Shown in pieces: positions 1-64,000 of a stretch of DNA of 64,000 bases (positions within the stretch are counted from its first letter, which is position 1; each line of letters opens with the position of its first letter). The DNA lies in NCBI RefSeq assembly GCF_002250505.1, contig NZ_NJGY01000003.1, forward strand, positions 568,660-632,659. Reading direction: 5' to 3'. Under the pieces are notes generated by a model. That model saw nothing but the letters and a program-made list of their open reading frames with translations, did not search any database and was not told the origin of the DNA. Made by a program: the position numbers and the translations under genes. Source of the DNA: Janthinobacterium sp. PC23-8 (lineage in GTDB: Bacteria > Pseudomonadota > Gammaproteobacteria > Burkholderiales > Burkholderiaceae_D).

Positions 1-831
1 GTCGCGCACGGTCACAGTCAGGTCCGCCTGCTGGCCCGTGGTCAACAAGGACGGGCCGCTCAGTTCCACGGTGCTGCGGGCGGTGGCGGCGGCACGGGCG
101 GCGCCGGCGGCAACGCCAGCAATGGCGCCACCAATGGCGGCGCGAGCACGGCGAACGGCGGCGGCGGCACGGCCGGCGGTACTGGCTCGTCCGGTGGCAT
201 TGCCACGGCCGCTGCCGGCGGCACGGGTACGGCGGGGGCGGGCGGCACCGATACCGCCGGCGCCGGCGCGGCTGGCGGTTCGGGCACTTCCGGCGCGGCC
301 GGCGCCGGTGCAGCCTTGACCAGCTCGGGTGGCGCGGGCGCTGCTGCGACCGGCGGCACGGCGGGTACGGGCGGTGCGGGTGCAGCCGGTACCAGCACCG
401 GTGGCAATGGCGCAGCCGGCGAGGCCGGTGGCGCGGGCGGCGCCACGGGGTCGGCGCAAAACACGGCCGGTACCGGCGCAGCTGGCGGTGCATCCACCGG
501 CGGCAGCGCCAGCAATGGCACGGCAAGCAACGGCAATGCGACGGCCGGTGACGGCGGCGCCGGTGGCGCCGGCGGCAGCAACACGGCTGGCACGGGCGGC
601 GACGGCGGCACCAATACGGCCGGCACCGGCACCGGCGGCGCTGGCGCTGGCGGCACCGGCGGCGCTGGCGGCACGGCCAATGTCAATGCGGGCACCTTCG
701 ACATGTCCAACACCATGAGCGGTACCGCCCAGTCGGCGGCCGGCCTCCTGGTCATCAGCCAGAACAGCGGCATTTCCTCGCTGATCCAGCAAAGCGTGAC
801 GGTGCAGGCCAATCTGTCCGTCGGTCCATAA
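1..831 (+). CDS. Gly/Ala/Thr-rich secreted subunit, Fap-like (5' partial)
   Basis: The reading frame is open from the first base to the TAA at 829-831, so the N-terminus lies outside the window. About 230 visible residues are almost entirely Gly, Ala, Thr, Ser and Asn in short GGT/GGA/TAG units, followed by a non-repetitive C-terminus with VISQNSG and LIQQ that resembles the ends of the two smaller exported proteins downstream. Low-complexity Gly-rich regions with a conserved Gln/Asn tail suit a fibre or matrix protein. Position next to a C39 peptidase and a coiled-coil beta-barrel suggests it is a major subunit of a functional-amyloid-like fibre. That role is inferred from context; the repeat motif of Pseudomonas FapC is not visible. 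The first 25 or so codons read unlike the rest, so an upstream frameshift cannot be excluded. Confidence 0.7.
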   Translation, partial: VAHGHSQVRLLARGQQGRAAQFHGAAGGGGGTGGAGGNASNGATNGGASTANGGGGTAGGTGSSGGIATAAAGGTGTAGAGGTDTAGAGAAGGSGTSGAAGAGAALTSSGGAGAAATGGTAGTGGAGAAGTSTGGNGAAGEAGGAGGATGSAQNTAGTGAAGGASTGGSASNGTASNGNATAGDGGAGGAGGSNTAGTGGDGGTNTAGTGTGGAGAGGTGGAGGTANVNAGTFDMSNTMSGTAQSAAGLLVISQNSGISSLIQQSVTVQANLSVGP

Positions 832-914
832 GCCCCGGGCAGGCGACTGACAGCAAGCTCCGTCGTGGCCTGGCCGCGGCGGAGCCGTACGCGGAACCAT
901 ATCAGGGGAACAGC

Positions 915-1343
915 ATGCGAATTTTTTTGAATGCAATGTGCAGTGCCGGCCTGGCCTGCGTGTCGGCTGGCGCGCTGGCCGCGCCCGCACCTGCCGCCAT
1001 GGCCGGTTTTGCGGAGCCCGATGCGACCGTTGCCGCTGCGCCAGCCGGGTCGCTGGCGCTGCTGCCGGTGCTCGCTGTGGCGCTGGGCGAGACCGGCGGC
1101 CTGGGCGCCGGGACGGACGAGGCAGTGCTGGAGCAGGCGCGTGGCGGCGCCGCTGTCGTCAATAACGAGGCAAAACTGAGCGGCTATGTCACCGGCAATT
1201 CCGCCACCTATGTCAACACGGGCGCCAACAGCATCGATGGCGGCGCGTTCGCCAACGCGTCCGGCATTCCGATCGTGATCCAGAATTCGGGGGCCAATGT
1301 GCTGATACAGAACGCCACCATCATCAACTTGCAGATGCGCTAG
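915..1343 (+). CDS. Small exported Fap-like subunit with LEQARGG propeptide
   Basis: A 142-residue protein with ATG at 915 behind an AGGGGAA ribosome-binding site. Residues 1-23 form a Sec signal peptide ending in ALA. An Ala-rich spacer follows, then TDEAVLEQARGG at residues 67-78, a double-glycine motif of the kind C39 peptidases cut. The remaining 64 residues are rich in Asn, Ala, Gly and Ile and end in VIQNSGANVLIQ. Only two bases separate it from the C39 peptidase gene. I infer a minor fibre subunit or nucleator trimmed in the periplasm by that peptidase. There is no named family I can assign with certainty. Confidence 0.75.
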   Translation: MRIFLNAMCSAGLACVSAGALAAPAPAAMAGFAEPDATVAAAPAGSLALLPVLAVALGETGGLGAGTDEAVLEQARGGAAVVNNEAKLSGYVTGNSATYVNTGANSIDGGAFANASGIPIVIQNSGANVLIQNATIINLQMR

Positions 1344-1345
1344 CC

Positions 1346-2083
1346 ATGGCCGCCTTCCCATTTTGCCGGCACCGCGCGTGGGGGGCGGCCCTGGCCGGCC
1401 TGCTCGCTTGCGCCACGGCGGGCGGGGCTGACATCGCGGCGCTCGGCGGCGCGCGCTTCGACGTGCCTGTGGCCAGCATCCGCGAAGCGCGCTTCGCGCG
1501 CACCTTGCATCAGCAATATGATTTCAGCTGCGGCTCGGCCGCCGTGGCGACCTTGCTGACCCACCACTACGACGACCATGTCACGGAACGTTTTGTCTTC
1601 GAGCAAATGTATCAGCATGGCGATCAACAGAAGATCCGCCGTGAAGGCTTTTCCTTGCTCGACATCAAGCGCTTTCTTGCGGCGCGCGGCTTCCTGGCCA
1701 ATGGATTTCAGCTACCGTTGGAAAAGCTGGCTGAAGCGCACTTTCCCGCCATCGTGCTGGTCGCCGATAAAGGTTACCGGCATTTCGTGGTCGTCAAGGG
1801 CCTCAGTCCCAGCCGGGTCCTGATCGGCGATCCTGCCGGCGGCACGCGCGCCATGCCGCGCGCCAGCTTCGACGCGATCTGGCAGGGCCGGCTGCTGTTT
1901 GTCATTCATGGACGCGTCGCCCGTCCCGGCCAGAATCTGGCGGCCGGGGCGGACTTGCGGCCCGCCCGTTTCAACGATGCCGACGACTGGCGCGTGGCGC
2001 CGGCGGCGCCGTTGGAGCAGGCGATCAGCCGCGGCGGCCTCGATCTGCTCACCATGCCCAAGCATGAAGCGGGAAATTTCTAG
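1346..2083 (+). CDS. Exported C39-family cysteine peptidase (FapD-like)
   Basis: A 245-residue protein with a signal peptide (about residues 1-28) and a C39 bacteriocin-processing-type fold. Residues visible for catalysis are the oxyanion Gln at 56/57 and Cys62 in QQYDFSCGSAA, His146 in YRHFVVVKG and Asp162 in LIGDPAGG. C39 domains normally sit on ABC transporters and cut after GG in leader peptides. Here the domain stands alone and is exported, as in FapD of the Pseudomonas Fap amyloid system. The two flanking genes both encode LEQARGG motifs, the obvious candidate substrates. It is co-directional and tightly packed with its neighbours. Family assignment is strong; substrate assignment is inference. 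Confidence 0.88.
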   Translation: MAAFPFCRHRAWGAALAGLLACATAGGADIAALGGARFDVPVASIREARFARTLHQQYDFSCGSAAVATLLTHHYDDHVTERFVFEQMYQHGDQQKIRREGFSLLDIKRFLAARGFLANGFQLPLEKLAEAHFPAIVLVADKGYRHFVVVKGLSPSRVLIGDPAGGTRAMPRASFDAIWQGRLLFVIHGRVARPGQNLAAGADLRPARFNDADDWRVAPAAPLEQAISRGGLDLLTMPKHEAGNF

Positions 2084-2122
2084 CGGCGCGGACCCAACTG
2101 CCGGCGCCGCAACGGAGGAACT

Positions 2123-2626
2123 ATGCACAAGCACTATCGGAGGGCCGCTGTGACGCTCGCTTGCAGCCTGGCCATCAGCCCGGCCATGGCAGCGGAAGTT
2201 CCCGGTGACGACTGGCAGGCGGTCGACGACGCCATCCTGGAGCAGGCGCGCGGCGGCTTTGACATGCCGGGCGGCCTGAACCTGTCGCTTGGCATCGAAC
2301 GCCTGGTCAGCATCAATGGCGAAGTGGTGGCCAGCACCTCTTTCATGATTGCCGATGTGGCGCGCCTGGGCGTCGATGAAGCCAAACAGGCGCGCGCGGC
2401 CCTCACGGCGATGAACGTGGTGCAAAACGGCAGCGGCAATCTGTTCGCAGCGGGGGCGCTGGAACAGACCATGGCCGGCACCGTGATCCAGAACAGCTTG
2501 AACGATCAGGTCTTGCGCAGCCAGACCATCATCAATACCAGCGTCAACAGCCTTGAACTGCTGAAGATCGCCAATTTCCAGGACACTTTGCAAAGGGCGC
2601 TCGATACCGTGGCCGGGCCACGCTAG
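2123..2626 (+). CDS. Second exported Fap-like subunit with LEQARGG propeptide
   Basis: A 167-residue protein with ATG at 2123 and a strong GGAGGA site five bases upstream. A signal peptide ends at AMA (residue 23). A short acidic propeptide follows and ends in VDDAILEQARGG at residues 34-45, identical over LEQARGG to the protein encoded at 915. The predicted mature part is about 122 residues and contains two related Gln/Asn motifs (VVQNGSGN at 99-106, VIQNSLND at 121-128) followed by TIINTS. It lies between the C39 peptidase and the outer-membrane protein genes, where fapE lies in Pseudomonas. I read it as an exported fibre component or accessory; the exact role is unknown. Confidence 0.75.
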   Translation: MHKHYRRAAVTLACSLAISPAMAAEVPGDDWQAVDDAILEQARGGFDMPGGLNLSLGIERLVSINGEVVASTSFMIADVARLGVDEAKQARAALTAMNVVQNGSGNLFAAGALEQTMAGTVIQNSLNDQVLRSQTIINTSVNSLELLKIANFQDTLQRALDTVAGPR

Positions 2627-2694
2627 GAGCAATCGAAACGACGCAGCAACCACCCACGCCGGGCATGCCGTCCGGCTTACCTTCAGGAGTAACG

Positions 2695-4137
2695 ATGCGG
2701 TATCTTCATTTATTGCGTTTGGGCGCGGCCGGAGCCTCGTCCTTGCTGCTGAGCGCTGCGGCGCATGGGCAAAACGCTGCGGTCCCGGTCCCGGCCCCGG
2801 TCCCGGTCCCGGCCGCCAGCCAGCAGGCACTGGCGGCCCGCCTGGAAGACATGAAAGCGCAACTGGCCGAGCAGCGCCGCTTGCTCGACAGGCTGCGCGG
2901 CACGCTGCAGGCGCAGCAGCGCCGTATCGATGTCTTGCAGGGAGCGCCGATCACGAATGAATTGCTGGGCGAACAGCGTGGCCTGGGATTGCAGGAGGGC
3001 GCCGGCCAGGAAAGGCCCGGCCAGGAAAGGCCCGGCCAGGAAAGGCCCGGCCAGCAAGGCACGCCCGCCAGCGCCGCGCAGGCATCTGCACCCGCACCTG
3101 CACCGCCCACCACGCCGGCGGTGCCGCCCTCGACACCGGGACCGGTGGCGGTGGGTCGCCCGCCCGGGCGCGACAGCCGTCCGCCGGAAGTGGCGCCGAT
3201 TTTCGAGCAGCCTGGCGTACTCACGCCCAGGGGAAAATTCGTGCTGGAACCGTCCGCGCAATTCGGTTATTCATCGAGCAACCGCGTGGCGCTGGTCGGC
3301 TATACCATCATCCCGGCATTGCTGATCGGCCTGATCGACGTGCGCGAAGTCAAGCGCAACACCTTTACGGCGGCGCTGACCGGCCGCACCGGCATCACCA
3401 ACCGCTTCGAAGTCGAGGCGCGCATCCCGTATGTCTACCGGTCCGACGCCACCGTCAGCCGCGAGTTGTTCACGGGCACTGCCGTCGAGCGCGTGTTCGA
3501 TACCAGCGGCAAGCACCTGGGGGACGTGGAACTGGCGGCCCGCTACCAGTTGAACGACGGCGGCGCCGACAAATCGTATTATGTGGCGGGCCTGCGCTTC
3601 AAGTCGCGCACCGGGCGCGATCCGTTCAGCGTCGTCACCGATTGCGTGCGCCGCTGCGTGGGCGAAAACGCCAGCGGCACCGGCTTGCCGCTGGACTTGC
3701 CGACGGGCTCGGGGTTTTACTCTTTGCAACCGAGCCTGACCTGGCTATTTCCTTCCGATCCGGCGGTGTTTTTCGGCAGCATCAGCTATTTGCACAGCTT
3801 CAAGCGGCACGATGTCAGCCGCCTGCTGCGCGACGGCACGCGCGAACCCTTGGGCACTGTCGAACCGGGCAAGATTTTTGGCGTGAACTTCGGTGTCGGC
3901 CTGGCGCTCAATGAAAAAGGCTCGCTCAGCCTGGGGTATGACCACAGCACCATCGGCCGCACGCGCCAGAACGGCACGGTCGTGCCGGGCGCCGTGCGCA
4001 CCCAACTGGGTACTTTGCTGATGGGCTATTCGTACCGGCTCGCCAAGGACCGGACCCTGAATATTTCGATCGGCGCCGGCCTGACGCGCGATACGCCCGA
4101 CGTATCGCTGGCGGTCAGGCTGCCGATGACATTTTGA
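2695..4137 (+). CDS. Outer-membrane beta-barrel exporter with N-terminal coiled coil (FapF-like)
   Basis: The start at 2695 is preferred over an in-frame ATG at 2665 because AGGAG lies five bases before it and a clean signal peptide (cut near AAAHG) follows. The 480-residue product then has a Pro/Val repeat, a coiled coil at about residues 41-83 with leucine heptads, a Pro/Gln linker with the tandem ERPGQ repeat, and from about residue 180 a beta-barrel with alternating polar and hydrophobic strands ending in a C-terminal Phe. This is the plan of FapF, a trimeric outer-membrane pore gated by its coiled coil that exports amyloid subunits. The barrel also resembles the phenol-degradation MetA-like porins. 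Fap-like export is inferred from fold and neighbours. Confidence 0.8.
   Translation: MRYLHLLRLGAAGASSLLLSAAAHGQNAAVPVPAPVPVPAASQQALAARLEDMKAQLAEQRRLLDRLRGTLQAQQRRIDVLQGAPITNELLGEQRGLGLQEGAGQERPGQERPGQERPGQQGTPASAAQASAPAPAPPTTPAVPPSTPGPVAVGRPPGRDSRPPEVAPIFEQPGVLTPRGKFVLEPSAQFGYSSSNRVALVGYTIIPALLIGLIDVREVKRNTFTAALTGRTGITNRFEVEARIPYVYRSDATVSRELFTGTAVERVFDTSGKHLGDVELAARYQLNDGGADKSYYVAGLRFKSRTGRDPFSVVTDCVRRCVGENASGTGLPLDLPTGSGFYSLQPSLTWLFPSDPAVFFGSISYLHSFKRHDVSRLLRDGTREPLGTVEPGKIFGVNFGVGLALNEKGSLSLGYDHSTIGRTRQNGTVVPGAVRTQLGTLLMGYSYRLAKDRTLNISIGAGLTRDTPDVSLAVRLPMTF
3004..3056 (+). repeat. 15-bp tandem repeat inside the FapF-like gene
   Basis: Three exact copies of a 15-bp unit (GGCCAGGAAAGGCCC) plus a partial fourth encode the pentapeptide GQERP in the linker between coiled coil and barrel. 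Perfect nucleotide identity suggests recent slippage, so linker length may vary between strains. Confidence 0.85.
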
Positions 4138-4151
4138 GCATGGGAGGCATG

Positions 4152-4382
4152 ATGCATAGCACATCGAGCAAGGACGATATCGGCGATGGCAACAGCCGCA
4201 ACGATACGGCGACAGCGCAACTGGTGGAGCAGGGCGTGGAATTTCACAAGGTGCTGGGCAGGACGGTCGCCACCGCCTACCTGAAGGAGCACCATGTGCC
4301 GACGGAAGTCATTTACCGCATCCTCAGCAGTTCGGCGGCGCGGCGGCAATCGCCGCCGTCACGCACGCCGTCACGCTACTGA
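4152..4382 (+). CDS. Small hypothetical protein trailing the Fap-like cluster
   Basis: The frame is open from just after the barrel gene stop. Candidate starts are TTG 4134, ATG 4140, 4149 and 4152; GGGAGG at 4142-4147 best serves the ATG at 4152, giving 76 residues. The product has no signal peptide or membrane segment. Its middle (VEQGVEFHKVLGRTVATAYLK) looks helical, and the tail is basic and Ser/Pro-rich. Overlap or near-overlap with the preceding stop suggests translational coupling, so it probably belongs to the same operon. I do not recognise a family. Confidence 0.55.
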   Translation: MHSTSSKDDIGDGNSRNDTATAQLVEQGVEFHKVLGRTVATAYLKEHHVPTEVIYRILSSSAARRQSPPSRTPSRY

Positions 4383-4421
4383 AGCGCCGGTGACGGCGGC
4401 GCTGTGACCTGACGGCAGGAA

Positions 4422-5477
4422 TCAGGCCATGGCCGGATAGTCGGTATAGCCGGTGGTGCCCGGCGCATAGATGGTGGCCGGGTTCAGCTCATTGAGCGCG
4501 GCATCGGTGCGCAGGCGGATCGGCAGGTCCGGGTTGGCGATGAACCACAGGCCGAAGGCCACCGCATCGGCCTCGCCCTTGTCCAGCAGCGCCTGGGCGG
4601 CGGCCTTGTCCATTTTTTCATTGGCGATATACACGCCGCCGAACTGTTCCTTCAGGTAAGGACCGAGGCGGTCGTCGCCCAGCGCTTCGCGCGCGCAGAT
4701 AAAGGCGATGCCGCGCTTGCCCAGTTCGCGCGCCACGTAGCCGAAGGTCTCGCGCGGCGTGGAGTCGCCCACGTCGTGCGAATCGCGGCGCGGCGCCAGG
4801 TGCATGCCGACCTTGTCGGCACCCCATACGTCGATGCAGGCGTCGGTCACTTCCAGCATCAGGCGGGCGCGGTTTTCGATCGAGCCGCCGTAGTTGTCGC
4901 TGCGCTGGTTGGTGCTGTCCTGCAGGAACTGGTCCAGCAGGTAGCCGTTGGCGCCATGCACTTCCACGCCGTCAAAGCCGGCTATTTTCGCGTTTTCCGC
5001 GCCCTTGCGGTAGGCGGCGACGATGCCGGGGATCTCTTCGGTGTCCAGCGCGCGTGGCGTCACGTATTCCTGCATCGGGCGCACCAGGCTGACGTGGCCG
5101 GCCGGCTTGATGGCGCTTGGCGCCACGGGCAGGTCGCCGTCGAGGAACAGCGGCGCGGAGATGCGGCCCACATGCCACAGTTGCAGCACGATCTTGCCGC
5201 CGGCCGCATGCACGGCGTCGGTGACCAGTTTCCAGCCTGCCACCTGTTCGTCGGACCAGATGCCCGGCGTATCGGCGTAGCCCACGCCCTGGGGCGTGAC
5301 GGCGGTCGCTTCAGAAATGATCAGGCCGGCAGAGGCGCGCTGCACATAGTACTCGGCCATCAGGGCGTTCGGCACGCGGCCCGGATTGTTGGCGCGCGAG
5401 CGCGTCAGCGGCGCCATGATGACGCGGTTTTTCAGTTGCAGGCTGCCGATGGTGATGGGATCAAATAAGGTGGTCAT
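4422..5477 (-). CDS. nemA: Alkene reductase, Old Yellow Enzyme family
   Basis: A 351-residue FMN-dependent ene-reductase. The N-terminus (LFDPITIGSLQLKNRVIMAPLTRSR) and the HGANGYLLDQFLQ and NYGGSIENRARL blocks are typical of N-ethylmaleimide reductase/NemA, which reduces electrophilic alkenes, maleimides and nitro-esters with NADPH in the cytoplasm. The His and Asn of HGANGY are the substrate-carbonyl ligands. It is full length for the family. It lies 50 bases downstream of an ArsR-type regulator on the same strand, the arrangement seen where electrophile-sensing repressors control nemA. Expression is probably driven from the palindrome-controlled promoter at 5852-5871. Confidence 0.93.
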   Translation of the reverse strand: MTTLFDPITIGSLQLKNRVIMAPLTRSRANNPGRVPNALMAEYYVQRASAGLIISEATAVTPQGVGYADTPGIWSDEQVAGWKLVTDAVHAAGGKIVLQLWHVGRISAPLFLDGDLPVAPSAIKPAGHVSLVRPMQEYVTPRALDTEEIPGIVAAYRKGAENAKIAGFDGVEVHGANGYLLDQFLQDSTNQRSDNYGGSIENRARLMLEVTDACIDVWGADKVGMHLAPRRDSHDVGDSTPRETFGYVARELGKRGIAFICAREALGDDRLGPYLKEQFGGVYIANEKMDKAAAQALLDKGEADAVAFGLWFIANPDLPIRLRTDAALNELNPATIYAPGTTGYTDYPAMA

Positions 5478-5527
5478 GTCGTGTGCTTTCTGTTGGATGG
5501 CCGCAGGGCGGCCGAGATCGATCGTGC

Positions 5528-5824
5528 TTACAAACCTTGCTGCATATGCTCGAGAAACGCCTGGATGGTCGCTTCATCGCGCTTGAAAAAATTCCATTGA
5601 CCGATCTTCGTGGTCGATACCAGGCCGGCCTTTTGCAAGGTGGCCAGGTGGGCCGACACCGTCGATTGCGACAGGCCCAGCCGACGGTCGATCAGGCCGG
5701 CGCAGACACCGAGGTGCAGCGGCAGCGATTGCTCGGCGAAATGTTGCTCCGGCTGTTTCAGCCATTGCAATATCTGCCGCCGCACGGGGTTGGCCAGCGC
5801 CTTGTGGATGGCGTCTATCTGCAT
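5528..5824 (-). CDS. ArsR/SmtB-family transcriptional regulator
   Basis: A 98-residue winged-helix repressor. The helix-turn-helix is seen in LGLSQSTVSAHLATLQKAGLV (about residues 49-69), followed by the wing (TTKIGQWNFFKRDE). Two Cys positions are not arranged as a metal CxC site, although Cys41 in LGVCAGLID could sense electrophiles. It is the first gene of an operon with nemA. A perfect inverted repeat directly upstream is the expected autoregulatory operator. I infer that reactive electrophiles relieve repression; the inducer cannot be read from sequence. Confidence 0.88.
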   Translation of the reverse strand: MQIDAIHKALANPVRRQILQWLKQPEQHFAEQSLPLHLGVCAGLIDRRLGLSQSTVSAHLATLQKAGLVSTTKIGQWNFFKRDEATIQAFLEHMQQGL

Positions 5825-5851
5825 GGTGTTTATCGGATTCTTTGGATTTCA

Positions 5852-5871
5852 ATATCGTCATATTACGATAT
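5852..5871 (-). promoter_or_regulatory. Palindromic operator of the arsR-nemA operon
   Basis: The perfect inverted repeat ATATCGT-N6-ACGATAT lies 28 bases upstream of the arsR start. Read on the minus strand, its centre contains TAATAT, a plausible -10 hexamer, so bound repressor would block RNA polymerase. ArsR proteins bind such 7-bp half-sites separated by six bases. Confidence 0.7.
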
Positions 5872-5874
5872 AAA

Positions 5875-5911
5875 TGAAAAACTTGCAGGCCACGACGGTG
5901 TGGCCTGCAAG
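5875..5911 (-). terminator. Rho-independent terminator of the DUF1304 gene
   Basis: A 12-bp perfect stem (CTTGCAGGCCAC with GTGGCCTGCAAG, six-base loop) directly follows the gene on the minus strand and is followed by GTTTTT. It insulates arsR from upstream transcription. Confidence 0.8.
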
Positions 5912-5913
5912 GT

Positions 5914-6273
5914 TCAGGCGAAGTGGTACAGCAGCAGGGCGGTCACGGCCGGCACGGTTTGCAGGTAGAGGATGCTTTTCTTGACGGTGGCTGCGCCCCA
6001 CACGCCGGCCACGGCGATGCACACCAGGCCGTAGACGGTAAACGCGTGGGCAATCGCGCTGTCAGGGTGGAAAAAGCCGAGGGCCAGCGCGGCGACCAGG
6101 AAACCGTTGTAGCAGCCCTGGTTGGACATGCCGGCACGCACGATTTCGGCCTTTTCCTTGCTGAGGCCAAATACTTTGCGCCCGCGGCTATCGAACAGGA
6201 CGGTTTCGATCAGCACGATATACACGTGCAGCAGCAGGATCAGTGCGGTAAGGATCTGGGCCAGCATCAACAT
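5914..6273 (-). CDS. DUF1304 small membrane protein
   Basis: The start at 6273 is chosen because GAGGAG lies five bases upstream and the family begins with a hydrophobic helix. The 119-residue product has four predicted transmembrane segments (about residues 4-24, 48-66, 73-92 and 98-117), a polar loop with [29 protein letters not shown], the DUF1304 signature, and short cytoplasmic ends. Function is unknown for the family. It is monocistronic, with its own terminator, and lies next to other stress-type genes. Confidence 0.82.
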
Positions 6274-6371
6274 GTTTACTCCTCGGGCAGTATAAAGATG
6301 TTGATTATCGGGCAAGCAGCGACAAAGGGGAATATTTTTACCTAGAGCAACAATACCAACGGACCATGGGC

Positions 6372-6401
6372 TTGGGTAATCCGCCGGCGCGGTGCTATAC
6401 T
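6372..6401 (+). promoter_or_regulatory. Sigma-70-type promoter of sugE
   Basis: TTGGGT at 6372-6377 and TATACT at 6396-6401 are separated by 18 bases. Transcription from about 6408 would give a leader of roughly 84 bases containing the two-hairpin riboswitch. Confidence 0.5.
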
Positions 6402-6420
6402 TCCGGCACATTTTTGCTCC

Positions 6421-6473
6421 TGTGGCGACGACTCCACACGATGATGGGGCCGCATGGCGGGGACGACCCTGCC
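6421..6473 (+). promoter_or_regulatory. Guanidine-II (mini-ykkC) riboswitch
   Basis: Two consecutive hairpins each expose the tetraloop ACGA. The first is 6421-6438 (TGTGG paired with CCACA, ACGA at 6428-6431). The second is 6456-6473 (GGCGGGG paired with CCCTGCC including one G-U, ACGA at 6463-6466). Twin stem-loops with ACGR loops a few bases before a Shine-Dalgarno (AGGAGAG at 6480) and a SugE/Gdx gene are the definition of the guanidine-II class, where guanidinium stabilises the hairpins and frees the ribosome-binding site. Confidence 0.9.
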
Positions 6474-6491
6474 GCCTTCAGGAGAGAAAAC

Positions 6492-6812
6492 ATGGCGTGG
6501 TTTATCTTGGTATTGGCTGGCTTGCTGGAAGTGGCCTGGGCCATCGGCCTGAAATACAGCGCCGGCTTTACCCGCTTCTTGCCGTCCGCGCTGACGCTGG
6601 CGGCCATGCTGGGCAGTATCGTGATGCTGGGCCTGGCCTTGCGCACTTTGCCGCTGGGCACGGCGTATGCGATCTGGACCGGTATCGGCACGGTTGGCAC
6701 CGCCATCTTTGGCATCATGGTGTTGGGCGAACCGGCCAGCGCGGCGCGCATCGCCTGCATCGCGCTGATCGTCTGCGGCATCCTGGGCCTGAAACTGCTC
6801 AGCCCGCAATAA
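6492..6812 (+). CDS. sugE: SMR-family guanidinium exporter SugE/Gdx
   Basis: A 106-residue protein with four transmembrane helices. The start at 6492 follows AGGAGAG. The essential proton/substrate Glu is residue 13 in [16 protein letters not shown], and WAIGLK is characteristic of the Gdx branch rather than the multidrug EmrE branch. Gdx proteins export guanidinium in exchange for protons as antiparallel dimers in the inner membrane. The guanidine-II riboswitch in the leader supports this specificity. It appears monocistronic. Confidence 0.95.
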
Positions 6813-6915
6813 GCGCTACCAGGTGGTCCGCATGAGGAGCTCTCTGTTTTCAGGGGCCGTCGGGCATTGAGCACGATAATTGGCAAGTTGATTTTATTGT
6901 CTGGAGATACATCCC

Positions 6916-7743
6916 ATGGTGCCTGATTTTATCGGTGTGACCGGCCTGCCGCGCGCCGGCTCGACTCTGGTTTGCCAGTTGCTGGCGCAGCATCCCGATC
7001 TGTACTGCGAAGGCACCAGCTCCCCCTTGTGCAATACCTTGCAGGGCATGCGGCGCCTGGTCAGCGACGACCAGTTTTTCCTGTCCCAGCTCGACCAGTC
7101 ATTTGCCTCAAGTTATGGCCATCTGGAGTCGGCGATGCGCGGCTATTTGCGCGGCTGGTACCAGGATTGCGGCAAGCAGGCGGTGGTCGACAAGAACCGT
7201 GGCTGGCTGCATGCGGTCGAATTGCTGCTCAAGCTGGCGCCGGAAGCCAAACTGGTGGTGTGCGTGCGCGAGCTGGGGCAGATCTACGGCTCGATCGAGG
7301 CGCAGCACCAGCGTACCATCTTGCTTGATTTTATCGATCACCTGGCCGATTACGACCGCCTGGGCCGTGCCGACATGCTGTTTGCCAAGGATCGCACCAT
7401 CGGCGCACCGCTGACGTCCATCCATTCCGTGATCGACTTGCCGCTGGCAGTGCAGCAGCGCCTGTATTTCGTGCGCTTCGAAGACCTGGTCGAGCGGCCG
7501 GTCGCCTGTATGTCTCATCTGTATGCCTGGCTGGGCCTGGCGCCGTTCGAGATCGATCCCGCCAATCTGAAAATCGGTGTGCGCGAAAGCGACAGCCACT
7601 ACCGGATGAAATATACGCACACCCAGACGGGCAGCATCGGCAAGCCGAAACGTCATCCGATCCCGCCCCGCATCCAGCAGCAGATCGAACAATCGTATCC
7701 CTGGTATTACGAGTTGTACTACCCGCAGCAGGCTCCCGCTTGA
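6916..7743 (+). CDS. Sulfotransferase family protein
   Basis: A 275-residue cytoplasmic enzyme whose N-terminus carries the PAPS 5'-phosphosulfate loop GLPRAGSTLVCQLL (residues 9-22). A second region (VVCVRELGQIYGSIEAQ) matches the 3'-phosphate-binding segment with a conserved Arg. Family members transfer sulfate from PAPS to small molecules, glycans or peptides; the acceptor cannot be deduced. A good spaced site (CTGGAGATACATCCC) precedes the ATG. It stands alone between the exporter and a convergent gene and is followed by an imperfect cruciform. Confidence 0.85.
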   Translation: MVPDFIGVTGLPRAGSTLVCQLLAQHPDLYCEGTSSPLCNTLQGMRRLVSDDQFFLSQLDQSFASSYGHLESAMRGYLRGWYQDCGKQAVVDKNRGWLHAVELLLKLAPEAKLVVCVRELGQIYGSIEAQHQRTILLDFIDHLADYDRLGRADMLFAKDRTIGAPLTSIHSVIDLPLAVQQRLYFVRFEDLVERPVACMSHLYAWLGLAPFEIDPANLKIGVRESDSHYRMKYTHTQTGSIGKPKRHPIPPRIQQQIEQSYPWYYELYYPQQAPA

Positions 7744-7837
7744 AGCGCCCGCTGCTGCTTGCCTGGTCTAAGCAAGTACGCATAAATTCTTGTCAATTCT
7801 GACTTCCATAACCGGCGCTCTGCGGTGTTGCCCGCTG

Positions 7838-7930
7838 CTAGCAGTGCTCGCACTGCGTCGCATCGGGCGCCTTTGCGGGAGTATCGCCTTGCAAGGCGAT
7901 ACCGTTGCGCAGGCGCGGGACAGGTCCCGC
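7838..7930. repeat. Cruciform-forming intergenic inverted repeats
   Basis: A perfect 22-bp palindrome lies at 7881-7902 (GTATCGCCTT paired with AAGGCGATAC). It sits inside weaker GCGCC/GGCGC arms at about 7868-7914, and a second hairpin GCGGGA-CAGG-TCCCGC follows at 7915-7930. The genes on both sides point towards it, so it may act as a bidirectional terminator or be a REP-type element. No T-run follows, so a simple intrinsic terminator is not certain. Confidence 0.5.
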
Positions 7931-8003
7931 GAATTCCCTGCTCCGCCATCCGGTTCTGTTCGTCATAATTTCACAATAATTTCTTGGTACTTACTTAGCA
8001 GTA

Positions 8004-8957
8004 TCAGAAACTCGGGCTGACGCGCGCCAGGTAGTACCACTCGGCATTGGCTGCCGCGTTGACGTCCGGGAACAGGATATAGGCGTCGAACTCGGCCGTC
8101 ACCGGCGTGCCGTCCGCGCGCACGCCGATCTGTTCGCCTTCCTTGACGGTGTCAAAGCTGGACCAGCTCCTGATGAAGCGGTCGTTGGCATCGAGCTTGT
8201 CGTGCACCACCACCATGTTCAGCGCTTCCATGTCGGCGTCCGTGATCGGCACCGGCGGCGGCGCATCGATGCAACCCAAAAAGGCGAGGGTATTGATGAT
8301 GGCGCGGTAGGCGACATCGGGCGCGGCCGGGTCGGCATGCTGGCCGCATTCCAGGGTCAGTGCATAGCCGCCCGCCTGGCGCATGTATTCTGTCGTGCCC
8401 ACACCGTAGCGCAACACCAGGCCGACCTGGTCGCTGCCGGCCAGGCGGCGCTGCACGCCAGCGCCATAGGTTTGCAGCCAGCCATCGACAAAGCGGCGCA
8501 CGCCCAGGCGGCGCGCCAGCGCGCGTTCCTTCTCTTCCTGCTGGAACGGTTGCAGCGGGCCGTCGTTGTTGCGCGGGCCGACCATCACGAAGGGCTGGCT
8601 GTCGGCATTGAATGAATGCAAATCGAGCAGCACGTCATGCCGGCCCAGCAGCGGGCACAGCCAGTTGGCGATGCGGTCTTCGAAGTCTTGCGGCTTGTCG
8701 TTGGGGAACAGGTTGCGGTTCAGGTTGCGCTCGCCGCTGCGCACGCCCTTGGCGTAGGCCAGCGGGTTGGTGACCGGCACGAAAGTCACGCTGCCGGCCA
8801 GGATGGCTAACGCTCCGCTGTCGATTTCCGCCATCACGCGCTGTATGCCTTTGGTGCCGCAGGTTTCATTGCCGTGCACGGCGCCAGTAATGATCAGGCG
8901 CGGGCCGCTGCCCTGGCCCGTGTAGTTGACGGATCTGAAGTGAAGTGCGCTGCTCAT
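8004..8957 (-). CDS. Succinylglutamate desuccinylase/aspartoacylase-family zinc hydrolase
   Basis: The start at 8957 follows GAGGAA, giving 317 residues. The zinc site of the M14-like AstE/AspA family is visible as HGNE in TGAVHGNETCGTKG (His and Glu) and LDLHSF (His). TLECGQH late in the protein supplies the general-base region. Enzymes of this group remove acyl groups from amino acids or act as small carboxypeptidases; the substrate here is unknown. The C-terminal domain (about residues 240-317) is a beta-rich module typical of the longer members. It is convergent with the sulfotransferase and transcribed away from the acyltransferase. Confidence 0.85.
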   Translation of the reverse strand: MSSALHFRSVNYTGQGSGPRLIITGAVHGNETCGTKGIQRVMAEIDSGALAILAGSVTFVPVTNPLAYAKGVRSGERNLNRNLFPNDKPQDFEDRIANWLCPLLGRHDVLLDLHSFNADSQPFVMVGPRNNDGPLQPFQQEEKERALARRLGVRRFVDGWLQTYGAGVQRRLAGSDQVGLVLRYGVGTTEYMRQAGGYALTLECGQHADPAAPDVAYRAIINTLAFLGCIDAPPPVPITDADMEALNMVVVHDKLDANDRFIRSWSSFDTVKEGEQIGVRADGTPVTAEFDAYILFPDVNAAANAEWYYLARVSPSF

Positions 8958-9098
8958 GCTGGATTCCTCTATGAAAAACGGGTCGCCATATTCTAGCGGC
9001 ATTCGCGGCGCAAGCCCGTAAAAATCTGGCCATGGCCGCGTGCGGCATGGCATGATCGGCGCCATTGCGTCTTTTTGCCGCGCCTTTGCCGCCTTGTC

Positions 9099-10208
9099 AT
9101 GCCTGCTTCTACCATCACTCCCCGCCTGTACGGTCTCGACACCTTGCGCGCGCTGGCCATCGTGCTGGTGTTTGCCAACCATTACGAGCTGTTCGTCAGC
9201 AGCGGGGTGTTCGGTTTCTGGGGGCAGATCGGCTGGACCGGCGTCGACCTGTTTTTTGCCTTGAGCGGCTACTTGATCGGCAACCAGATCTTTGCAGCGC
9301 TGCGCAGCAGCCAGGGATTTTCGCTGCCGCATTTCTATGGGCGCCGCTTCCTGCGCACCTTGCCCAATTTTTACTGCGTGCTGGCGCTGTATTACCTGTG
9401 GCCCGCGTTCCGGGGCGAGTATGCGCTGCTGCCGCTCTGGAAGTTTTTGACGTTTACTCAGAATATCAACCTGACGCCGGGCACGGCCTTCTCGCATGCC
9501 TGGTCGCTGTGCGTGGAAGAGCAGTTCTATGTCCTGCTGCCGGTCGTGGCCTTGGTCATTGCCGCCTGCCGCAAGTCCTTGCTGTGGGCGTGGGTGCTGG
9601 TCGCCGCCAGCTTTGCGGCCGGCATGCTGGTGCGCTCTTATTTATGGGATGAATATGTGCAAGTGCCGCGCGGCGGCCTCGGCTACTACAAATATATCTA
9701 TTACGCGTCGTGGTGCCGCTGCGACGAACTGGTGGCGGGCGTGGCGCTGGCGCTGCTGAAGAATCATCATCCGGCTGCGTGGCGCCGCATCACCTCATAC
9801 GGCAACCGCACCCTGCTGGCGGGCCTGGCGGGCGCGGCGTTGATGCTGGCGCTGTTTTACCACCATCACTTCGAGTACCGGGTGACCGTGTTCGGTTATC
9901 CTGCGCTGGCGGCCAGCATCAGCCTGCTGCTGGTGGCGGCCCTGAGTCCGGGCAGTGCGCTCCATCAATGGCGCGTGCCGGGCGCGGCCAGCCTGGCCCT
10001 GTGGTCGTACGCGATCTATTTGCTGCACAAGCAGCTGTGCATTTTGCTCGCTCCTGTCTTGCAGGGTCAGGGCTGCGCGCCGGACGGCTTGCCGGCGGTG
10101 CTGATCATGATTGCCGCCAGCATAGGCGCGGGCTGGCTGCTGTATAGCCTGGTGGAAATGCCATTCATGCGCCTGCGTACGCGTTACTTTCCCACCAACC
10201 ACGCTTAG
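9099..10208 (+). CDS. Acyltransferase 3 family membrane protein (OafA/YrhL type)
   Basis: ATG at 9099 is preferred to an in-frame TTG at 9075, giving 369 residues. The N-terminal block ending LDTLRALAIVLVFANHYELF contains the R/H pair typical of acyltransferase-3 proteins, followed by DLFFALSGYLIGNQIF. About ten transmembrane helices can be drawn and SHAWSLCVEEQFYVLLPV is the conserved SxxVExxFY-type motif. Such proteins acetylate or otherwise acylate exported polysaccharides, peptidoglycan or lipids. There is no attached SGNH domain. The gene tail overlaps the convergent gene by four bases. Confidence 0.92.
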   Translation: MPASTITPRLYGLDTLRALAIVLVFANHYELFVSSGVFGFWGQIGWTGVDLFFALSGYLIGNQIFAALRSSQGFSLPHFYGRRFLRTLPNFYCVLALYYLWPAFRGEYALLPLWKFLTFTQNINLTPGTAFSHAWSLCVEEQFYVLLPVVALVIAACRKSLLWAWVLVAASFAAGMLVRSYLWDEYVQVPRGGLGYYKYIYYASWCRCDELVAGVALALLKNHHPAAWRRITSYGNRTLLAGLAGAALMLALFYHHHFEYRVTVFGYPALAASISLLLVAALSPGSALHQWRVPGAASLALWSYAIYLLHKQLCILLAPVLQGQGCAPDGLPAVLIMIAASIGAGWLLYSLVEMPFMRLRTRYFPTNHA

Positions 10209-10687
10209 CTCGGCATATCGATCACGTCGATGCCGCGCGGCGTGCCGAGCAGCAGTTCCAGTATCGCGTGCACGCGCGGATTGGTCGCCTCGTCGCCGGT
10301 GGCGTGGATCAGTGCGCGCAGGCCGGGCACCGCTTCCATGATATGCGGGCTGTCGTAGGCATCGATCAGCAGCAGCACCAGGTCGGTGGCGCCGGCGCCG
10401 GGCTGGCGGCGCAGCCGGTCGTGGATCATGTTGAGCAGGGCGCGCTGCATGCGCGGCGTGGGATTGGTGATATACGCAAACACGCTGGGCGTGTTGCTGA
10501 TGGCCGCGCACAAGCGCCGTTCGATCTCGTCGGGTTTCACGTCCGAGGCGATATCGAAATACGCCGCATCCCAGTGCGTGCGCGCATACGGGTGGCCGGG
10601 CGGGAAGGCGTCGGCCGTTTCAAAACCGCAAATGCGGCTTAACGTTTTGAGCCATGTTAATAAGGTCGATGATAGGGTGGAGTTCAT
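10205..10687 (-). CDS. Hypothetical protein
   Basis: A 160-residue protein without signal peptide or membrane helices. It appears helical, with FPPGHPYARTHWDAAYFDI near residue 30 and IMEAVPGLRALIHATGDEATNPRVHAILELLLG near the end, which could be a small HEAT-like or effector-associated fold. I recognise no family. The stop codon overlaps the stop of the acyltransferase in tail-to-tail arrangement. Codon use matches the surroundings, so it is probably a real, resident gene. Confidence 0.6.
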   Translation of the reverse strand: MNSTLSSTLLTWLKTLSRICGFETADAFPPGHPYARTHWDAAYFDIASDVKPDEIERRLCAAISNTPSVFAYITNPTPRMQRALLNMIHDRLRRQPGAGATDLVLLLIDAYDSPHIMEAVPGLRALIHATGDEATNPRVHAILELLLGTPRGIDVIDMPS

Positions 10688-10781
10688 GGGGCGATTTTAA
10701 CGGCATTCGCTGTTCATCGGCATGGCGCGGGCCAAAACGGCTGACGCCCGGGAAATGTTAAAGTTTCCTGTAAAACAGCCC

Positions 10782-10810
10782 TTGTCATTCCCGGAAAGCC
10801 TCTCTATAAT
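10782..10810 (+). promoter_or_regulatory. Sigma-70 promoter of tRNA-Val
   Basis: TTGTCA (10782-10787) and a perfect TATAAT (10805-10810) are separated by exactly 17 bases and stand 11 bases before the tRNA. This is the strongest consensus sigma-70 promoter seen in the window. Confidence 0.85.
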
Positions 10811-10821
10811 GCTGGTCTTCG

Positions 10822-10898
10822 GGGCGGTTAGTTCAGCTGGTTAGAATACTTGGTCGACATCCAAGGGGTCGGGGATTCGAATTCCTCACCGCCCACCA
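10822..10898 (+). tRNA. tRNA-Val (anticodon GAC)
   Basis: A 77-base cloverleaf with acceptor GGGCGGT paired with ACCGCCC and encoded CCA (10896-10898 within ACCA). The D-arm contains AGTTCAGCTGGTTAGA, the anticodon stem CTTGG/CCAAG encloses TCGACAT (anticodon GAC, valine GUC/GUU), and the T-arm is GGGGATTCGAATTCCTC. All conserved positions (T-psi-C, U33, purine 37) are present. Confidence 0.97.
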
Positions 10899-11003
10899 GA
10901 ATGCAGTAATCAAGAAAGGGTCAACCGGTTATGACACCGCGAACTACTACCAAGCTTTGGGAGTGACGCTAGTCGATCGGGTTTGCTTTGTCTTAAAAAA
11001 GTG

Positions 11004-11030
11004 AAAAACGCGGCTAGTCCGCGTTTTTTT
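11004..11030 (+). terminator. Rho-independent terminator after tRNA-Val
   Basis: AAAAACGCGG-CTAGT-CCGCG followed by seven T residues, about 105 bases downstream of the tRNA and before thrS. It would end the tRNA transcript and leave thrS to a promoter of its own in 11031-11100. Confidence 0.85.
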
Positions 11031-11107
11031 GCGTCTGCGTTTTCCTTCGGTCTTACACCTCATACATTGCAGTTTTACCTGGCGCCAGCGCCGACATGGA
11101 GATCAAT

Positions 11108-13015
11108 ATGCTTACAATCCGACTTCCCGATGGTTCCGCCCGTCAATTTGACGGCCCGGTCACCGTGGCCCAGGTTGCGGCCAATATTGGTACGGGTCTG
11201 GCCAAGGCTGCACTGGCCGGCAAGGTCGACGGCAAGCTGGTCGATACTTCCTTCCTGATCGAGCACGATGCCGAACTGGCCATCATCACCGACAAGGACG
11301 CCGACGGGCTGGACGTGATCCGCCATTCGACGGCCCACTTGCTGGCGCATGCCGTCAAGGAATTGTTCCCTGATGCGCAGGTGACCATCGGCCCGGTGAT
11401 CGACAACGGCTTTTACTATGACTTCGCCTACAAGCGGCCGTTCACGCCGGAAGACCTGGTGGCGATCGAAAAGAAAATGGCCGAATTGGCCAGGAAGGAC
11501 GAGCGCGTCACGCGCAAGGTCGTCACGCGCGACGAAGCCATTGCCTATTTTGCGAGCATTGGAGAGGCCTACAAGGCCGAACTGATCGCCGCCATTCCGG
11601 CCGACCAGGAAGTATCGCTGTATTCGGAAGGCGCGTTTACCGACCTGTGCCGTGGTCCGCACGTGCCGTCGACGGGCAAGCTGAAAGTGTTCAAGCTGAT
11701 GAAGCTCGCTGGGGCCTACTGGCGCGGCGACTCGAAAAACGAGATGCTGCAGCGCGTGTACGGCACGGCCTGGGCGAAAAAGGAAGACCAGGAGCTGTAC
11801 CTGCACAACCTGGAAGAAGCGGAAAAGCGCGATCACCGCAAGCTGGGCAAGCAGCTCGATTTCTTCCATTTCCAGGAAGAAGCGCCGGGCCTGATCTTCT
11901 GGCATCCGAAGGGCTGGTCGATCTGGCAGCAGGTCGAGCAATACATGCGCAATGTCTACCAGGTCAACGGCTACCAGGAAGTGAAGGCGCCGCAGATCCT
12001 GGACCGTGGCCTGTGGGAAAAAACCGGCCACTGGGACAACTACCGCGAAAACATGTTCATCACCGAGTCGGAAAACCGCTCGTATGCCTTGAAGCCGATG
12101 AATTGCCCCGGTCACGTGCAGATCTACAACAACAGCATGCGCAGCTACCGCGATTTGCCGCTGCGCTACGGCGAGTTCGGCCAGTGCCACCGCAATGAGC
12201 CGTCGGGCGCCTTGCACGGCATGATGCGCGTGCGCGGCTTTACGCAGGATGACGGCCATATCTTCTGTACCGAAGAGCAGATCGCCGGCGAAGTGACGGC
12301 CTTCCACCAGCAGGCGATGGATGTCTACACGGCGTTCGGCTTTACCAATATCGATGTCAAGCTGGCCCTGCGCCCGGACAGCCGCATCGGCACTGAAGAG
12401 TCGTGGGACAAGGCCGAAGAATCGCTGCGTTCGGCCCTGCGCGCCTGCGGCGTGGAATGGACCGAATTGCCGGGCGAGGGCGCGTTCTATGGTCCGAAGA
12501 TCGAATACCACCTGAAAGACAGCCTGGGCCGCGCATGGCAAGTGGGCACGGTGCAGATCGACCCGTCGATGCCGGGCCGCCTGGGCGCCGAATATGTGGC
12601 GATCGACAATACGCGCCAGGTGCCCATCATGTTGCACCGCGCGATCGTCGGTTCGCTGGAACGCTTTATCGGCATCCTGATCGAGCACTATGCGGGCGCG
12701 ATGCCCTTGTGGCTGGCGCCGATGCAGGTATCGGTGTTGAATATCTCGGACGCGCAAGCCGATTACGTGCAGGAAGTGACCACAAAACTACGCAAGGCAG
12801 GCATACGCGTACAGGCTGATTTGCGTAACGAGAAGATTACCTATAAAATACGTGAACATTCCGTACAAAAATTGCCTTACATCTTAGTAATTGGCGACAA
12901 AGAGCGGGATGCCAATACAGTGGCCGTGCGGGCGCGGGGCAATGTCGATCTGGGCGTGATGTCCGTCGATGCCCTGATAGAGCGACTCAAACATGAAGTC
13001 GACACCAAGGCCTGA
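11108..13015 (+). CDS. thrS: Threonine--tRNA ligase
   Basis: Starting at ATG 11108 (GGAG seven bases upstream; matches the family start [10 protein letters not shown] better than ATG 11096) the product has 635 residues. It contains the TGS domain (residues 1-60), the editing domain with [16 protein letters not shown], the class II catalytic core with the zinc-binding Cys and His residues in [21 protein letters not shown] and [21 protein letters not shown], and the anticodon-binding domain from about residue 530. It charges tRNA-Thr and hydrolyses Ser-tRNA-Thr. It opens the conserved thrS-infC-rpmI-rplT-pheST-ihfA cluster. Confidence 0.98.
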
Positions 13016-13066
13016 CGAGGAAACTCGCTGCACGACCGTCCTATCAGATTTTTAAAGGAAATTACA

Positions 13067-13588
13067 ATAGCTACTGACAAGTCACATCGCATCAATGGCG
13101 AAATCACTGCCCCTGAAATGCGTTTAAGCGGGGTCGATAACGAGCCACTCGGTATCGTAAGTTTGGCTGAAGCCTTCCGCCTGGCGGAAGAGGCAAACGT
13201 CGACCTGGTGGAAATTGCGCCTACCGCGCAGCCACCGGTGTGCCGTTTGATGGACTACGGCAAATTTAAGTATTCGGAGCAAAAGAAGGCTCACGAAGCG
13301 AAATTGAAGCAAAAGATCATCCTCGTGAAGGAAGTCAAATTCCGTCCGGGGACTGATGATGGTGACTACAATATCAAGTTGCGTAATCTCATCAAGTTCC
13401 TCGAAGACGGTGACAAGACCAAGATCACCTTGCGTTTCCGTGGCCGCGAGATGGCGCACCAGGATATTGGCTTCCGCATGCTGGAACGTCTGAAGGCCGA
13501 TCTGGAGCCGTTTGGCCAGGTTGAGCAGTTTCCGAAGATGGAAGGCCGCCAGATGATCATGGTCCTTTCGCCGAAGAAGAAAAAGTAA
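13067..13588 (+). CDS. infC: Translation initiation factor IF-3, predicted AUA start
   Basis: Homology extends upstream of the first ATG (13118) through [16 protein letters not shown], which is the conserved IF-3 N-terminus. The in-frame start with correct spacing is ATA at 13067, seven bases after AAGGA; ATT at 13061 is also in frame but only one base from the site. The 173-residue product has the N-domain (about residues 1-75), a basic linker ([16 protein letters not shown]) and the C-domain with [15 protein letters not shown]-3 discriminates against non-AUG initiation, so a rare start allows autoregulation, as with AUU in E. coli. Confidence 0.93.
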
Positions 13589-13662
13589 GATACAATAGCG
13601 TTTTTGCTGTGGTTCGATGTCGATGCGCCAGGTTTGGCGCAAGACGTGATACCAGGCAGTAT

Positions 13663-13700
13663 TTTGAGCGGCCAGGCCAGCAATGTCCGGGCCGCTCAAA
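13663..13700 (+). promoter_or_regulatory. Stem-loop in the infC-rpmI leader (possible L20 control element)
   Basis: TTTGAGCGGCC at 13663-13673 pairs with GGCCGCTCAAA at 13690-13700 around a 16-base loop, within a 230-base spacer before rpmI. No T-run follows. In enterobacteria and Firmicutes L20 represses this operon by binding its leader. The element here is a candidate only. Confidence 0.35.
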
Positions 13701-13817
13701 CTGTAGTGGACTCGCATCCGCTGCACAAACATGTGAAAGCAGGCATCTAAGCGCAGCGTCGTGTTGCCACCTGCAATCCTGTTATAAATGGAGCTGTCCG
13801 TAAGAGGACAGATTGCT

Positions 13818-14015
13818 ATGCCTAAAATGAAGACCAAAAGCTCTGCGAAAAAACGTTTTCGCGTGCGTCCGGGTGGAACTGTCAAATGTGGTCATGCGTT
13901 CAAACGCCACATCCTGACCAAGAAAACCACCAAGCTGAAACGCGCTCTGCGCGGTACTACCAATGTCGCTGCGTCTGACGTGAAATCCGTCTACCGCATG
14001 ATGCCGACTGCTTAA
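13818..14015 (+). CDS. rpmI: 50S ribosomal protein L35
   Basis: A 65-residue basic protein starting [16 protein letters not shown], typical full-length L35, with AAGAGGA upstream of ATG 13818. It is a component of the large ribosomal subunit and lies 26 bases before rplT. Confidence 0.98.
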
Positions 14016-14041
14016 TCTCACACTCAATATAAGGAGTTACT

Positions 14042-14401
14042 ATGCCTAGAGTAAAACGTGGGGTTACAGCTCGTGCCCGTCATAAAAAGATTCTTGTTCA
14101 AGCTAAAGGCTACCGTGGTCGCCGCAGCCGTGTATACCGTGTTGCCAAGCAAGCAGTCATGCGCGCTGGCCAATACGCTTACCGCGATCGCCGCAACAAG
14201 AAACGCGTTTTCCGCCGCCTGTGGATCGCCCGTATCAACGCCGCTTCCCGTGAGCATGGCGTGACGTACAGCGTATTCATGAACGGTCTGAAAAAAGCAA
14301 ATATCGAACTGGACCGTAAAGTCCTGGCCGATATGGCTGTGATGGACAAGCCGGCATTCGCTGCGATTGTCAACGCAGTCAAGGCAAAAATCGCTGCGTA
14401 A
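14042..14401 (+). CDS. rplT: 50S ribosomal protein L20
   Basis: A 119-residue basic helical protein beginning [17 protein letters not shown], with the RNA-binding N-terminal extension ([35 protein letters not shown]) needed for early 50S assembly. AAGGAG precedes the ATG. It may also repress its operon through leader RNA. Confidence 0.98.
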
Positions 14402-14447
14402 GCACGGTCATTGCACAACGTCATCCGCAGGGTGACGTTATAAAGAG

Positions 14448-14491
14448 CGGGGCAGGGGTGTACAACCACCTTGTGCCCCGTTTCCGTTTTT
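14448..14491 (+). terminator. Rho-independent terminator or attenuator between rplT and pheS
   Basis: CGGGGCA (14448-14454) pairs with TGCCCCG (14474-14480), with an inner GGTG/CACC helix, followed by TTTCCGTTTTT. It lies 60 bases before pheS. Expression of pheST in other bacteria is attenuated, but I see no Phe-rich leader peptide here, so partial termination is the safer reading. Confidence 0.7.
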
Positions 14492-14549
14492 GATTGTTGG
14501 GTTCTGAATTACCAAATCCAGGATAGATTTCCAAAACAGGAAAAGCCGC

Positions 14550-15566
14550 ATGAACTCCCTAGAAGAACTCGTCGTCTCGGCCCAGGCTGACTTTATCGCC
14601 GCTGCAGACGCTGCCGCACTTGAAAACGCCAAGGCCCGCTACCTGGGCAAGACTGGCCAGATTACCGAAATGATGAAGGGCCTGGGCAAGCTCGACCCGG
14701 ACGCGCGCAAGGCGCAAGGCGCCCTGATCAATGCCGTCAAAGTGCGGATCGAAGACGCGCTGACCGCGCGCCGTGATGCCCTGGCCGATGCACAAATGCA
14801 AGGCCGTTTGAACGCCGAAGCGATCGACGTCACCATGCCAGGGCGTGGCCGCATGCCGGGCGGCATCCATCCGGTGATGCGCAGCTGGGAGCGGGTCGAG
14901 GAAATCTTCCGCTCCATCGGTTTCGACGTGGCCGACGGCCCCGAGATCGAAAATGACTGGACCAATTTCACGGCGCTCAACAGCCCTGAAAATCATCCGG
15001 CCCGTTCCATGCAAGACACGTTTTATATCGATGGTAACGACACCGACGGCAAGCCGCTGCTGCTGCGCACGCACACCAGCCCGATGCAGGTGCGCTATGC
15101 GCGCACGCATACGCCGCCGATCAAGGTCATCGCGCCGGGCCGCACCTACCGCGTCGACAGCGACGCCACCCATTCGCCGATGTTCCACCAGGTCGAAGGC
15201 CTGTGGATCGCCGAAGACATCAGCTTTGCCGACCTGAAGGGCGTGTACCTGAACTTCGTCAAGGCTTTCTTTGAAACCGACGACCTGCAAGTGCGTTTTC
15301 GCCCCTCGTATTTCCCGTTTACGGAACCGTCGGCCGAGATCGACATCGCTTTCGGTTCGGGCCCGTTGAAAGGCCGCTGGCTGGAAGTGTCGGGCGCCGG
15401 CCAGGTGCATCCGACCGTGGTGAAGAACTTCGGCCTGGACCCTGAGAAATTCATCGGCTTTGCTTTCGGCTCCGGCCTGGAACGCCTGACGATGCTGCGT
15501 TACGGCATCAACGACCTGCGCCTGTTCTATGAAGGCGATTTAAGGTTCCTGAAGCAATTCAATTAA
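14550..15566 (+). CDS. pheS: Phenylalanine--tRNA ligase alpha subunit
   Basis: A 338-residue class II synthetase subunit. An N-terminal coiled coil contacts tRNA (about residues 1-85). The catalytic core carries motif 1 ([21 protein letters not shown]), motif 2 ([19 protein letters not shown]) and motif 3 ([18 protein letters not shown]). It forms an alpha2-beta2 tetramer with the pheT product and makes Phe-tRNA. The start at 14550 matches the family. Confidence 0.98.
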
Positions 15567-15645
15567 GCGTTGTTCCGTATGATTCATGGTGCTTGAGCGC
15601 CGCTTGCGCTCGCGCCGTGAGCTTTGACCCTTTGAAGGCTTGATT

Positions 15646-18072
15646 ATGCAATTTTCCGAAAACTGGCTCCGTACCATGGTCGATCCGAAGATGACTTCGG
15701 ACGAACTGGCCCATCTGTTGACCATGTCCGGTCTGGAAGTCGAGGACGTCGATCCTGTCGCGCCTCCGTTCTCGAACGTGGTGGTGGGCCTGGTCCTGGA
15801 GATGGAGAAACATCCGAACGCCGACCGCCTGAACGTGTGCAAGGTCGATGTCGGCACCGGCACCATGCTCACCATCGTCTGCGGCGCGCCCAATGTGCGC
15901 CCGGGCCTGCGCGTGGTGTGCGCCAAGGCCGGCGCCGTGCTGCCGCCGGGCGTCGACGGCAAGCCGTTTGAAATCAAGGTTGGCCAGCTGCGTGGCGTCG
16001 AGTCGCAGGGCATGCTGTGCTCGGCGCGCGAGCTGAAATTGTCCGAAGAAAACGCTGGCTTGATGGAACTGCCGGACGACGCGCCGGTCGGCCAGAACTT
16101 CCGCGATTACTATGCCTTGAACGATTTGAAATTCACCATCAAGCTCACTCCCAACAAGGCGGACTGCCTGTCGGTGCTGGGCGTGGCGCGCGAAGTGTCG
16201 GCGCTGACCGGTGTGCCCCTGAATGCACCCCAGTTCAGTGTCGTTCCCGTATCGAGTGACGAAGTGCTGCCCGTCACAGTGAGCGCACCCGACCTGTGCG
16301 GCCGTTTCACGGGCCGCGTGATCCGTGGACTCAATGCAAAAGCCGCCACGCCGGACTGGATGAAGCAGCGCCTCGAGCGCAGCGGCCAGCGTCCGCTGTC
16401 GGCCCTGGTCGATATCTCGAACTACGTGATGCTGGAACTGGGCCGCCCGAGCCACGTGTTTGACCTGGCCAAGATCCACGGCAGCCTCGATATCCGCTGG
16501 GGCAAGGCTGGCGAATCCGTCAAGCTGTTGAACGGCAGCACGGTGGCCGTCGACGACTGGATCGGCGTGATCGCCGACGAGCAGGAAATCGAGTCGCTGG
16601 CCGGCATCATGGGCGGCGACGCCAGTTCCGTGTCGGACGATACCGACAGCATCTACCTGGAAGCGGCGTTCTGGTGGCCGAACGCGATTCAAGGCCGCGC
16701 GCGCCGTTTGAATTTTTCGACCGATGCCGCGCACCGTTTCGAGCGCGGCGTCGATTTTGCCACTACGGTCGAGCATATCGAACGCATCACGGCGTTGATC
16801 GTGGAAATTTGCGGCACGCCCGCCACCACCGTCGGCCCGGTCGACGACCATGTGGTCAACCTGCCGCAACGCAGCCCGGTGGCCATGCGGACGGCGCGCG
16901 CGCAAAAAGTGATCGGCGTGCCGCTCAACGATGACGTGATCGCCGATATCTTCACGCGCCTGGCGCTGCCGTTCACGTTGCTTGATGGCGTGTTCTCCGT
17001 CACTTCGCCCAGCTACCGTTTCGATATCGAAATCGAGGAAGACCTGATCGAGGAAGTGGCGCGCGTGTATGGCTTTGAAAACATCCCGGCTTTGCCGCCG
17101 GTGGCCGCCAACGTGATGCAGATCGCACCGGAAAACACGCGTTCGTTGTTTGCCGTGCGCCATGAACTGGCCGACCTGGGCTTCCAGGAAGTTGTCAACA
17201 TGAGCTTTGTCGACAGCGCCTGGGAGCGCGATTTCTCGGGTAATACCAATCCGATCAAATTGCAGAATCCGATTGCCAGCCAGATGAGCGTGATGCGCTC
17301 GTCCCTGATCGGCAGCCTGGTCGCCAATGTGCGCTACAACCTGAACCGCAAGACGGGCCGGGTGCGCATTTTTGAAGTGGGCGCCATTTACCAGCGCGAC
17401 GAGGGGGTACTCAACGGCGCCCTGTCGGTGGCCGGTTACGCCCAGCCGAAACGGGTCGCGGCCATGGCTTATGGTCCGGTGGCCGACGAGCAGTGGGGCC
17501 AGCCGGCGCGCACGGTCGACTTCTTCGACGTGAAAGCGGACCTGGAAGCGCTGTTTGCGCCCCAGGTGCTGCGTTTTACCAAGGCAGAACACCCGGCGCT
17601 GCATCCGGGCCGTTCGGCCAACGTCGAACTCGATGGCAAGGTCATCGGCTTTATCGGCGAATTGCACCCGCGCTGGATGCAAAAGTATGATCTGCCGCAA
17701 GCACCGGTCTTGTTCGAAGTCGATGCCGAAGCCTTGACGCGGCGTGTGGTGCCGGTGTATGCGGAAATTTCGAAATTCCCCGGCGCCAGCCGCGACCTGG
17801 CGGTGCTCGTCAAGCAGACTGTGGCGGCGCAGGATCTGCTCGATACCCTGCATGCGGCGGCGCAGGCCAGCGCTGCGGCAAGGATCGTGCAAGCCATTGT
17901 TTTATTTGATGAATATCGCGGAAAAGGGCTGGAAATGGATGAAAAAAGCCTTGCTTTCCGGATTAGCTTGCAAGATACTCAAAATACCCTGCAAGACGAT
18001 GTGGTTGACGGCCTGATGGCCGTGCTGATCGAGGCGGCAAAGCAGGGCCACGACGCGAAACTGCGTTCGTAA
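15646..18072 (+). CDS. pheT: Phenylalanine--tRNA ligase beta subunit
   Basis: ATG 15646 is used rather than TTG 15640; the product has 808 residues. Visible parts are the EMAP/tRNA-binding OB fold at about residues 40-150 ([26 protein letters not shown]), the B3/B4 editing domain, the B5 DNA-binding-like domain ([26 protein letters not shown]), and the C-terminal anticodon-binding ferredoxin fold. It edits Tyr-tRNA-Phe and binds tRNA. The 79-base spacer to pheS keeps it in the same operon. Confidence 0.98.
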
Positions 18073-18153
18073 TAGCGGTAAAAACAGCGGCAAACCGGGC
18101 CGGCGCGATGCGCTGGCCTGTTTGTCGTTCACTGATATTGTCCCGGGCATGCC

Positions 18154-18606
18154 ATGCGGCGCGCGGGCGCACAGAAAAGGCAGGGCAGGAAAATTAATAA
18201 TAGCGACGTTGATTCCGCCGTACTGCAGTCCGCACTGGCCGCTGATTTGCATCGGGCCATGCTGGTTGCCAAAGTGCGCCAGGAAGCGGAAAAAGATCTC
18301 CCCACCTTGACCAAGGCGGAACTGGCCGAACTGCTGTTCGAACAGGTCGGCCTGAACAAGCGCGAAGCAAAAGACATGGTCGAGACCTTCTTTGACGAGA
18401 TCCGCAACGCGCTCGAGCGCGGCGAAGCTGTCAAGCTGTCCGGCTTCGGCAATTTCCAGTTGCGCGACAAGCCGCAGCGCCCCGGCCGTAACCCGAAGAC
18501 CGGCGAAGAAATTCCCATCACGGCGCGCCGTGTGGTGACCTTCCATGCCAGCCAGAAGCTGAAAAGCATGGTCGAAGAGACCAGTCCGCTGGCCCGTGCT
18601 GCCTGA
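18154..18606 (+). CDS. ihfA: Integration host factor alpha subunit with N-terminal extension
   Basis: The IHF/HU core is unmistakable: [36 protein letters not shown], then [45 protein letters not shown], with the DNA-intercalating Pro in the [15 protein letters not shown] arm. Compared with the 99-residue E. coli protein it has up to 50 additional N-terminal residues (from about [21 protein letters not shown]). No strong ribosome-binding site marks the start: ATG 18154 is given, while ATG 18259 or a non-ATG codon near 18193 are alternatives. IHF-alpha pairs with IHF-beta to bend DNA. A sigma-54 promoter in this window may need it. Confidence 0.9.
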
Positions 18607-18616
18607 GTGAGTGGCG

Positions 18617-19042
18617 ATGAACGAGCGCATCAGTAAGACCGAGTTGATCGCCTTGCCGCCGATACCGGCCAAGCGCTACTTCACGATCGGCGAGGTGAGC
18701 GAGCTGTGCGGTGTCAAGCCCCATGTGCTGCGCTATTGGGAGCAGGAATTCTCCCAGCTCAAGCCGGTAAAGCGGCGTGGCAACCGCCGCTATTATCAGC
18801 ATCACGAGGTGCTGCTGATACGGCGCATCCGCGAGTTGCTGTACGAACAGGGCTTTACCATCAGCGGTGCGCGCAACAAGCTCGACATCCGTGGCGGCCT
18901 GCATGCCGCGTCCATGACCGATGCCGACACCGACAGTTCGGCGTTGCCGGCCATCGTGACGCCACCGACGGAAGCGCCGCTGGACCGCGACTGGCTGCGT
19001 GGTGAATTATTTGCGATACTTGCCTTGCTAAAACAAGACTAG
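18617..19042 (+). CDS. MerR-family transcriptional regulator
   Basis: ATG 18617 is preferred over GTG 18611; the product has 141 residues. The N-terminal winged helix (YFTIGEVSELCGVKPHVLRYWEQEF, residues 21-45) and the RRYYQHHEVLLIRRIRELLYEQGFTI helix pair define MerR. The C-terminal effector segment is short and lacks metal-binding Cys. This MerR gene follows ihfA in most Burkholderiales; its regulon is not established from sequence. Confidence 0.93.
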   Translation: MNERISKTELIALPPIPAKRYFTIGEVSELCGVKPHVLRYWEQEFSQLKPVKRRGNRRYYQHHEVLLIRRIRELLYEQGFTISGARNKLDIRGGLHAASMTDADTDSSALPAIVTPPTEAPLDRDWLRGELFAILALLKQD

Positions 19043-19171
19043 GTCCAATATGGATGGGGGTGTTTGATAACGCTGTTTTTTTGACTAAAATGGTGTTATG
19101 CACGCCTTGTCAGGTGCGCCGTGCGCATTTTACTTATAATGTTCTAGTTGCGTTTTTGTTAGTGACGCTGA

Positions 19172-19195
19172 ACCGGTGCCTGTAGATGCACCGGT
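19172..19195 (+). promoter_or_regulatory. Inverted repeat upstream of the response-regulator gene
   Basis: ACCGGTGC-N8-GCACCGGT is a perfect 8-bp inverted repeat 37 bases before the start codon, downstream of a TATAAT at 19135-19140. It may be an operator or an mRNA hairpin of the two-component operon. Confidence 0.4.
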
Positions 19196-19231
19196 AGTCT
19201 TTCCCAAGCCAGGAAAATTTAAGGGGAAACA

Positions 19232-19864
19232 ATGATACGCGTTGCCATTTGTGATGATCACCAAATAGTACGAGCCGGATTCAAGCAGATTTTTTCATCG
19301 TCTGACGATTTTAATGTGGTGGCGGAAGCCGGTACCGGGCGCGAAGCGCTCGATATCGCCCGCCGCGAAATATGTGATGTGCTGCTGCTCGATATCGCCA
19401 TGCCCGACCAGAGCGGCATCGATACCCTGCGCACGATCCGCCAGGGCCAGCCGGAATTGCCGGTGTTGATACTGAGCGGTTATCCGGCCCAGCAATACGC
19501 GCTGAACCTGTTCAAGATGGGCGCCAATGGCTATCTGAACAAGGAATGCGAGGCCGACGAACTGATGACGGCCGTGCGCACGGTGTACCAGGGCCGACGT
19601 TACGTCAGCTCGACCGTGGGCGAGTTGCTGGCACAGTCGTTCGACCGAGACACCAACGCGGCCTTGCACACGGAACTGTCGGACCGCGAGTTCCAGGTCT
19701 TCCTGCGCCTGGCGCGCGGCGCCACCGTGTCCGATATCGGCGTGGCGCTGTCGCTGAGTATCAAAACGGTCAGTACCTACCGCACCCGCATCATGGAAAA
19801 GATGGGCTTGCAATCGAATAGCGACCTCACGTACTACGCCATGAAAAACAATCTGCTCGACTGA
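19232..19864 (+). CDS. NarL/FixJ-type response regulator
   Basis: A 210-residue protein with an N-terminal receiver (residues 1-120). Acidic pocket ICDDH, phospho-acceptor Asp in DVLLLDIAMPDQSG and a Lys in LNKECEADEL are visible. A LuxR-type HTH is at the C-terminus (LSDREFQVFLRLARGATVSDIGVALSLSIKTVSTYRTRIMEKM). It is followed 145 bases later by a HisKA_3 sensor kinase on the same strand, its likely partner. The upstream AAGGGGAAACA site is strong. Confidence 0.95.
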   Translation: MIRVAICDDHQIVRAGFKQIFSSSDDFNVVAEAGTGREALDIARREICDVLLLDIAMPDQSGIDTLRTIRQGQPELPVLILSGYPAQQYALNLFKMGANGYLNKECEADELMTAVRTVYQGRRYVSSTVGELLAQSFDRDTNAALHTELSDREFQVFLRLARGATVSDIGVALSLSIKTVSTYRTRIMEKMGLQSNSDLTYYAMKNNLLD

Positions 19865-20009
19865 TCCCTGCAGGACAACTATGCCCGGTTGGTCTGTTTG
19901 CTTGCCCGCCGGCCAGATAGCGTGCGGAGCGGCACTTTGTAGCGGGGTTATAATTGGCCGGCGCTGGCGTTCTCTGCCGCGCTGAACCTTGCTAAGGACG
20001 CACATCAGG

Positions 20010-21413
20010 ATGTATTTTTCCGTCGAACCGGCGCCGTCTCATCGCCTGCCCCTGTACAAGACCATCCTTTGTGTCACCTGCGCGTTGTTGCTGGTGCTCA
20101 ATGGCTTCAGCCTGTCCCACAACCTCGAAACACTCAAGAGCACCAACGCCTTGCTGACGCAAAGCGCCAGGGTGGCCGACCGCCTGCAATATTTGAACGT
20201 GCTGGTGCTCGATGCGGAAAGCAGCTTGCGCGGCTATTTCATTTCCAATACCGATACCTATCTGGGGCCGTCGCGCACCGCCACCGCCGAAATCGATAGC
20301 GAATTGCGCGGCCTGGAAGCGTTATTGCAGGGTAGTCCCAGCCAGCTGAAAAACCTGGCCCAGCTCAAGACACTGATCCAGCGAAAAATGACGACACTCG
20401 ATGAATCGATCAATGTCTACAAGCAGGGCGGCCTGTCCGATATCGTCAATATCGCCAGGGTCAGCGACGAGCGCGCCACCATGGATGAGATCCGCCTGCA
20501 GGTGGTGATCATGGTGCGCGAACAGAATGAGGCGCTGGCCGCCGGCAGCGCGGCGTTTTACCGCGAATACCAGAAAGCCGTGTTGCTGGGTATCGGTATC
20601 AACGGCGTGGCCATCTTCGTGCTGATCATGTTTTATCAACTGGTGCGGCGCAGTTTCCAGAACCGGGCGGCGGTCGAGTTCGCGCTGCAAAACGCCAACG
20701 ACACCCTGGAGTCGACCGTTGTCAAGCGCACCGAACAGCTATCTGTCCTGTCGCGTCACTTGATCAGCGTCAATGAAGTGGAAAAGGCGCGGCTGGCGCG
20801 CGAATTGCATGATGAACTTGGCGCCAACCTGACCTCGATCAGCATGGACCTGGGCGCCGTCACCCAGCAGTTGGCGCATAGCCACCCCGAACTGGCGGCG
20901 CAACTGCGTCACGCCAAGGCCACCTTGCTCGAAACAGTGGAACTGAAGCGCCGCATCGTTGAAGACTTGCGCCCCAGCCTGCTCGACAATCTGGGCTTGT
21001 GCGCCGCCATCGAGAGCTATTGCGAGGATTTTGCGCGCATGAGTTCGGTGCGCTGCGATACCGATGTCGCCATCCATATCGACAACCGCGAAGCGACGCT
21101 GACGATCGCGCTGTTTCGCATCGTGCAGGAGTCGCTGACCAATATCCTGAAGTACGCCAGGGCGGGCACGGTCACGGTCAGCCTGAAGCGCAATGAAACG
21201 GGACTGGTACTGCGCGTCATCGATGACGGCGTCGGCATTACGGAAGACGCCTTGCTCAAGCCGATGTCGCACGGGCTGCTGGGCATGCGTGAGCGGGCCC
21301 TGCTGCTCGGTGGCAGCCTCACCGTCAAGCCCGGCCCGCAAGGCAAGGGCACGTGCGTCGAAGCGCTGATACCGTTGCCGTTGACGCCGGAACCGGATGA
21401 CATCGTAGCCTGA
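20010..21413 (+). CDS. Sensor histidine kinase (CHASE3, HisKA_3)
   Basis: ATG 20010 is used rather than TTG 19989; the product has 467 residues. One membrane helix (about residues 16-35) precedes a helical periplasmic CHASE3-like sensor (about 36-180). A second helix follows (about 184-206, LLGIGINGVAIFVLIMFY), then a coiled coil, the HPK7 phosphorylation motif ARLARELHDELGANLTSI with the acceptor His, and an HATPase with ENL-type RIVQESLTNILKYA, DDGVGI and GLLGMRERALLLGG. It should autophosphorylate and drive the preceding NarL-type regulator; the signal is unknown. Confidence 0.93.
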   Translation: MYFSVEPAPSHRLPLYKTILCVTCALLLVLNGFSLSHNLETLKSTNALLTQSARVADRLQYLNVLVLDAESSLRGYFISNTDTYLGPSRTATAEIDSELRGLEALLQGSPSQLKNLAQLKTLIQRKMTTLDESINVYKQGGLSDIVNIARVSDERATMDEIRLQVVIMVREQNEALAAGSAAFYREYQKAVLLGIGINGVAIFVLIMFYQLVRRSFQNRAAVEFALQNANDTLESTVVKRTEQLSVLSRHLISVNEVEKARLARELHDELGANLTSISMDLGAVTQQLAHSHPELAAQLRHAKATLLETVELKRRIVEDLRPSLLDNLGLCAAIESYCEDFARMSSVRCDTDVAIHIDNREATLTIALFRIVQESLTNILKYARAGTVTVSLKRNETGLVLRVIDDGVGITEDALLKPMSHGLLGMRERALLLGGSLTVKPGPQGKGTCVEALIPLPLTPEPDDIVA

Positions 21414-21436
21414 GTTTCAAACCGGGGCCTGTAACA

Positions 21437-21478
21437 GAAAATGGCCGGGCATGCATGCATGCATGTCCGGCCATTTTT
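21437..21478. terminator. Bidirectional terminator between sensor kinase and crp-type gene
   Basis: AAAATGGCCGG pairs with CCGGCCATTTTT across a loop containing a repeated ATGC. T-runs exist in both orientations, which serves the convergent genes on either side. Confidence 0.85.
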
Positions 21479-21499
21479 GCAAGCGCCAGGCGACGCTGA

Positions 21500-22309
21500 T
21501 CAGCAGCGTGCGACGTCGCGCAGCAGGCGGTCGTATTCGGTCTTGGCAACCTTGTAGCACTCGCCGGCGTAGTCTTCCAGGCCGGCACGGTCCAGCACCG
21601 TGATATTGCCGCGGCGATAGTGGATCAGGCCTTCATCCTGCAGCTTGCCAGCGGCGGCCGTGATGCTTTCGCGGCGCACGCCCAGCATGATGGAGATCAG
21701 TTCCTGGGTCACTTTCAGTTCGTTCGATGGCGAGCGGTCCAGGCGATCCAGCAACCAGCGGCACAGCTTTTGTTCGATCGAGCTGTGACGGCCGCCAACG
21801 GCGTTCTGCGCCATCTGGGCGAACAGGGCGTTGGTATAGCGCATCAGCAGCTGGGGCAGGGCGCCGCCCTGGTTGAAGGCTACACGCAGGCTCTGCGTTT
21901 TCAGGCGGTAGCCGTAGCCGGCGCTTTGCACGACTGCCGTGCACATGGCACGCTCACCGGCCACCAGCGACACGCCGACCACACCTTCATGGCCGACCAC
22001 CGCGATCTCGGTGGTGGCGCCGTCTTCCATTACGTACAGCAGCGACACGATGGCGGTGGTCGGGAAGTAAGTGTATTCCAGGCAGTTGCCGTAAGCATAC
22101 AGTTCTTTACCGAAAGGTAGTTCGACCAGTTCCAGGTGCTCGAACAGCGATTCCAGTGCGGCGCGTGGCAGGGCGCCCAGCAATTCATTCTGCTGCGCAC
22201 TGCTCAGGCTGATCCGCGACCCAAGCTTGATTTCGCGTCCGGTCGCAGACATGGCGTGTGGCAGCATCTGGTTCTTCTGGACCGGGGCGTTAAGTTGAGT
22301 TTGGTTCAT
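21500..22309 (-). CDS. Crp/Fnr-family transcriptional regulator
   Basis: A 269-residue regulator. The N-terminal cyclic-nucleotide-binding-type beta roll (about residues 55-170) lacks the FNR Cys cluster and lacks a clear cAMP-binding RxS motif. The C-terminal winged helix has VTQELISIMLGVRRESITAAAGKLQDEGLI. Proteins of this subgroup are common in Burkholderiales and their ligand is unclear. GAGGAA upstream of the ATG marks the start. GTAG/CTAC palindromes in its promoter region could be autoregulatory sites. Confidence 0.9.
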   Translation of the reverse strand: MNQTQLNAPVQKNQMLPHAMSATGREIKLGSRISLSSAQQNELLGALPRAALESLFEHLELVELPFGKELYAYGNCLEYTYFPTTAIVSLLYVMEDGATTEIAVVGHEGVVGVSLVAGERAMCTAVVQSAGYGYRLKTQSLRVAFNQGGALPQLLMRYTNALFAQMAQNAVGGRHSSIEQKLCRWLLDRLDRSPSNELKVTQELISIMLGVRRESITAAAGKLQDEGLIHYRRGNITVLDRAGLEDYAGECYKVAKTEYDRLLRDVARC

Positions 22310-22689
22310 TTTATTCCTCGCAGGCTTTTTACATCGGAGTGCGTCTGCTACAGCGGGTGGGTTTCTTTTACCACCGCGCAGTGCAGATCGCGATGTAGCT
22401 ACTTTAAAGGCGTATGTAAGTGGCGAACATAAGATTAGCAGTCGCTACTTTGTAGTCTCATTTGAGGTGGCCTTGTAGTCCCAGTCCTACGACCGTTCTG
22501 TTGACCGCCATTCTTGCGACATCCGGCCCGAATTTGTGATAGCGGAAGCACTTGATTGACTCCGTGCAATATTGAAGCGAGCTGGGCAGAATTGCCCGGG
22601 ATGCCACTTCGCTGTTGGCCGGAGTGGAACAGTTCACACGGAAGGGCGTTCCTTCTGTAAAATCGAGGGTTTTTTGCGAGGGCCATATC
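22310..22689. other. Divergent intergenic region crp-type/prfC
   Basis: This 380-base gap holds no convincing ORF. Small palindromes built from GTAG/CTAC occur at 22395-22402 (GTAGCTAC), 22445-22455 (CTACTTTGTAG) and 22475-22490, nearer the crp-type gene and suitable as its operators. A weak promoter-like pair TTCACA (22633) and TAAAAT (22658) lies before prfC. The rest shows nothing recognisable. Confidence 0.45.
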
Positions 22690-24390
22690 ATGGTCACCAA
22701 TATGGCCAACGAGAACGACAGCATTACCCCCGATTCCACCGCATTGCACGATGGCGCGGAGCCATCGACGGCGGCCGCAACGGGCAACAAGACGCCGGCC
22801 ATGATCGCGCGCGAAGTGCGGCGCCGCCGCACGTTCGGCATCATTTCCCACCCCGACGCGGGTAAAACCACGCTGACGGAAAAACTGTTGCTGTTCTCGG
22901 GCGCGATCCAGATGGCCGGCACCGTCAAGGCCCGCAAATCGGGCCGCCATGCGACATCGGACTGGATGGAAATCGAAAAGCAGCGCGGCATTTCCGTCGC
23001 TTCCTCGGTGATGCAGTTCGAGTTTCGCGACCACGTCGTCAATCTGCTCGACACCCCCGGCCACCAGGACTTCTCGGAAGACACCTACCGCGTGCTGACC
23101 GCCGTCGATTCGGCGCTGATGGTGATCGATGCGGCCAAGGGCGTGGAAGCGCAGACGATCAAGCTGCTGGCCGTGTGCCGCATGCGCAATACGCCCATCG
23201 TCACCTTCATGAACAAGATGGACCGCGAGACGCGCGATCCGCTGGACCTGCTCGACGAACTCGAATCGGTGCTGAAGATCCAGTGCGCGCCCGTCACCTG
23301 GCCGATCGGCATGGGCAAGAACTTCCGCGGCGTGTATCACCTGCTGAACGACGAGATCATGCTGTTCAAGGCCGGCGAGGAAAAGGCCGACGGCGCTTTC
23401 GAGATCATCAAGGGCATCGACAATCCGCGCCTGCAGGAGATGTTCCCGCTCGAGATGGATCAGCTGCGCATGGAAGTGGAACTGGTGCATGGCGCTTCGA
23501 ACCCGTTCAACCTGGAGCAATTCTTGTCCGGCGTGCAGACGCCTGTGTTCTTCGGTTCGGCCATCAACAACTTTGGCGTGCGCGAGATTTTGTCGGCGCT
23601 GGTCGACTGGGCGCCGGCGCCGCGCGAGCGCGATGCGACCGTGCGTTCGGTGGCGCCGTCCGAGCAGCCGTTTACCGGTTTCGTGTTCAAGATCCAGGCC
23701 AATATGGACCCGGCCCACCGCGACCGCATCGCCTTTTTGCGCGTGTGCTCTGGGCGCTTCGAGCGCGGCATGAAGGTCAAGCATTTGCGCCTGGGCCGCG
23801 AGATCAAGGTGTCGAACGTGGTGACCTTCATGGCCTCCTCGCGCGAACAGGTGGAAGAAGCGTATGCGGGCGACATCATCGGCCTGCCGAACCACGGCAA
23901 CATGCAGATCGGCGACAGTTTTTCGGAAGGCGAGCTGCTGACCTTTACCGGCATTCCGTATTTTGCGCCGGACTTCTTCCGCTCGGTGCGCATCCGCAAT
24001 CCGCTGAAAATCAAGCAGTTGCACAAGGGCTTGCAACAGCTGGGCGAAGAGGGTGCGGTGCAGGTCTTCAAGCCGGTGCAGGGCGGCGAGCTGGTGCTGG
24101 GCGCGGTCGGTGTGCTGCAGTTCGAAGTGGTGGCCAGCCGCCTGCTCAACGAATATGGCGTCGACGCCGTGTTCGAAGGCACCAGCATCAGCAGCGCGCG
24201 CTGGGTCAGCTGCGACGACAAGCGCATCTTGCAGGACTTCGAGAATGCGCTCGGCCACAATGTGGCCTACGATGCGGCCGGCAACATGGCCTACCTGGCC
24301 ACTTCTGGCGTCAACTTGCGCCTGACCGAAGAGCGCTGGCCGAAGCTGACCTTCCACGCCACGCGCGAGCATTCGGCCAAGCTGGCCTGA
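22690..24390 (+). CDS. prfC: Peptide chain release factor 3
   Basis: ATG 22690 is preceded by GAGGG at good spacing; the product has 566 residues with a 33-residue polar N-terminal extension compared with E. coli. GTPase motifs are visible: [16 protein letters not shown] (G1), DTPGHQDF (G3) and NKMDR (G4). Domains II and III follow. RF3 is a GTPase that removes RF1/RF2 from the ribosome after termination. It is monocistronic and convergent with the GGDEF-EAL gene. Confidence 0.97.
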
Positions 24391-24409
24391 CGCTCCCTTG
24401 TGCAGGCCC

Positions 24410-26365
24410 TCAAGCCTGCAGTACCGCCGTCCTGCTGCTCCAGTCCCTGCGCTCGAGCAGCAGCGCCGTCAACTGCGCCGCCGTCATCGGGCGGGCGAAG
24501 AAAAAGCCCTGCACATTGTCGCAGCCGGCGCTGCGCAAAAATTCCACCTGCCGCATCGTCTCCACGCCTTCGGCCACCACTTTCAACTTCAGGCTGTGCG
24601 CCATGGCGATGATGGCCGTGACGATCGCTTCGCCTTCGCCGGGCAGGTCGTGCACGAAGCTGCGGTCGATCTTCAACTGGTCGATCGGCAGGCGTTTCAG
24701 GTAGGACATCGACGAGTAGCCGGTGCCGAAGTCGTCGATCGACAGGTGTATCCCGGTTTCCTGCAAGCGCCGCATCAGTTCCACGTTGGCCGGCACATCG
24801 TCCATCATGACGCCCTCGGTGATTTCCAGTTCCAGCAAGCCGCGCGGCAGCTGCGTTTCGTGCAGGATGGCGCGGATATCGTCCATCAGGCCCGGCTCGC
24901 GCACCTGGCTGGCCGACAGGTTGACGGCCACGTGTTCGAGCGAGTCGAGCAGGCCGGCCTTGCACCAGGTTGCCGCCTGGCGGCAGGCGGTCTGCAGCAC
25001 CCAGCGCCCCAGTTCGACGATCACGCCGCTTTCCTCGGCCACCGGTATGAATTCGGCCGGGTTCATGGCGCCCATCTCGCGGCAGTTCCAGCGCAGCAGC
25101 GCTTCCACGCCGACCATGCGCCCACTGCGCAAATCGATCTGCGGCTGATAGTGCAGATACAGTTCCTCATCGTGCAGGGCGCGGCGCAGGTTCGCTTCCA
25201 TGCGCAGGCGGCGTTGCGCGCGCAACTCCATCTCGGCCTTGAACACGGCGTAGCGGTTCTTGCCCTGGTGCTTGGCATGGTACATGGCGGTGTCGGCGTT
25301 GCGCGTCAGGGTCGCCACGTCGCGCGCGTCGAATGGGTACAGGCTCACGCCGATGCTGGCGCTGACGTGGAGCTGGTGGCCGTCCAGCGCGAACGGCTCG
25401 GCCAGCACGGCCAGGATCTTGCTCGCCACGCAGACCATCTCGGAGGCGTCATCGGCCGGTTCGACGATGACGACGAATTCATCGCCGCCGATGCGGCAGA
25501 TCACGTCGGTGGTGCTCAGCACCGACACCAGGCGCCGCGCGACGAGCTTGAGCAAATGGTCGCCGCAATGGTGGCCCAGGGTGTCGTTGACGATCTTGAA
25601 GTTGTCCAGGTCCAGCAGCAGCAGGCCCACGCTGCTGTCCTGGCGGTCGGCACGCGCCAGCGCATAGGCCATCGCCTCGTTGAATTCGTGCCGGTTCGGC
25701 AGTTCGGTGACGGGATCGACATGCGCCAGGTAATGCAAATGATTTTCCGCCTGCTGCGCGGCGCGGCGCGTGCGTCGCACCATCAGCACGGCGACGCAGA
25801 ACGCCAGCAGGCTGACCAGCGCCGTCCAGGCCGCGGACTGTAGCAGGCTGCGGTACAGCGGCGCCAGGCTGGCGCGCAGCAGCAGGGCGCCGCCGCCTGG
25901 CAGGCGCGCCAGCAGGGTGGCATGGCCGTCACGCCAGGCGACATGCATGCCGTGTAGTGGCGCTGCCGGTGCGTTATCGCTGCTGCTGCGGGCAAAGCGG
26001 GCAAAAGGCAGGCCGTCAGGGCTGTAGAGCAGCGCCTGTTTGATGGCCGGTGCCCCCGCCAGCGGTGCCAGCAACTGTTCGGCCGCCAGGCGGTCGTTGC
26101 GGCGCATGGCTTCGGCCACCGGCGTGGCCAGCATGGCCGCATGGATCTCCAGATTGCGCGTGAGCGCACCGCGCAGCGTATAAAACTGGAACAGCACCAG
26201 CATCATGCTGGTACACATCAGCAGCGCGGTGGCGGCCAGCAGGTTGAACCTGGCCACCTGGTCGCCGCGCATTGTCGCCGATGGCAGCGCCGCGCCTGCC
26301 ATCATGTTATCCCTTATTCCTGGCGGCCTCATGCTGTTTGGCTCCGTGTCATCCTGCACTGCCAT
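24410..26365 (-). CDS. Membrane-bound GGDEF-EAL protein
   Basis: A 651-residue c-di-GMP turnover protein. Two membrane helices (about residues 40-62 and 178-198) flank a periplasmic CHASE8-like sensor. The GGDEF domain keeps IGGDEFVVI, and the EAL domain keeps VGVEALLRW, ELEITEGVMM, DDFGTGYSS, LKIDRSFV and GVET. Both active sites therefore look intact, so it may be bifunctional, or the GGDEF domain may regulate the EAL phosphodiesterase by binding GTP. The start at 26365 has only a weak ribosome site; ATG 26332 is an alternative. Confidence 0.93.
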   Translation of the reverse strand: MAVQDDTEPNSMRPPGIRDNMMAGAALPSATMRGDQVARFNLLAATALLMCTSMMLVLFQFYTLRGALTRNLEIHAAMLATPVAEAMRRNDRLAAEQLLAPLAGAPAIKQALLYSPDGLPFARFARSSSDNAPAAPLHGMHVAWRDGHATLLARLPGGGALLLRASLAPLYRSLLQSAAWTALVSLLAFCVAVLMVRRTRRAAQQAENHLHYLAHVDPVTELPNRHEFNEAMAYALARADRQDSSVGLLLLDLDNFKIVNDTLGHHCGDHLLKLVARRLVSVLSTTDVICRIGGDEFVVIVEPADDASEMVCVASKILAVLAEPFALDGHQLHVSASIGVSLYPFDARDVATLTRNADTAMYHAKHQGKNRYAVFKAEMELRAQRRLRMEANLRRALHDEELYLHYQPQIDLRSGRMVGVEALLRWNCREMGAMNPAEFIPVAEESGVIVELGRWVLQTACRQAATWCKAGLLDSLEHVAVNLSASQVREPGLMDDIRAILHETQLPRGLLELEITEGVMMDDVPANVELMRRLQETGIHLSIDDFGTGYSSMSYLKRLPIDQLKIDRSFVHDLPGEGEAIVTAIIAMAHSLKLKVVAEGVETMRQVEFLRSAGCDNVQGFFFARPMTAAQLTALLLERRDWSSRTAVLQA

Positions 26366-26673
26366 ACTTTACGTTCCATTAATAAAGAATGCCAAATTGT
26401 AATCCTTTATGCTGCCGACCTGTGCTTTTTGTTGTCGACGCCGATTCTCAAAACCGGATTGAAACACACAGAAAAAAATTCTTGTTAGTCATGCCATATC
26501 GGGGCCGGGCTTGCGATTTTCATTCTTATTTCTTCGTAACTGCTTGATTTTAACGGGAGCCGGCGAACCCTCTGGCCTGGCCCGGCAAGTTCGTCCATAA
26601 TCGCGCTGATAAAGACGGTCTTTGTCGCCGCGTCCAACCGGCAACCGTTTTTATATTCAACAGCGAGGATATC
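26366..26673. other. AT-richer intergenic region before rnk
   Basis: A 308-base divergent gap, lower in GC than its surroundings. It probably holds promoters for both flanking genes. I see no ORF, terminator or structured RNA in it with confidence. Confidence 0.4.
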
Positions 26674-27081
26674 TTGGAAAAAAAACCGAAAATCATTTTG
26701 TCGTCCCGGGACCTGGAGCGACTGGAAGCATTGTTATACGCCTTGGGAAATAATTTGTCGCCCGACAAAGCCGCCTTGCTCGAAGAGCTCGGCCGCGCCG
26801 ACGTGCTCGAGCCGCAGGAAATTCCGCCCACCGTGGTGACCATGAATTCGACTGTCCGCTTCACGGTCGAGAACAAGCAGGAATTTCGCCTGACCCTGGT
26901 CTATCCCAAAGACGTCGATGGCCAGCCGGACCGCATTTCGGTGCTGGCCCCGGTCGGCAGTGCGCTGCTGGGGCTGTCGGTCGGCGACAGCATGGCGTGG
27001 CCGATGCCCGGTGGCGTGGTCAATGTCACCATCGAGGAGCTGCTGTACCAGCCCGAGCGGGCAGGCGAGTTCCACCGTTGA
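26674..27081 (+). CDS. rnk: Rnk-type nucleoside diphosphate kinase regulator
   Basis: The only start that fits the family and the GAGGA site is TTG 26674, six bases downstream. The 135-residue product has a short N-terminal helical hairpin (LSSRDLERLEALLYAL) and a GreA/GreB C-terminal-like FKBP fold (TVENKQEFRLTLVYPKDVD...SVLAPVGSALLGLSVGDSMAWPMPGG). Rnk binds RNA polymerase near the secondary channel and affects NDP kinase and alginate in pseudomonads. It is four bases from the convergent zntB-type gene. Confidence 0.9.
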   Translation: MEKKPKIILSSRDLERLEALLYALGNNLSPDKAALLEELGRADVLEPQEIPPTVVTMNSTVRFTVENKQEFRLTLVYPKDVDGQPDRISVLAPVGSALLGLSVGDSMAWPMPGGVVNVTIEELLYQPERAGEFHR

Positions 27082-27085
27082 TCCC

Positions 27086-28114
27086 CTAGCTGTTTTTCTG
27101 CCTCCGCACCACCAGCCATCCGGCCACCACCGTAAATGTGACGATGATCGCAACGATGATGGCAAAGCCGTGCGGGTGCTGTGCCAGCGGGATGCCGCCG
27201 ACGTTCATGCCCAGCATGCCGGCGATGATATTGATCGGCAGGGCCAGCACGGTGACGATGGTCAGCACATACAGGCTGCGGCTGTTCTCCTCGTTCAGGC
27301 TGGCGGCGATCTCTTCCTGCAGCAGCTTGATGCGTTCCTGCAGCGACGACATGTCGCTCAGCACTACTGAAAACTCCTCGGTCGACTGGCGCAGTTCCAG
27401 GCTGTCGAGTTCCTGCACCCATGAGGGCGGGCGCTGCAGCAGGCGGAACAGGGCTGCCGGTTCCGGCGCCAGCAGGCGTTGCAAGCGTACCAGCACGCGC
27501 CGCATGGCGCCCAGGTCTTCGCGCTTGGGCACCAGGCGCCCGGCCAGCAGATGGTCTTCGATATCGTCGACTTTGGCCACGGCGTCGCGCACGATATTGA
27601 CCAGCACGTCGGCCTGGTCGCGCAGCAGGTGCACCAGCAATTCCACCGACGAGCGTATCGGTTCGCGATTCTTGATCACGGCCTGGCGCAGCCGTTCGAT
27701 CGACTGCAGCGGCGCGCGGCGCGCCGTGATCACCAGGTCCTGCGCCACGCTGGCCCACATGGTGGAGATATCGGACGCCTCGAAACTGAAATTGTGCACC
27801 ACATCGTTGACCACCGCGATCAGGGTATTTTCCGCCTGCTCGATGCGCGTCGAGCGTGAACCCTGGTGCAGCGTTTCATAGAACTCGTCGGCCAGGCGCG
27901 TGTGCGCATGCAGCCACTTTTCGCTGGCCGCGTGCGACAGGTTGAAATGCAACCAGACGAATTCGTCCGGCTGGCGTGCCGCGCCGGGCGCCAGCCAGGC
28001 GAGCGCCGCGTCCGAGTCCAGCGCCAGCGGCTGTGACTGGCGGCCAAACAGGAAGCCCCAGACCAGGCCCGAGGTGTCCGAACCATAGGTAAAGCCGGCA
28101 TTTTCCATCGCCAT
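27086..28114 (-). CDS. zntB: CorA-family zinc transporter ZntB
   Basis: A 342-residue inner-membrane transporter. A large cytoplasmic alpha/beta N-domain and long helices lead to two C-terminal membrane helices with the signature GMN (LGMNVGGIP). The absence of the CorA-type YGMNF and the ZntB-like N-terminus (SGLVWGFLF) favour ZntB, which imports or exports Zn2+ in a proton-coupled way. It is monocistronic. Confidence 0.88.
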   Translation of the reverse strand: MAMENAGFTYGSDTSGLVWGFLFGRQSQPLALDSDAALAWLAPGAARQPDEFVWLHFNLSHAASEKWLHAHTRLADEFYETLHQGSRSTRIEQAENTLIAVVNDVVHNFSFEASDISTMWASVAQDLVITARRAPLQSIERLRQAVIKNREPIRSSVELLVHLLRDQADVLVNIVRDAVAKVDDIEDHLLAGRLVPKREDLGAMRRVLVRLQRLLAPEPAALFRLLQRPPSWVQELDSLELRQSTEEFSVVLSDMSSLQERIKLLQEEIAASLNEENSRSLYVLTIVTVLALPINIIAGMLGMNVGGIPLAQHPHGFAIIVAIIVTFTVVAGWLVVRRQKNS

Positions 28115-28227
28115 TGTATATATGTCCCGCGCAGGTTATTGATCGTCGCGCGATTGTATTACATTTATGTGGCCGGATAATGACAAGGCCCGCGCATGCG
28201 CTGGCCCTGTCGGCCAAGTTTCAGGCA

Positions 28228-28947
28228 TCAATAGCGGCGCGGATCGTTGGGGCGGTGGTCATCGCGGTTCGGTACGCCGTCATGGTCGTTGTCGCGGCCC
28301 GGGCCGCGGTCCCGGTCCCGGTCCCTGCCATTGTGGTTGTCATAGCGGTTCGGGATGCCGTCGTGGTCACGGTCGCCGTTCGGGCCGCGTGGCGACCAGC
28401 GCGCTTCCTCCAGGCGCCAGCGGCCATCGCGCTGGGTCCAGGCGGGCGCCGCATACACATAGCCGGGGCGTTCGGCGATCCATACGCCCGGGTTCCAGGC
28501 GTAGCGCTGGGCGCGCCATTCCCAGTGGCCGGGCGCCCAGACATAGCCGTTGCGTGGATGCGGAATGGCTTCGCGGCGCGGTGGCGGCGGCGCGATGCGG
28601 ATCTCTTCATACGCCACCGGCTGCGCCACCGTGACCCAGCCGCCGCGGTTCAAACGCCAGCGGTTGTTTTCCTGTATCCATTCGGCGCGGCGGTACTGGT
28701 TGCCGCTGCGTTCGCGCAGCCATTCGCCGTTGTACCAGACATGGCGCTGGCCGTCCCAGTTCCAGTAACCTGGCGCCCAGACATAGCCGCGGCGCGGTGG
28801 CGGCACGCTTTCGAAGCGTGGCGGCGGAGGGGCGTTGCCGACCACGATGCTCACGCCGAGCTGGTTTTGCGCCATCGCTTGCGCGGGCAGGAAGGCGGCG
28901 CTGCTGATGGCGAGCATGGCTGCTGCATAGAAGGTAATGGGTTTCAT
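28228..28947 (-). CDS. Exported YXWGXW-repeat protein with acidic DxDxDG tail
   Basis: Starting at ATG 28947 the product has 239 residues with a signal peptide ending at QAMA. It then carries paired aromatic repeats (YVWAPGYWNWDGQRHVW, YVWAPGHWEWRAQRYAW) of the YXWGXW class found in envelope proteins of beta- and gammaproteobacteria. The C-terminus repeats DHDGIPNRYD and DHDGVPNRDD, similar to thrombospondin type 3 calcium-binding loops, within an Arg/Asp-rich tail. Function is unknown; a periplasmic or surface role is likely. Confidence 0.85.
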   Translation of the reverse strand: MKPITFYAAAMLAISSAAFLPAQAMAQNQLGVSIVVGNAPPPPRFESVPPPRRGYVWAPGYWNWDGQRHVWYNGEWLRERSGNQYRRAEWIQENNRWRLNRGGWVTVAQPVAYEEIRIAPPPPRREAIPHPRNGYVWAPGHWEWRAQRYAWNPGVWIAERPGYVYAAPAWTQRDGRWRLEEARWSPRGPNGDRDHDGIPNRYDNHNGRDRDRDRGPGRDNDHDGVPNRDDHRPNDPRRY

Positions 28948-29128
28948 GTCTGGCTCCATTTCGGTGATTGCGTGAAATGGACTATAGCGATTTGCCGGCG
29001 GCGTTTGCGCCTTTGAATTAACTTATTACAACTGACACAATGCTGTACGGCGGTGTATCTGCGGCGATACCGGCGCATGGCCTGGCGCGTGCGGGAGGGC
29101 GCCAGGCTCGATCATCGTCATGCGCCGC

Positions 29129-29380
29129 TCACAGCATGCCGGCGCTGCTGTTGTCCAGGCGGGCCTGTGCCTGCGCCTGGCGCTCTTCCAGCAGCGACAA
29201 CTGCTTTTCCTGCGCCGTCAGGCGCCTGGCGGTGACGGTCACCACCGGCATGGCGGGGCTGGCCTGGGCGGTTTTTTCCGCCGGCGCGGCGGGCGACTGC
29301 AGGAAGCTGACGTAGCTGGCCGAGCAGGCGATGGCGACGGCGACGGTGAAAAGGGCTTCGAGGTTTTTCAGGGTTTTCAT
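29129..29380 (-). CDS. Small single-pass membrane or periplasmic protein
   Basis: An 83-residue protein with AAGGA upstream of ATG 29380. A hydrophobic helix at about residues 10-27 (LFTVAVAIACSASYVSFL) may be a signal anchor. An Ala/Pro/Thr linker follows, then a short coiled coil (LTAQEKQLSLLEERQAQAQARLD). No family is recognised, but composition and initiation signals support a real gene. Confidence 0.6.
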   Translation of the reverse strand: MKTLKNLEALFTVAVAIACSASYVSFLQSPAAPAEKTAQASPAMPVVTVTARRLTAQEKQLSLLEERQAQAQARLDNSSAGML

Positions 29381-29707
29381 GATGCGTCCTTTCGGGTGGC
29401 GGGTGGGATTGGATGCACTTTAGCCAAGCGCATGGTGCGGCGCCACGCACTTGCGACCAGCCGCGATTTTTGCGGCATCAACGGCAAAAAAAGCACGCTG
29501 AAATGCGCTTCGGGGGCGCTGCCGGCGGCACGGCGCGAATTGAGGGGGAAACAGGCCTGTATCCTGCCTTATGAATTTAATTGCTATATGGCATCATTTA
29601 CAACTGCACAGTAGTATGCGTGGTTGGCGCGCGGGCGTATTCGAGCGCCGCTGCTGCTAGAATCGACGTCGCAGCTTGCGCGGATCACCTATCATCAGGA
29701 GTCACAC
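29381..29707. other. Intergenic region upstream of the zinc-ribbon/kinase operon
   Basis: A 327-base divergent gap with no supported ORF. An AT-richer patch at about 29565-29615 probably holds a promoter. A TAGAAT at 29658 lacks a good -35. Nothing else is evident. Confidence 0.35.
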
Positions 29708-32008
29708 ATGTTCCAATTGTTTGGTTTTGGCGGCGCCCGGTGTCCCCGTTGCGAGCACAAGAATGCCGCAGCGGCCGGGTATTGCGCGCAATGCGGCCTG
29801 GCGCTCGGTACACCCGGCAACGACACCGTGCTGCATGCCAACGAGTGGCGCCTCGCCGACGATCAGCTGGCCTTGTTCTTTGGCGTGCGCGAGCTGTCGT
29901 CGCTGTTTGGCGCCGCCGCCAGGCGCTTGCAGGTGCCGCAGCAGGCGCGCGCCTGGATCGTGCAGTCGGACGCTTTCACTTCGGTACCCTTTGGTGACTA
30001 TGACAGCGCCACTTTCTTTGCGCGCCTGCCGCAGCTGCTGCCGGCGCGTCCGGCCGAAGTGCTGATCGCCCGCGCCGCGCCGCTAAGCCTCACGTTCGAC
30101 CTGCCGGCGCTGGCCAGCACCGAGCAGTTGCAGATCGCCGCCACCTTCCAGGTCGATATTTCGCTGGGCCAGCCCGATGCGTTTGCACGCCAGTTCATGC
30201 GTGCGCCGGGCGCCGTTACCCTGGCCCATCTGCATGCCTTGCTGCTGCCCTCGGTACGCCAGATCGCGCTGGAATTTACCGGCAGCCGCGCGCTGCGCGA
30301 GATGGACGCCAACGCCGACCTGCGGCCGCAGTTCAACGAGCGCCTGCAGTCGTCGCTGACGCAGCGCCTGGCGCCATCAGGCCTGAGCGTTCCGCGCGTG
30401 GAGACGCTGGCGCTGCGCCACGACAAGCTGGCCGGGGATGACAGCTGCATCGGCACCTTGTGGCTGGGCGCCCCGCAGACACCCGGCGGTGCCGATGCGC
30501 TGGAACGCGGCAAGCAGCTCGACCAGCTCTACGATGAAGAAGAGCTGCAGCGCATCGCGCGCGAAGCATTGACACTGCGCCATGCGCAGCGCCGGATGGA
30601 ACTGCAGCAGGACGCAAAAGTGGGGCAGGCCGAACTGGCGCACCAGGAAGCGGAGCGCCTGCAAGCGCTGCGCGGGCGCCAGATCGACCTGTACGGCCGC
30701 ATCCTGGAAGCAAAGTCGCAGCGCCAGGCGCTCGACCATGGCGCCGCCGTGGTGCTGGAAGAACTCAAGCAGGAACTGGCCAAGAAGGGGGCCACACACG
30801 CCGATGAGGCGGCCCAATGGCAGCATCTGCGCGCGCTGGCGGCCATCAAGATGCGCAGCGAGCTGGAACTGTCGCAGCTGGACGGGCGCGAACAGCTGCA
30901 GCTGGCGCAGCAGCGCTTCACGCACCAGGTGCATCTGCAAGCGATTGCGCAGCAGGTGGAAAGCGCGCTGCTGATCGATGACGAGGCGGGCCGCCGCGCC
31001 CAGCTGGCGCGCCTGCACAAGACCGAGCAGGATGCGGCCCAGCGCGAGGCGCAGCTGGAAGCGGAGCAGCACAAGGCCGCCTGGCAGGGCGCCGTGCTGG
31101 CCACCGCCGCGCGCAAGCGCGAAGCGGAGCGGGTGCAGGAATGGGAAGACCAGATGCAGCTGGCGCGCCAGCGCGAACTGCTGCGCGCCGAAGCGCACAA
31201 GGACGAAGCGGCGCAGGTGCAGGCGGCCGAGATCGCCGAAAAAGTCGCCGTGCTGCGCCGTGGCGGCGCGCGTGACGACGCGATCGCCCAGCAGGAAAAA
31301 CTGCTGCGCACCATCGAGGCTGACGGGGTCCATGCGCGCCAGTTGCAGCAGCAGGCGCACCAGGCGCAGCTCGACGCCCTGGCCGTCGAAGAACAGCGCC
31401 AGCAGCTGCGCCAGCTGGAGCAGGAAGCGCAATGGCAGCGCGACTTGCTGGCCATGTCGCAGCAGCGCGAACACGATTACGCGCGCTGGAAGAGCGACTA
31501 CGAAGCGCTGGTGGCGCAGCAGGCGCATGCGGCCGAACTGGCGCGCATCGATATCGACCGCATCGACAAAATCGGCACCCTGAGCGATACGGGCAAGGTG
31601 GCGATGGCGGCCGCGCCGAATGCCAGCGTGCTGGCGCAGGTGCTGAAAACCCAGCTGCAGGCCGGCATGAGCGCCGAGCAGATCCACGCGCTGGCGGCAC
31701 TGGCGGCGGCCGAAAACAGCATCGCGCCGCTGGACGCCATGCGCATGGCGCAGGAGGGCGTGGCGCAGGAACGCGGCTACCTGGAAGCGCAGGCCGAACG
31801 CGAACGGCGCCAGCAGCTCGATCTGATCGCCCTGCAGAACGCGGCGCACAGCCATGGCCTGAACGCGCAGGCGCAGTTGGGCGTGGCGGTGGCGCAGGCC
31901 GTTGCCGGCAGCACGCCGGCGCGCTGCTGCAGCAATGGCCATGCGTTGCGCTCCGGTCATCCGGAAGACAAATTCTGCGCCGCCTGTGGCGTGGCGCTGC
32001 AGCCTTGA
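29708..32008 (+). CDS. Zinc-ribbon/SPFH-like/coiled-coil protein
   Basis: ATG 29708 follows AGGAG at seven bases; the product has 766 residues. An N-terminal zinc ribbon has two Cys pairs (CPRCEHKNAAAAGYCAQCG, about residues 12-30). A region with the helix/strand pattern of SPFH/band-7 proteins follows (about 60-255, including FQVDISLGQPDAFARQF and LRPQFNERLQSSLTQRLAPSGLSV). Then comes a long Gln/Glu/Ala/Arg-rich coiled coil (about 270-650), and a C-terminal second zinc ribbon (CCSNGHALRSGHPEDKFCAACG). No membrane helix is seen, so it probably forms a cytoplasmic scaffold. The next gene encodes a kinase and starts 19 bases downstream. The SPFH call is inference. Confidence 0.65.
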   Translation: MFQLFGFGGARCPRCEHKNAAAAGYCAQCGLALGTPGNDTVLHANEWRLADDQLALFFGVRELSSLFGAAARRLQVPQQARAWIVQSDAFTSVPFGDYDSATFFARLPQLLPARPAEVLIARAAPLSLTFDLPALASTEQLQIAATFQVDISLGQPDAFARQFMRAPGAVTLAHLHALLLPSVRQIALEFTGSRALREMDANADLRPQFNERLQSSLTQRLAPSGLSVPRVETLALRHDKLAGDDSCIGTLWLGAPQTPGGADALERGKQLDQLYDEEELQRIAREALTLRHAQRRMELQQDAKVGQAELAHQEAERLQALRGRQIDLYGRILEAKSQRQALDHGAAVVLEELKQELAKKGATHADEAAQWQHLRALAAIKMRSELELSQLDGREQLQLAQQRFTHQVHLQAIAQQVESALLIDDEAGRRAQLARLHKTEQDAAQREAQLEAEQHKAAWQGAVLATAARKREAERVQEWEDQMQLARQRELLRAEAHKDEAAQVQAAEIAEKVAVLRRGGARDDAIAQQEKLLRTIEADGVHARQLQQQAHQAQLDALAVEEQRQQLRQLEQEAQWQRDLLAMSQQREHDYARWKSDYEALVAQQAHAAELARIDIDRIDKIGTLSDTGKVAMAAAPNASVLAQVLKTQLQAGMSAEQIHALAALAAAENSIAPLDAMRMAQEGVAQERGYLEAQAERERRQQLDLIALQNAAHSHGLNAQAQLGVAVAQAVAGSTPARCCSNGHALRSGHPEDKFCAACGVALQP

Positions 32009-32027
32009 TCGATAGCCAGTACCCCAG

Positions 32028-34331
32028 ATGATGCAAAAAGCACGAGACAAACTGCGAGAGTTGCGCGCCCTGCACGACGACGGCCTGCTCAGCGAGCAGG
32101 AATTCGAACGCCGCAAGAACGCCATCCTCGACGCCGAATACGCGCCGCCCGGCGCCGCGCCGGCGCCAGTCACGCTGCCGGTGCGCCAGGGCACGGAGCT
32201 GGGCTTCATGACGGGCCAGGAGATCGGCCCGCAGAACCGCCGCTACCGCCTGGAACGCCTGATCGGCACGGGCGGCATGGGGCAGGTGTGGCAGGCCACC
32301 GACCTGGCCACGCACGCCGAGTTGGGCAGCAGCGAAATGGTCGCGCTCAAAATATTGCCGCCACAGCTGACGCAAAGCGCCACCCATGCCCGGCTCCTGA
32401 TCGAGGAAGCGACGCAGGCGCGCAAGCTGGCCCATGAAAACATCGTGCGCGTCTACGAGTGGGCGCAGGACCCGGCCACCTCGAGCTACTTCATCATCAT
32501 GGAATGCCTCGATGGCGAGGACCTGGAACACTACCTGGGCCGCCAGGGCCCGTTGCCGCTGGCGGCCGTGCAGGCATTGCTGCGGCCGGTGGCCGACGCG
32601 CTGGCGTATGCCTGGGAAAAGCACAAGCTGGTGCACCGCGACATCAAGCCGGGCAACGTTTTTTTGACCAGCAAGGGCGACGTCAAGCTGCTCGACTATG
32701 GCATTGCCTCGCGCGTGCGCAATGCCGGCAGCAGCCTGGGGCTGGAAACGCCGAACGCCGGCACGGAAGGCTATCGCGCACCCGAGGCTGGCGCCCACCA
32801 GCGCCAGCCCAGCCCGCGCCTGGACGTGTATGCGGTGGCGGTGATGATCTACCAGATGCTCGAAGGGCGCATGCCATTCGACGGCGTGCGCACGGCCGGG
32901 CAATTGCCATCGAAGCCGCAGGCGCTGAAGGCGGCGCAGTGGCAGCAGCTGCAGAACGGTTTTTCAATGACGGCCGAATTGCGTCCGCAATCGGTGCTGG
33001 CGCTGCTGGAAATGCTCGAGCGCGCCGCCGGGCCGTCGCCCGAGGAACTGGCCGAACAGGCGCGCCAGGAACGCGCGCGCGCGGCCGAGCAGCAAAAGCA
33101 GGCGGCGCTGGCGGCCGAACAGGCCAGGGAAGAGGCGCGCCGGCGCGAAGAGGAACTGGAGCAGCGAAGAAAGGCCGAAGCGCAGGCGGCGGCGCTGGAA
33201 AAGCAGCGTCTGGACAAGCTGCGCCGCGAGCAGGAAGTGCAGCGCCAGTTCGAAGCGGAAGAGGCGCGCAAGCTGCGCAAGGAAGCGCTGCGCGGCCAGC
33301 TGCGCGCACGGCGCGAAGCCGACGCCGCCACCGCCTTGCAGGAACACTTGCAGCTGCAGCGCAAGGCGATCCAGGCAAAAGCCGAAGCGGCCTACCGCGC
33401 CGAGCAGGAAAGGGCGCGCAAGGCGCAAGCGAGCCGCGCCGCCGTGGCGGCTGCGCCTGCCGCAGTTGTAGCCGAAGCACCGGCGGCGGAGCCGCTCGCG
33501 CCAGTGGCCGCGCCGACCGGCCTGCTGCGCGACGATTTTCTCGACGGTTCCGGCCAGGGGCCGGAACTGGTGTGCCTGCCCAGCGGCCGCTTCCAGATGG
33601 GCGCGCATGAGGAAGAGCACAAGGCGGCGCTGAAGGCCGGCTCGCAGCAGGGCTGGCTGGAGCGCGAAAAGCCGCAGCACTGGGTCGGCATCGAGCGCGG
33701 TTTTGCGCTGGCGCTGCACCCGGTCAGCGTGGGCGAGTGGCGCGCCTTCGTCAAGGCCACCGGCTGGGAACGGGGCCTTTCGGAAACCGACTGGGACAAT
33801 CCCGGCTTCGTGCAGAACGACCAGCATCCGGTGGTCGGCGTGAGCTGGAATGACGCCCAGCGCTATCTGTCCTGGCTGGGCGAAAAGACCGGCCAGGTGT
33901 ATCGCCTGCCGAGCGAAGCGGAATGGGAATACGCCTGCCGCGCCGGCACCCGCAGCGCCTTCAATGTCGGCGACACCATCAGCACCGAGCAGGCCAATTT
34001 CGATGGCCTGTATGTGTATGACGGCGGTGCGCGCGGCCAGTATCGTGGCGGCACCAGCGCGCGCGGCACTTTCCAGCCCAATGCCTGGGGCCTGTACGAC
34101 ATGCATGGCAATGTGTGGGAATGGGTGCAGGACATCGTGCACGACAACTATGACGGCGCGCCGGTCGACGGCAGCGCCTGGGAGGACGGCGGCGACACCA
34201 GCCGGCGCATCCTGCGCGGCGGCTCCTGGCTGTACCATCCGCGCTATCTGCGTTCGGCCATCCGCAACGGCTTTTCCATCGTGCTGTCGAACGATATCGT
34301 CGGCTTCCGGGTGGCGCGCCAGCTCGCGTGA
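32028..34331 (+). CDS. Ser/Thr protein kinase-coiled coil-FGE-like fusion
   Basis: A 767-residue protein. It has a SHOCT-like N-terminal helix pair (LRELRALHDDGLLSEQEFERRKNAIL) and a Hanks-type kinase at about residues 73-335 with glycine loop GTGGMGQVW, catalytic Lys108, HRDIKPGN (203-210) and DYG (223-225) in place of DFG. An Arg/Glu/Ala coiled coil covers about 338-475. A C-terminal formylglycine-generating-enzyme/SUMF1-like domain (about 505-767) has PVSVGEWRAFV, GVSWNDAQRYLSWL, YRLPSEAEWEYACRAGT, NVWEWVQD and LRGGSW. The catalytic Cys pair of true FGE is missing near the end. The kinase looks active. It probably acts with the upstream zinc-ribbon scaffold. Confidence 0.9.
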   Translation: MMQKARDKLRELRALHDDGLLSEQEFERRKNAILDAEYAPPGAAPAPVTLPVRQGTELGFMTGQEIGPQNRRYRLERLIGTGGMGQVWQATDLATHAELGSSEMVALKILPPQLTQSATHARLLIEEATQARKLAHENIVRVYEWAQDPATSSYFIIMECLDGEDLEHYLGRQGPLPLAAVQALLRPVADALAYAWEKHKLVHRDIKPGNVFLTSKGDVKLLDYGIASRVRNAGSSLGLETPNAGTEGYRAPEAGAHQRQPSPRLDVYAVAVMIYQMLEGRMPFDGVRTAGQLPSKPQALKAAQWQQLQNGFSMTAELRPQSVLALLEMLERAAGPSPEELAEQARQERARAAEQQKQAALAAEQAREEARRREEELEQRRKAEAQAAALEKQRLDKLRREQEVQRQFEAEEARKLRKEALRGQLRARREADAATALQEHLQLQRKAIQAKAEAAYRAEQERARKAQASRAAVAAAPAAVVAEAPAAEPLAPVAAPTGLLRDDFLDGSGQGPELVCLPSGRFQMGAHEEEHKAALKAGSQQGWLEREKPQHWVGIERGFALALHPVSVGEWRAFVKATGWERGLSETDWDNPGFVQNDQHPVVGVSWNDAQRYLSWLGEKTGQVYRLPSEAEWEYACRAGTRSAFNVGDTISTEQANFDGLYVYDGGARGQYRGGTSARGTFQPNAWGLYDMHGNVWEWVQDIVHDNYDGAPVDGSAWEDGGDTSRRILRGGSWLYHPRYLRSAIRNGFSIVLSNDIVGFRVARQLA

Positions 34332-34417
34332 CAGCTTGGCACCCTGCCATTGGGCAAGCTGCGCTGGCGCCGTAAACGGTGTAAATTGTGGTTTTCCCAA
34401 AAGCCGCAAGGAACGCC

Positions 34418-34816
34418 ATGACCATCAAAGCCATCCGTGACCAGTCGCAACCCATGCGCCATATCGTGCACGTGCGCGACCATATCCTTTCCGCCGACGC
34501 CTCGGTGGCCGAAGGTGGCGGCGACTCGGGCCCGTCGCCGCACGACCTGTACGACGCCGCGCTGTCGGCCTGCAAGGCGCTGACGGTGCTCTGGTACGCC
34601 AAACACAAGGGCATCGCGCTTGACAACGTGGAAGTGTCGACCGAGCGCGACGCCAGCGAAGAACGCAAGGGCGTGTACCGCTTGGCCGTCAGCCTGCACC
34701 TGAGCGGTGACTTGAGCGACGCGCAGCGCGAGGAGCTGCTGGAGGTTGCCGCCAAGTGTCCGGTCCACAAGCTGATGACGGCCGTCACCACTGACATCAC
34801 GACGGTGCTGGCATGA
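34418..34816 (+). CDS. OsmC-family peroxiredoxin-like protein
   Basis: ATG 34418 follows AAGGAA; 132 residues. The OsmC/YhfA signature is visible: SPHDLYDAALSACKALTVLWYAKHKG with the first catalytic Cys, and AAKCPVHKL with the second. Family members reduce organic hydroperoxides with two Cys in a dimer. It overlaps the pirin gene by four bases (ATGA), showing coupled translation. Confidence 0.93.
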   Translation: MTIKAIRDQSQPMRHIVHVRDHILSADASVAEGGGDSGPSPHDLYDAALSACKALTVLWYAKHKGIALDNVEVSTERDASEERKGVYRLAVSLHLSGDLSDAQREELLEVAAKCPVHKLMTAVTTDITTVLA

Positions 34817-35712
34817 GCGCGGCCATCCTGAAAAGCCACGAAAAAGACCTGGGCGGCGGCTTCGTGGTGCGCCGTTTGCTGCCCTCAAGCGTCAAGCAGA
34901 GCGTCGGCCCCTTTATCTTTTTCGACCATTTCGGCCCGATCGACGTGGCGCCCGACGCCAACCACGACGTGCGCCCGCATCCGCATATTGGCCTGGCTAC
35001 CGTTACCTATCTGTTCGAAGGCGCGATGGACCACCGCGACAGCATCGGCTCGTACCAGCGCATCGAGCCGGGTGCCATCAACTGGATGACGGCCGGGCGC
35101 GGCATCGTCCATTCCGAGCGCACGCCGCCGGACCTGGCTGGCCGGCCGCACCGTACGCACGGCCTGCAATTGTGGGCCGCGCTGCCCAAGGCGAACGAGG
35201 AAGACGAACCGAGTTTCACGCATACGCCGCAGGCCGATATCCCGGTGGTAAAGCTCGACGGCGCGCTGGTGAAAGTGTTGATCGGCACGGCCTTTGGCCA
35301 GACGTCGCCGGTGCGCACCTATATGCAAACCGTGTATCTCGACGTGGCGCTGCAGGCAGGCCAGGAACTGCGGCTTGAGGGCTTGCCGGCCGAGGCGGCC
35401 ATCTATCCGATCAGTGGCGCGCTGCTGGTCGATGGCGTGGCGCTGGCGCCGCACACCATGGCGCTGCTCGGCTCTGGCGCCGCGCCGCTGGTAGCGGCGG
35501 GCGAGGGCGGCCCGGCGCAGTTTGTGGTGATCGGTGGCGAGCCGCTCGACGGTCCGCGGTTCATTTTCTGGAACTTCGTTTCGTCGAGCAAGGAGCGGCT
35601 GGCGCAGGCCGGCGAAGACTGGAGCGCCCAGCGCATGGGGCAGGTGCCGGGCGAGACGGAATTCATTGCGCTGCCCAAGCCACCGGCCAGGCCAGTGCCG
35701 CAGTTCCTGTAA
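34813..35712 (+). CDS. Pirin family protein
   Basis: A 299-residue bicupin. The metal-binding cupin-1 ligands lie in HPHIGLATVTYLFEGAMDHRDSIGS and the conserved WMTAGRGIVHSER box follows. The C-terminal cupin (about 175-290) is the usual degenerate one. Bacterial pirins bind Fe/Ni; some oxidise quercetin and others modulate metabolic enzymes. It is co-translated with the OsmC-type gene, which suggests a redox-stress role. Confidence 0.95.
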   Translation: MSAAILKSHEKDLGGGFVVRRLLPSSVKQSVGPFIFFDHFGPIDVAPDANHDVRPHPHIGLATVTYLFEGAMDHRDSIGSYQRIEPGAINWMTAGRGIVHSERTPPDLAGRPHRTHGLQLWAALPKANEEDEPSFTHTPQADIPVVKLDGALVKVLIGTAFGQTSPVRTYMQTVYLDVALQAGQELRLEGLPAEAAIYPISGALLVDGVALAPHTMALLGSGAAPLVAAGEGGPAQFVVIGGEPLDGPRFIFWNFVSSSKERLAQAGEDWSAQRMGQVPGETEFIALPKPPARPVPQFL

Positions 35713-35720
35713 GCGCCTGC

Positions 35721-36314
35721 TCAGGGACCGTCGCGCCAGTGCCTGAACCAGCTTGCCAGGCCATCCCGGGCGGCGAACATCCAGTCGGTCGACCACAGCG
35801 GCCAGCGCTGCACGAAGGCGGTGGCGCGCTGCAAATGGATGCCATCGAAAAACACATGGTCGGCCACGATGGTGGCGGCCAGCCAGGCAGCGCCGATCAC
35901 GATCAGGTCGTGGCGGCCGCTCTTCCACCAGCGCAGCGAGTGGCGGCGGATAATCCACGGCACGCCCAGCGGATTGGGCCAGTCGGCCAGCAGATGCATG
36001 ATGCCGCCGGCGGCAAAGCCGAACAGCGGCGGCGCCCACAGATGATGGGGCAGTTGCAGATAGGTGTAGACCAGCAGGGCAATCCAGGCCAGGCCCCAGT
36101 GGGTCCAGGTGCGGTGCGTGATCCACAGCCGGCGCGTGGGCGCCCACCATGCCACTTCCAGCCAGTCGGGCGCGGTGCCGCCCAGCGCGCCCATCGCGAA
36201 CGCCAACATGCTCAGCAGTTGATAGGGACCGCCGGCGTCCGCGTGCGCGACCAGCGCTGCGGCGATCACGCCGGCAGCCCAACCAGTCGCATGATGCGCT
36301 TTATTTGAAGCCAT
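35721..36314 (-). CDS. YdjM/DUF457-like membrane-bound metal-dependent hydrolase
   Basis: ATG 36314 gives 197 residues. The family pattern of His/Asp residues near membrane helices is visible: NKAHHATGWAAGV, GGTAPDWLE, THRTWTHW and GIMHLLADWPNPLGVPW. Four or so membrane segments can be drawn. Members are inner-membrane proteins related to E. coli YdjM, some LexA-regulated; catalytic function is not well defined. It is convergent with the pirin gene (eight-base gap). Confidence 0.8.
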   Translation of the reverse strand: MASNKAHHATGWAAGVIAAALVAHADAGGPYQLLSMLAFAMGALGGTAPDWLEVAWWAPTRRLWITHRTWTHWGLAWIALLVYTYLQLPHHLWAPPLFGFAAGGIMHLLADWPNPLGVPWIIRRHSLRWWKSGRHDLIVIGAAWLAATIVADHVFFDGIHLQRATAFVQRWPLWSTDWMFAARDGLASWFRHWRDGP

Positions 36315-36571
36315 AGGAAATGTAAAACACGCTGCGCGCGCTGTGTAAAACGTCGGGGATATTTGCTGGATGAATATACAGTATGCAAGGGCGTAGTGCG
36401 AGGCAATTTGCACAATAAGGGTGAATTATTTGTTAAATCAAGGATTCTTCAGCTGGTTTTAAGACGCTGGCATGAGCGTGCTGGACAAGAAACAGTGTTA
36501 TGCGGCTGATAATGCATTTCGCGGTGCACGCGCTATCATGAAATCCTGGGTGCATATCGGGAGGCGAGACC

Positions 36572-36676
36572 ATGAACATTCCGCGCGAAATACAGATTCC
36601 CGCCGTCGTGCTGACTCTGGAGGCGATCTTCCTGGTCGGCTTGTCGCTGATCTTTTTTGTGCTGGCGCCGAGCTAG
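36572..36676 (+). CDS. 34-residue single-pass membrane peptide
   Basis: ATG 36572 lies seven bases after a strong GGGAGG. The product begins MNIPREIQIPAVV, continues as one hydrophobic helix (about residues 10-31) and ends LAPS at TAG 36674-36676. It lies in a gap between the DUF457 gene and the convergent FHA gene. The ribosome site, the amphipathic N-terminus and the lack of other explanation support a genuine small membrane protein; no homologue is known to me. Confidence 0.6.
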   Translation: MNIPREIQIPAVVLTLEAIFLVGLSLIFFVLAPS

Positions 36677-36696
36677 GTTGCCGGGCAGGTGGCTGC

Positions 36697-38268
36697 TCAG
36701 GCGGTGAGCGCCGCGCTGTCGCACAGGCTGGCGCCTTCGGTGCGGATGATCCAGCATTCGGGATACGGTTCGCTGGCGAAGCGGTTGTGGCGGGCGAAGC
36801 TGGCGAGCTTGTCGAGCGCGGTGGCTGGCGAGAGCGCGGTTTCCTTGCCGCTGGCGCAATCGAGATGCCAGAAGCCGCCGTTGCGGTGAAACAGCATCGG
36901 CAGCGCCGCCGCCTGTGGCGCCAGGGTGTGCGGCGCCGGCACCACGACCGGGCGCGCTTCGGGCAGCAGCAGGTAAAAGCATTCCGCCTGGGCGCCCTGG
37001 TCGAGGCGGTGCAGGATCACGCCGTGCTGCAAGATGGCCGATACGCCCAGCACCACGATGCCCTTGATACTGGCCGTCAGTTCGATGCGCATGCCCTGGC
37101 GCAGCGCCACGGGCTTGTGTTTGCCTGGCCATACGCCGTCGAGCAGCACGCCATAGCGCGACACGTCTTCGATATCGAAACCTTGCGCGCTGCGGCGGAT
37201 GACCGCATGGCGGCCGGACAGGCGGCGCGTCAGGCCGTTGTTGTCCTGGCCGTCGATGCTGAAATGGCTGAGCAGCACATCGGCTTCCGGATCGACCAGC
37301 TCGAAGCGGCCCAGCATGCATTCTTCCAGTGCGAACAGGCGGATCTGGCGCTGTTCGCCCGCTTCCGGCGCCGCGTTGACGATGCAGGCCGCCACGCTGG
37401 GGTGCGGATGGCACTCGCTGGCGGCGGGCAGATCGACTTCGATCAGTTCCTCGTCCCAGGCGATGGTGGTAAAACCCATGTCGATCTTGCCTTGCGGCGC
37501 GGACAGGTCGACGTGGGCGATGCCGGCATTGCGCGCCGTGACGTCGAGATTGCAGCCGTCGCCGCCGGTCACGCGCGCAATCGATGCGTCGTCGGCCATC
37601 ACGCGCACGTTTTTATGGGTGCTGAGGAAAATCTGGTGGATTTCGGTCAGGGTGGCGTCGCGGCGCGGCACCAGGATGACAAAGGTACACACCCATTTGC
37701 GCGCCGCCGCGCCGTCCAGGTGGCTCAGTACGTCCACCTCGATCTGGTATTGCCCGTGTTCCTTGTTGCGCGATGAAAACTCGACAAACACGGGTCGCCA
37801 GTCGCCGCGCGTGGTGCGCACCACCTCGTGCCGGATCTGGCCGCGCGGGATCAGGTCCGAACGCAGGCGCAAGGTCAATTGCGGCGCACAGTGGGCGTCC
37901 AGGCCGCGCAGTTCCATTTTCAGGGTTTGCCGCCCGCCAGCGGCGCGTGGATCGAAGCCGCTGATATGCAGATGGGTAGCGACCGGCGTGCCGGCGGCCT
38001 GGGCTGGCGTAACTGGAGCGACGGCGGGGCGCATGCGCGGCATGCTGACCGAATTGACCGGGCGTGATACGGCCAGCGGCAGCGAAACCACGGACGCAGG
38101 CACTCCCGCCGTTGCCGATTGCTCGGAACGGGCGCTGCGCAAGGCGCTCAGCAGGTCAAAGCTGGTGGGCGCGAGGACTGGCTGCGGGTGATTGCCCGCG
38201 CAGACCTGCTCACCAGGCAAGACCCAGAACGTACAATGCGGGTGCTCCGGATTGCTGCATTTTTTCAT
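36697..38268 (-). CDS. FHA domain protein with N-terminal Cys-rich motif
   Basis: A 523-residue protein. The first 25 residues hold CSNPEHPHC and a later Cys, a possible zinc knuckle. Residues about 97-200 and 205-290 look like beta-sandwich modules. The FHA domain is at about 308-400 with LGRFEL (Arg321), LSGRHAVIRR (Ser351, Arg353, His354) and VSRYGVLLDG. The last 80 residues are unassigned. FHA domains bind phosphothreonine, and a Ser/Thr kinase and a PP2C phosphatase lie within 5 kb, so it is a plausible reader of that signalling. Confidence 0.85.
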   Translation of the reverse strand: MKKCSNPEHPHCTFWVLPGEQVCAGNHPQPVLAPTSFDLLSALRSARSEQSATAGVPASVVSLPLAVSRPVNSVSMPRMRPAVAPVTPAQAAGTPVATHLHISGFDPRAAGGRQTLKMELRGLDAHCAPQLTLRLRSDLIPRGQIRHEVVRTTRGDWRPVFVEFSSRNKEHGQYQIEVDVLSHLDGAAARKWVCTFVILVPRRDATLTEIHQIFLSTHKNVRVMADDASIARVTGGDGCNLDVTARNAGIAHVDLSAPQGKIDMGFTTIAWDEELIEVDLPAASECHPHPSVAACIVNAAPEAGEQRQIRLFALEECMLGRFELVDPEADVLLSHFSIDGQDNNGLTRRLSGRHAVIRRSAQGFDIEDVSRYGVLLDGVWPGKHKPVALRQGMRIELTASIKGIVVLGVSAILQHGVILHRLDQGAQAECFYLLLPEARPVVVPAPHTLAPQAAALPMLFHRNGGFWHLDCASGKETALSPATALDKLASFARHNRFASEPYPECWIIRTEGASLCDSAALTA

Positions 38269-38740
38269 GTAGTGAAAACTCGAACCGAGTGGGGAGCGTG
38301 GCGCTCCTCTGTTATACGTGAGAGCTTACGCCCTTTTGACCTTGCTTGGCAACAAGCATGACTGCACCGCTGCCTGTTTTTCCGGCAGATGTGCAGTCTG
38401 GCCAACGGCCTCGCCCGTATCGCCGAAAACCATTGCCTAAAATTATATTTTATGGATTTTAAGATATATTTAGCTGGCAATCATGTCGTTTCTTTCACGC
38501 CTCCGTTGCGGCGCTTGCCGAGCATCACGTCCAGGTATTCGGCCGGCACCACCAGCGCATTGGGTCCGGCCGTGCGGCCAGATCCTGCTCCAGCGCGTGC
38601 ACGCCATCGGCCGGCAAGGCTGCAAACGCCTTGACATCAGCAAGCGTGCAGGGTTCGCGACCTGAGTGCCGGCATGCACAGACGCGGCCAGCCGGGCTGG
38701 CGTATGCTGGAGACACTTTGACCACCGTTGAGAGCCACCG
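38269..38740. other. Intergenic region with degenerate coding traces
   Basis: A 472-base gap. The stretch 38400-38480 is AT-rich and probably contains promoters. On the minus strand, 38478-38660 reads as two coding-like pieces in different frames: about 38540-38655 (LADVKAFAALPADGVHALEQ) and 38478-38555 (ALVVPAEYLDVMLGKRR, ending TGA). This may be the remnant of a frameshifted small gene. No family is recognised. Confidence 0.3.
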
Positions 38741-39160
38741 ATGCCCGTCCTTCGCCTGCCGCAGTTCGCCCTTGCCTATATGACCACCCTGGCCGCCTTT
38801 CTGGTCATCGACGCCATGTGGCTGGGCGTGGTGATGAAACAACGCTATGCCGCCTGGCTGGGGCCGTTGATGCTGGAGCAGCCCAAGCTGTTGGCGGCCG
38901 GCCTGTTCTACCTGCTGTACGTGGCGGGCTTGCTGGTGTTTGCGGTGCTGCCGGCGCTGCGCGAGCGCAACTGGCGCGCCGCCGCCTGGCGTGCTGCCTT
39001 GCTGGGACTGGTGTCCTACGGCACCTACGACCTGACCAATCACGCCACGCTGAAAGGCTGGCCGCTGGCGCTGACCCTGACCGACCTGGCCTGGGGCGCC
39101 GTGCTGTCTTGCCTGGCGGCCGTGGCAGGCTATGCGGCGGCCAGCCGGCTCAAGGCTTGA
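38741..39160 (+). CDS. DUF2177 family membrane protein
   Basis: A 139-residue protein with four membrane helices and the family hallmarks LVIDAMWLGVVMKQRY near the start and YGTYDLTNHATLKGWP in the second half. Function is unknown. The 3' end overlaps the convergent phosphatase gene by 11 bases. Confidence 0.9.
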   Translation: MPVLRLPQFALAYMTTLAAFLVIDAMWLGVVMKQRYAAWLGPLMLEQPKLLAAGLFYLLYVAGLLVFAVLPALRERNWRAAAWRAALLGLVSYGTYDLTNHATLKGWPLALTLTDLAWGAVLSCLAAVAGYAAASRLKA

Positions 39161-40076
39161 CGCGCAGCGCCAGCAGGGTCAGGTTATCGCTGTGCAAGCC
39201 TTCGGGAGGGTGCGACAGGAAGTCGTCGAACAAGGCCGTTGTCGCCTGCGCCGCCGTACGCCCCGCGCACAGGGCGGGCCAGCGGGCCAGCGTGCTGGCA
39301 GGATCGGGGCAGGACCAGAAGCCGTCGCTGGCCAGCAAGTAGAGCGCATCGCGGCGCAGGCGCAGCGCACGGCGGTCGCCCAGATGGGCCAGGAAGGGCG
39401 GCAGGTTACCCTCGTCCAACGCATGCAGGGCGGTGCCCAGCACCTGCGGATCGACGATGACATTGCCCAATATAAAAGCTTGCGCAATTTGCGGTTGGTG
39501 TTCGCCGTAGACCCGCCTGCGCCATTGCGGTTCGTCGATCACGCCATGCATGGCGTACACGGTGGCCGGCACATGGTCGACCGTCAATGCTGTGACGGCG
39601 CCATCGGCCACTTCATACAGGCGCGAATCGCCCACGTGGTAGAGCAGCGGCGCTTGCTGCGGCGCCATTTCCAGCAAGGTCAGGGTGGTGCCGGGTGGGC
39701 GGGCCTGCGGGTCGCCCGTGTCGAAGGCGGCTTGCAGGCGTGCATGCAACTGGTCCAGCTCGCGCGCCAGTGTGTCAGGGTCGACACAGGCCGGTATCGC
39801 CAGCAATCCCTGCACGGTGGCTTCGGCCGCCTCGCGGCCATGGCCGTGGCCGCCCATGCCATCGAGCACGGCCAGGCGCACGTGGCCCTCTGGCCAGCCG
39901 GCGACCTGGCCGCGCCACGGCGTTTGCCCGACCAGGCAGGCGGCGTGGCCTTTGCTGTCGATCAGCAGGAAATTGTCCTGGTTTTCGCGCCGCGCCATGG
40001 GGCCCGCGCCCACGCTGCTGCCGGCGGCGGCGTCCAGTGCTGGTCCGAAGTCGAGTTCGTCGTTGATAAAGTGCAT
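39150..40076 (-). CDS. PP2C-family Ser/Thr phosphatase
   Basis: A 308-residue soluble phosphatase. PP2C motifs run in order: RRENQDNFLLID (motif 1), AVLDGMGGHGHGREAAE (motif 2, metal Asp and Gly), GTTLTLLEM, YHVGDSRLYEV, LLASDGFWSC and SDNLTLLAL (final metal Asp). It would remove phosphate from Ser/Thr in an Mn/Mg-dependent way and is the natural antagonist of the kinase at 32028. A divergent promoter region lies upstream. Confidence 0.93.
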   Translation of the reverse strand: MHFINDELDFGPALDAAAGSSVGAGPMARRENQDNFLLIDSKGHAACLVGQTPWRGQVAGWPEGHVRLAVLDGMGGHGHGREAAEATVQGLLAIPACVDPDTLARELDQLHARLQAAFDTGDPQARPPGTTLTLLEMAPQQAPLLYHVGDSRLYEVADGAVTALTVDHVPATVYAMHGVIDEPQWRRRVYGEHQPQIAQAFILGNVIVDPQVLGTALHALDEGNLPPFLAHLGDRRALRLRRDALYLLASDGFWSCPDPASTLARWPALCAGRTAAQATTALFDDFLSHPPEGLHSDNLTLLALRVKP

Positions 40077-40173
40077 CGGTGATGGCGGTCCTGGCCGGTG
40101 TCAATGTTGAGTCTGAATGTTGATGATTAGTACAGCTTAGCCGATCTTGCTGGCAGACGATACCTTGCGCCCA

Positions 40174-40210
40174 TATAAAAAACCTGCGGCAGCAAAACTG
40201 GCGCAGGTTT
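40174..40210 (-). terminator. Rho-independent terminator of the glycine-zipper gene
   Basis: AAACCTGCG (40180-40188) pairs with CGCAGGTTT (40202-40210); on the minus strand it is followed by a T-run from 40179 to 40174. Confidence 0.8.
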
Positions 40211-40236
40211 CGTTCGCAAGTTGCGATGCTTAATGC

Positions 40237-40704
40237 TTAGCGGCGGTGTCCCCAGCCACGGTCGTCGCGGTAGCCGCGGCGGTCATCCCAGCGATCATGG
40301 TCGCGGTAGTAGCCACGGCCCGGTTGCACATACACCACCGGCGGCGGGCCGTAGTAACGTGGCGGCGGCGCGTAGTACACGGGGCGCGGCGCAGGCTGAT
40401 AGTACACAGGACGCGGCGCAGGTTGGTAATACACGGGCGGCGGGCTCTGGTAATACGTGCCGCGGTAGCCGCGGTCGTAACCACGATCATAGCCTCGGTC
40501 GCCCGTGCGCAGGCTGTTGCCGACGGCGGCGCCGATCACGCCGCCCACGATCGCGCCGTTGGTGCCGCCAGTGTTGTTGCCGATCGCCGCTCCGACGGCG
40601 GCGCCGGCAACGGTATTGAAGTCGCGGTCACCGGCGGCCGAGGCTGCCGATGAGACAGCGACCGCCGCTACCAATACCGCACTCAGGAGTTTCTTGTTCA
40701 ACAT
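40237..40704 (-). CDS. Exported glycine-zipper protein with Tyr/Pro-rich tail
   Basis: ATG 40704 follows GAAGGAAA; 155 residues. A signal peptide ends at ASA. A glycine-zipper membrane hairpin (VAGAAVGAAIGNNTGG...GAIVGGVIGAAVGNSL) follows, then RGYDRGYDRGY repeats, three PVYYQPAPR-type repeats and an Asp/Arg-rich end. It resembles the 17-kDa surface-antigen/YMGG class of envelope proteins. Function is unknown. Confidence 0.85.
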   Translation of the reverse strand: MLNKKLLSAVLVAAVAVSSAASAAGDRDFNTVAGAAVGAAIGNNTGGTNGAIVGGVIGAAVGNSLRTGDRGYDRGYDRGYRGTYYQSPPPVYYQPAPRPVYYQPAPRPVYYAPPPRYYGPPPVVYVQPGRGYYRDHDRWDDRRGYRDDRGWGHRR

Positions 40705-40824
40705 GGCATTTCCTTCCAATCCGGCGAGATCACAATGATCCGCATGAAATGAACTATAGCGGCCGCACAAAACTTGATCCATGTCTAATACAACTTATTA
40801 CAATCCGTCCATGTCGGTAACAAG

Positions 40825-41373
40825 TCAATCCGGCCGGTGCGGCGTGGCCCGCCGCGCCTGCCATTCGGGCCGCAGCAGGCTGTAGATCTTGGCGTCGCGC
40901 ATCACGCCCTGGATAAAGAATGCCTGGCGCAGCAGGCCTTCCTGGGTAAAGCCGCATTTTTGCGCAATGCGCTCGGACGCGATATTGAGCGGATCCATCA
41001 GCAATTCCAGCCGGTGGTAGGGGTAGGCCTGGAACAGGTAATCGACCAGCAGCCGCGTCGCCTCGCTGGTATAGCCGCGCCCGTTGCGTTGCGGGTCGAA
41101 CAGGCGGTAGCCGATTTCGCGGCTGGCTGCGGTGCGGCTCTTGAAATGGGTGATGCTGCCGATCATGGCCTGGTGCTCGTCTTCAATGATGAACAGTTCG
41201 CTGTCTTCGGTGACAAAACCCGTTTGCATGAAGTCGCGCCGCAGCGCCTCGGGCGACTTGAGCTGTGGCGAAAAAAACGCCCCGCGCGAAGGCAGGTCGT
41301 TGACCAGCGCGATATACGTGGCCAGGTCGGCCGCCTGCAGGTGGCGCAAGCTGCACAGTGTTCCTTTGATCAT
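40825..41373 (-). CDS. GNAT-family N-acetyltransferase (RimJ/RimL-like)
   Basis: ATG 41373 follows AAGGGAAAG; 182 residues. The acetyl-CoA-binding region RNGRGYTSEATRLLVDYLF (motif A, R-x-x-G-x-G/A type) and IASERIAQKCGFTQEGLLRQAFF (motif B) are typical of RimJ/RimL-type acetyltransferases. Substrates may be protein N-termini or small amines; it cannot be specified. Confidence 0.9.
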   Translation of the reverse strand: MIKGTLCSLRHLQAADLATYIALVNDLPSRGAFFSPQLKSPEALRRDFMQTGFVTEDSELFIIEDEHQAMIGSITHFKSRTAASREIGYRLFDPQRNGRGYTSEATRLLVDYLFQAYPYHRLELLMDPLNIASERIAQKCGFTQEGLLRQAFFIQGVMRDAKIYSLLRPEWQARRATPHRPD

Positions 41374-41543
41374 GATCTTTCCCTTGGGTAGGCAGGCCCC
41401 ATGGTAAGCGATGGCGGCTGCGCCAGGCAATTGCCAGTTGGCAAAGTTGCTGCAAACACAGATCAAATACGCTATCGTGCCGGGCTGCGCCCCGGGTTTT
41501 TCCTGCCTGGCGCACCGGCCCCATTTACTTTCACAGGACTCGC

Positions 41544-42977
41544 ATGCCTTCCGTCATCCTTCGCCGTTCCCTTGTTTTCATGCTGCTGGGCAGCGTCTTC
41601 AGCGCCGGCGCCCTGGCCGCCGCACCGGGCAATGACCCGGCCGCGCTGGCGCAAGTGCGCGACACCGCGCTGCAAAGCGACTGGGCTTATGCGCGCCTGG
41701 CCGACATGACCGACCTGATCGGCCCGCGCCTGTCCGGCTCGGCCGGCGCCGCCGCCGCCGTCGACCAGGTGGCCACCGCCATGCGCGCCCTGGGCGCCAG
41801 GGTCACCCTGCAAGCCGTCAAAGTGCCGCACTGGGTGCGTGGTGTGGAAACGGCGCAAATCGTCGACTATGCAGGCCGCCCGCAAGGCGTATCGCAGCGC
41901 GTGGTGCTCACTGCCTTGGGCGGCTCGGGCGCGACACCGGCCGCCGGCCTGACGGCGCCCCTCATCATCGTCAAAAGCTTCGAGGAACTGACGGTGCGCG
42001 CCGCCGAAGTGAAGGGCGCCATCGTGCTGATCGACACGCCGTTCGACCAGGAAATGGCAGAGCGCGGCCTGGCCGGCGCCACCTACGGCCAGGGCTCGCG
42101 CTTCCGTTACAACGGCCCGAAAGCGGCGGCCGAACTGGGCGCCGCCGCCGCGCTGGTGCGCTCGATCGGCGGCGCCGATTTCCGCATCCCGCACGCCGGC
42201 GCCACCGGCCTGGACGACGGCAAGCGCATCCCGGCCGCCGCCGTCACGGTCGAAGACGCGCTGCTGATTGGCCGCCTGGCCGCGCGCGGGCCGCTGAAAA
42301 TGCATTTGACGCTGACGCCGCAAAACCTGCCAGATGCCGACAGCTACAACGTGATCGCCGACTGGCCGGGCACCGACAAGGCCGATGAAGTGGTGATCGT
42401 ATCCGGCCATTTGGACTCCTGGGATCTGGCCACCGGCGCGCAGGACGACGGCGCCGGCGTGGTGGCGGCCATGGGCGTGATCGAGACCCTGAAAAAACTC
42501 GACTACCGTGCGCGCCGCACCATCCGCGTGATCGCCTGGATGAACGAGGAAAATGGCGGGCGCGGCGGCCAGGCTTATTTTGAGGCGAACCAGCGGGCAT
42601 TGGATAAACAGTATGCCGCCATTGAAATGGACATGGGCGCCGGCCGCCCCTTCGGCATCCTGGCCAGCGTGGGAGCGAAATCGGAAAAACTGTTCACTCC
42701 CTTGCGCGCCGCCCTGCAAGCAATCGGCGCACATGCCTTTACCCGCCGCGACGTGCTGGGCTCGGGCGACCTGCATCGCCTGGAAAAAGGCGGCGTGCCC
42801 AGCTTCGAGCCGCTGGTCGACAGCCACAATTATTTTCACTATCACCATACGCCGGCCGATACGCTCGACAAGGTCGACCCGGCCAACCTGAAGCGCAATG
42901 TGGCGCTGATGTCGTCGCTGGCCTGGTACCTGGCCAATCTCGATGGCGAGATCGGCAGGGCGCCCGAGCAGGAGTAA
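41544..42977 (+). CDS. Exported M28-family zinc peptidase
   Basis: A 477-residue protein with a signal peptide (about residues 1-26). A PA-like insert (about 130-260) precedes the di-zinc catalytic domain: VSGHLDSWDLATGAQDDGAG (His and bridging Asp), WMNEENGGRGG (general-base Glu), EMDMGAG and HYHHTPADTLDKVD (final His). It resembles carboxypeptidase Q/aminopeptidase S and should act in the periplasm or outside the cell. It is full length and monocistronic. Confidence 0.93.
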   Translation: MPSVILRRSLVFMLLGSVFSAGALAAAPGNDPAALAQVRDTALQSDWAYARLADMTDLIGPRLSGSAGAAAAVDQVATAMRALGARVTLQAVKVPHWVRGVETAQIVDYAGRPQGVSQRVVLTALGGSGATPAAGLTAPLIIVKSFEELTVRAAEVKGAIVLIDTPFDQEMAERGLAGATYGQGSRFRYNGPKAAAELGAAAALVRSIGGADFRIPHAGATGLDDGKRIPAAAVTVEDALLIGRLAARGPLKMHLTLTPQNLPDADSYNVIADWPGTDKADEVVIVSGHLDSWDLATGAQDDGAGVVAAMGVIETLKKLDYRARRTIRVIAWMNEENGGRGGQAYFEANQRALDKQYAAIEMDMGAGRPFGILASVGAKSEKLFTPLRAALQAIGAHAFTRRDVLGSGDLHRLEKGGVPSFEPLVDSHNYFHYHHTPADTLDKVDPANLKRNVALMSSLAWYLANLDGEIGRAPEQE

Positions 42978-42981
42978 GCGA

Positions 42982-44319
42982 CTACTGCGACCAGCCCTGG
43001 AAATTGTCGGGGTGGTCGTGGCGGATACCCCACCAGGGCAAGTAGGCGTGGTGCTCGCCGCGCGCGCGAAACCAGGGTTTGCCGTGATCGATGGGGCGCA
43101 CCCTGGCCGGCGGCGACACCAGCACGCCGGTCAGGCTGCCACTGTCGCTGGTGCCGGCCACCAGCACCGGCTTGCCCAGGTGATTGGCGTATCCGATCGC
43201 CAGCGCCACATTGGTCAGCGCCGTGCCGGCGCCCATTTCGCCCAGCAGGGCAGGCGTGTTGAAGGTTTGCGGCAGGAAATCAAAGCCGGGCACTTCCAGG
43301 GTCAGCGCATGCGCCAGTTGGCCGATCCGGTCCGATGATGAGGGCAGGGTATGGTTGGCGTCGTGGATCACATAGCCGATCTCCTCTTCCGTCTTGCCGC
43401 CATTGCGCGCCGCCTGCGCAAAGGCCGACTGCCAGGCCTGCACCGCGCGCGGCGGCAGCTCCTTGGTCAGGGCAAAGTCGGCGGCGTTTTTGGTGGCCGG
43501 ATAGCCGACCCAGGCCAGCGCCGCGCGCTCGGTCTGGTAGTGTGGGCCGGCCAGCACCAGCAGCACCAGGTTTTCGTTGATTTGCGCAGGTTTCGGGCGG
43601 CTCGGCGCATCCCAGTTCATTACCCAGACGGTTTCGTTCGGATTGGCTTCCAGATAGGCGAGCGCAGCTGTCAGCGAAGTAAAGCCGGCGTTGTTGCCGC
43701 CCATGGTGATGCGCACATCGGGCGCGGTGGCGCGGGACCAGACAGTGGGGAACGCTGGATTGCCGATGTCGAAATTACTGATAATTTCGTCCCGTACAGT
43801 GTGATGGACTTCGGTTGGATCGAATTTGCCTTCTGGCAGGGCATATTCCACGCGTATACCGGCCAACTCGCGCCAGGTCTGCTTTTTATGGCGTGGGTAG
43901 ACATGATAAAAATAGCTGGGACTGGAGAAATAGATATCATGGAAATTGGTCATCAATTCTTCCAAATATTTTTGGTGATAGCCTTTGAATGTTTCCGTGC
44001 CCCATAGATCATGGGCAATCGGTGCAACCGCTTGCAAAGTACTGAATCCTTTGGGGTCTGTCCTGACCATATCGTCGTTTTTATTGGGGCTGGCCAAACC
44101 CAAGGTCCACAACAATTGCCATTCGGTAGAATAGTCGCGCCGCTGCAAGGGATTGAGCCACTGCAGGCCGACGACCTGCGCCTGAAATGGTGGCTTTGGT
44201 GTTGCCGCTTCTGCCGATGCTATTGCAGGCTGAACTGGCTTTTCGGTGGTGGTACAGGCTGACAATAAAAAGAAAAGCGCCAGGCCAGCGAGGATGGGGA
44301 TGGCAATAAAGCGTTTCAT
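42982..44319 (-). CDS. Lipoprotein partner of the T6SS lipase (Tla3-like, DUF2875-type)
   Basis: ATG 44319 has GGAG six bases upstream and opens a lipoprotein signal (MKRFIAIPILAGLALFFLLSAC, lipobox LSAC), giving 445 residues. The body has WLNPLQRRDYSTEWQLLWTLGL and a C-terminal half with GAGTALTNVALAIGYANHLGKPVLVAGTSDSGS that resembles a thiolase-like fold. Its position directly downstream of a Tle3-type lipase matches Tla3 of Pseudomonas aeruginosa, the adaptor that loads Tle3 onto VgrG. The frame is open to ATG 44457, so a longer form is possible. Family assignment is from memory and moderate; an immunity role cannot be excluded. Confidence 0.65.
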   Translation of the reverse strand: MKRFIAIPILAGLALFFLLSACTTTEKPVQPAIASAEAATPKPPFQAQVVGLQWLNPLQRRDYSTEWQLLWTLGLASPNKNDDMVRTDPKGFSTLQAVAPIAHDLWGTETFKGYHQKYLEELMTNFHDIYFSSPSYFYHVYPRHKKQTWRELAGIRVEYALPEGKFDPTEVHHTVRDEIISNFDIGNPAFPTVWSRATAPDVRITMGGNNAGFTSLTAALAYLEANPNETVWVMNWDAPSRPKPAQINENLVLLVLAGPHYQTERAALAWVGYPATKNAADFALTKELPPRAVQAWQSAFAQAARNGGKTEEEIGYVIHDANHTLPSSSDRIGQLAHALTLEVPGFDFLPQTFNTPALLGEMGAGTALTNVALAIGYANHLGKPVLVAGTSDSGSLTGVLVSPPARVRPIDHGKPWFRARGEHHAYLPWWGIRHDHPDNFQGWSQ

Positions 44320-44457
44320 GATTTCTCCATTTGACGAGATACCGGAATCACCTTCTCTGCCTTGCCATGACAGCCACAGCGCGGCGGCGACCAGCAGGGC
44401 AACCATCAAACATAACAAAAAACGCTTGCCAGGGGAGCTGTTCAAGTCAGGCATCAT
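44320..44457 (-). other. In-frame upstream extension with a second hydrophobic helix
   Basis: These 46 codons are open, in frame with the lipoprotein gene, and begin ATGATG overlapping the lipase stop by 11 bases. They encode KRFLLCLMVALLVAAALWLSW, another signal-like helix. Either a longer membrane-anchored product is made by coupling to the lipase, or this is the head of a deleted duplicate. Confidence 0.5.
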
Positions 44458-46588
44458 CTGTCCCCAGAGCCGATATGCCAGTCGGAGCTGGACTTATAAC
44501 AACGTTCTGGCGCTCATCAACTATCTTTGCAGGTTTCCTGGCAAGACTGTCTTTGGCATTTGCCCATTCGAACACCGATACATCTTTGAACTTTCCTTTG
44601 TTGAAATACTCAAAAAATTCTTTGTTATTGTCAGCAGCGCTCAAACCTTTTAATAATGTCCAATCCGCCGCCACCCTCAGTGTGCGAAGCTCCTCCTGCC
44701 TGATCGTGCATACCCCCACCGCCACGTCGTAGGCCAGCGCTTTTTCCGCATGCTCGGGATTGGTCATGATGGTCGAGTGATCGGTGGCGTGGGTGTCGAT
44801 ATTGGCCACCAGGTAGTTGCGGATTTCCCTGGTGCGCCAGGACTGGAACGCGCTGGACGCCTCCTCAGGATTGTCCACCCCCGTGACGGCGGGGTCGCCT
44901 TTTTTCACCAGGCTGTCGCGCCGGGCTTGCATGCGCAACATGCCGTTCTGTTCGTAGCGCAATGCCGCTTCGGTTTCCGCGTCGCCCTTGCCCAGCGGGC
45001 GATGCGATGCATACGCATCGTTGGCTTCGGCAGAGCGCTCCTTGTGCAGGGAGTCGGACGGTGCGTCGCGCTCCTCGTCAAACTGCTCGCTGACAGCGTC
45101 AAAACGTTTTGCCCGGGGGCGGAAGGTGGTGGGCAGCCCGGGCGCCTTCAGCGGCAGCAGCCAGGGATGGGGCGGCAGGGCGTTGATGCGCGTGCGTGCC
45201 GCTTTGGACAGCACGATCATCACCGGTGCGAACAAAAAGGTCAGTATCTTGCGGCCGATGCCCTGGCTGGCGCGCAAGCCTTTTTCGATCGAGTATTCGG
45301 CGACCAGCGAGCGCGGGTGCCAGAAATCGAGGCTGTCCGGCGTCAAGGGCTGGCCGTCGCGCTGCCAGATATCGTAGTCTTCTTCGTTTTCCTGCCCCAC
45401 CGGATGGTTCTGCGCGAAGACGCGCTGGGTGAAGACGCCTTCGCCGCCGGTATCGGCGATCTCGCGGGCCGACATGCCGCGCCAGCCGATGCCCTGGACG
45501 GGCGTGGCGGAAATCACCTGGTCGTGCGGATTACAGTACAAGGTGACGCGGCCACAGGTGGAGCCGTTCAGGCCGTAGGCCGCCCGATCAAGCGCCGCTT
45601 CATAACCATCCTCGGACCTGGATTTCTTGTTGGCCGTGTATTTGTCGACCAGCGCGGCATCCTGTTGCAGGGCCTGGCGCGTGCGCAGGATGTCGAAAAA
45701 TGCTTTCAAGGTCCTGGTGCGCGCCTCGTACTTCTGCCGGCCCGTGTTGCCGTGCTCATCCTTCAAATGGCCGCTGACCCAGTTCTCCGTAAAATTCTTG
45801 TCCAGCAGGCTGTACGGCGGATTGCACAGCACATAGCTGTCGGCCACGGCGTCGGCACCCAGCGTCTCGCCAAGGAAGGCGGCGGCCATCGCCACCATAT
45901 TGCCCTGGCTGTGGCAGACGATGGTGACGGGTACGTCCTTCTGGCAGTCGCGTATCGAGCGCACCAGCCGCGCCAGGCGCCAGGCGGCAAACACGAAGTA
46001 CGGCCGTGGCGGGCAGGCGTAGACTTGCCGGTCATCGGTGGGATTCATGTGCTGGATATGCATCCACAAGAACAGCTGTTCCGACAGTCCCTGGTTCCAC
46101 AAGTCGGGCAGGGCGCTGCAGCCATTGGCAAACGGGCCGCCGCCCCAGTAATTCTTTTCGTTCAGGTAGATGCCTTCGCCGAATTCCTGCAACTCTGCAC
46201 TGCTGGCTTTATAACCCCAGCGGAAACGGATCACGGGCGAATTGGCGTCATCTGTCTGCAGGAAGGTGCTGGCGCTGCGCCTGGGATTGAGAAAGCCGTC
46301 GTCGCTCAATTCGCGCTCGTAGCGCGCAGGCTTCATTTGCCCGCCGGCGGGGCCGGGGATGGCCAGGTCTTCGTTGCGGCGTTTCAGGCGCTGGTTCAAG
46401 CCTTCGCACAAACCCGCTTCTGCCGCTTCATACCATTCGCCATCGGAGTTGACGCCGTGCACGAAGATGATTATGCCGGGCCGTTGCAGGCGCTGGACGA
46501 TCCTGAGATCGCCGTGGCTGAACAAGGCATGACCGTCGGCTTCACCGAGCAGTATGCAATCGGCGTCAAGCTTGAACTCATTCCACAT
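44447..46588 (-). CDS. tle3: T6SS phospholipase effector, Tle3 family (DUF3274)
   Basis: A 713-residue alpha/beta hydrolase. The oxyanion/HG motif is IIIFVHGVNSDGEWYE (residues 39-54) and the nucleophile elbow is VTIVCHSQGNMVAMAAAF, with Ser227. Tle3 enzymes also carry a long C-terminal DUF3274 region, matching the helical Arg/Glu-rich region seen here from about residue 450. They hydrolyse phospholipids of target cells after delivery by VgrG. No signal peptide is present, as expected for T6SS cargo. No VgrG, Hcp or PAAR gene is within the window, so this is an orphan effector locus. Confidence 0.82.
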   Translation of the reverse strand: MWNEFKLDADCILLGEADGHALFSHGDLRIVQRLQRPGIIIFVHGVNSDGEWYEAAEAGLCEGLNQRLKRRNEDLAIPGPAGGQMKPARYERELSDDGFLNPRRSASTFLQTDDANSPVIRFRWGYKASSAELQEFGEGIYLNEKNYWGGGPFANGCSALPDLWNQGLSEQLFLWMHIQHMNPTDDRQVYACPPRPYFVFAAWRLARLVRSIRDCQKDVPVTIVCHSQGNMVAMAAAFLGETLGADAVADSYVLCNPPYSLLDKNFTENWVSGHLKDEHGNTGRQKYEARTRTLKAFFDILRTRQALQQDAALVDKYTANKKSRSEDGYEAALDRAAYGLNGSTCGRVTLYCNPHDQVISATPVQGIGWRGMSAREIADTGGEGVFTQRVFAQNHPVGQENEEDYDIWQRDGQPLTPDSLDFWHPRSLVAEYSIEKGLRASQGIGRKILTFLFAPVMIVLSKAARTRINALPPHPWLLPLKAPGLPTTFRPRAKRFDAVSEQFDEERDAPSDSLHKERSAEANDAYASHRPLGKGDAETEAALRYEQNGMLRMQARRDSLVKKGDPAVTGVDNPEEASSAFQSWRTREIRNYLVANIDTHATDHSTIMTNPEHAEKALAYDVAVGVCTIRQEELRTLRVAADWTLLKGLSAADNNKEFFEYFNKGKFKDVSVFEWANAKDSLARKPAKIVDERQNVVISPAPTGISALGTDDA

Positions 46589-46705
46589 GCGGGCGCTCCG
46601 TCAAGTCATGAACGAATCGGGAAGTTGCCCCAAGGTAATCCCGGGCAATCTGCACTTTAAGTCGATAGCCGGGAGCAGCAATTGTGGAGGATCAAGGAAG
46701 GAACG

Positions 46706-47566
46706 TTACAGCGCGTCGAGTGGTATCTTCAGATAACGCACGCCGTTCTCTTCCGGCTCGGGCAGCTTGCCCGCATTGATATTGACTTGAATCGCCGGCA
46801 ATATCAATGTCGGCATCTCCAGGGTGGCGTCGCGGCCCGTGCGCAGGGCCACGAATTGTTCTTCCGTGACGCCGTCGCGCAGATGGATATTGCAGGCGCG
46901 CTGTTCGGCCACCGTGGTTTCCCAGCGCGCGGCGCGGCCGGCCGGCGGGTAATCGTGGCACATGAACAGCCGCGTCGCCGGCGGCAGCGACAGCAGGCGC
47001 TGGACGGAGCGGTAGAGCAGGGTGGCCGAGCCGCCGGGAAAGTCGCAGCGGGCCGAACCGACGTCGGGCATGAACAGGGTGTCGCCCACAAACACGGCGT
47101 CGCCGATCTGGTAGGCCAGGTCGGCCGGCGTGTGTCCCGGCACATGCAGGGCGCGCACTTCCAGCGCGCCGATATGAAACACCTGGTCGGGCGCGAACAG
47201 CTGGTCGAATTGCGAGCCGTCGTTTGTTGCGCCCTCCAGATGATAGATGTTGGCAAACGCCCGCTGCACCGCCTGGATCGCCGCGCCGATCGCCACATTG
47301 CCGCCCAGTTGCCGCTGCAGATACGGGGCGGCCGACAGGTGGTCGGCGTGGGCATGGGTTTCCAGCAGCCAGCGGCACTGCAAGCCGTGCTCGCGCACAA
47401 AGGCGACCACCTTGTCGGCCGAGGTGGTGGCTGTGCGGCCCCCCTTCGGATCGTAGTCGAGCACGGAGTCGATGATGGCGCAGGCGCCGCCTTCGCCCTC
47501 GTACACGACATAGGTGACGGTGGCGGTGGCGGGATCGAAAAAAGCGTGTATGTGGGGCGTCATCAT
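46706..47566 (-). CDS. MBL-fold metallo-hydrolase (persulfide dioxygenase-like)
   Basis: A 286-residue protein of the metallo-beta-lactamase fold with LLETHAHADHLSAAPYLQ (metal motif), HVPGHTPADLAYQIGDAVFVGDTLFMPDVGSARCDFPGGSA and a late His (FMCHDYPP). This matches the ETHE1/Blh group, which oxidises glutathione persulfide or related sulfur species. No rhodanese or BigR gene is adjacent. It is monocistronic, with ATG 47566. Confidence 0.87.
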   Translation of the reverse strand: MMTPHIHAFFDPATATVTYVVYEGEGGACAIIDSVLDYDPKGGRTATTSADKVVAFVREHGLQCRWLLETHAHADHLSAAPYLQRQLGGNVAIGAAIQAVQRAFANIYHLEGATNDGSQFDQLFAPDQVFHIGALEVRALHVPGHTPADLAYQIGDAVFVGDTLFMPDVGSARCDFPGGSATLLYRSVQRLLSLPPATRLFMCHDYPPAGRAARWETTVAEQRACNIHLRDGVTEEQFVALRTGRDATLEMPTLILPAIQVNINAGKLPEPEENGVRYLKIPLDAL

Positions 47567-47737
47567 GGAAGCAAAAGGGCGGGCAGGGATGCCTATTATA
47601 TCGCTGTGATCGTTTGAAAAATATCTTCAATCACCTCTTGATATGTAAAAAACGCATATCGGCGAGGGTGCGCCGCCGCAGTGTGTGCGCCGCTGCCCGG
47701 GCTTCGTGCTAATCTGCTTGCCACAAGGAGGAAGTCC

Positions 47738-47980
47738 ATGAACGATACCACTGCACGTAGCGAACAATACCGCGGTTTCACGATCTCCGTGACGCCACAG
47801 AAGGACCATGACGATCTGTGGGATTTTACTTACCACCTGCAGCGCGACGCCGGCGCAGGGGGCGAGGCAAAAGATATCGAACGCAGCCGCACCCTGGGCG
47901 GCTATTCCACGCCCGAGACCGCCTGTGTGGCCGGCCTGGAAGTGGCCAGGACCGAAGTGGACAATCTGCTGCGTCCCTGA
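47738..47980 (+). CDS. Small hypothetical protein A of a related pair
   Basis: ATG 47738 follows a perfect AAGGAGG; 80 residues. The sequence has YRGFTISVTPQKDHDDLWDFTYHLQRD, then a C-terminal helix TACVAGLEVARTEVDNLL. It is small, cytoplasmic and probably alpha/beta. The next gene shows the same plan (YKG.EI.. at the start, a Trp, acidic middle, C-terminal helix with VxxIDNII), so they are probably diverged duplicates. No family name is known to me. Confidence 0.7.
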   Translation: MNDTTARSEQYRGFTISVTPQKDHDDLWDFTYHLQRDAGAGGEAKDIERSRTLGGYSTPETACVAGLEVARTEVDNLLRP

Positions 47981-48095
47981 GCCCAGGCTTGATCCACCGT
48001 AAATCGTTTGCCGTGGTTGCGCGTCGCCGCTGAAACTGATCGCGGCGTACGGCGCTTCATGCTACGATTTCCTTTATTGCGCAAGGAGGCACACC

Positions 48096-48344
48096 ATGAA
48101 CAGCAGTTCCAAGATCCACTATAAAGGCTGGGAAATCGTTCCCCTGGCCGTGCCGACCAGCGATGGCAAATGGTCGGCCAGTTGTGATATCGAACGCGCC
48201 ACGGTCGAAGGCCTGGAAGTGTTCGAAGGCTCGACCATGCAATTTGTGCGCGACGACGAAGATGGCGCGATTGCCGCCGCCTGCGAAGAAGCCGTGCGCC
48301 AGATCGACAATATCATCGCCAACCCGCTGGTGCGCCTCGCCTGA
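48096..48344 (+). CDS. Small hypothetical protein B of a related pair
   Basis: ATG 48096 again follows AAGGAGG; 82 residues. HYKGWEIVPLAVPTSDGKWSASCDIE mirrors the start of the preceding protein and AACEEAVRQIDNIIANPL mirrors its end. It is followed by a strong hairpin. Function is unknown; strong ribosome sites suggest substantial expression. Confidence 0.72.
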   Translation: MNSSSKIHYKGWEIVPLAVPTSDGKWSASCDIERATVEGLEVFEGSTMQFVRDDEDGAIAAACEEAVRQIDNIIANPLVRLA

Positions 48345-48370
48345 GGCCAGCCACGCATCGCTTTGCCGTG

Positions 48371-48397
48371 CAGCTGGCGCCCGCCAGCTGCTGTTTT
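48371..48397 (+). terminator. Rho-independent terminator after the small-protein pair
   Basis: CAGCTGGCG-CC-CGCCAGCTG is a perfect 9-bp stem at 48371-48390, followed by CTGTTTT. It separates the pair from the prp promoter. Confidence 0.7.
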
Positions 48398-48422
48398 CAT
48401 TGCTTCACTTGCGCTCAATGGT

Positions 48423-48490
48423 GTTTCATCGGTGTTTCAATGGCGTTTCAAAATATGTTTCAATATGAAACGTTGAGACAAAAATGAAAC
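48423..48490 (+). promoter_or_regulatory. Phased GTTTCA/TGAAAC activator-binding array of the prp operon
   Basis: GTTTCA occurs at 48423, 48434, 48445 and 48457 (spacing 11, 11, 12 bases) and its complement TGAAAC at 48466 and 48485; 48457-48471 forms the perfect palindrome GTTTCA-ATA-TGAAAC. One more TGAAAC is at 48665. The array lies 135-200 bases upstream of the sigma-54 promoter, the usual position of enhancer sites for an activator such as PrpR. Confidence 0.7.
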
Positions 48491-48624
48491 GTTTTGATGC
48501 GCAGCTGTGACATGCGCTGGTCCATTTTCTGCACCGCCATCCCACCCGCAAGCGGCCGCCATAGCGTCGTTTCACCTCTGATACAGACCGTTTGAGCCGC
48601 TAGCACAGCTGCCTGAGAGCTGCC

Positions 48625-48640
48625 TGGCACGGCATTTGCA
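48625..48640 (+). promoter_or_regulatory. Sigma-54 (-24/-12) promoter of the prp operon
   Basis: TGGCACGGCATTTGCA matches the sigma-54 consensus TGGCACG-N4-TTGCA at every position, 54 bases before the prpB start. Transcription would begin near 48652 and require an AAA+ activator. Confidence 0.88.
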
Positions 48641-48693
48641 CTACTCCTGTGCATAGCAGCTCCATGAAACATTCGAAACCATAAGGTGAACAC

Positions 48694-49581
48694 ATGAGTC
48701 TTTATTCCGCAGGTGCCGCGTTCCGCAAGGCCGTCCAGGACGAATCTCCGTTGCAAGTGGTCGGTGCCATCAATGCCAACCACGCCTTGCTGGCCAAGCG
48801 CGCCGGTTTCAGGGCCATCTACTTGTCCGGTGGCGGCGTGGCGGCCGGCTCGCTGGGCCTGCCTGACCTCGGCATCTCCAACCTTGACGACGTGCTGACC
48901 GATATCCGCCGCATCACCGACGTGTGCGATTTGCCGTTGCTGGTCGACGCCGACACCGGCTTCGGCTCGTCCGCCTTCAACGTGGCGCGCACGGTGAAAG
49001 CGATGATCAAGGCCGGCGCCGCCGCCCTGCATATCGAAGACCAGGTGGGCGCCAAGCGCTGCGGTCATCGTCCGGGCAAGGAAATCGTCAGCAAGGAAGA
49101 AATGGTCGACCGCATCAAGGCAGCCGTCGATGCGCGCACCGACCCGGACTTCGTCATCATGGCGCGCACCGATGCGCTGGCCGTCGATGGCCTGGACGCC
49201 GCGCTGGAGCGCGCCGTGGCCTGCGTCGAAGCGGGCGCCGACATGATCTTCCCGGAAGCGATCACCGACCTGGCGATGTACACCACGTTCGCCAACGCCG
49301 TCAAGGTTCCCGTGCTGGCCAATATCACGGAATTTGGCGCGACGCCCCTGTTCACCGTGGACGAGCTGCGCGGCGCCGAGGTGGGCCTGGTGCTGTACCC
49401 GCTGTCCGCTTTCCGCGCCATGAACAAGGCGGCCGAAAACGTCTATACGGCGCTGCGCCGCGATGGCACGCAGCAAAATGTGCTCGATACCATGCAGACG
49501 CGCATGGAGCTGTATGAATCGATCAATTATCACGACTTCGAACAAAAACTCGACGCACTGTTTGCCGCGCAAAAAAAATAA
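48694..49581 (+). CDS. prpB: 2-methylisocitrate lyase
   Basis: A 295-residue enzyme of the PEP mutase/isocitrate lyase superfamily. Mg-binding DADTGFG ([12 protein letters not shown]) and the catalytic loop [14 protein letters not shown], equivalent to KKCGH with the catalytic Cys, are visible. It splits 2-methylisocitrate into pyruvate and succinate in propionate degradation. It is the first gene of the prp operon, 18 bases before prpC. Confidence 0.97.
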
Positions 49582-49599
49582 TCAACACTGGAGAACACC

Positions 49600-50754
49600 A
49601 TGACCGCACCACAAGCCGCCACTTTCAAGCCTAAAAAATCCGTCGCCCTGTCCGGCGTTACCGCCGGCAATACCGCCCTGTGCTCGGTCGGCAAGACCGG
49701 CAACGACCTGCATTACCGCGGCTACGATATCCTGGACGTGGCCGACAGCTGCGAATTCGAGGAAATTGCCTATCTGCTGGTGCACGGCAAGCTGCCGAAC
49801 ACGGGCGAGCTGAAAGGCTACAAGGACAAGCTCAAGTCCCTGCGCGGCCTGCCGGCCAGCGTGAAAGCGGCGCTGGAAGCGTTGCCGGCCGGCGCCCATC
49901 CGATGGATGTGATGCGCACCGGCGTGTCGGTGCTGGGCTGCACCCTGCCTGAAAAGGACGACCACAATGTGCCGGGCGCGCGCGATATCGCCGACCGCCT
50001 GATGGCGTCGTTCGGCTCGATGCTGCTGTACTGGTACCATTACAGCCATAATGGCAAGCGCATCGAGGTCGAAACGGACGACGACTCGATCGGCGGCCAC
50101 TTCCTGCATCTGCTGCACGGTAAAAAGCCGTCGGCGTCGTGGGAAAAAGCCATGCACACGTCCCTGATTTTGTACGCCGAGCACGAATTCAATGCCTCGA
50201 CCTTTACCAGCCGCGTGATCGCAGGCACGGGGTCGGACATCCACTCGGCCATTACCGGCGCCATCGGCGCGCTGCGCGGCCCGAAACACGGCGGCGCCAA
50301 TGAAGTGGCGCTCGATACGCAGAAACGTTACGACAGTGCCGACGAAGCGGAAGCGGACATCCGCGAGCGCGTCGCCAACAAGGAGGTGGTGATCGGTTTC
50401 GGCCACCCTGTCTACACGATTGCCGACCCGCGCAACAAGGTCATCAAGGAAGTGGCGCGCACCCTGTCGGTGGAGGCGGGCTCGACCAAGATGTTCGATA
50501 TCGCCGAGCGCCTGGAATCGGTGATGTGGGAAATCAAGGCCATGTTCCCGAACCTGGACTGGTTCTCGGCGGTCTCATACCACATGATGGGCGTGCCGAC
50601 GGCGATGTTTACGCCGCTGTTCGTCATCTCGCGCACATCGGGCTGGGCCGCCCACATCATCGAACAGCGTATCGACAACAAGATCATCCGCCCCAGCGCC
50701 AACTACGTGGGCCCGGAAGACCTGCAGTTCGTGCCGATCAACGAGCGCAAATAA
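49600..50754 (+). CDS. prpC: 2-methylcitrate synthase
   Basis: A 384-residue citrate-synthase-fold enzyme. Catalytic His and Asp regions are seen in [38 protein letters not shown] and [16 protein letters not shown]. It condenses propionyl-CoA with oxaloacetate. The stop overlaps the acnD start by one base (TAATG), so the two are translationally coupled. Confidence 0.97.
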
Positions 50755-53372
50755 TGAGCGCAGTCATGAATACCTCCATGAATACACTGCACCGCAAACC
50801 CTTGCCGGGTACCGCGCTGGACTACTTCGATACGCGCGCCGCCGTCGAGGCGATCGCGCCGGGCGCCTACGCCGGCCTGCCCTACACCTCGCGCGTGCTG
50901 GCCGAAAACCTGGTGCGCCGCTGCGACCCTGACACCCTGGACGCCTCGCTGCGCCAGTTCATCGAACGCCGCCGCGACCTCGACTTTCCGTGGTTTCCGG
51001 CGCGCGTGGTCTGCCACGACATCCTGGGCCAGACGGCCCTGGTCGACCTGGCCGGCCTGCGCGACGCCATCGCGGCCCAGGGCGGCGATCCGGCCCTGGT
51101 CAACCCCGTCGTGCCGACCCAGCTGGTGGTCGACCATTCGCTGGCCGTCGAATGCGGCGGTTTCGATCCCGACGCCTTTGCCAAGAACCGCGCCATCGAA
51201 GACCGCCGCAACGAAGACCGTTTCGACTTCATCAACTGGACCAAAAAGGCCTTCAAGAACGTCGACGTGATCCCGCCCGGCAACGGCATCTTGCACCAGA
51301 TTAATCTTGAGCGCATGTCGCCCGTGATCCAGGTGCACGATGGCGTGGCCTATCCGGACACCCTGGTCGGCACCGATTCGCATACGCCCATGGTCGACGC
51401 GCTCGGCGTGATCGCCATCGGCGTCGGCGGCCTGGAAGCGGAAAGCGTGATGCTGGGCCGCGCTTCGTGGATGCGCCTGCCCGACATTATCGGCGTCAGG
51501 CTGACCGGCAAACCGCAGAGCGGCATCACTGCCACCGACACCGTGCTGGCGCTGACCGAATTTTTGCGCAAGCAGAAGGTCGTCTCGTCGTATCTGGAAT
51601 TCTACGGCGAGGGCGCCTCGCACCTGACCCTGGGCGACCGTGCGACGATTTCGAACATGGCGCCCGAATTTGGCGCCACCGCTGCCATGTTCTATATCGA
51701 CGAACAGACCATCAAATACCTGAAACTGACGGGCCGCGAAGACGTGCAGGTGGCGCTGGTCGAAACCTATGCCAAGGAAACCGGCCTGTGGGCCGACAGC
51801 CTGGTTGACGCCAGATACGAGCGTGAATTGACGTTCGACCTGTCGTCGGTGGTGCGCAATATCGCCGGGCCATCGAACCCGCACAACCGCGTGCCAACGT
51901 CCGAACTGGCCGCGCGCGGCATCTCGGGCGTGGTGGAAAACGAGCCCGGCAAGATGCCGGACGGCGCCGTGATCATCGCGGCCATCACCAGCTGCACCAA
52001 CACCAACAACCCGCGCAACATGATCGCCGCCGGCCTGATCGCCCGCAACGCCAATCGCCTGGGTTTGCTGCGCAAGCCGTGGGTCAAGTCTTCGCTGGCG
52101 CCGGGCTCGAAAACGGTGGAGCTGTACCTGCAGGAAGCCGGGCTGATGGACGAACTCGAACAGCTGGGCTTTGGCGTGGTGGCCTTTGCCTGCACCTCCT
52201 GCAACGGCATGTCGGGCGCGCTCGACCCGGTGATCCAGGACGAAGTGGTGGCGCGCGACCTGTACGCCACTGCGGTGTTGTCGGGCAACCGCAATTTCGA
52301 CGGCCGCATCCACCCGTACGCGAAACAGGCTTTCCTGGCCTCGCCGCCGCTGGTGGTGGCTTATGCGATTGCCGGCACCATCCGCTTCGATATCGAAAAG
52401 GACGTGCTGGGCCATGGCCCCGACGGCCAGCCGATTTTGTTGAAAGATATCTGGCCTGCGGACGAGGAGATCGACGCGATTGTCGCCGCCAGCGTCAAGC
52501 CCGAGCAGTTCCGAAAAGTCTATATCCCGATGTTTGCCAGGCAGGCCGATGATGGCATCAAGGTCAGCCCGCTGTACGACTGGCGCCCACAAACGACGTA
52601 TATCCGCCGGCCGCCCTACTGGGAAGGCGCGCTGGCCGGCGCGCGCCCGCTGAAAGGCATGCGTCCGCTGGCCGTGTTGGGCGACAATATCACCACCGAC
52701 CACCTGTCGCCGTCGAACGCCATCATGCCCGACAGCGCGGCCGGCGAATACCTGGCGAAAATGGGCCTGCCCGAGGAAGACTTCAACTCCTACGCCACCC
52801 ACCGGGGCGACCACCTGACGGCGCAGCGCGCCACCTTTGCCAATCCGACCCTGAAAAACGAGATGGTGATCGAGGACGGCAAAGTGAAAGCCGGTTCGCT
52901 CACGCGCATCGAGCCGGACGGCACGATTTCGCGCATGTGGGAAGCGATCGAGATTTATATGGAGCGCAAGCAGCCATTGATCATTATCGCCGGCGCCGAC
53001 TATGGCCAGGGTTCTTCGCGCGACTGGGCCGCCAAGGGCGTGCGCCTGGCCGGCGTGGAGGCCATCGTTGCCGAAGGTTTCGAGCGCATCCACCGCACCA
53101 ACCTGGTCGGCATGGGCGTGCTGCCGCTGGAGTTCCTGAGCGGCGTCACGCGCAAGACCCTGGGGTTGGACGGCAGCGAAACCTATGACGTGGTGGGCGA
53201 GCGCACGCCGCGCTCGATACTGACCTTGCTGATCCACCGCGCCAATGGCGACAGCGAGGAAGTGCCCGTGACCTGCCGCCTCGATACGGCCGAAGAGGTG
53301 TCGATCTATGAGGCAGGGGGCGTCTTGCAGCGCTTTGCCCAGGATTTCCTTGAGTCGTCGAAAGCCGCCTGA
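50754..53372 (+). CDS. acnD: Fe/S-dependent 2-methylcitrate dehydratase AcnD
   Basis: ATG 50754 overlaps the prpC stop and gives 872 residues, the usual AcnD length. Aconitase-family features include the [4Fe-4S] cysteine in AITSCTNTNNPRNM and two in FACTSCNGMSGALDP, the swivel domain with ADYGQGSSRDWAAKGVRL, and LGDNITTDHLSPSNAI. It dehydrates 2-methylcitrate to 2-methyl-trans-aconitate and needs PrpF for isomerisation to the cis form. It replaces PrpD, as is common in Burkholderiales. Confidence 0.97.
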   Translation: MSAVMNTSMNTLHRKPLPGTALDYFDTRAAVEAIAPGAYAGLPYTSRVLAENLVRRCDPDTLDASLRQFIERRRDLDFPWFPARVVCHDILGQTALVDLAGLRDAIAAQGGDPALVNPVVPTQLVVDHSLAVECGGFDPDAFAKNRAIEDRRNEDRFDFINWTKKAFKNVDVIPPGNGILHQINLERMSPVIQVHDGVAYPDTLVGTDSHTPMVDALGVIAIGVGGLEAESVMLGRASWMRLPDIIGVRLTGKPQSGITATDTVLALTEFLRKQKVVSSYLEFYGEGASHLTLGDRATISNMAPEFGATAAMFYIDEQTIKYLKLTGREDVQVALVETYAKETGLWADSLVDARYERELTFDLSSVVRNIAGPSNPHNRVPTSELAARGISGVVENEPGKMPDGAVIIAAITSCTNTNNPRNMIAAGLIARNANRLGLLRKPWVKSSLAPGSKTVELYLQEAGLMDELEQLGFGVVAFACTSCNGMSGALDPVIQDEVVARDLYATAVLSGNRNFDGRIHPYAKQAFLASPPLVVAYAIAGTIRFDIEKDVLGHGPDGQPILLKDIWPADEEIDAIVAASVKPEQFRKVYIPMFARQADDGIKVSPLYDWRPQTTYIRRPPYWEGALAGARPLKGMRPLAVLGDNITTDHLSPSNAIMPDSAAGEYLAKMGLPEEDFNSYATHRGDHLTAQRATFANPTLKNEMVIEDGKVKAGSLTRIEPDGTISRMWEAIEIYMERKQPLIIIAGADYGQGSSRDWAAKGVRLAGVEAIVAEGFERIHRTNLVGMGVLPLEFLSGVTRKTLGLDGSETYDVVGERTPRSILTLLIHRANGDSEEVPVTCRLDTAEEVSIYEAGGVLQRFAQDFLESSKAA

Positions 53373-53431
53373 TAACAATGTACCGGATGACGCGCGGCGA
53401 GGCCGCGCTGATCCGGCCTACCGGACCTGCC

Positions 53432-54613
53432 ATGACCCATCTACCCCAACTTAAAATCCCCGCCACCTATATGCGCGGCGGCACCAGCAAAGGCGTGTTT
53501 TTCCGCCTGCAGGACTTGCCAGCGGCCGCCCAGGTCGCTGGCCCGGTGCGCGACGCCTTGCTGCTGCGCGTGATCGGCAGCCCCGACCCGTATGGCAAGC
53601 AGATCGACGGCATGGGCGGCGCCACCTCGAGCACCAGCAAGACGGTGATCCTGTCGAAAAGCGCGCGGCCCCACCACGATGTCGACTATCTGTTCGGCCA
53701 GGTCGCCATCGACAAGCCGGTTGTCGACTGGAGCGGCAATTGCGGCAATCTGTCGGCGGCCGTCGGCGCGTTCGCCATCAGCAATGGCCTGGTCGACTCT
53801 GCCCGCATCCCGCAAGACGGCGTGGCCGTCGTGCGCGTGTGGCAGGCCAATATCGGCAAGACCATTATCGCCCACGTGCCGGTGACGGCCGGCCAGGTGC
53901 AGGAAACGGGCGACTTCGAACTCGATGGCGTGACTTTTCCGGCGGCCGAAGTGAAGCTCGAGTTTCTCGATCCGGCGGCGGAAGAAGAGGGCGGCGCTGG
54001 CGCCATGTTCCCCACTGGCAACCTGGTCGATGAGCTCGACGTGCCCGGCATCGGCGTCTTGAGAGCGACCATGATCAACGCCGGCATTCCGACCATTTTT
54101 GTCGACGCCGACGCCATCGGTTATACGGGCACCGAGCTGCAGGACGCGATCAATGGCGATGCGCTTGCACTGGCCCGCTTTGAAACCATCCGCGCCCATG
54201 GCGCCCTGCGCATGGGCTTGATCGCCCACCTGGATGAAGCGGCCAAGCGCCAGCATACGCCGAAGGTGGCGTTTGTCGCCAGACCGGCCAGCTATGTGTC
54301 GTCGAGCGGCAAGCAAGTTAATGCTGAAGATATCGACCTGCTGGTGCGCGCCCTGTCGATGGGCAAGCTGCATCACGCCATGATGGGCACCGCGGCGGTA
54401 GCCATCGGCACGGCGGCGGCGATACCCGGCACCCTGGTCAACCTGGCGGCCGGCGGCGGCGAGAAAACCAGCGTGCGCTTCGGCCACCCGTCCGGCACCC
54501 TGATGGTGGGTGCCGAGGCGGCGCAAGTGAACGGCGACTGGAGCGTGACCAAGGCCATCATGAGCCGCAGCGCGCGCGTGCTGATGGAAGGGTTTGTGCG
54601 CGTGCCAGGGTGA
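53432..54613 (+). CDS. prpF: 2-methylaconitate cis-trans isomerase PrpF
   Basis: ATG 53432 gives 393 residues beginning close to the family start (PQLKIPATYMRGGTSKGVFF); ATG 53378 is an in-frame alternative. The two DAP-epimerase-like lobes are visible, with SGNCGNLSAAVGAFAI and FGHPSGTLMVGAE. PrpF isomerises the AcnD product so that the cycle can proceed. It is 59 bases downstream of acnD. Confidence 0.96.
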   Translation: MTHLPQLKIPATYMRGGTSKGVFFRLQDLPAAAQVAGPVRDALLLRVIGSPDPYGKQIDGMGGATSSTSKTVILSKSARPHHDVDYLFGQVAIDKPVVDWSGNCGNLSAAVGAFAISNGLVDSARIPQDGVAVVRVWQANIGKTIIAHVPVTAGQVQETGDFELDGVTFPAAEVKLEFLDPAAEEEGGAGAMFPTGNLVDELDVPGIGVLRATMINAGIPTIFVDADAIGYTGTELQDAINGDALALARFETIRAHGALRMGLIAHLDEAAKRQHTPKVAFVARPASYVSSSGKQVNAEDIDLLVRALSMGKLHHAMMGTAAVAIGTAAAIPGTLVNLAAGGGEKTSVRFGHPSGTLMVGAEAAQVNGDWSVTKAIMSRSARVLMEGFVRVPG

Positions 54614-54744
54614 CGAGGCCAGGCGGATGAAAGGCGGATAGCCGGCAGGCTTGATTTTTTGCAGGAACGCAAGCTTCGCAGCAAAGGAAAATGGCATGGA
54701 TGTACCCCTCAAGTCCGCGTATTGCCATCCCTCCTGGAGCCGCC

Positions 54745-56256
54745 ATGCTGTTTAATTCCTGGATTTTCCTGCTGGGCTTCTTGCCCGTCACGCTCGCCGG
54801 CTTTTTTCTGCTGGGCCGGCGCAGCCCTTTCATGAGTGCGGCCTGGCTGGCCGGTGCGTCGCTGTTTTTCTATGGCTGGTGGGATCTGCGCTATGTGCCG
54901 CTGCTGCTCGCTTCCATCTGTTTCAATTACGGCTGCTCCACCTGGCTCGCCAGCGGGCCGGCCTGGCGCCGCAAAGCCGTCCTGACGGCCGCCGTTTGCG
55001 CCAACCTGGCGCTGCTCGGCTACTACAAATATGCGGGCTTCCTGGTTGCCAGCGTTGCGCACTTGCTGGCACAACCCTTGCCGGTGCTGCAAGTGATCCT
55101 GCCGGTCGGCATTTCGTTTTTTACCTTTACCCAGATCGCCTTCCTGGTCGATACGTACCGGGGCCAGGTGCGCGAGCGGCGCTTTGTCCACTATCTGCTG
55201 TTTGTCACCTATTTTCCGCACCTGATTGCCGGCCCCGTGCTGCATCACAAGGAGATGATGCCGCAATTTGCCGACCGCAAGGTCTTTCGACTATCCGCGG
55301 AAAACATGGCCGTCGGCGCCAGCATTTTCCTGATTGGCCTGGCCAAGAAGGTGCTGCTTGCCGACAACCTGGCACCGTTTGCCGGCGCGCTGTTCAACCA
55401 GCCGGGCGAACCATCGCTCCTGATCGCCTGGAGCGGCGTGCTGGCCTATGCGTTTCAGCTGTATTTCGATTTTTCCGGCTATTCCGACATGGCCATCGGC
55501 CTGTCGCGCCTGTTTGGCGTCAAGCTGCCGCTGAACTTCGATTCGCCCTACAAGGCCGCCAATATTGCCCAATTCTGGCGCCGCTGGCACATGACCTTGT
55601 CGCGCTTTTTGCGCGATTATCTGTATATTCCGCTCGGCGGCAACCGCCATGGCGGCGCGCGCCGCTATCTGAACCTGATGATTACCATGGTGCTCGGCGG
55701 GCTGTGGCATGGCGCGGGCTGGAATTTCCTGATATGGGGATTCCTGCACGGCGTGTTCCTCGGCATCCATGGTGCGTGGAGCAGCCTGCGCCTTTCCTCG
55801 CAATCGACCGCCTGGAAGATCTTCGCCACCGCGCTCACCTTTGTCGCCGTCTGCACCGCCTGGGTCTTCTTTCGCGCGCCTGACCTGGCCAGCGCGCTGG
55901 CCATTCTCGGTGGCCTGTATGGCGGCAATGGCCTCGCCTTGCCCGACGCGCTGGCCCGCCACCTGGCGCCGGTGCAGCCGCTGCTGGTGGCCATGAACGT
56001 GTCGTTTTACCTCGGCGGTGGCGCCGCCTTTATCGACAGCTGGGGCTGGATCGGCCTGGCCGCGCTGCTGGCCTTTGGCTGTCCGAATACCCAGCAGATC
56101 ATGCGCCTGGTCGAACCGGCGCTCGATGCAAAACCCGCCAGTAGCCGCATGGCCTGGCGGCCGACACGCTACTGGGCGGCGGCGATGGCAGGGTTGGCGC
56201 TGGCCAGCATGCTGTCCTTGAACCGGCCCGCCGAATTTCTGTATTTTCAGTTCTAG
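54745..56256 (+). CDS. MBOAT-family O-acyltransferase (AlgI-like)
   Basis: ATG 54745 follows GGAG at six bases; 503 residues, about eleven membrane helices. AlgI/DltB signatures include LPVGISFFTFTQIAFLVDTYRG, YFPHLIAGPVLHHKEMMPQF, AYAFQLYFDFSGYSDMAIGLSRLFGVKLPLNFDSPYKA and the catalytic GLWHGAGWNFLIWGFLHG. MBOAT proteins move acetyl groups across the membrane for transfer to exocellular polysaccharides. It sits between prpF and prpE with a partner gene nine bases downstream. This position is unexpected. Confidence 0.94.
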   Translation: MLFNSWIFLLGFLPVTLAGFFLLGRRSPFMSAAWLAGASLFFYGWWDLRYVPLLLASICFNYGCSTWLASGPAWRRKAVLTAAVCANLALLGYYKYAGFLVASVAHLLAQPLPVLQVILPVGISFFTFTQIAFLVDTYRGQVRERRFVHYLLFVTYFPHLIAGPVLHHKEMMPQFADRKVFRLSAENMAVGASIFLIGLAKKVLLADNLAPFAGALFNQPGEPSLLIAWSGVLAYAFQLYFDFSGYSDMAIGLSRLFGVKLPLNFDSPYKAANIAQFWRRWHMTLSRFLRDYLYIPLGGNRHGGARRYLNLMITMVLGGLWHGAGWNFLIWGFLHGVFLGIHGAWSSLRLSSQSTAWKIFATALTFVAVCTAWVFFRAPDLASALAILGGLYGGNGLALPDALARHLAPVQPLLVAMNVSFYLGGGAAFIDSWGWIGLAALLAFGCPNTQQIMRLVEPALDAKPASSRMAWRPTRYWAAAMAGLALASMLSLNRPAEFLYFQF

Positions 56257-56265
56257 GAGGCGGCG

Positions 56266-57525
56266 ATGAACACCACCTCTGTTGACTACCGGCGCTTTTT
56301 GCTCGCCCTGTGCGCCTGCCTGGCTTGCGGCGCGCTGGCCACCATCGCCCTGGTCGTGATCGTCGACCCCTACGGCCTGTACAAGGTGGTTGACCGCCCC
56401 GGCTTCAATGCCGTCAAGCCCGGCTTGAGCCGCTACCAGGTGCAGATCAAGCAGGCGCACGCGCTGCGGCTGCGCCCGCGCGTGGTCATCCTTGGCAACT
56501 CGCGCGCCGAGATCGGTTTTGACCCCGCTGCGCCGGCCCTTGCCGGCGCGCGTGGCGCCGTCTATAACCTGGCCATCCCCGGCACGGGCCTCGCTACCGC
56601 TAACCATCAACTCGGGCAATTGCTGGCCGCCGGCGTCAAGCCGGAGACGGTGATCCTGGGTGTGGAATTCATGGATTTCCTGGCGCTGAAATCGCCGTCG
56701 AGGCCAAGCGCAAAACCGGCCGGCGCGCTGGACTGGCAAGCACCCTGGCAATTCGACGCGCTGTTTTCGCTCGCTTCCGTCAAGGACGCGCTGCAGACCC
56801 TGCGCATCGAGCACGATGCGCAAGCGGCCACGCTGTCGCCCGACGGCTTCAATCCCTTGCGCGAGTACGCTGCGCATGTGCGCAATGATGGTTACCACAA
56901 GATGTTCGAACAGCGCGCGCGCGAAAACGCCGCCACCTTGACAAGAAAATCCACCACCAGCCTGGACGCGGCCGATTTTACGCTGTTGCGCACTTTGTTG
57001 ACGCAGGCGTCCGCCAGCGATGCGTCTGTCAAGCTGGTGATTTATCCGTATCACGCACAATGGCTGGCCATGCTGGAAGCGGCAGGTTTTTGGCCGCTGT
57101 TCGAGCAATGGAAGGCACAGCTGGTGCGCGAGATTGCCAGTATCCAGGCCAGTCATCCGGGCGCCTCGATCGCGCTGCATGATTTCAGTGGCTACGGTCC
57201 GTATAACTGCGAACGCATCCCGGCCGCCAGCGAGCGCGATGCCGCCACGCGGTGGTACTGGGAAGCGGGGCATTTCAAGAAGGAGTTGGGCGATGTGGTG
57301 CTGGAGCGGCTGCTGTCGCCGGCGTCAGTGCCGCCGTTGGGCCTGCGTCTCGATGCAGGCGCGCTGGCGGCCAACACGCGGCGCATTGCCAGTGAGCGGC
57401 GTGATTGCCTGGCGTTTCAGCCTGAACTGTTTTTAACGGCAGCAAAAATGTCCGCACCGCGTGATGTGAAGCACGTGGAAAAAACGCTACGGCAAGACTA
57501 TAAAAACCCCAAGGAGAAGACATGA
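56266..57525 (+). CDS. Membrane-anchored SGNH-like partner of the MBOAT protein
   Basis: A 419-residue protein with an N-terminal membrane anchor (about residues 10-33). A periplasmic domain begins VVILGNSRAEIGFDP (residues about 74-88), a G-x-S-R block like those in AlgX/DltD/WssH-linked acetylation proteins. YNLAIPGTGLATANHQL, LGVEFMDFL and a late WYWEAGHFKKELGDVVLERLL (Asp/His-like region) are compatible with an SGNH hydrolase fold. It probably transfers the acetyl group supplied by the MBOAT protein to a glycan. Its last four bases overlap the prpE start (ATGA). Confidence 0.75.
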   Translation: MNTTSVDYRRFLLALCACLACGALATIALVVIVDPYGLYKVVDRPGFNAVKPGLSRYQVQIKQAHALRLRPRVVILGNSRAEIGFDPAAPALAGARGAVYNLAIPGTGLATANHQLGQLLAAGVKPETVILGVEFMDFLALKSPSRPSAKPAGALDWQAPWQFDALFSLASVKDALQTLRIEHDAQAATLSPDGFNPLREYAAHVRNDGYHKMFEQRARENAATLTRKSTTSLDAADFTLLRTLLTQASASDASVKLVIYPYHAQWLAMLEAAGFWPLFEQWKAQLVREIASIQASHPGASIALHDFSGYGPYNCERIPAASERDAATRWYWEAGHFKKELGDVVLERLLSPASVPPLGLRLDAGALAANTRRIASERRDCLAFQPELFLTAAKMSAPRDVKHVEKTLRQDYKNPKEKT

Positions 57526-59408
57526 ATTTTGCACAGTTCTACCAGCATTCCATCGACAACCCCGACGCCTTCTGGCGCGAGGAAGCTAAAAAAATCGACT
57601 GGCATACGCCCTTTGCCCAGGTACTCGACGACAGCCGCCCGCCATTTGCCAGATGGTTCGTGGGCGGCACCACCAATCTGTGCCACAACGCCGTCGACCG
57701 CTGGGTCGATAGCCGTGGCGATGCGCCAGCGCTGATCGCCATTTCCACCGAAACCGATACCGAGCGTACCTACAGCTACCGCGAGCTGCAGCGCGAGGTG
57801 GAACGCTGCGCGGCCGGCTTGCTGTCGCTGGGCGTGGGCAGGGGCGACCGCGTGCTGATCTATATGCCGATGATCGCCGAGGCGGCGTTTGCCATGCTGG
57901 CCTGCGCGCGCATCGGCGCCATCCACTCGGTGGTGTTTGGCGGCTTCGCTTCCAACAGCCTGGCCAGCCGCATCGACGACGCGCAGCCCAGGCTGATATT
58001 GTCCAGCGACGCCGGCTCACGCAACGGCAAGGCGATCGCCTACAAGCCGCTGCTCGATGAGGCGATCCGCATCGCCGCCCACAAACCGCAACACGTGCTG
58101 CTGGTCGACCGCCACCTGGTGCCAATGGAACTGGTCGCCGGGCGCGATGTCGATTATGGCGCACTGCGCGAACAGCATTTCGATGCGCAAGTGCCCGTCA
58201 CCTGGCTCGAATCGAACGAGGTATCCTACGTGCTGTACACCTCGGGCACCACCGGCAAGCCCAAGGGCGTGCAGCGCGACGTGGGCGGCTATGCGGTGGC
58301 GCTGGCTTCGTCGATGCAATACACGTTTTGCGGCAAGCCCGGCGAGACCTTTTTTGCCACCTCCGATATCGGCTGGGTGGTCGGCCACTCATATATCGTC
58401 TACGGCCCCTTGATCGCCGGCATGGCGACCATCCTGTACGAAGGCTTGCCGATCCGCCCCGATGCGGGCGTGTGGTGGAGCATCGTCGAAAAGTACAAGG
58501 TCACGCGCATGTTCTCGGCGCCAACGGCGATCCGCGTGCTGCGCAAGCATCCGGTCGAACTGATGCGCAAATACGATCTGTCGTCGTTGAAGGCGCTGTA
58601 CCTGGCCGGCGAACCGCTGGACGAAACCACCTCGCAGTGGATCGCCGGTGAACTCAAGGTCGATATCATCGACAACTACTGGCAGACCGAGACGGGCTGG
58701 CCGATTCTGTCGGTGGCCAGGGGCGTCGCCAATACGCCGACGCGCCTGGGCAGTCCTGGCCTGGCCATGTACGGCTACAAGGTGAAATTGCTCAATGAAT
58801 CGACGGGCGAGCAATGCGGCGCGAATGAAAAGGGCGTGCTGGTGCTCGAAGGTCCGCTGCCGCCGGGCTGTTTGCAAACCGTGTATGGCGACGACCAGCG
58901 TTTTGTCGACACCTACTGGTCCACCTTCGGCGACAAACAGGTGTATTCGACCTTCGACTGGGGCTTGCGCGACGCCGACGGTTATTACTTTATTCTCGGG
59001 CGCACCGACGACGTGATCAACGTGGCCGGCCACCGCCTGGGCACGCGCGAAATCGAGGAAAGCATCTCCAGCCACCCGAATGTGTCCGAGGTGGCGGTGG
59101 TCGGCATGGAAGACAAGCTCAAGGGCCAGGTGGCGATGGCCTTCGTGATCCTGAAGGATGCGCGCCCGGTGGAAAGCGTCGAGGGCAGGGCGCTGCTGGA
59201 GCGCGAAGTGATGGCCGTGGTCGACCGCCAGCTGGGCGCCGTGGCGCGCCCGGCGCGGGTGCTGTTCGTGCCGCAGTTGCCCAAGACGCGTTCGGGCAAG
59301 CTGCTGCGCCGCTCGATCCAGGCCATCTGCGAAGGGCGTAGCCCGGGCGACCTGACCTCGATCGAGGACCCGGCTTCGCTGCGGCATATCGAGGAGGCGC
59401 TCGCGTAG
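57522..59408 (+). CDS. prpE: Propionyl-CoA synthetase
   Basis: A 628-residue AMP-forming acyl-CoA synthetase. The P-loop-like motif is YVLYTSGTTGKPKGVQRD. TETGWPIL, the hinge GRTDDVINVAGHRLGTREIEE and the acetylatable Lys in PKTRSGKLLRR are in place. PrpE rather than Acs is indicated by FYQHSIDNPDAFWREEAKKIDWHTPF. It activates propionate and feeds prpC. Coupling (ATGA) to the preceding SGNH-like gene puts it in the same transcript. Confidence 0.96.
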   Translation: MNFAQFYQHSIDNPDAFWREEAKKIDWHTPFAQVLDDSRPPFARWFVGGTTNLCHNAVDRWVDSRGDAPALIAISTETDTERTYSYRELQREVERCAAGLLSLGVGRGDRVLIYMPMIAEAAFAMLACARIGAIHSVVFGGFASNSLASRIDDAQPRLILSSDAGSRNGKAIAYKPLLDEAIRIAAHKPQHVLLVDRHLVPMELVAGRDVDYGALREQHFDAQVPVTWLESNEVSYVLYTSGTTGKPKGVQRDVGGYAVALASSMQYTFCGKPGETFFATSDIGWVVGHSYIVYGPLIAGMATILYEGLPIRPDAGVWWSIVEKYKVTRMFSAPTAIRVLRKHPVELMRKYDLSSLKALYLAGEPLDETTSQWIAGELKVDIIDNYWQTETGWPILSVARGVANTPTRLGSPGLAMYGYKVKLLNESTGEQCGANEKGVLVLEGPLPPGCLQTVYGDDQRFVDTYWSTFGDKQVYSTFDWGLRDADGYYFILGRTDDVINVAGHRLGTREIEESISSHPNVSEVAVVGMEDKLKGQVAMAFVILKDARPVESVEGRALLEREVMAVVDRQLGAVARPARVLFVPQLPKTRSGKLLRRSIQAICEGRSPGDLTSIEDPASLRHIEEALA

Positions 59409-59418
59409 AGATCACTTT

Positions 59419-59448
59419 AGCAGAGTTTATCATCGGATAAACCCTGCT
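59419..59448. terminator. Imperfect hairpin between convergent prpE and phage repressor
   Basis: AGCAG-A-GTTTATC pairs with GATAAAC-C-CTGCT. No T-run follows, so termination is only possible; the stem also contains TTTATCA, seen again in the phage-repressor promoter region. Confidence 0.4.
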
Positions 59449-60161
59449 CAGATACGCTCGCTTTCCTTGCGCACCACGCGCCCGACGATAATGCACTCCT
59501 TGCCGCGGCACATCTTGCGGTGGTATTTGCGCTGGTCCGGGTTGTCCGACGTCAGCCACCATTCGCCGATATCGCGCGCCAGGCGCTTGACCACCGGCTC
59601 GCCCTCGTAGTTGATGGCGTACACCACGCCATCGACGGGGCGGATATCGGCCGTGTTGATGATCACCACGTCGTCTTCATACAGGGCCGGCTCCATGCTC
59701 TCGCCCCTGACCTTGATGGCCACCAGTTTTTCAGGGTGGTAGCCATTGCGGTCGACCCAGCCGCGCGGCACGCTGATGGTGCTGCCGTCATGCGTTTCCG
59801 GCTCGATCGCAAAGCCTGTGATGCCGGCCGACAGGCGCAGTTTCACTTTGCGGATATCGTAGAAACGCTCGTCTTCGCCATCGTTGACGAACACCGCCTT
59901 GACGCCGGCCAGCGCGCGCGCCGCCATGGCCGCCTGGTCGGGCGCGGCGCCCTGGTCGAAATACATGCTGTCGAGCTGTAAATCCGCTTCCAGCTTGCGC
60001 GCGATCTTTTCGCTGAAGGCGCGTCCGTCGCGGTAGGTGGGCGAGAGGATCTGCGAAATGCGCGCCTCGCTCCAGCCGCTGGCGTCGGAAATTTTCTTGC
60101 GCGTGTGTTCATAGCGCTCGCTGATCAAGGCCAGCAATCGGTCGCGTCTGTATTGATACAT
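59448..60161 (-). CDS. XRE-type/S24 phage repressor (CI/LexA-like)
   Basis: ATG 60161 has GGAG six bases upstream, giving 237 residues. A helix-turn-helix domain lies at residues 5-65 (KKISDASGWSEARISQILS). The C-terminal S24 peptidase fold has the nucleophile in VRGESMEPALYEDD (Ser) and the general base Lys in YEGEPVVKRLA. Such repressors hold lysogeny or tailocin silence until RecA-dependent cleavage during DNA damage. It is divergent from an HTH gene, with operator-like TGATAAA repeats between them. Confidence 0.9.
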   Translation of the reverse strand: MYQYRRDRLLALISERYEHTRKKISDASGWSEARISQILSPTYRDGRAFSEKIARKLEADLQLDSMYFDQGAAPDQAAMAARALAGVKAVFVNDGEDERFYDIRKVKLRLSAGITGFAIEPETHDGSTISVPRGWVDRNGYHPEKLVAIKVRGESMEPALYEDDVVIINTADIRPVDGVVYAINYEGEPVVKRLARDIGEWWLTSDNPDQRKYHRKMCRGKECIIVGRVVRKESERI

Positions 60162-60196
60162 ATCCATCTCCACATTAAACCCGAAATTTACCGTTT

Positions 60197-60243
60197 GATA
60201 AATTACCAAATGCTTGACTTTAACATTAGCGATTGATAAAGTC
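60197..60243 (+). promoter_or_regulatory. Operator-like repeats and promoter of the divergent phage gene
   Basis: TGATAAA occurs at 60197-60203 and 60235-60241. A promoter TTGACT (60215-60220)-N17-TAAAGT (60238-60243) points towards the HTH gene, and its -10 overlaps the second repeat. Repressor bound there would block it. Confidence 0.5.
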
Positions 60244-60308
60244 CACTTGTTGCTTGTCGCAAATTCGCACACAGCGTTGCCCGGCAGGCCGGTACAGGGA
60301 GGATGGAG

Positions 60309-60728
60309 ATGTTCAACAGCAGTCAGGTGGTGAGAAGCGCCGCGCCGCCGCAAACAGGGCGCCGGATCCTGGGGCGCAGCAAGAAGTCGCAGCTGCATAT
60401 CGCCCATATCGCGCAGCATATCGCCGCGCACGGCCAGGCCAGCGCGGCGCAGTTGTCGGCCCTGCTGGGCCTGGACGCGGGCACCATGAGCCGCTACCTG
60501 CGTCATATGTGCGGCGCCGGCCTGATCCATCTGGCGCAGCGTCATTGCACCGAGCCGGGGCGCCAGCGGCCCGCGCTGTACGCGCCGGGCGAGGCGGACG
60601 ACGAAGGCGACGCCTGGGCCGAGCTGCCGCCACAGGTGCGGCGCATAGCCACCTGGCCGGGCGGCGCGGCCAGCCGCGATCCGCTGGTGGCGGCCCTGTT
60701 CGGGCCGGCCAGGTCATCAACACAGTAA
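60309..60728 (+). CDS. Winged-helix DNA-binding protein of the phage regulatory module
   Basis: ATG 60309 lies six bases after GGGAGG (ATG 60303 is closer than ideal); 139 residues. A basic N-terminus (RRILGRSKKSQLHIAHIAQHIAAHG) leads to a winged helix (ASAAQLSALLGLDAGTMSRYLRHMCGAGLIH) similar to MarR/DprA-like folds. It is divergent from the S24 repressor and followed 24 bases later by a zinc-finger protein. I infer an early regulatory or activator role. Confidence 0.7.
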   Translation: MFNSSQVVRSAAPPQTGRRILGRSKKSQLHIAHIAQHIAAHGQASAAQLSALLGLDAGTMSRYLRHMCGAGLIHLAQRHCTEPGRQRPALYAPGEADDEGDAWAELPPQVRRIATWPGGAASRDPLVAALFGPARSSTQ

Positions 60729-60752
60729 TAATGAGGAAATGAGGAGAACATC

Positions 60753-61295
60753 ATGGGCTTTGCAGAACAATTCATCGCGTCGCTGTCGTCGCATAATTTG
60801 CGCGACGACGCGTTTCACCACGACCTGGACGTGATCGCCGCAGCGGCGCTGGCCGGCGACATGGGCGCCTTGCTGTGTCGCGTCAAATATGCGGACGGTA
60901 CCGTCAGCCGTCGGTTCGAGGGCAATGCCGGCAACCTGGCGCAACTGCTGCGCGCCTGGACCGCTGCCGTCACCAAAAAGGGCCAGGCGCGGCGCTGGGT
61001 CAAGGCCAGCACCGCCTGGGACGCGCAGGCGGCCCACACCCTGTATCGCCGCGTGGCCGAAGCGTCGCTGGCCCATTGGCTCGACAGCAAATGCAAGCTT
61101 TGCCATGGCACCGGCGTGGCCAGCGCCGGCGCGGCGGGCGCACCGCTGGTCTGCAAGGCTTGCCACGGCGCCGGCGAAGCGGCCATCACCTGTTCCGGCG
61201 GCTTTGAACTGGAGCGCATCAAGGACATGGTCAGCGAACTCGAAGCGATTTTCCAGTCGCACGGCCGGCGCGCCATGCGCCGTCTGGGCCGGTAA
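60753..61295 (+). CDS. Zinc-finger protein resembling phage late antiterminator Q
   Basis: A 180-residue protein. A helical N-terminal part (TLYRRVAEASLAHWLDSK) leads to a CxxCxGxG zinc-finger pair (CKLCHGTG ... CKACHGAG ... C), as in DnaJ and in lambdoid Q-type antitermination proteins, then a C-terminal helix. Order repressor-HTH-Q-like ahead of late genes suits a late antiterminator. The intrinsic terminators before each tail gene fit that role. Q function is inferred. Confidence 0.6.
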   Translation: MGFAEQFIASLSSHNLRDDAFHHDLDVIAAAALAGDMGALLCRVKYADGTVSRRFEGNAGNLAQLLRAWTAAVTKKGQARRWVKASTAWDAQAAHTLYRRVAEASLAHWLDSKCKLCHGTGVASAGAAGAPLVCKACHGAGEAAITCSGGFELERIKDMVSELEAIFQSHGRRAMRRLGR

Positions 61296-61641
61296 AATAA
61301 ATTGTGCAAGATGCCTTGAGCTGAAAAAAACGCTCCTACAATAGAGTCTCGTTCAAGCAGCACACAAAGCGAACGCAGTAACCCAGTACAGTAGCACCAC
61401 ATGCTTATCCACTCGTAATAGACGCGTTTCCAGCGCGACACCGATAGGATAATCTTCAGCGACCCCGCCTTCACGGCATGCCTCGCATCTCTCCCGTTCG
61501 GCGCGGCCTCGCGCCGCCCGAACCGCCGCAGCCCGCCGACGCGACTCGTGCGGGCTGTTGCATTTCTTCTTTGTTTTTTCCAACGCACCCACCCAGACCG
61601 CCCTCGCGGTCTTTTTTTTCATCTCATGAAAGGCACTTCCC
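61296..61641 (+). other. Late-gene leader with stacked hairpins
   Basis: This 346-base region has no supported ORF. TTGAGC (61316) and TACAAT (61337) could form a promoter with a short 15-base spacer. Two strong stems lie at 61496-61523 (GTTC-GGCGCG paired with CGCGCC-GAAC) and 61529-61557 (CAGCCCG/CGGGCTG), before the intrinsic terminator at 61596-61619. It resembles the leader of a late operon controlled by antitermination. Confidence 0.5.
61596..61619 (+). terminator. Terminator hairpin ahead of the tail-tube gene
   Basis: GACCGC-CCTC-GCGGTC followed by eight T residues, 22 bases before the tail-tube start. Confidence 0.85.
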
Positions 61642-62847
61642 ATGGCATCGACAGCAAACGGCATCGACAGCGTGATCGTCATCAGCAAACAGGGCGCCGA
61701 AGGCGTCAAGGCCGCGGCAGGCGGCGGCCAGGTCTACCCGCGTGTCACGGCCACCTTCGACACCGAAGCGGACAAGTACGCCAGCAGCGAAATCGACGCC
61801 AGCCAGCAGCAGGGCGACACCCGCCTGGGCAATTTCCGCACGGCCGGCGCCATCAAGGCCGAAGCGGCCTGCGGTACCTATGCGCCGCTGATGGCCGCGC
61901 TGCTGCGCCGCGACTTCACGGCCGGTGGCGTGGCCGCCGCCCAGACTACCATCGCCGCCGCCGCGACCGGCCTGGTGCGCAGCGCCGGCTCCTGGCTGGC
62001 CGACGGTTTTCGCGCCGGCAGCGTGGTGCGCATCAGCGGCCTGACGGCGCCGGCCACCGCCAACAACGCGAAGAACTTTTTCGTTACCTCCGTTACCGCC
62101 ACCAACCTGAACGGCCAGTTCATGGACGGCTCGGCAATGGTCATCAAGGCGGCTGGCGACTCCGTCGGCGTGGCGGCTGTGGGAAAGCGCAGCTTTACGC
62201 CGCTCACCGGCCACACCACCGACTGGTTCACGGCCGAAGTGCAGGACCCGAATATCGGCGTGCACCGCAGCTTTGTCGATCAGCTGGTCAGCAAGATGGA
62301 CATCGCCGTGCAGCCCAATGGCATCACCAGCCTGGACTTTACCCTGATGGGCAAGGCGGAAGGCCCGACCACCGCCGTGCCGCATTTCGCCACGCCAGCT
62401 GCGGCTGCCGGCAGCGGCAAGTTCTCGGGTGCCACGGCGATGATGTCGGTGAACGGCATCCCGTCGCAGATCTGCACCGGCATGTCGGTCTCGCTCGACG
62501 GCCAGGTCAAGGTCGACCCGGTGATCGGCTCCAGATTCGCCACCGCCGCCTCGCGCGGCAAGGTGCTTGGCTCGGGCCAGTTCACGGTGCTGCTGCAGGA
62601 CGCCGTCTACCTTGACTACTTCAAGAACGAGACGGAAATCGCCCTGGCCTACGCCATGGCGTCCGGCACCGCCCCGAACGCCGACGTGCTGGCGCTGGCC
62701 ATGGGCCGTGTCAAGATCACCTCGGCCAAGATCGACGATGGCGAGAAAAACAAGATCGTCACCTGCGCCTTCGACATCCTGCGCTACAAGGGCGCCGATG
62801 CCCAGCATGAAGCGACCACTTTGAGCATCCAGGACAGCGCGCTGTAA
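61642..62847 (+). CDS. Phage tail tube protein
   Basis: A 401-residue protein. The N-terminus (VYPRVTATFDTEADKYASSEI) and the long Gly/Ala/Thr-rich beta body with periodic short strands fit the larger siphovirus tail-tube proteins (Phage_tube_2 type). The next genes are frameshifted tail chaperones and a tape measure, which in siphophages follow the tail tube directly. AAAGG lies before the ATG. Codon use matches the host. Confidence 0.8.
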   Translation: MASTANGIDSVIVISKQGAEGVKAAAGGGQVYPRVTATFDTEADKYASSEIDASQQQGDTRLGNFRTAGAIKAEAACGTYAPLMAALLRRDFTAGGVAAAQTTIAAAATGLVRSAGSWLADGFRAGSVVRISGLTAPATANNAKNFFVTSVTATNLNGQFMDGSAMVIKAAGDSVGVAAVGKRSFTPLTGHTTDWFTAEVQDPNIGVHRSFVDQLVSKMDIAVQPNGITSLDFTLMGKAEGPTTAVPHFATPAAAAGSGKFSGATAMMSVNGIPSQICTGMSVSLDGQVKVDPVIGSRFATAASRGKVLGSGQFTVLLQDAVYLDYFKNETEIALAYAMASGTAPNADVLALAMGRVKITSAKIDDGEKNKIVTCAFDILRYKGADAQHEATTLSIQDSAL

Positions 62848-62871
62848 CAGGCATTCGCCGGCTACCCCAGT

Positions 62872-62894
62872 GCCGCCCGCGTGGCGGCTTTTTT
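62872..62894 (+). terminator. Terminator hairpin between tail tube and chaperone genes
   Basis: GCCGCC-CGCGT-GGCGGC followed by six T residues, 33 bases before the next start. Confidence 0.85.
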
Positions 62895-62927
62895 ATTGTC
62901 TTTTACTTCATCCAGAAAGCAGCACAC

Positions 62928-63371
62928 ATGAACAACGCACAAAAAATCCAGGCAGGTTTCGACATCGGCAACCTCCACGCGGCCGCCACACCCGTCACCT
63001 TTGACGTGCCCGTCATTTTCGACGCCGACGGCGAAGCGGTGGCCGGTCTGACCATCGTCGGCAAGAATAGCGAACAGTATCGCGTGGCCAACAACGCCGT
63101 GCGCGCCGAAGGCTACAAAAAATCGGCGCGCCGCAAGACCGCCATCGACGCCTCGACCGACGAAGGCGCCGAACTGCTGGTGCAGGCCATCGACGGCAAC
63201 CAGAAGCGCCTGGCGCTGGCCGTGGTCACCGGCTGGTACGGCTTTACCAGCAATGGCGCAGAAGTGCCGCTCGATGCGGCCCTGCTGGAGGCGGCGTTTG
63301 AAAAATACCCGACCTGGCAGGAAAAAGTGACGACCGCGCTGGAAAACGAGTCAAATTTTTTGAAACTCTGA
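62928..63371 (+). CDS. Tail assembly chaperone G
   Basis: A 147-residue protein located between the tail tube and tape measure genes. It is acidic and helical in its second half (PLDAALLEAAFEKYPTWQEKVTTALENESNF). The last sense codons before TGA 63369-63371 contain a slippery A-AAT-TTT heptamer (63353-63359), so a fraction of ribosomes should shift -1 and make the longer GT protein. G coats the tape measure during tail assembly. Confidence 0.85.
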   Translation: MNNAQKIQAGFDIGNLHAAATPVTFDVPVIFDADGEAVAGLTIVGKNSEQYRVANNAVRAEGYKKSARRKTAIDASTDEGAELLVQAIDGNQKRLALAVVTGWYGFTSNGAEVPLDAALLEAAFEKYPTWQEKVTTALENESNFLKL

Positions 63372-63712
63372 CAGCCAGCCTGCTGCAGTACGCCGCACAC
63401 CAGTTCGAACGCGGCGCACGCGCCGCCGACGGCCACGCCAAGGGCGAGCATCTCGATGCGGCCCGCCGCCATCCCTTGTACCGGGCGCCACCGGAAGCCG
63501 TGGCGCCGCCGCCGCTGCCGTTCGAACTGGCCCACGTATGGGAGTGGTTCGTGCAACTGAACCGCAAGCGCCAGAATGGCATGGCCGTCAATCCTATCGC
63601 CAGCAGCGAGATCCTGGCATGGCAGGCGCGCCACCGGCTCGCCATGGAGCCGTTCGAGCACCAACTGCTCGACAGTCTCGATGCGCTGTTCCTGGCGCAC
63701 CAGCAGGGCTGA
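62928..63712 (+). CDS. Tail assembly chaperone GT (programmed -1 frameshift product)
   Basis: After slippage at 63353-63359 (A-AAT-TTT; tRNAs re-pair on AAA and TTT), reading continues in the -1 frame without a stop from 63359 to TGA at 63710-63712. The added segment, about 117 residues, contains TASLLQYAAHQFERGA, HPLYRAPPEA, LAHVWEWFVQLNRKRQNG and FEHQLLDSLDALFLAH. It has the Trp-rich, helical character of lambda-like T domains, which link the tape measure to tube subunits. The joined product is about 261 residues. Confidence 0.8.
63353..63359 (+). promoter_or_regulatory. Slippery heptamer A-AAT-TTT
   Basis: A canonical X-XXY-YYZ heptanucleotide in the zero frame, ten bases before the G stop. 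A hairpin-forming GC-rich stretch lies downstream. Confidence 0.8.
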
Positions 63713-63728
63713 CCTGTTTGTCCAACCC

Positions 63729-63751
63729 GGCCGCCCTGTGCGGCCTTTTTT
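63729..63751 (+). terminator. Terminator hairpin ahead of the tape measure gene
   Basis: GGCCGC-CCTGT-GCGGCC followed by six T residues, 12 bases before the next start codon. Confidence 0.85.
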
Positions 63752-63763
63752 CAGAGGCCAACC

Positions 63764-64000
63764 ATGCCAGAAATCAGGGAAATATTAATCGTCGTAAATA
63801 CGGCCGAAGTGCGCGAAAGCGCGCAGGCCGTCAGTCAGCTCGCCGAGGCCTCCGAACAGGCCGGCCGGCAGGTACGCGAAACCAGCGTCGCCATCCGCAT
63901 CTCGGAGCAGGCCACGCGCGCCCAGGAAGAGGCAACCAGCGCCGCGGCCGATGCCGCAAAAGTGCTGGGCCAGCAAAGCAGCGATGCGTCCGATGCGGTA
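63764..64000 (+). CDS. Tail tape measure protein (3' partial)
   Basis: ATG 63764 follows AGAGG; 79 residues are visible before the window ends. The sequence starts MPEIREILIVVNTAEVRESAQAV and then runs as an Ala/Glu/Gln/Ser coiled coil (QLAEASEQAGRQVRETSVAIRISEQATRAQEEATSAAADAAKVLGQQ). Position after the G/GT chaperones and this helical start are typical of tape measure proteins, which set tail length and enter the target cell with DNA or alone in tailocins. Confidence 0.82.
   Translation, partial: MPEIREILIVVNTAEVRESAQAVSQLAEASEQAGRQVRETSVAIRISEQATRAQEEATSAAADAAKVLGQQSSDASDAV

Follow-up and report, generated by a model that had tools for sequence, protein, structure and literature searches.

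We propose that a locus in Janthinobacterium sp. PC23-8 encodes one cytoplasmic phospho-signalling module assembled on an SPFH scaffold, with envelope (peptidoglycan) homeostasis under stress as its output, and we put the chances of this reading at about even. The window, that is, the whole 64,000-nt stretch of DNA analysed (NZ_NJGY01000003.1, positions 568,660–632,659, forward strand), appears from its sequence to hold a scaffold, a writer, a reader and an eraser: the SPFH/zinc-ribbon protein P1, the kinase P2, an FHA protein and a PP2C-type phosphatase. As a kind, this combination would fall within kinase–phosphatase–FHA signalling. Full-text literature searches, with subscription papers mostly outside their scope, returned no description of a system of this make-up, and the conserved phosphorylation circuit is apparently undescribed. 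Its interest lies in the strict co-inheritance of Hanks-kinase signalling with an SPFH scaffold.

Domain architecture of P1 and P2

P1 (29708..32008, 766 amino acids) and P2 (32028..34331, 767 amino acids) are both encoded on the plus strand, with a gap of 19 nt between them (29708–34331 in the window), and an AGGAG motif precedes the P1 start. Both are under purifying selection (dN/dS 0.12–0.19 against the Janthinobacterium relatives L031 and L034), and the window P1 is 94% identical to that of J. psychrotolerans.

P1 is composed of an N-terminal zinc ribbon (residues 12–30; 29741..29797, plus strand), an SPFH/Band 7-like region (approximately residues 70–245, limits set by eye; 29915..30442, plus strand), a long Gln/Glu/Ala-rich, helix-favouring region (approximately residues 270–690; 30515..31777, plus strand) and a C-terminal zinc-ribbon-like motif (residues 740–766, identified by eye in the alignment; 31925..32005, plus strand). 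An earlier note, made from the sequence alone, had placed zinc ribbons at both ends. For the N-terminal one, the window copy gives a sub-threshold match to Pfam Zn_Ribbon_1 (E = 0.004), while zinc-ribbon models match 16–17 of 23 P1 orthologues (Zn_Ribbon_1, 16 of 23). The C-terminal one is absent from the alignment rows of the four g32 orthologues and of L070. The SPFH-like region that the note had also proposed is borne out by the orthologues, seven of 23 of which match the Band_7 profile (best E = 5.5e-8), although the window copy itself has no Pfam match for SPFH.

P2 begins with a SHOCT domain (residues 7–34; 32046..32129, plus strand; Pfam E = 2.6e-7, above the cut-off), followed by a Hanks-type kinase domain (residues 73–292; 32244..32903, plus strand; E = 3.7e-41), a charged, helix-favouring linker (residues 335–475; 33030..33452, plus strand) and an FGE-sulfatase-like domain of the C-type-lectin fold (residues 511–764; 33558..34319, plus strand; E = 4.2e-56). 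The kinase residues K108, E127, H203-R204-D205, K207, N210, D223 and G225 and the APE motif are invariant in all 17 P2 rows, with DYG replacing DFG in two rows including that of the window; P2 thus has the fold and the elements that define a Hanks-type kinase (P-loop, Lys, Glu, HRD, DFG and APE). The proposed order of SHOCT, intact kinase and FGE-like domain is thereby confirmed. No PASTA domain was found in P2 by Pfam scan.

The FGE-like domain is predicted to be non-catalytic. None of the 13 P2 rows that have it carries Cys at the alignment positions that we take to form the catalytic pair, and in L072 Cys residues occur elsewhere nearby. Lacking this pair, the P2 C terminus would not qualify as a formylglycine-generating enzyme, and a sensor or binding role is therefore likelier. 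In the four g32 genomes, P2 stops after the kinase (464–480 amino acids) and has no FGE domain.

The helical regions of both proteins are rich in A, Q, E, R and L and poor in helix breakers: Pro and Gly account for 18 of 411 residues in P1 (residues 280–690) and for four of 141 in the P2 linker. A crude test for heptad periodicity against shuffled sequences was negative in both. The case for the coiled coils described earlier is thus weaker than the note had it; ‘long helix’ is the safer term for both regions, and the argument that paired coiled coils place the two proteins in one complex is not supported. No membrane segment (a 19-residue stretch with a mean hydropathy of 1.8 or more) is predicted in any of the 28 P1 rows or the 28 P2 rows; it is the family resemblance to SPFH proteins that suggests a membrane association of P1.

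Inheritance and composition of the module

To describe the distribution, we used an even draw of 195 Oxalobacteraceae genomes, for which the counts hold, with presence cut-offs of our own choosing (E = 1e-3 for P1, 1e-60 for P2, and 1e-20 for the FHA protein and for u453, a family described below). P1 is present in 58 genomes and P2 in the identical 58, including 13 of 13 Janthinobacterium. The genes are adjacent in 57 of these genomes, and P2 lies beside P1 in all 55 loci first fetched, several genomes being represented twice. The two genes therefore form a real unit rather than a pair that rarely co-occurs. What the earlier note called a two-gene operon is nevertheless part of something larger, which takes in the FHA protein, the phosphatase in most of the genomes tested and further genes in many relatives.

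The full FHA protein profile matches 59 of the 195 genomes, namely the same 58 and G044, an incomplete genome (68% complete); in G001, G052, G075 and G132 the match is interrupted by one stop. G001 is the one genome in which P1 and P2 lie apart: P2, the FHA gene and a u453-u215-u409-u390-P1 cluster occupy three distant sites on one contig, and the P1 match is weak (33% identity). That this genome retains all of the dispersed genes argues that function, and not simply linkage, ties them together. In each of the four g32 genomes, the order on one strand is FHA, P1, P2; the distance from FHA to P1 is at most 0.3 kb in L068, L069 and L071, and 3.4 kb in L064, with an opposite-strand gene between. 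Beyond the family, P1 returned its own genome and four marginal short matches among 369 genomes of the class. The FHA protein returned six full-length matches, all in the same family and including its own genome, and three matches to the FHA domain only elsewhere, among 399 genomes of the order.

In the window, the FHA protein (36697..38268, minus strand, 523 amino acids) consists of a zinc-finger-like motif, a beta-sandwich region and an FHA domain (residues 329–397; 37078..37284, minus strand; Pfam FHA, E = 1e-5). The N-terminal Cys/His motif (C4, H9, C12, C23 and H27; 38188..38259, minus strand) is kept in 16 of 19 rows. The FHA core residues G320, R321, S351 and H354 are invariant in all 19, and a structure model of the protein matches FHA domains, so that the gene product combines the fold of a phospho-reader with its GR and SxxH core. 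The phosphatase gene (39150..40076, minus strand, 308 amino acids) gives sub-threshold matches to Pfam SpoIIE and PP2C_2 and a match to NCBIfam Stp1 (E = 1.4e-12) far below that model’s cut-off. Its motifs ENQDN, DGMGG, GDS, DG and DN, which include the metal-binding Asp residues of PP2C enzymes, are invariant in 14 of 14 rows. Of 35 genomes tested, 25 have a dedicated PP2C (E = 1e-148 or better) and ten lack one (five g40, four g32 and G001). Because P1, P2 and the FHA protein persist in the four g32 genomes without the FGE domain or a dedicated PP2C, both of the latter are dispensable.

The surroundings of the module are constant in Janthinobacterium (19 loci, L031–L048 and L051, of which L032 and L039 end early). 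A WXXGXW gene and a small secreted-like gene lie ahead of P1 in all 19, and OsmC and pirin genes lie 3′ of P2 in all 17 loci long enough to include that side. L044 carries an insertion farther ahead of P1.

In 37 of the 58 module genomes the module is accompanied by a second operon, for which u453 serves as marker (37 of 195 genomes, all within the P1–P2–FHA set). It usually contains a PBP transpeptidase, three unnamed families and a Lon-fold protein directly 5′ of P1. The PBP is found in 17 of 18 u453-bearing loci, with its SxxK, SxN and KTG motifs invariant in 17 of 17 rows, 16 of which have a single predicted membrane segment; L063 and L089 have u453 and P1 and gave no PBP match. The u390 protein of the relatives has the fold of the Lon proteolytic domain, and its Ser296 and Lys342, candidates by motif for the Ser–Lys dyad of Lon-like S16 domains, are invariant in 16 of 16 rows. 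Several of the families concerned have no Pfam model, and their link to the module offers a first foothold on them. None of the 13 Janthinobacterium genomes has u453 (other genomes were positive in the same search), and the window genome gave no match to the relatives’ PBP in a search run without a positive control. With scaffold, kinase, reader and phosphatase and no second operon, Janthinobacterium offers a minimal, tractable version of the module.

A possible mechanism and a parallel

In the mechanism that we envisage, P1 would form oligomers, probably at the inner membrane, and act as an SPFH-type scaffold onto which P2 may dock through its SHOCT domain and long helix. The non-catalytic, lectin-fold FGE domain of P2 would bind a ligand and control the kinase, the targets of which are presumably threonines on the scaffold or its clients. 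The zinc-finger/FHA protein would read these phosphothreonines and bring in clients, and the PP2C phosphatase would return the switch to its start state. In many relatives, the clients may include the dedicated cell-wall transpeptidase and the Lon-like protein, which makes envelope homeostasis the most likely output.

A parallel for such an output is the actinobacterial cluster, where the genes are arranged in the order pknA/pknB-pstP-fha-rodA-pbpA. As in the module and its relatives, a kinase, a PP2C, FHA proteins and a transpeptidase share one neighbourhood, whereas the module kinase has no PASTA domain or membrane segment, a scaffold and a Lon-like protein are added, the hosts are Gram-negative and the window genome has no PBP match. 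According to titles of papers cited in PMC6213207, PknB phosphorylates PBPA and recruits the FHA protein GarA. The case for an envelope output draws mainly on this known kinase–PBP link and on the PBP adjoining the module in 17 loci. With no u453 in Janthinobacterium and no PBP match in the window genome, the envelope output is weakest there and may differ.

Alternative readings and a caspase-bearing relative

A search of 180 genomes of the order with u453 returned two matches, one in a genome of the same family and one in G330, from another Burkholderiales family (E = 1.1e-31). In G330, the match lies in an island (locus L099, G330:C2:36000–55900, mainly positions 1677–17434, minus strand) that adjoins a tyrosine integrase. 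The island encodes homologues of u453, u215, u409, u390 and P1, an FtsK/SpoIIIE-type ATPase, an FGE protein, small helical proteins and an SH3 protein with a membrane segment seen by eye. P1′ of this island is 35% identical to P1 over 573 columns (E = 1e-82) and has ribbons at both ends; u390′ is 33% identical to u390 and keeps both Ser296 and Lys342. A second FGE protein of the island is a fusion of 1,344 amino acids, with a caspase domain at the N terminus and FGE at the C terminus. At E = 0.01, the 40 kb of this G330 locus gave no match to the kinase part of P2, the FHA protein, the PP2C or the PBP, and G330 does not figure among the nine genomes that had FHA matches in the 399-genome draw (membership by handle number). 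Thus, the P1 platform pairs with a kinase–FGE protein in one lineage and with a caspase–FGE protein in another, in one case. Relatives like G330 may be commoner than the sampled draws show. A kinase and a caspase beside one platform provide a natural comparison for the exchange of parts between signalling and cell-death machinery.

One tentative interpretation, to which we give clearly less weight than to the envelope module, is that of a new modular system on an SPFH/double-zinc-ribbon platform, in which the Lon-like protein and the three unnamed families form the core, FGE is a swappable sensor and the effector is lineage-specific. The kinase, FHA protein and PP2C would then have been domesticated in Oxalobacteraceae, with the caspase carried on a mobile island elsewhere.

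Somewhat less likely still is a conflict system, anti-phage or kin-protecting, with P1 as platform, FGE as a sensor of invaders and an exchangeable N-terminal effector, kinase or caspase. An argument for it is the integrase-flanked G330 island itself, where P1′, four homologues of the operon genes, the FtsK-like ATPase and the caspase–FGE fusion lie together. The ATPase matches the PADLOC models SspH (E = 2e-18) and mad8 (E = 5e-17), and the fusion matches the PADLOC caspase model (E = 6e-7). Excerpts of Kaur et al. 2020 (PMC7159879) and PMC10907252 describe kinases, caspases and C-terminal FGE as recurrent parts of proposed conflict systems. In the same excerpts, FGE is a lectin-fold subtype and a proposed sensor, and in the cyanobacterial systems the partner domains are always N-terminal of it. 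The module shares with these systems a C-terminal FGE with varied N-terminal partners; in the module, an SPFH scaffold is central instead. No vWA or MoxR–vWA, DO-GTPase–GAP1 or EACC1–caspase core was found among the proteins scanned (those of the window, five upstream genes of L050, four of L053 and ten L099 proteins), several core families possibly having no Pfam model.

Against a conflict role, the module is present throughout Janthinobacterium with the same neighbours in all 17 loci, which leaves no patchiness there. P1 has no match among 72,556 plasmids and 50,697 phages, and the FHA protein none among the same plasmids. PADLOC returned no match for P1, the FHA protein or the relatives’ upstream genes, and for P2 only kinase models among the matches listed (25 of 31 families). 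A single caspase-bearing relative was seen, and the 43% similarity between the FGE domains of P2 and the G330 fusion may be ordinary for such a large family. We reject an ordinary defence island on the strength of this fixation and these constant flanks. Of the roles suggested earlier (signalling, envelope stress or defence), the last is accordingly unlikely as the ordinary one here. Given the integrase and caspase of the G330 island, the module may still have a conflict ancestry. The module probably serves the envelope, with parts common to conflict systems.

We regard it as improbable that the module is a cytoplasmic variant of the T6SS threonine-phosphorylation pathway, with its kinase, phosphatase, FHA protein and FGE-like activator. 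TagR is the FGE-like component of that pathway. In outline, PpkA, PppA, Fha1 and TagR have the same activities (roles as given in excerpts of PMC12607579). TssK is found in 54 of 58 module genomes and in 47 of 137 others, the contig carries a TssK gene approximately 17 kb ahead of the window, and the window encodes a Tle3 effector (44447–46588, minus strand; Pfam E = 2.9e-106). However, TssK has no match in four of the 58 module genomes, which are also those with an FGE-less P2, and P1–P2 are missing from 47 genomes that have TssK. The association is confounded with lineage, and we read it as such. Furthermore, the scan of module neighbours revealed no T6SS core gene, and P2 has no membrane segment, whereas PpkA has one (excerpts of PMC12607579). 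We therefore reject membership of the pathway and keep it as an analogy. The module works like PpkA, PppA, Fha1 and TagQRST in that a Hanks kinase, a phosphatase, an FHA reader and an FGE-like component are common to both, and differs in the fusion of FGE to the kinase, the added SPFH scaffold, a kinase free of membrane segments and its occurrence in four genomes that gave no TssK match.

It is equally doubtful that the locus is a YdjI/PspA-type membrane-stress scaffold to which a kinase was added, with phosphorylation secondary. In Bacillus subtilis, according to excerpts of PMC8581546, PspA is brought to the membrane by YdjI, a soluble SPFH protein that carries a zinc-finger motif close to the C terminus, and P1 resembles YdjI in outline. 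P1 differs from YdjI (pspA-ydjGHI) in its ribbons at both ends and its kinase partner, and P2 and the FHA protein are kept as strictly as P1, with an invariant kinase site. Archaeal ESCRT neighbourhoods also contain an SPFH–coiled-coil–zinc-ribbon protein, and other archaeal loci a kinase, a phosphatase and FHA proteins (excerpts of PMC10936438). There the parts are spread over different loci, whereas the module is bacterial, and no ESCRT domain was found among the proteins scanned in the window, the relatives’ upstream genes and L099.

Some smaller features of these loci are recorded here. A protein of 491 amino acids with no Pfam match (42982–44457, minus strand) follows the Tle3 gene and is possibly its immunity protein. 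A C-terminal [DES]ETALP tail is found on 11 of 18 PP2C rows (L053, L056, L058–L063 and L065–L067) and not on the five Janthinobacterium rows; with its threonine phosphorylated, this tail may be a site at which the FHA protein docks. L031 has approximately 4 kb between the pirin and YdjM-like genes (L031:16015–20025) that the corresponding window site (35712–35721) lacks; in L031, this insert carries by eye a TonB-receptor-like and a sigma-factor-like gene. Judged by spacing, a gap like that of L031 occurs in 13 of the 17 Janthinobacterium loci having both flanking genes. Finally, a phage tail tube protein is encoded at 61642–62847 on the plus strand (Pfam Phage_tube_2, E = 2.1e-26), and a prophage or tail-like element may start close to the window’s right end.
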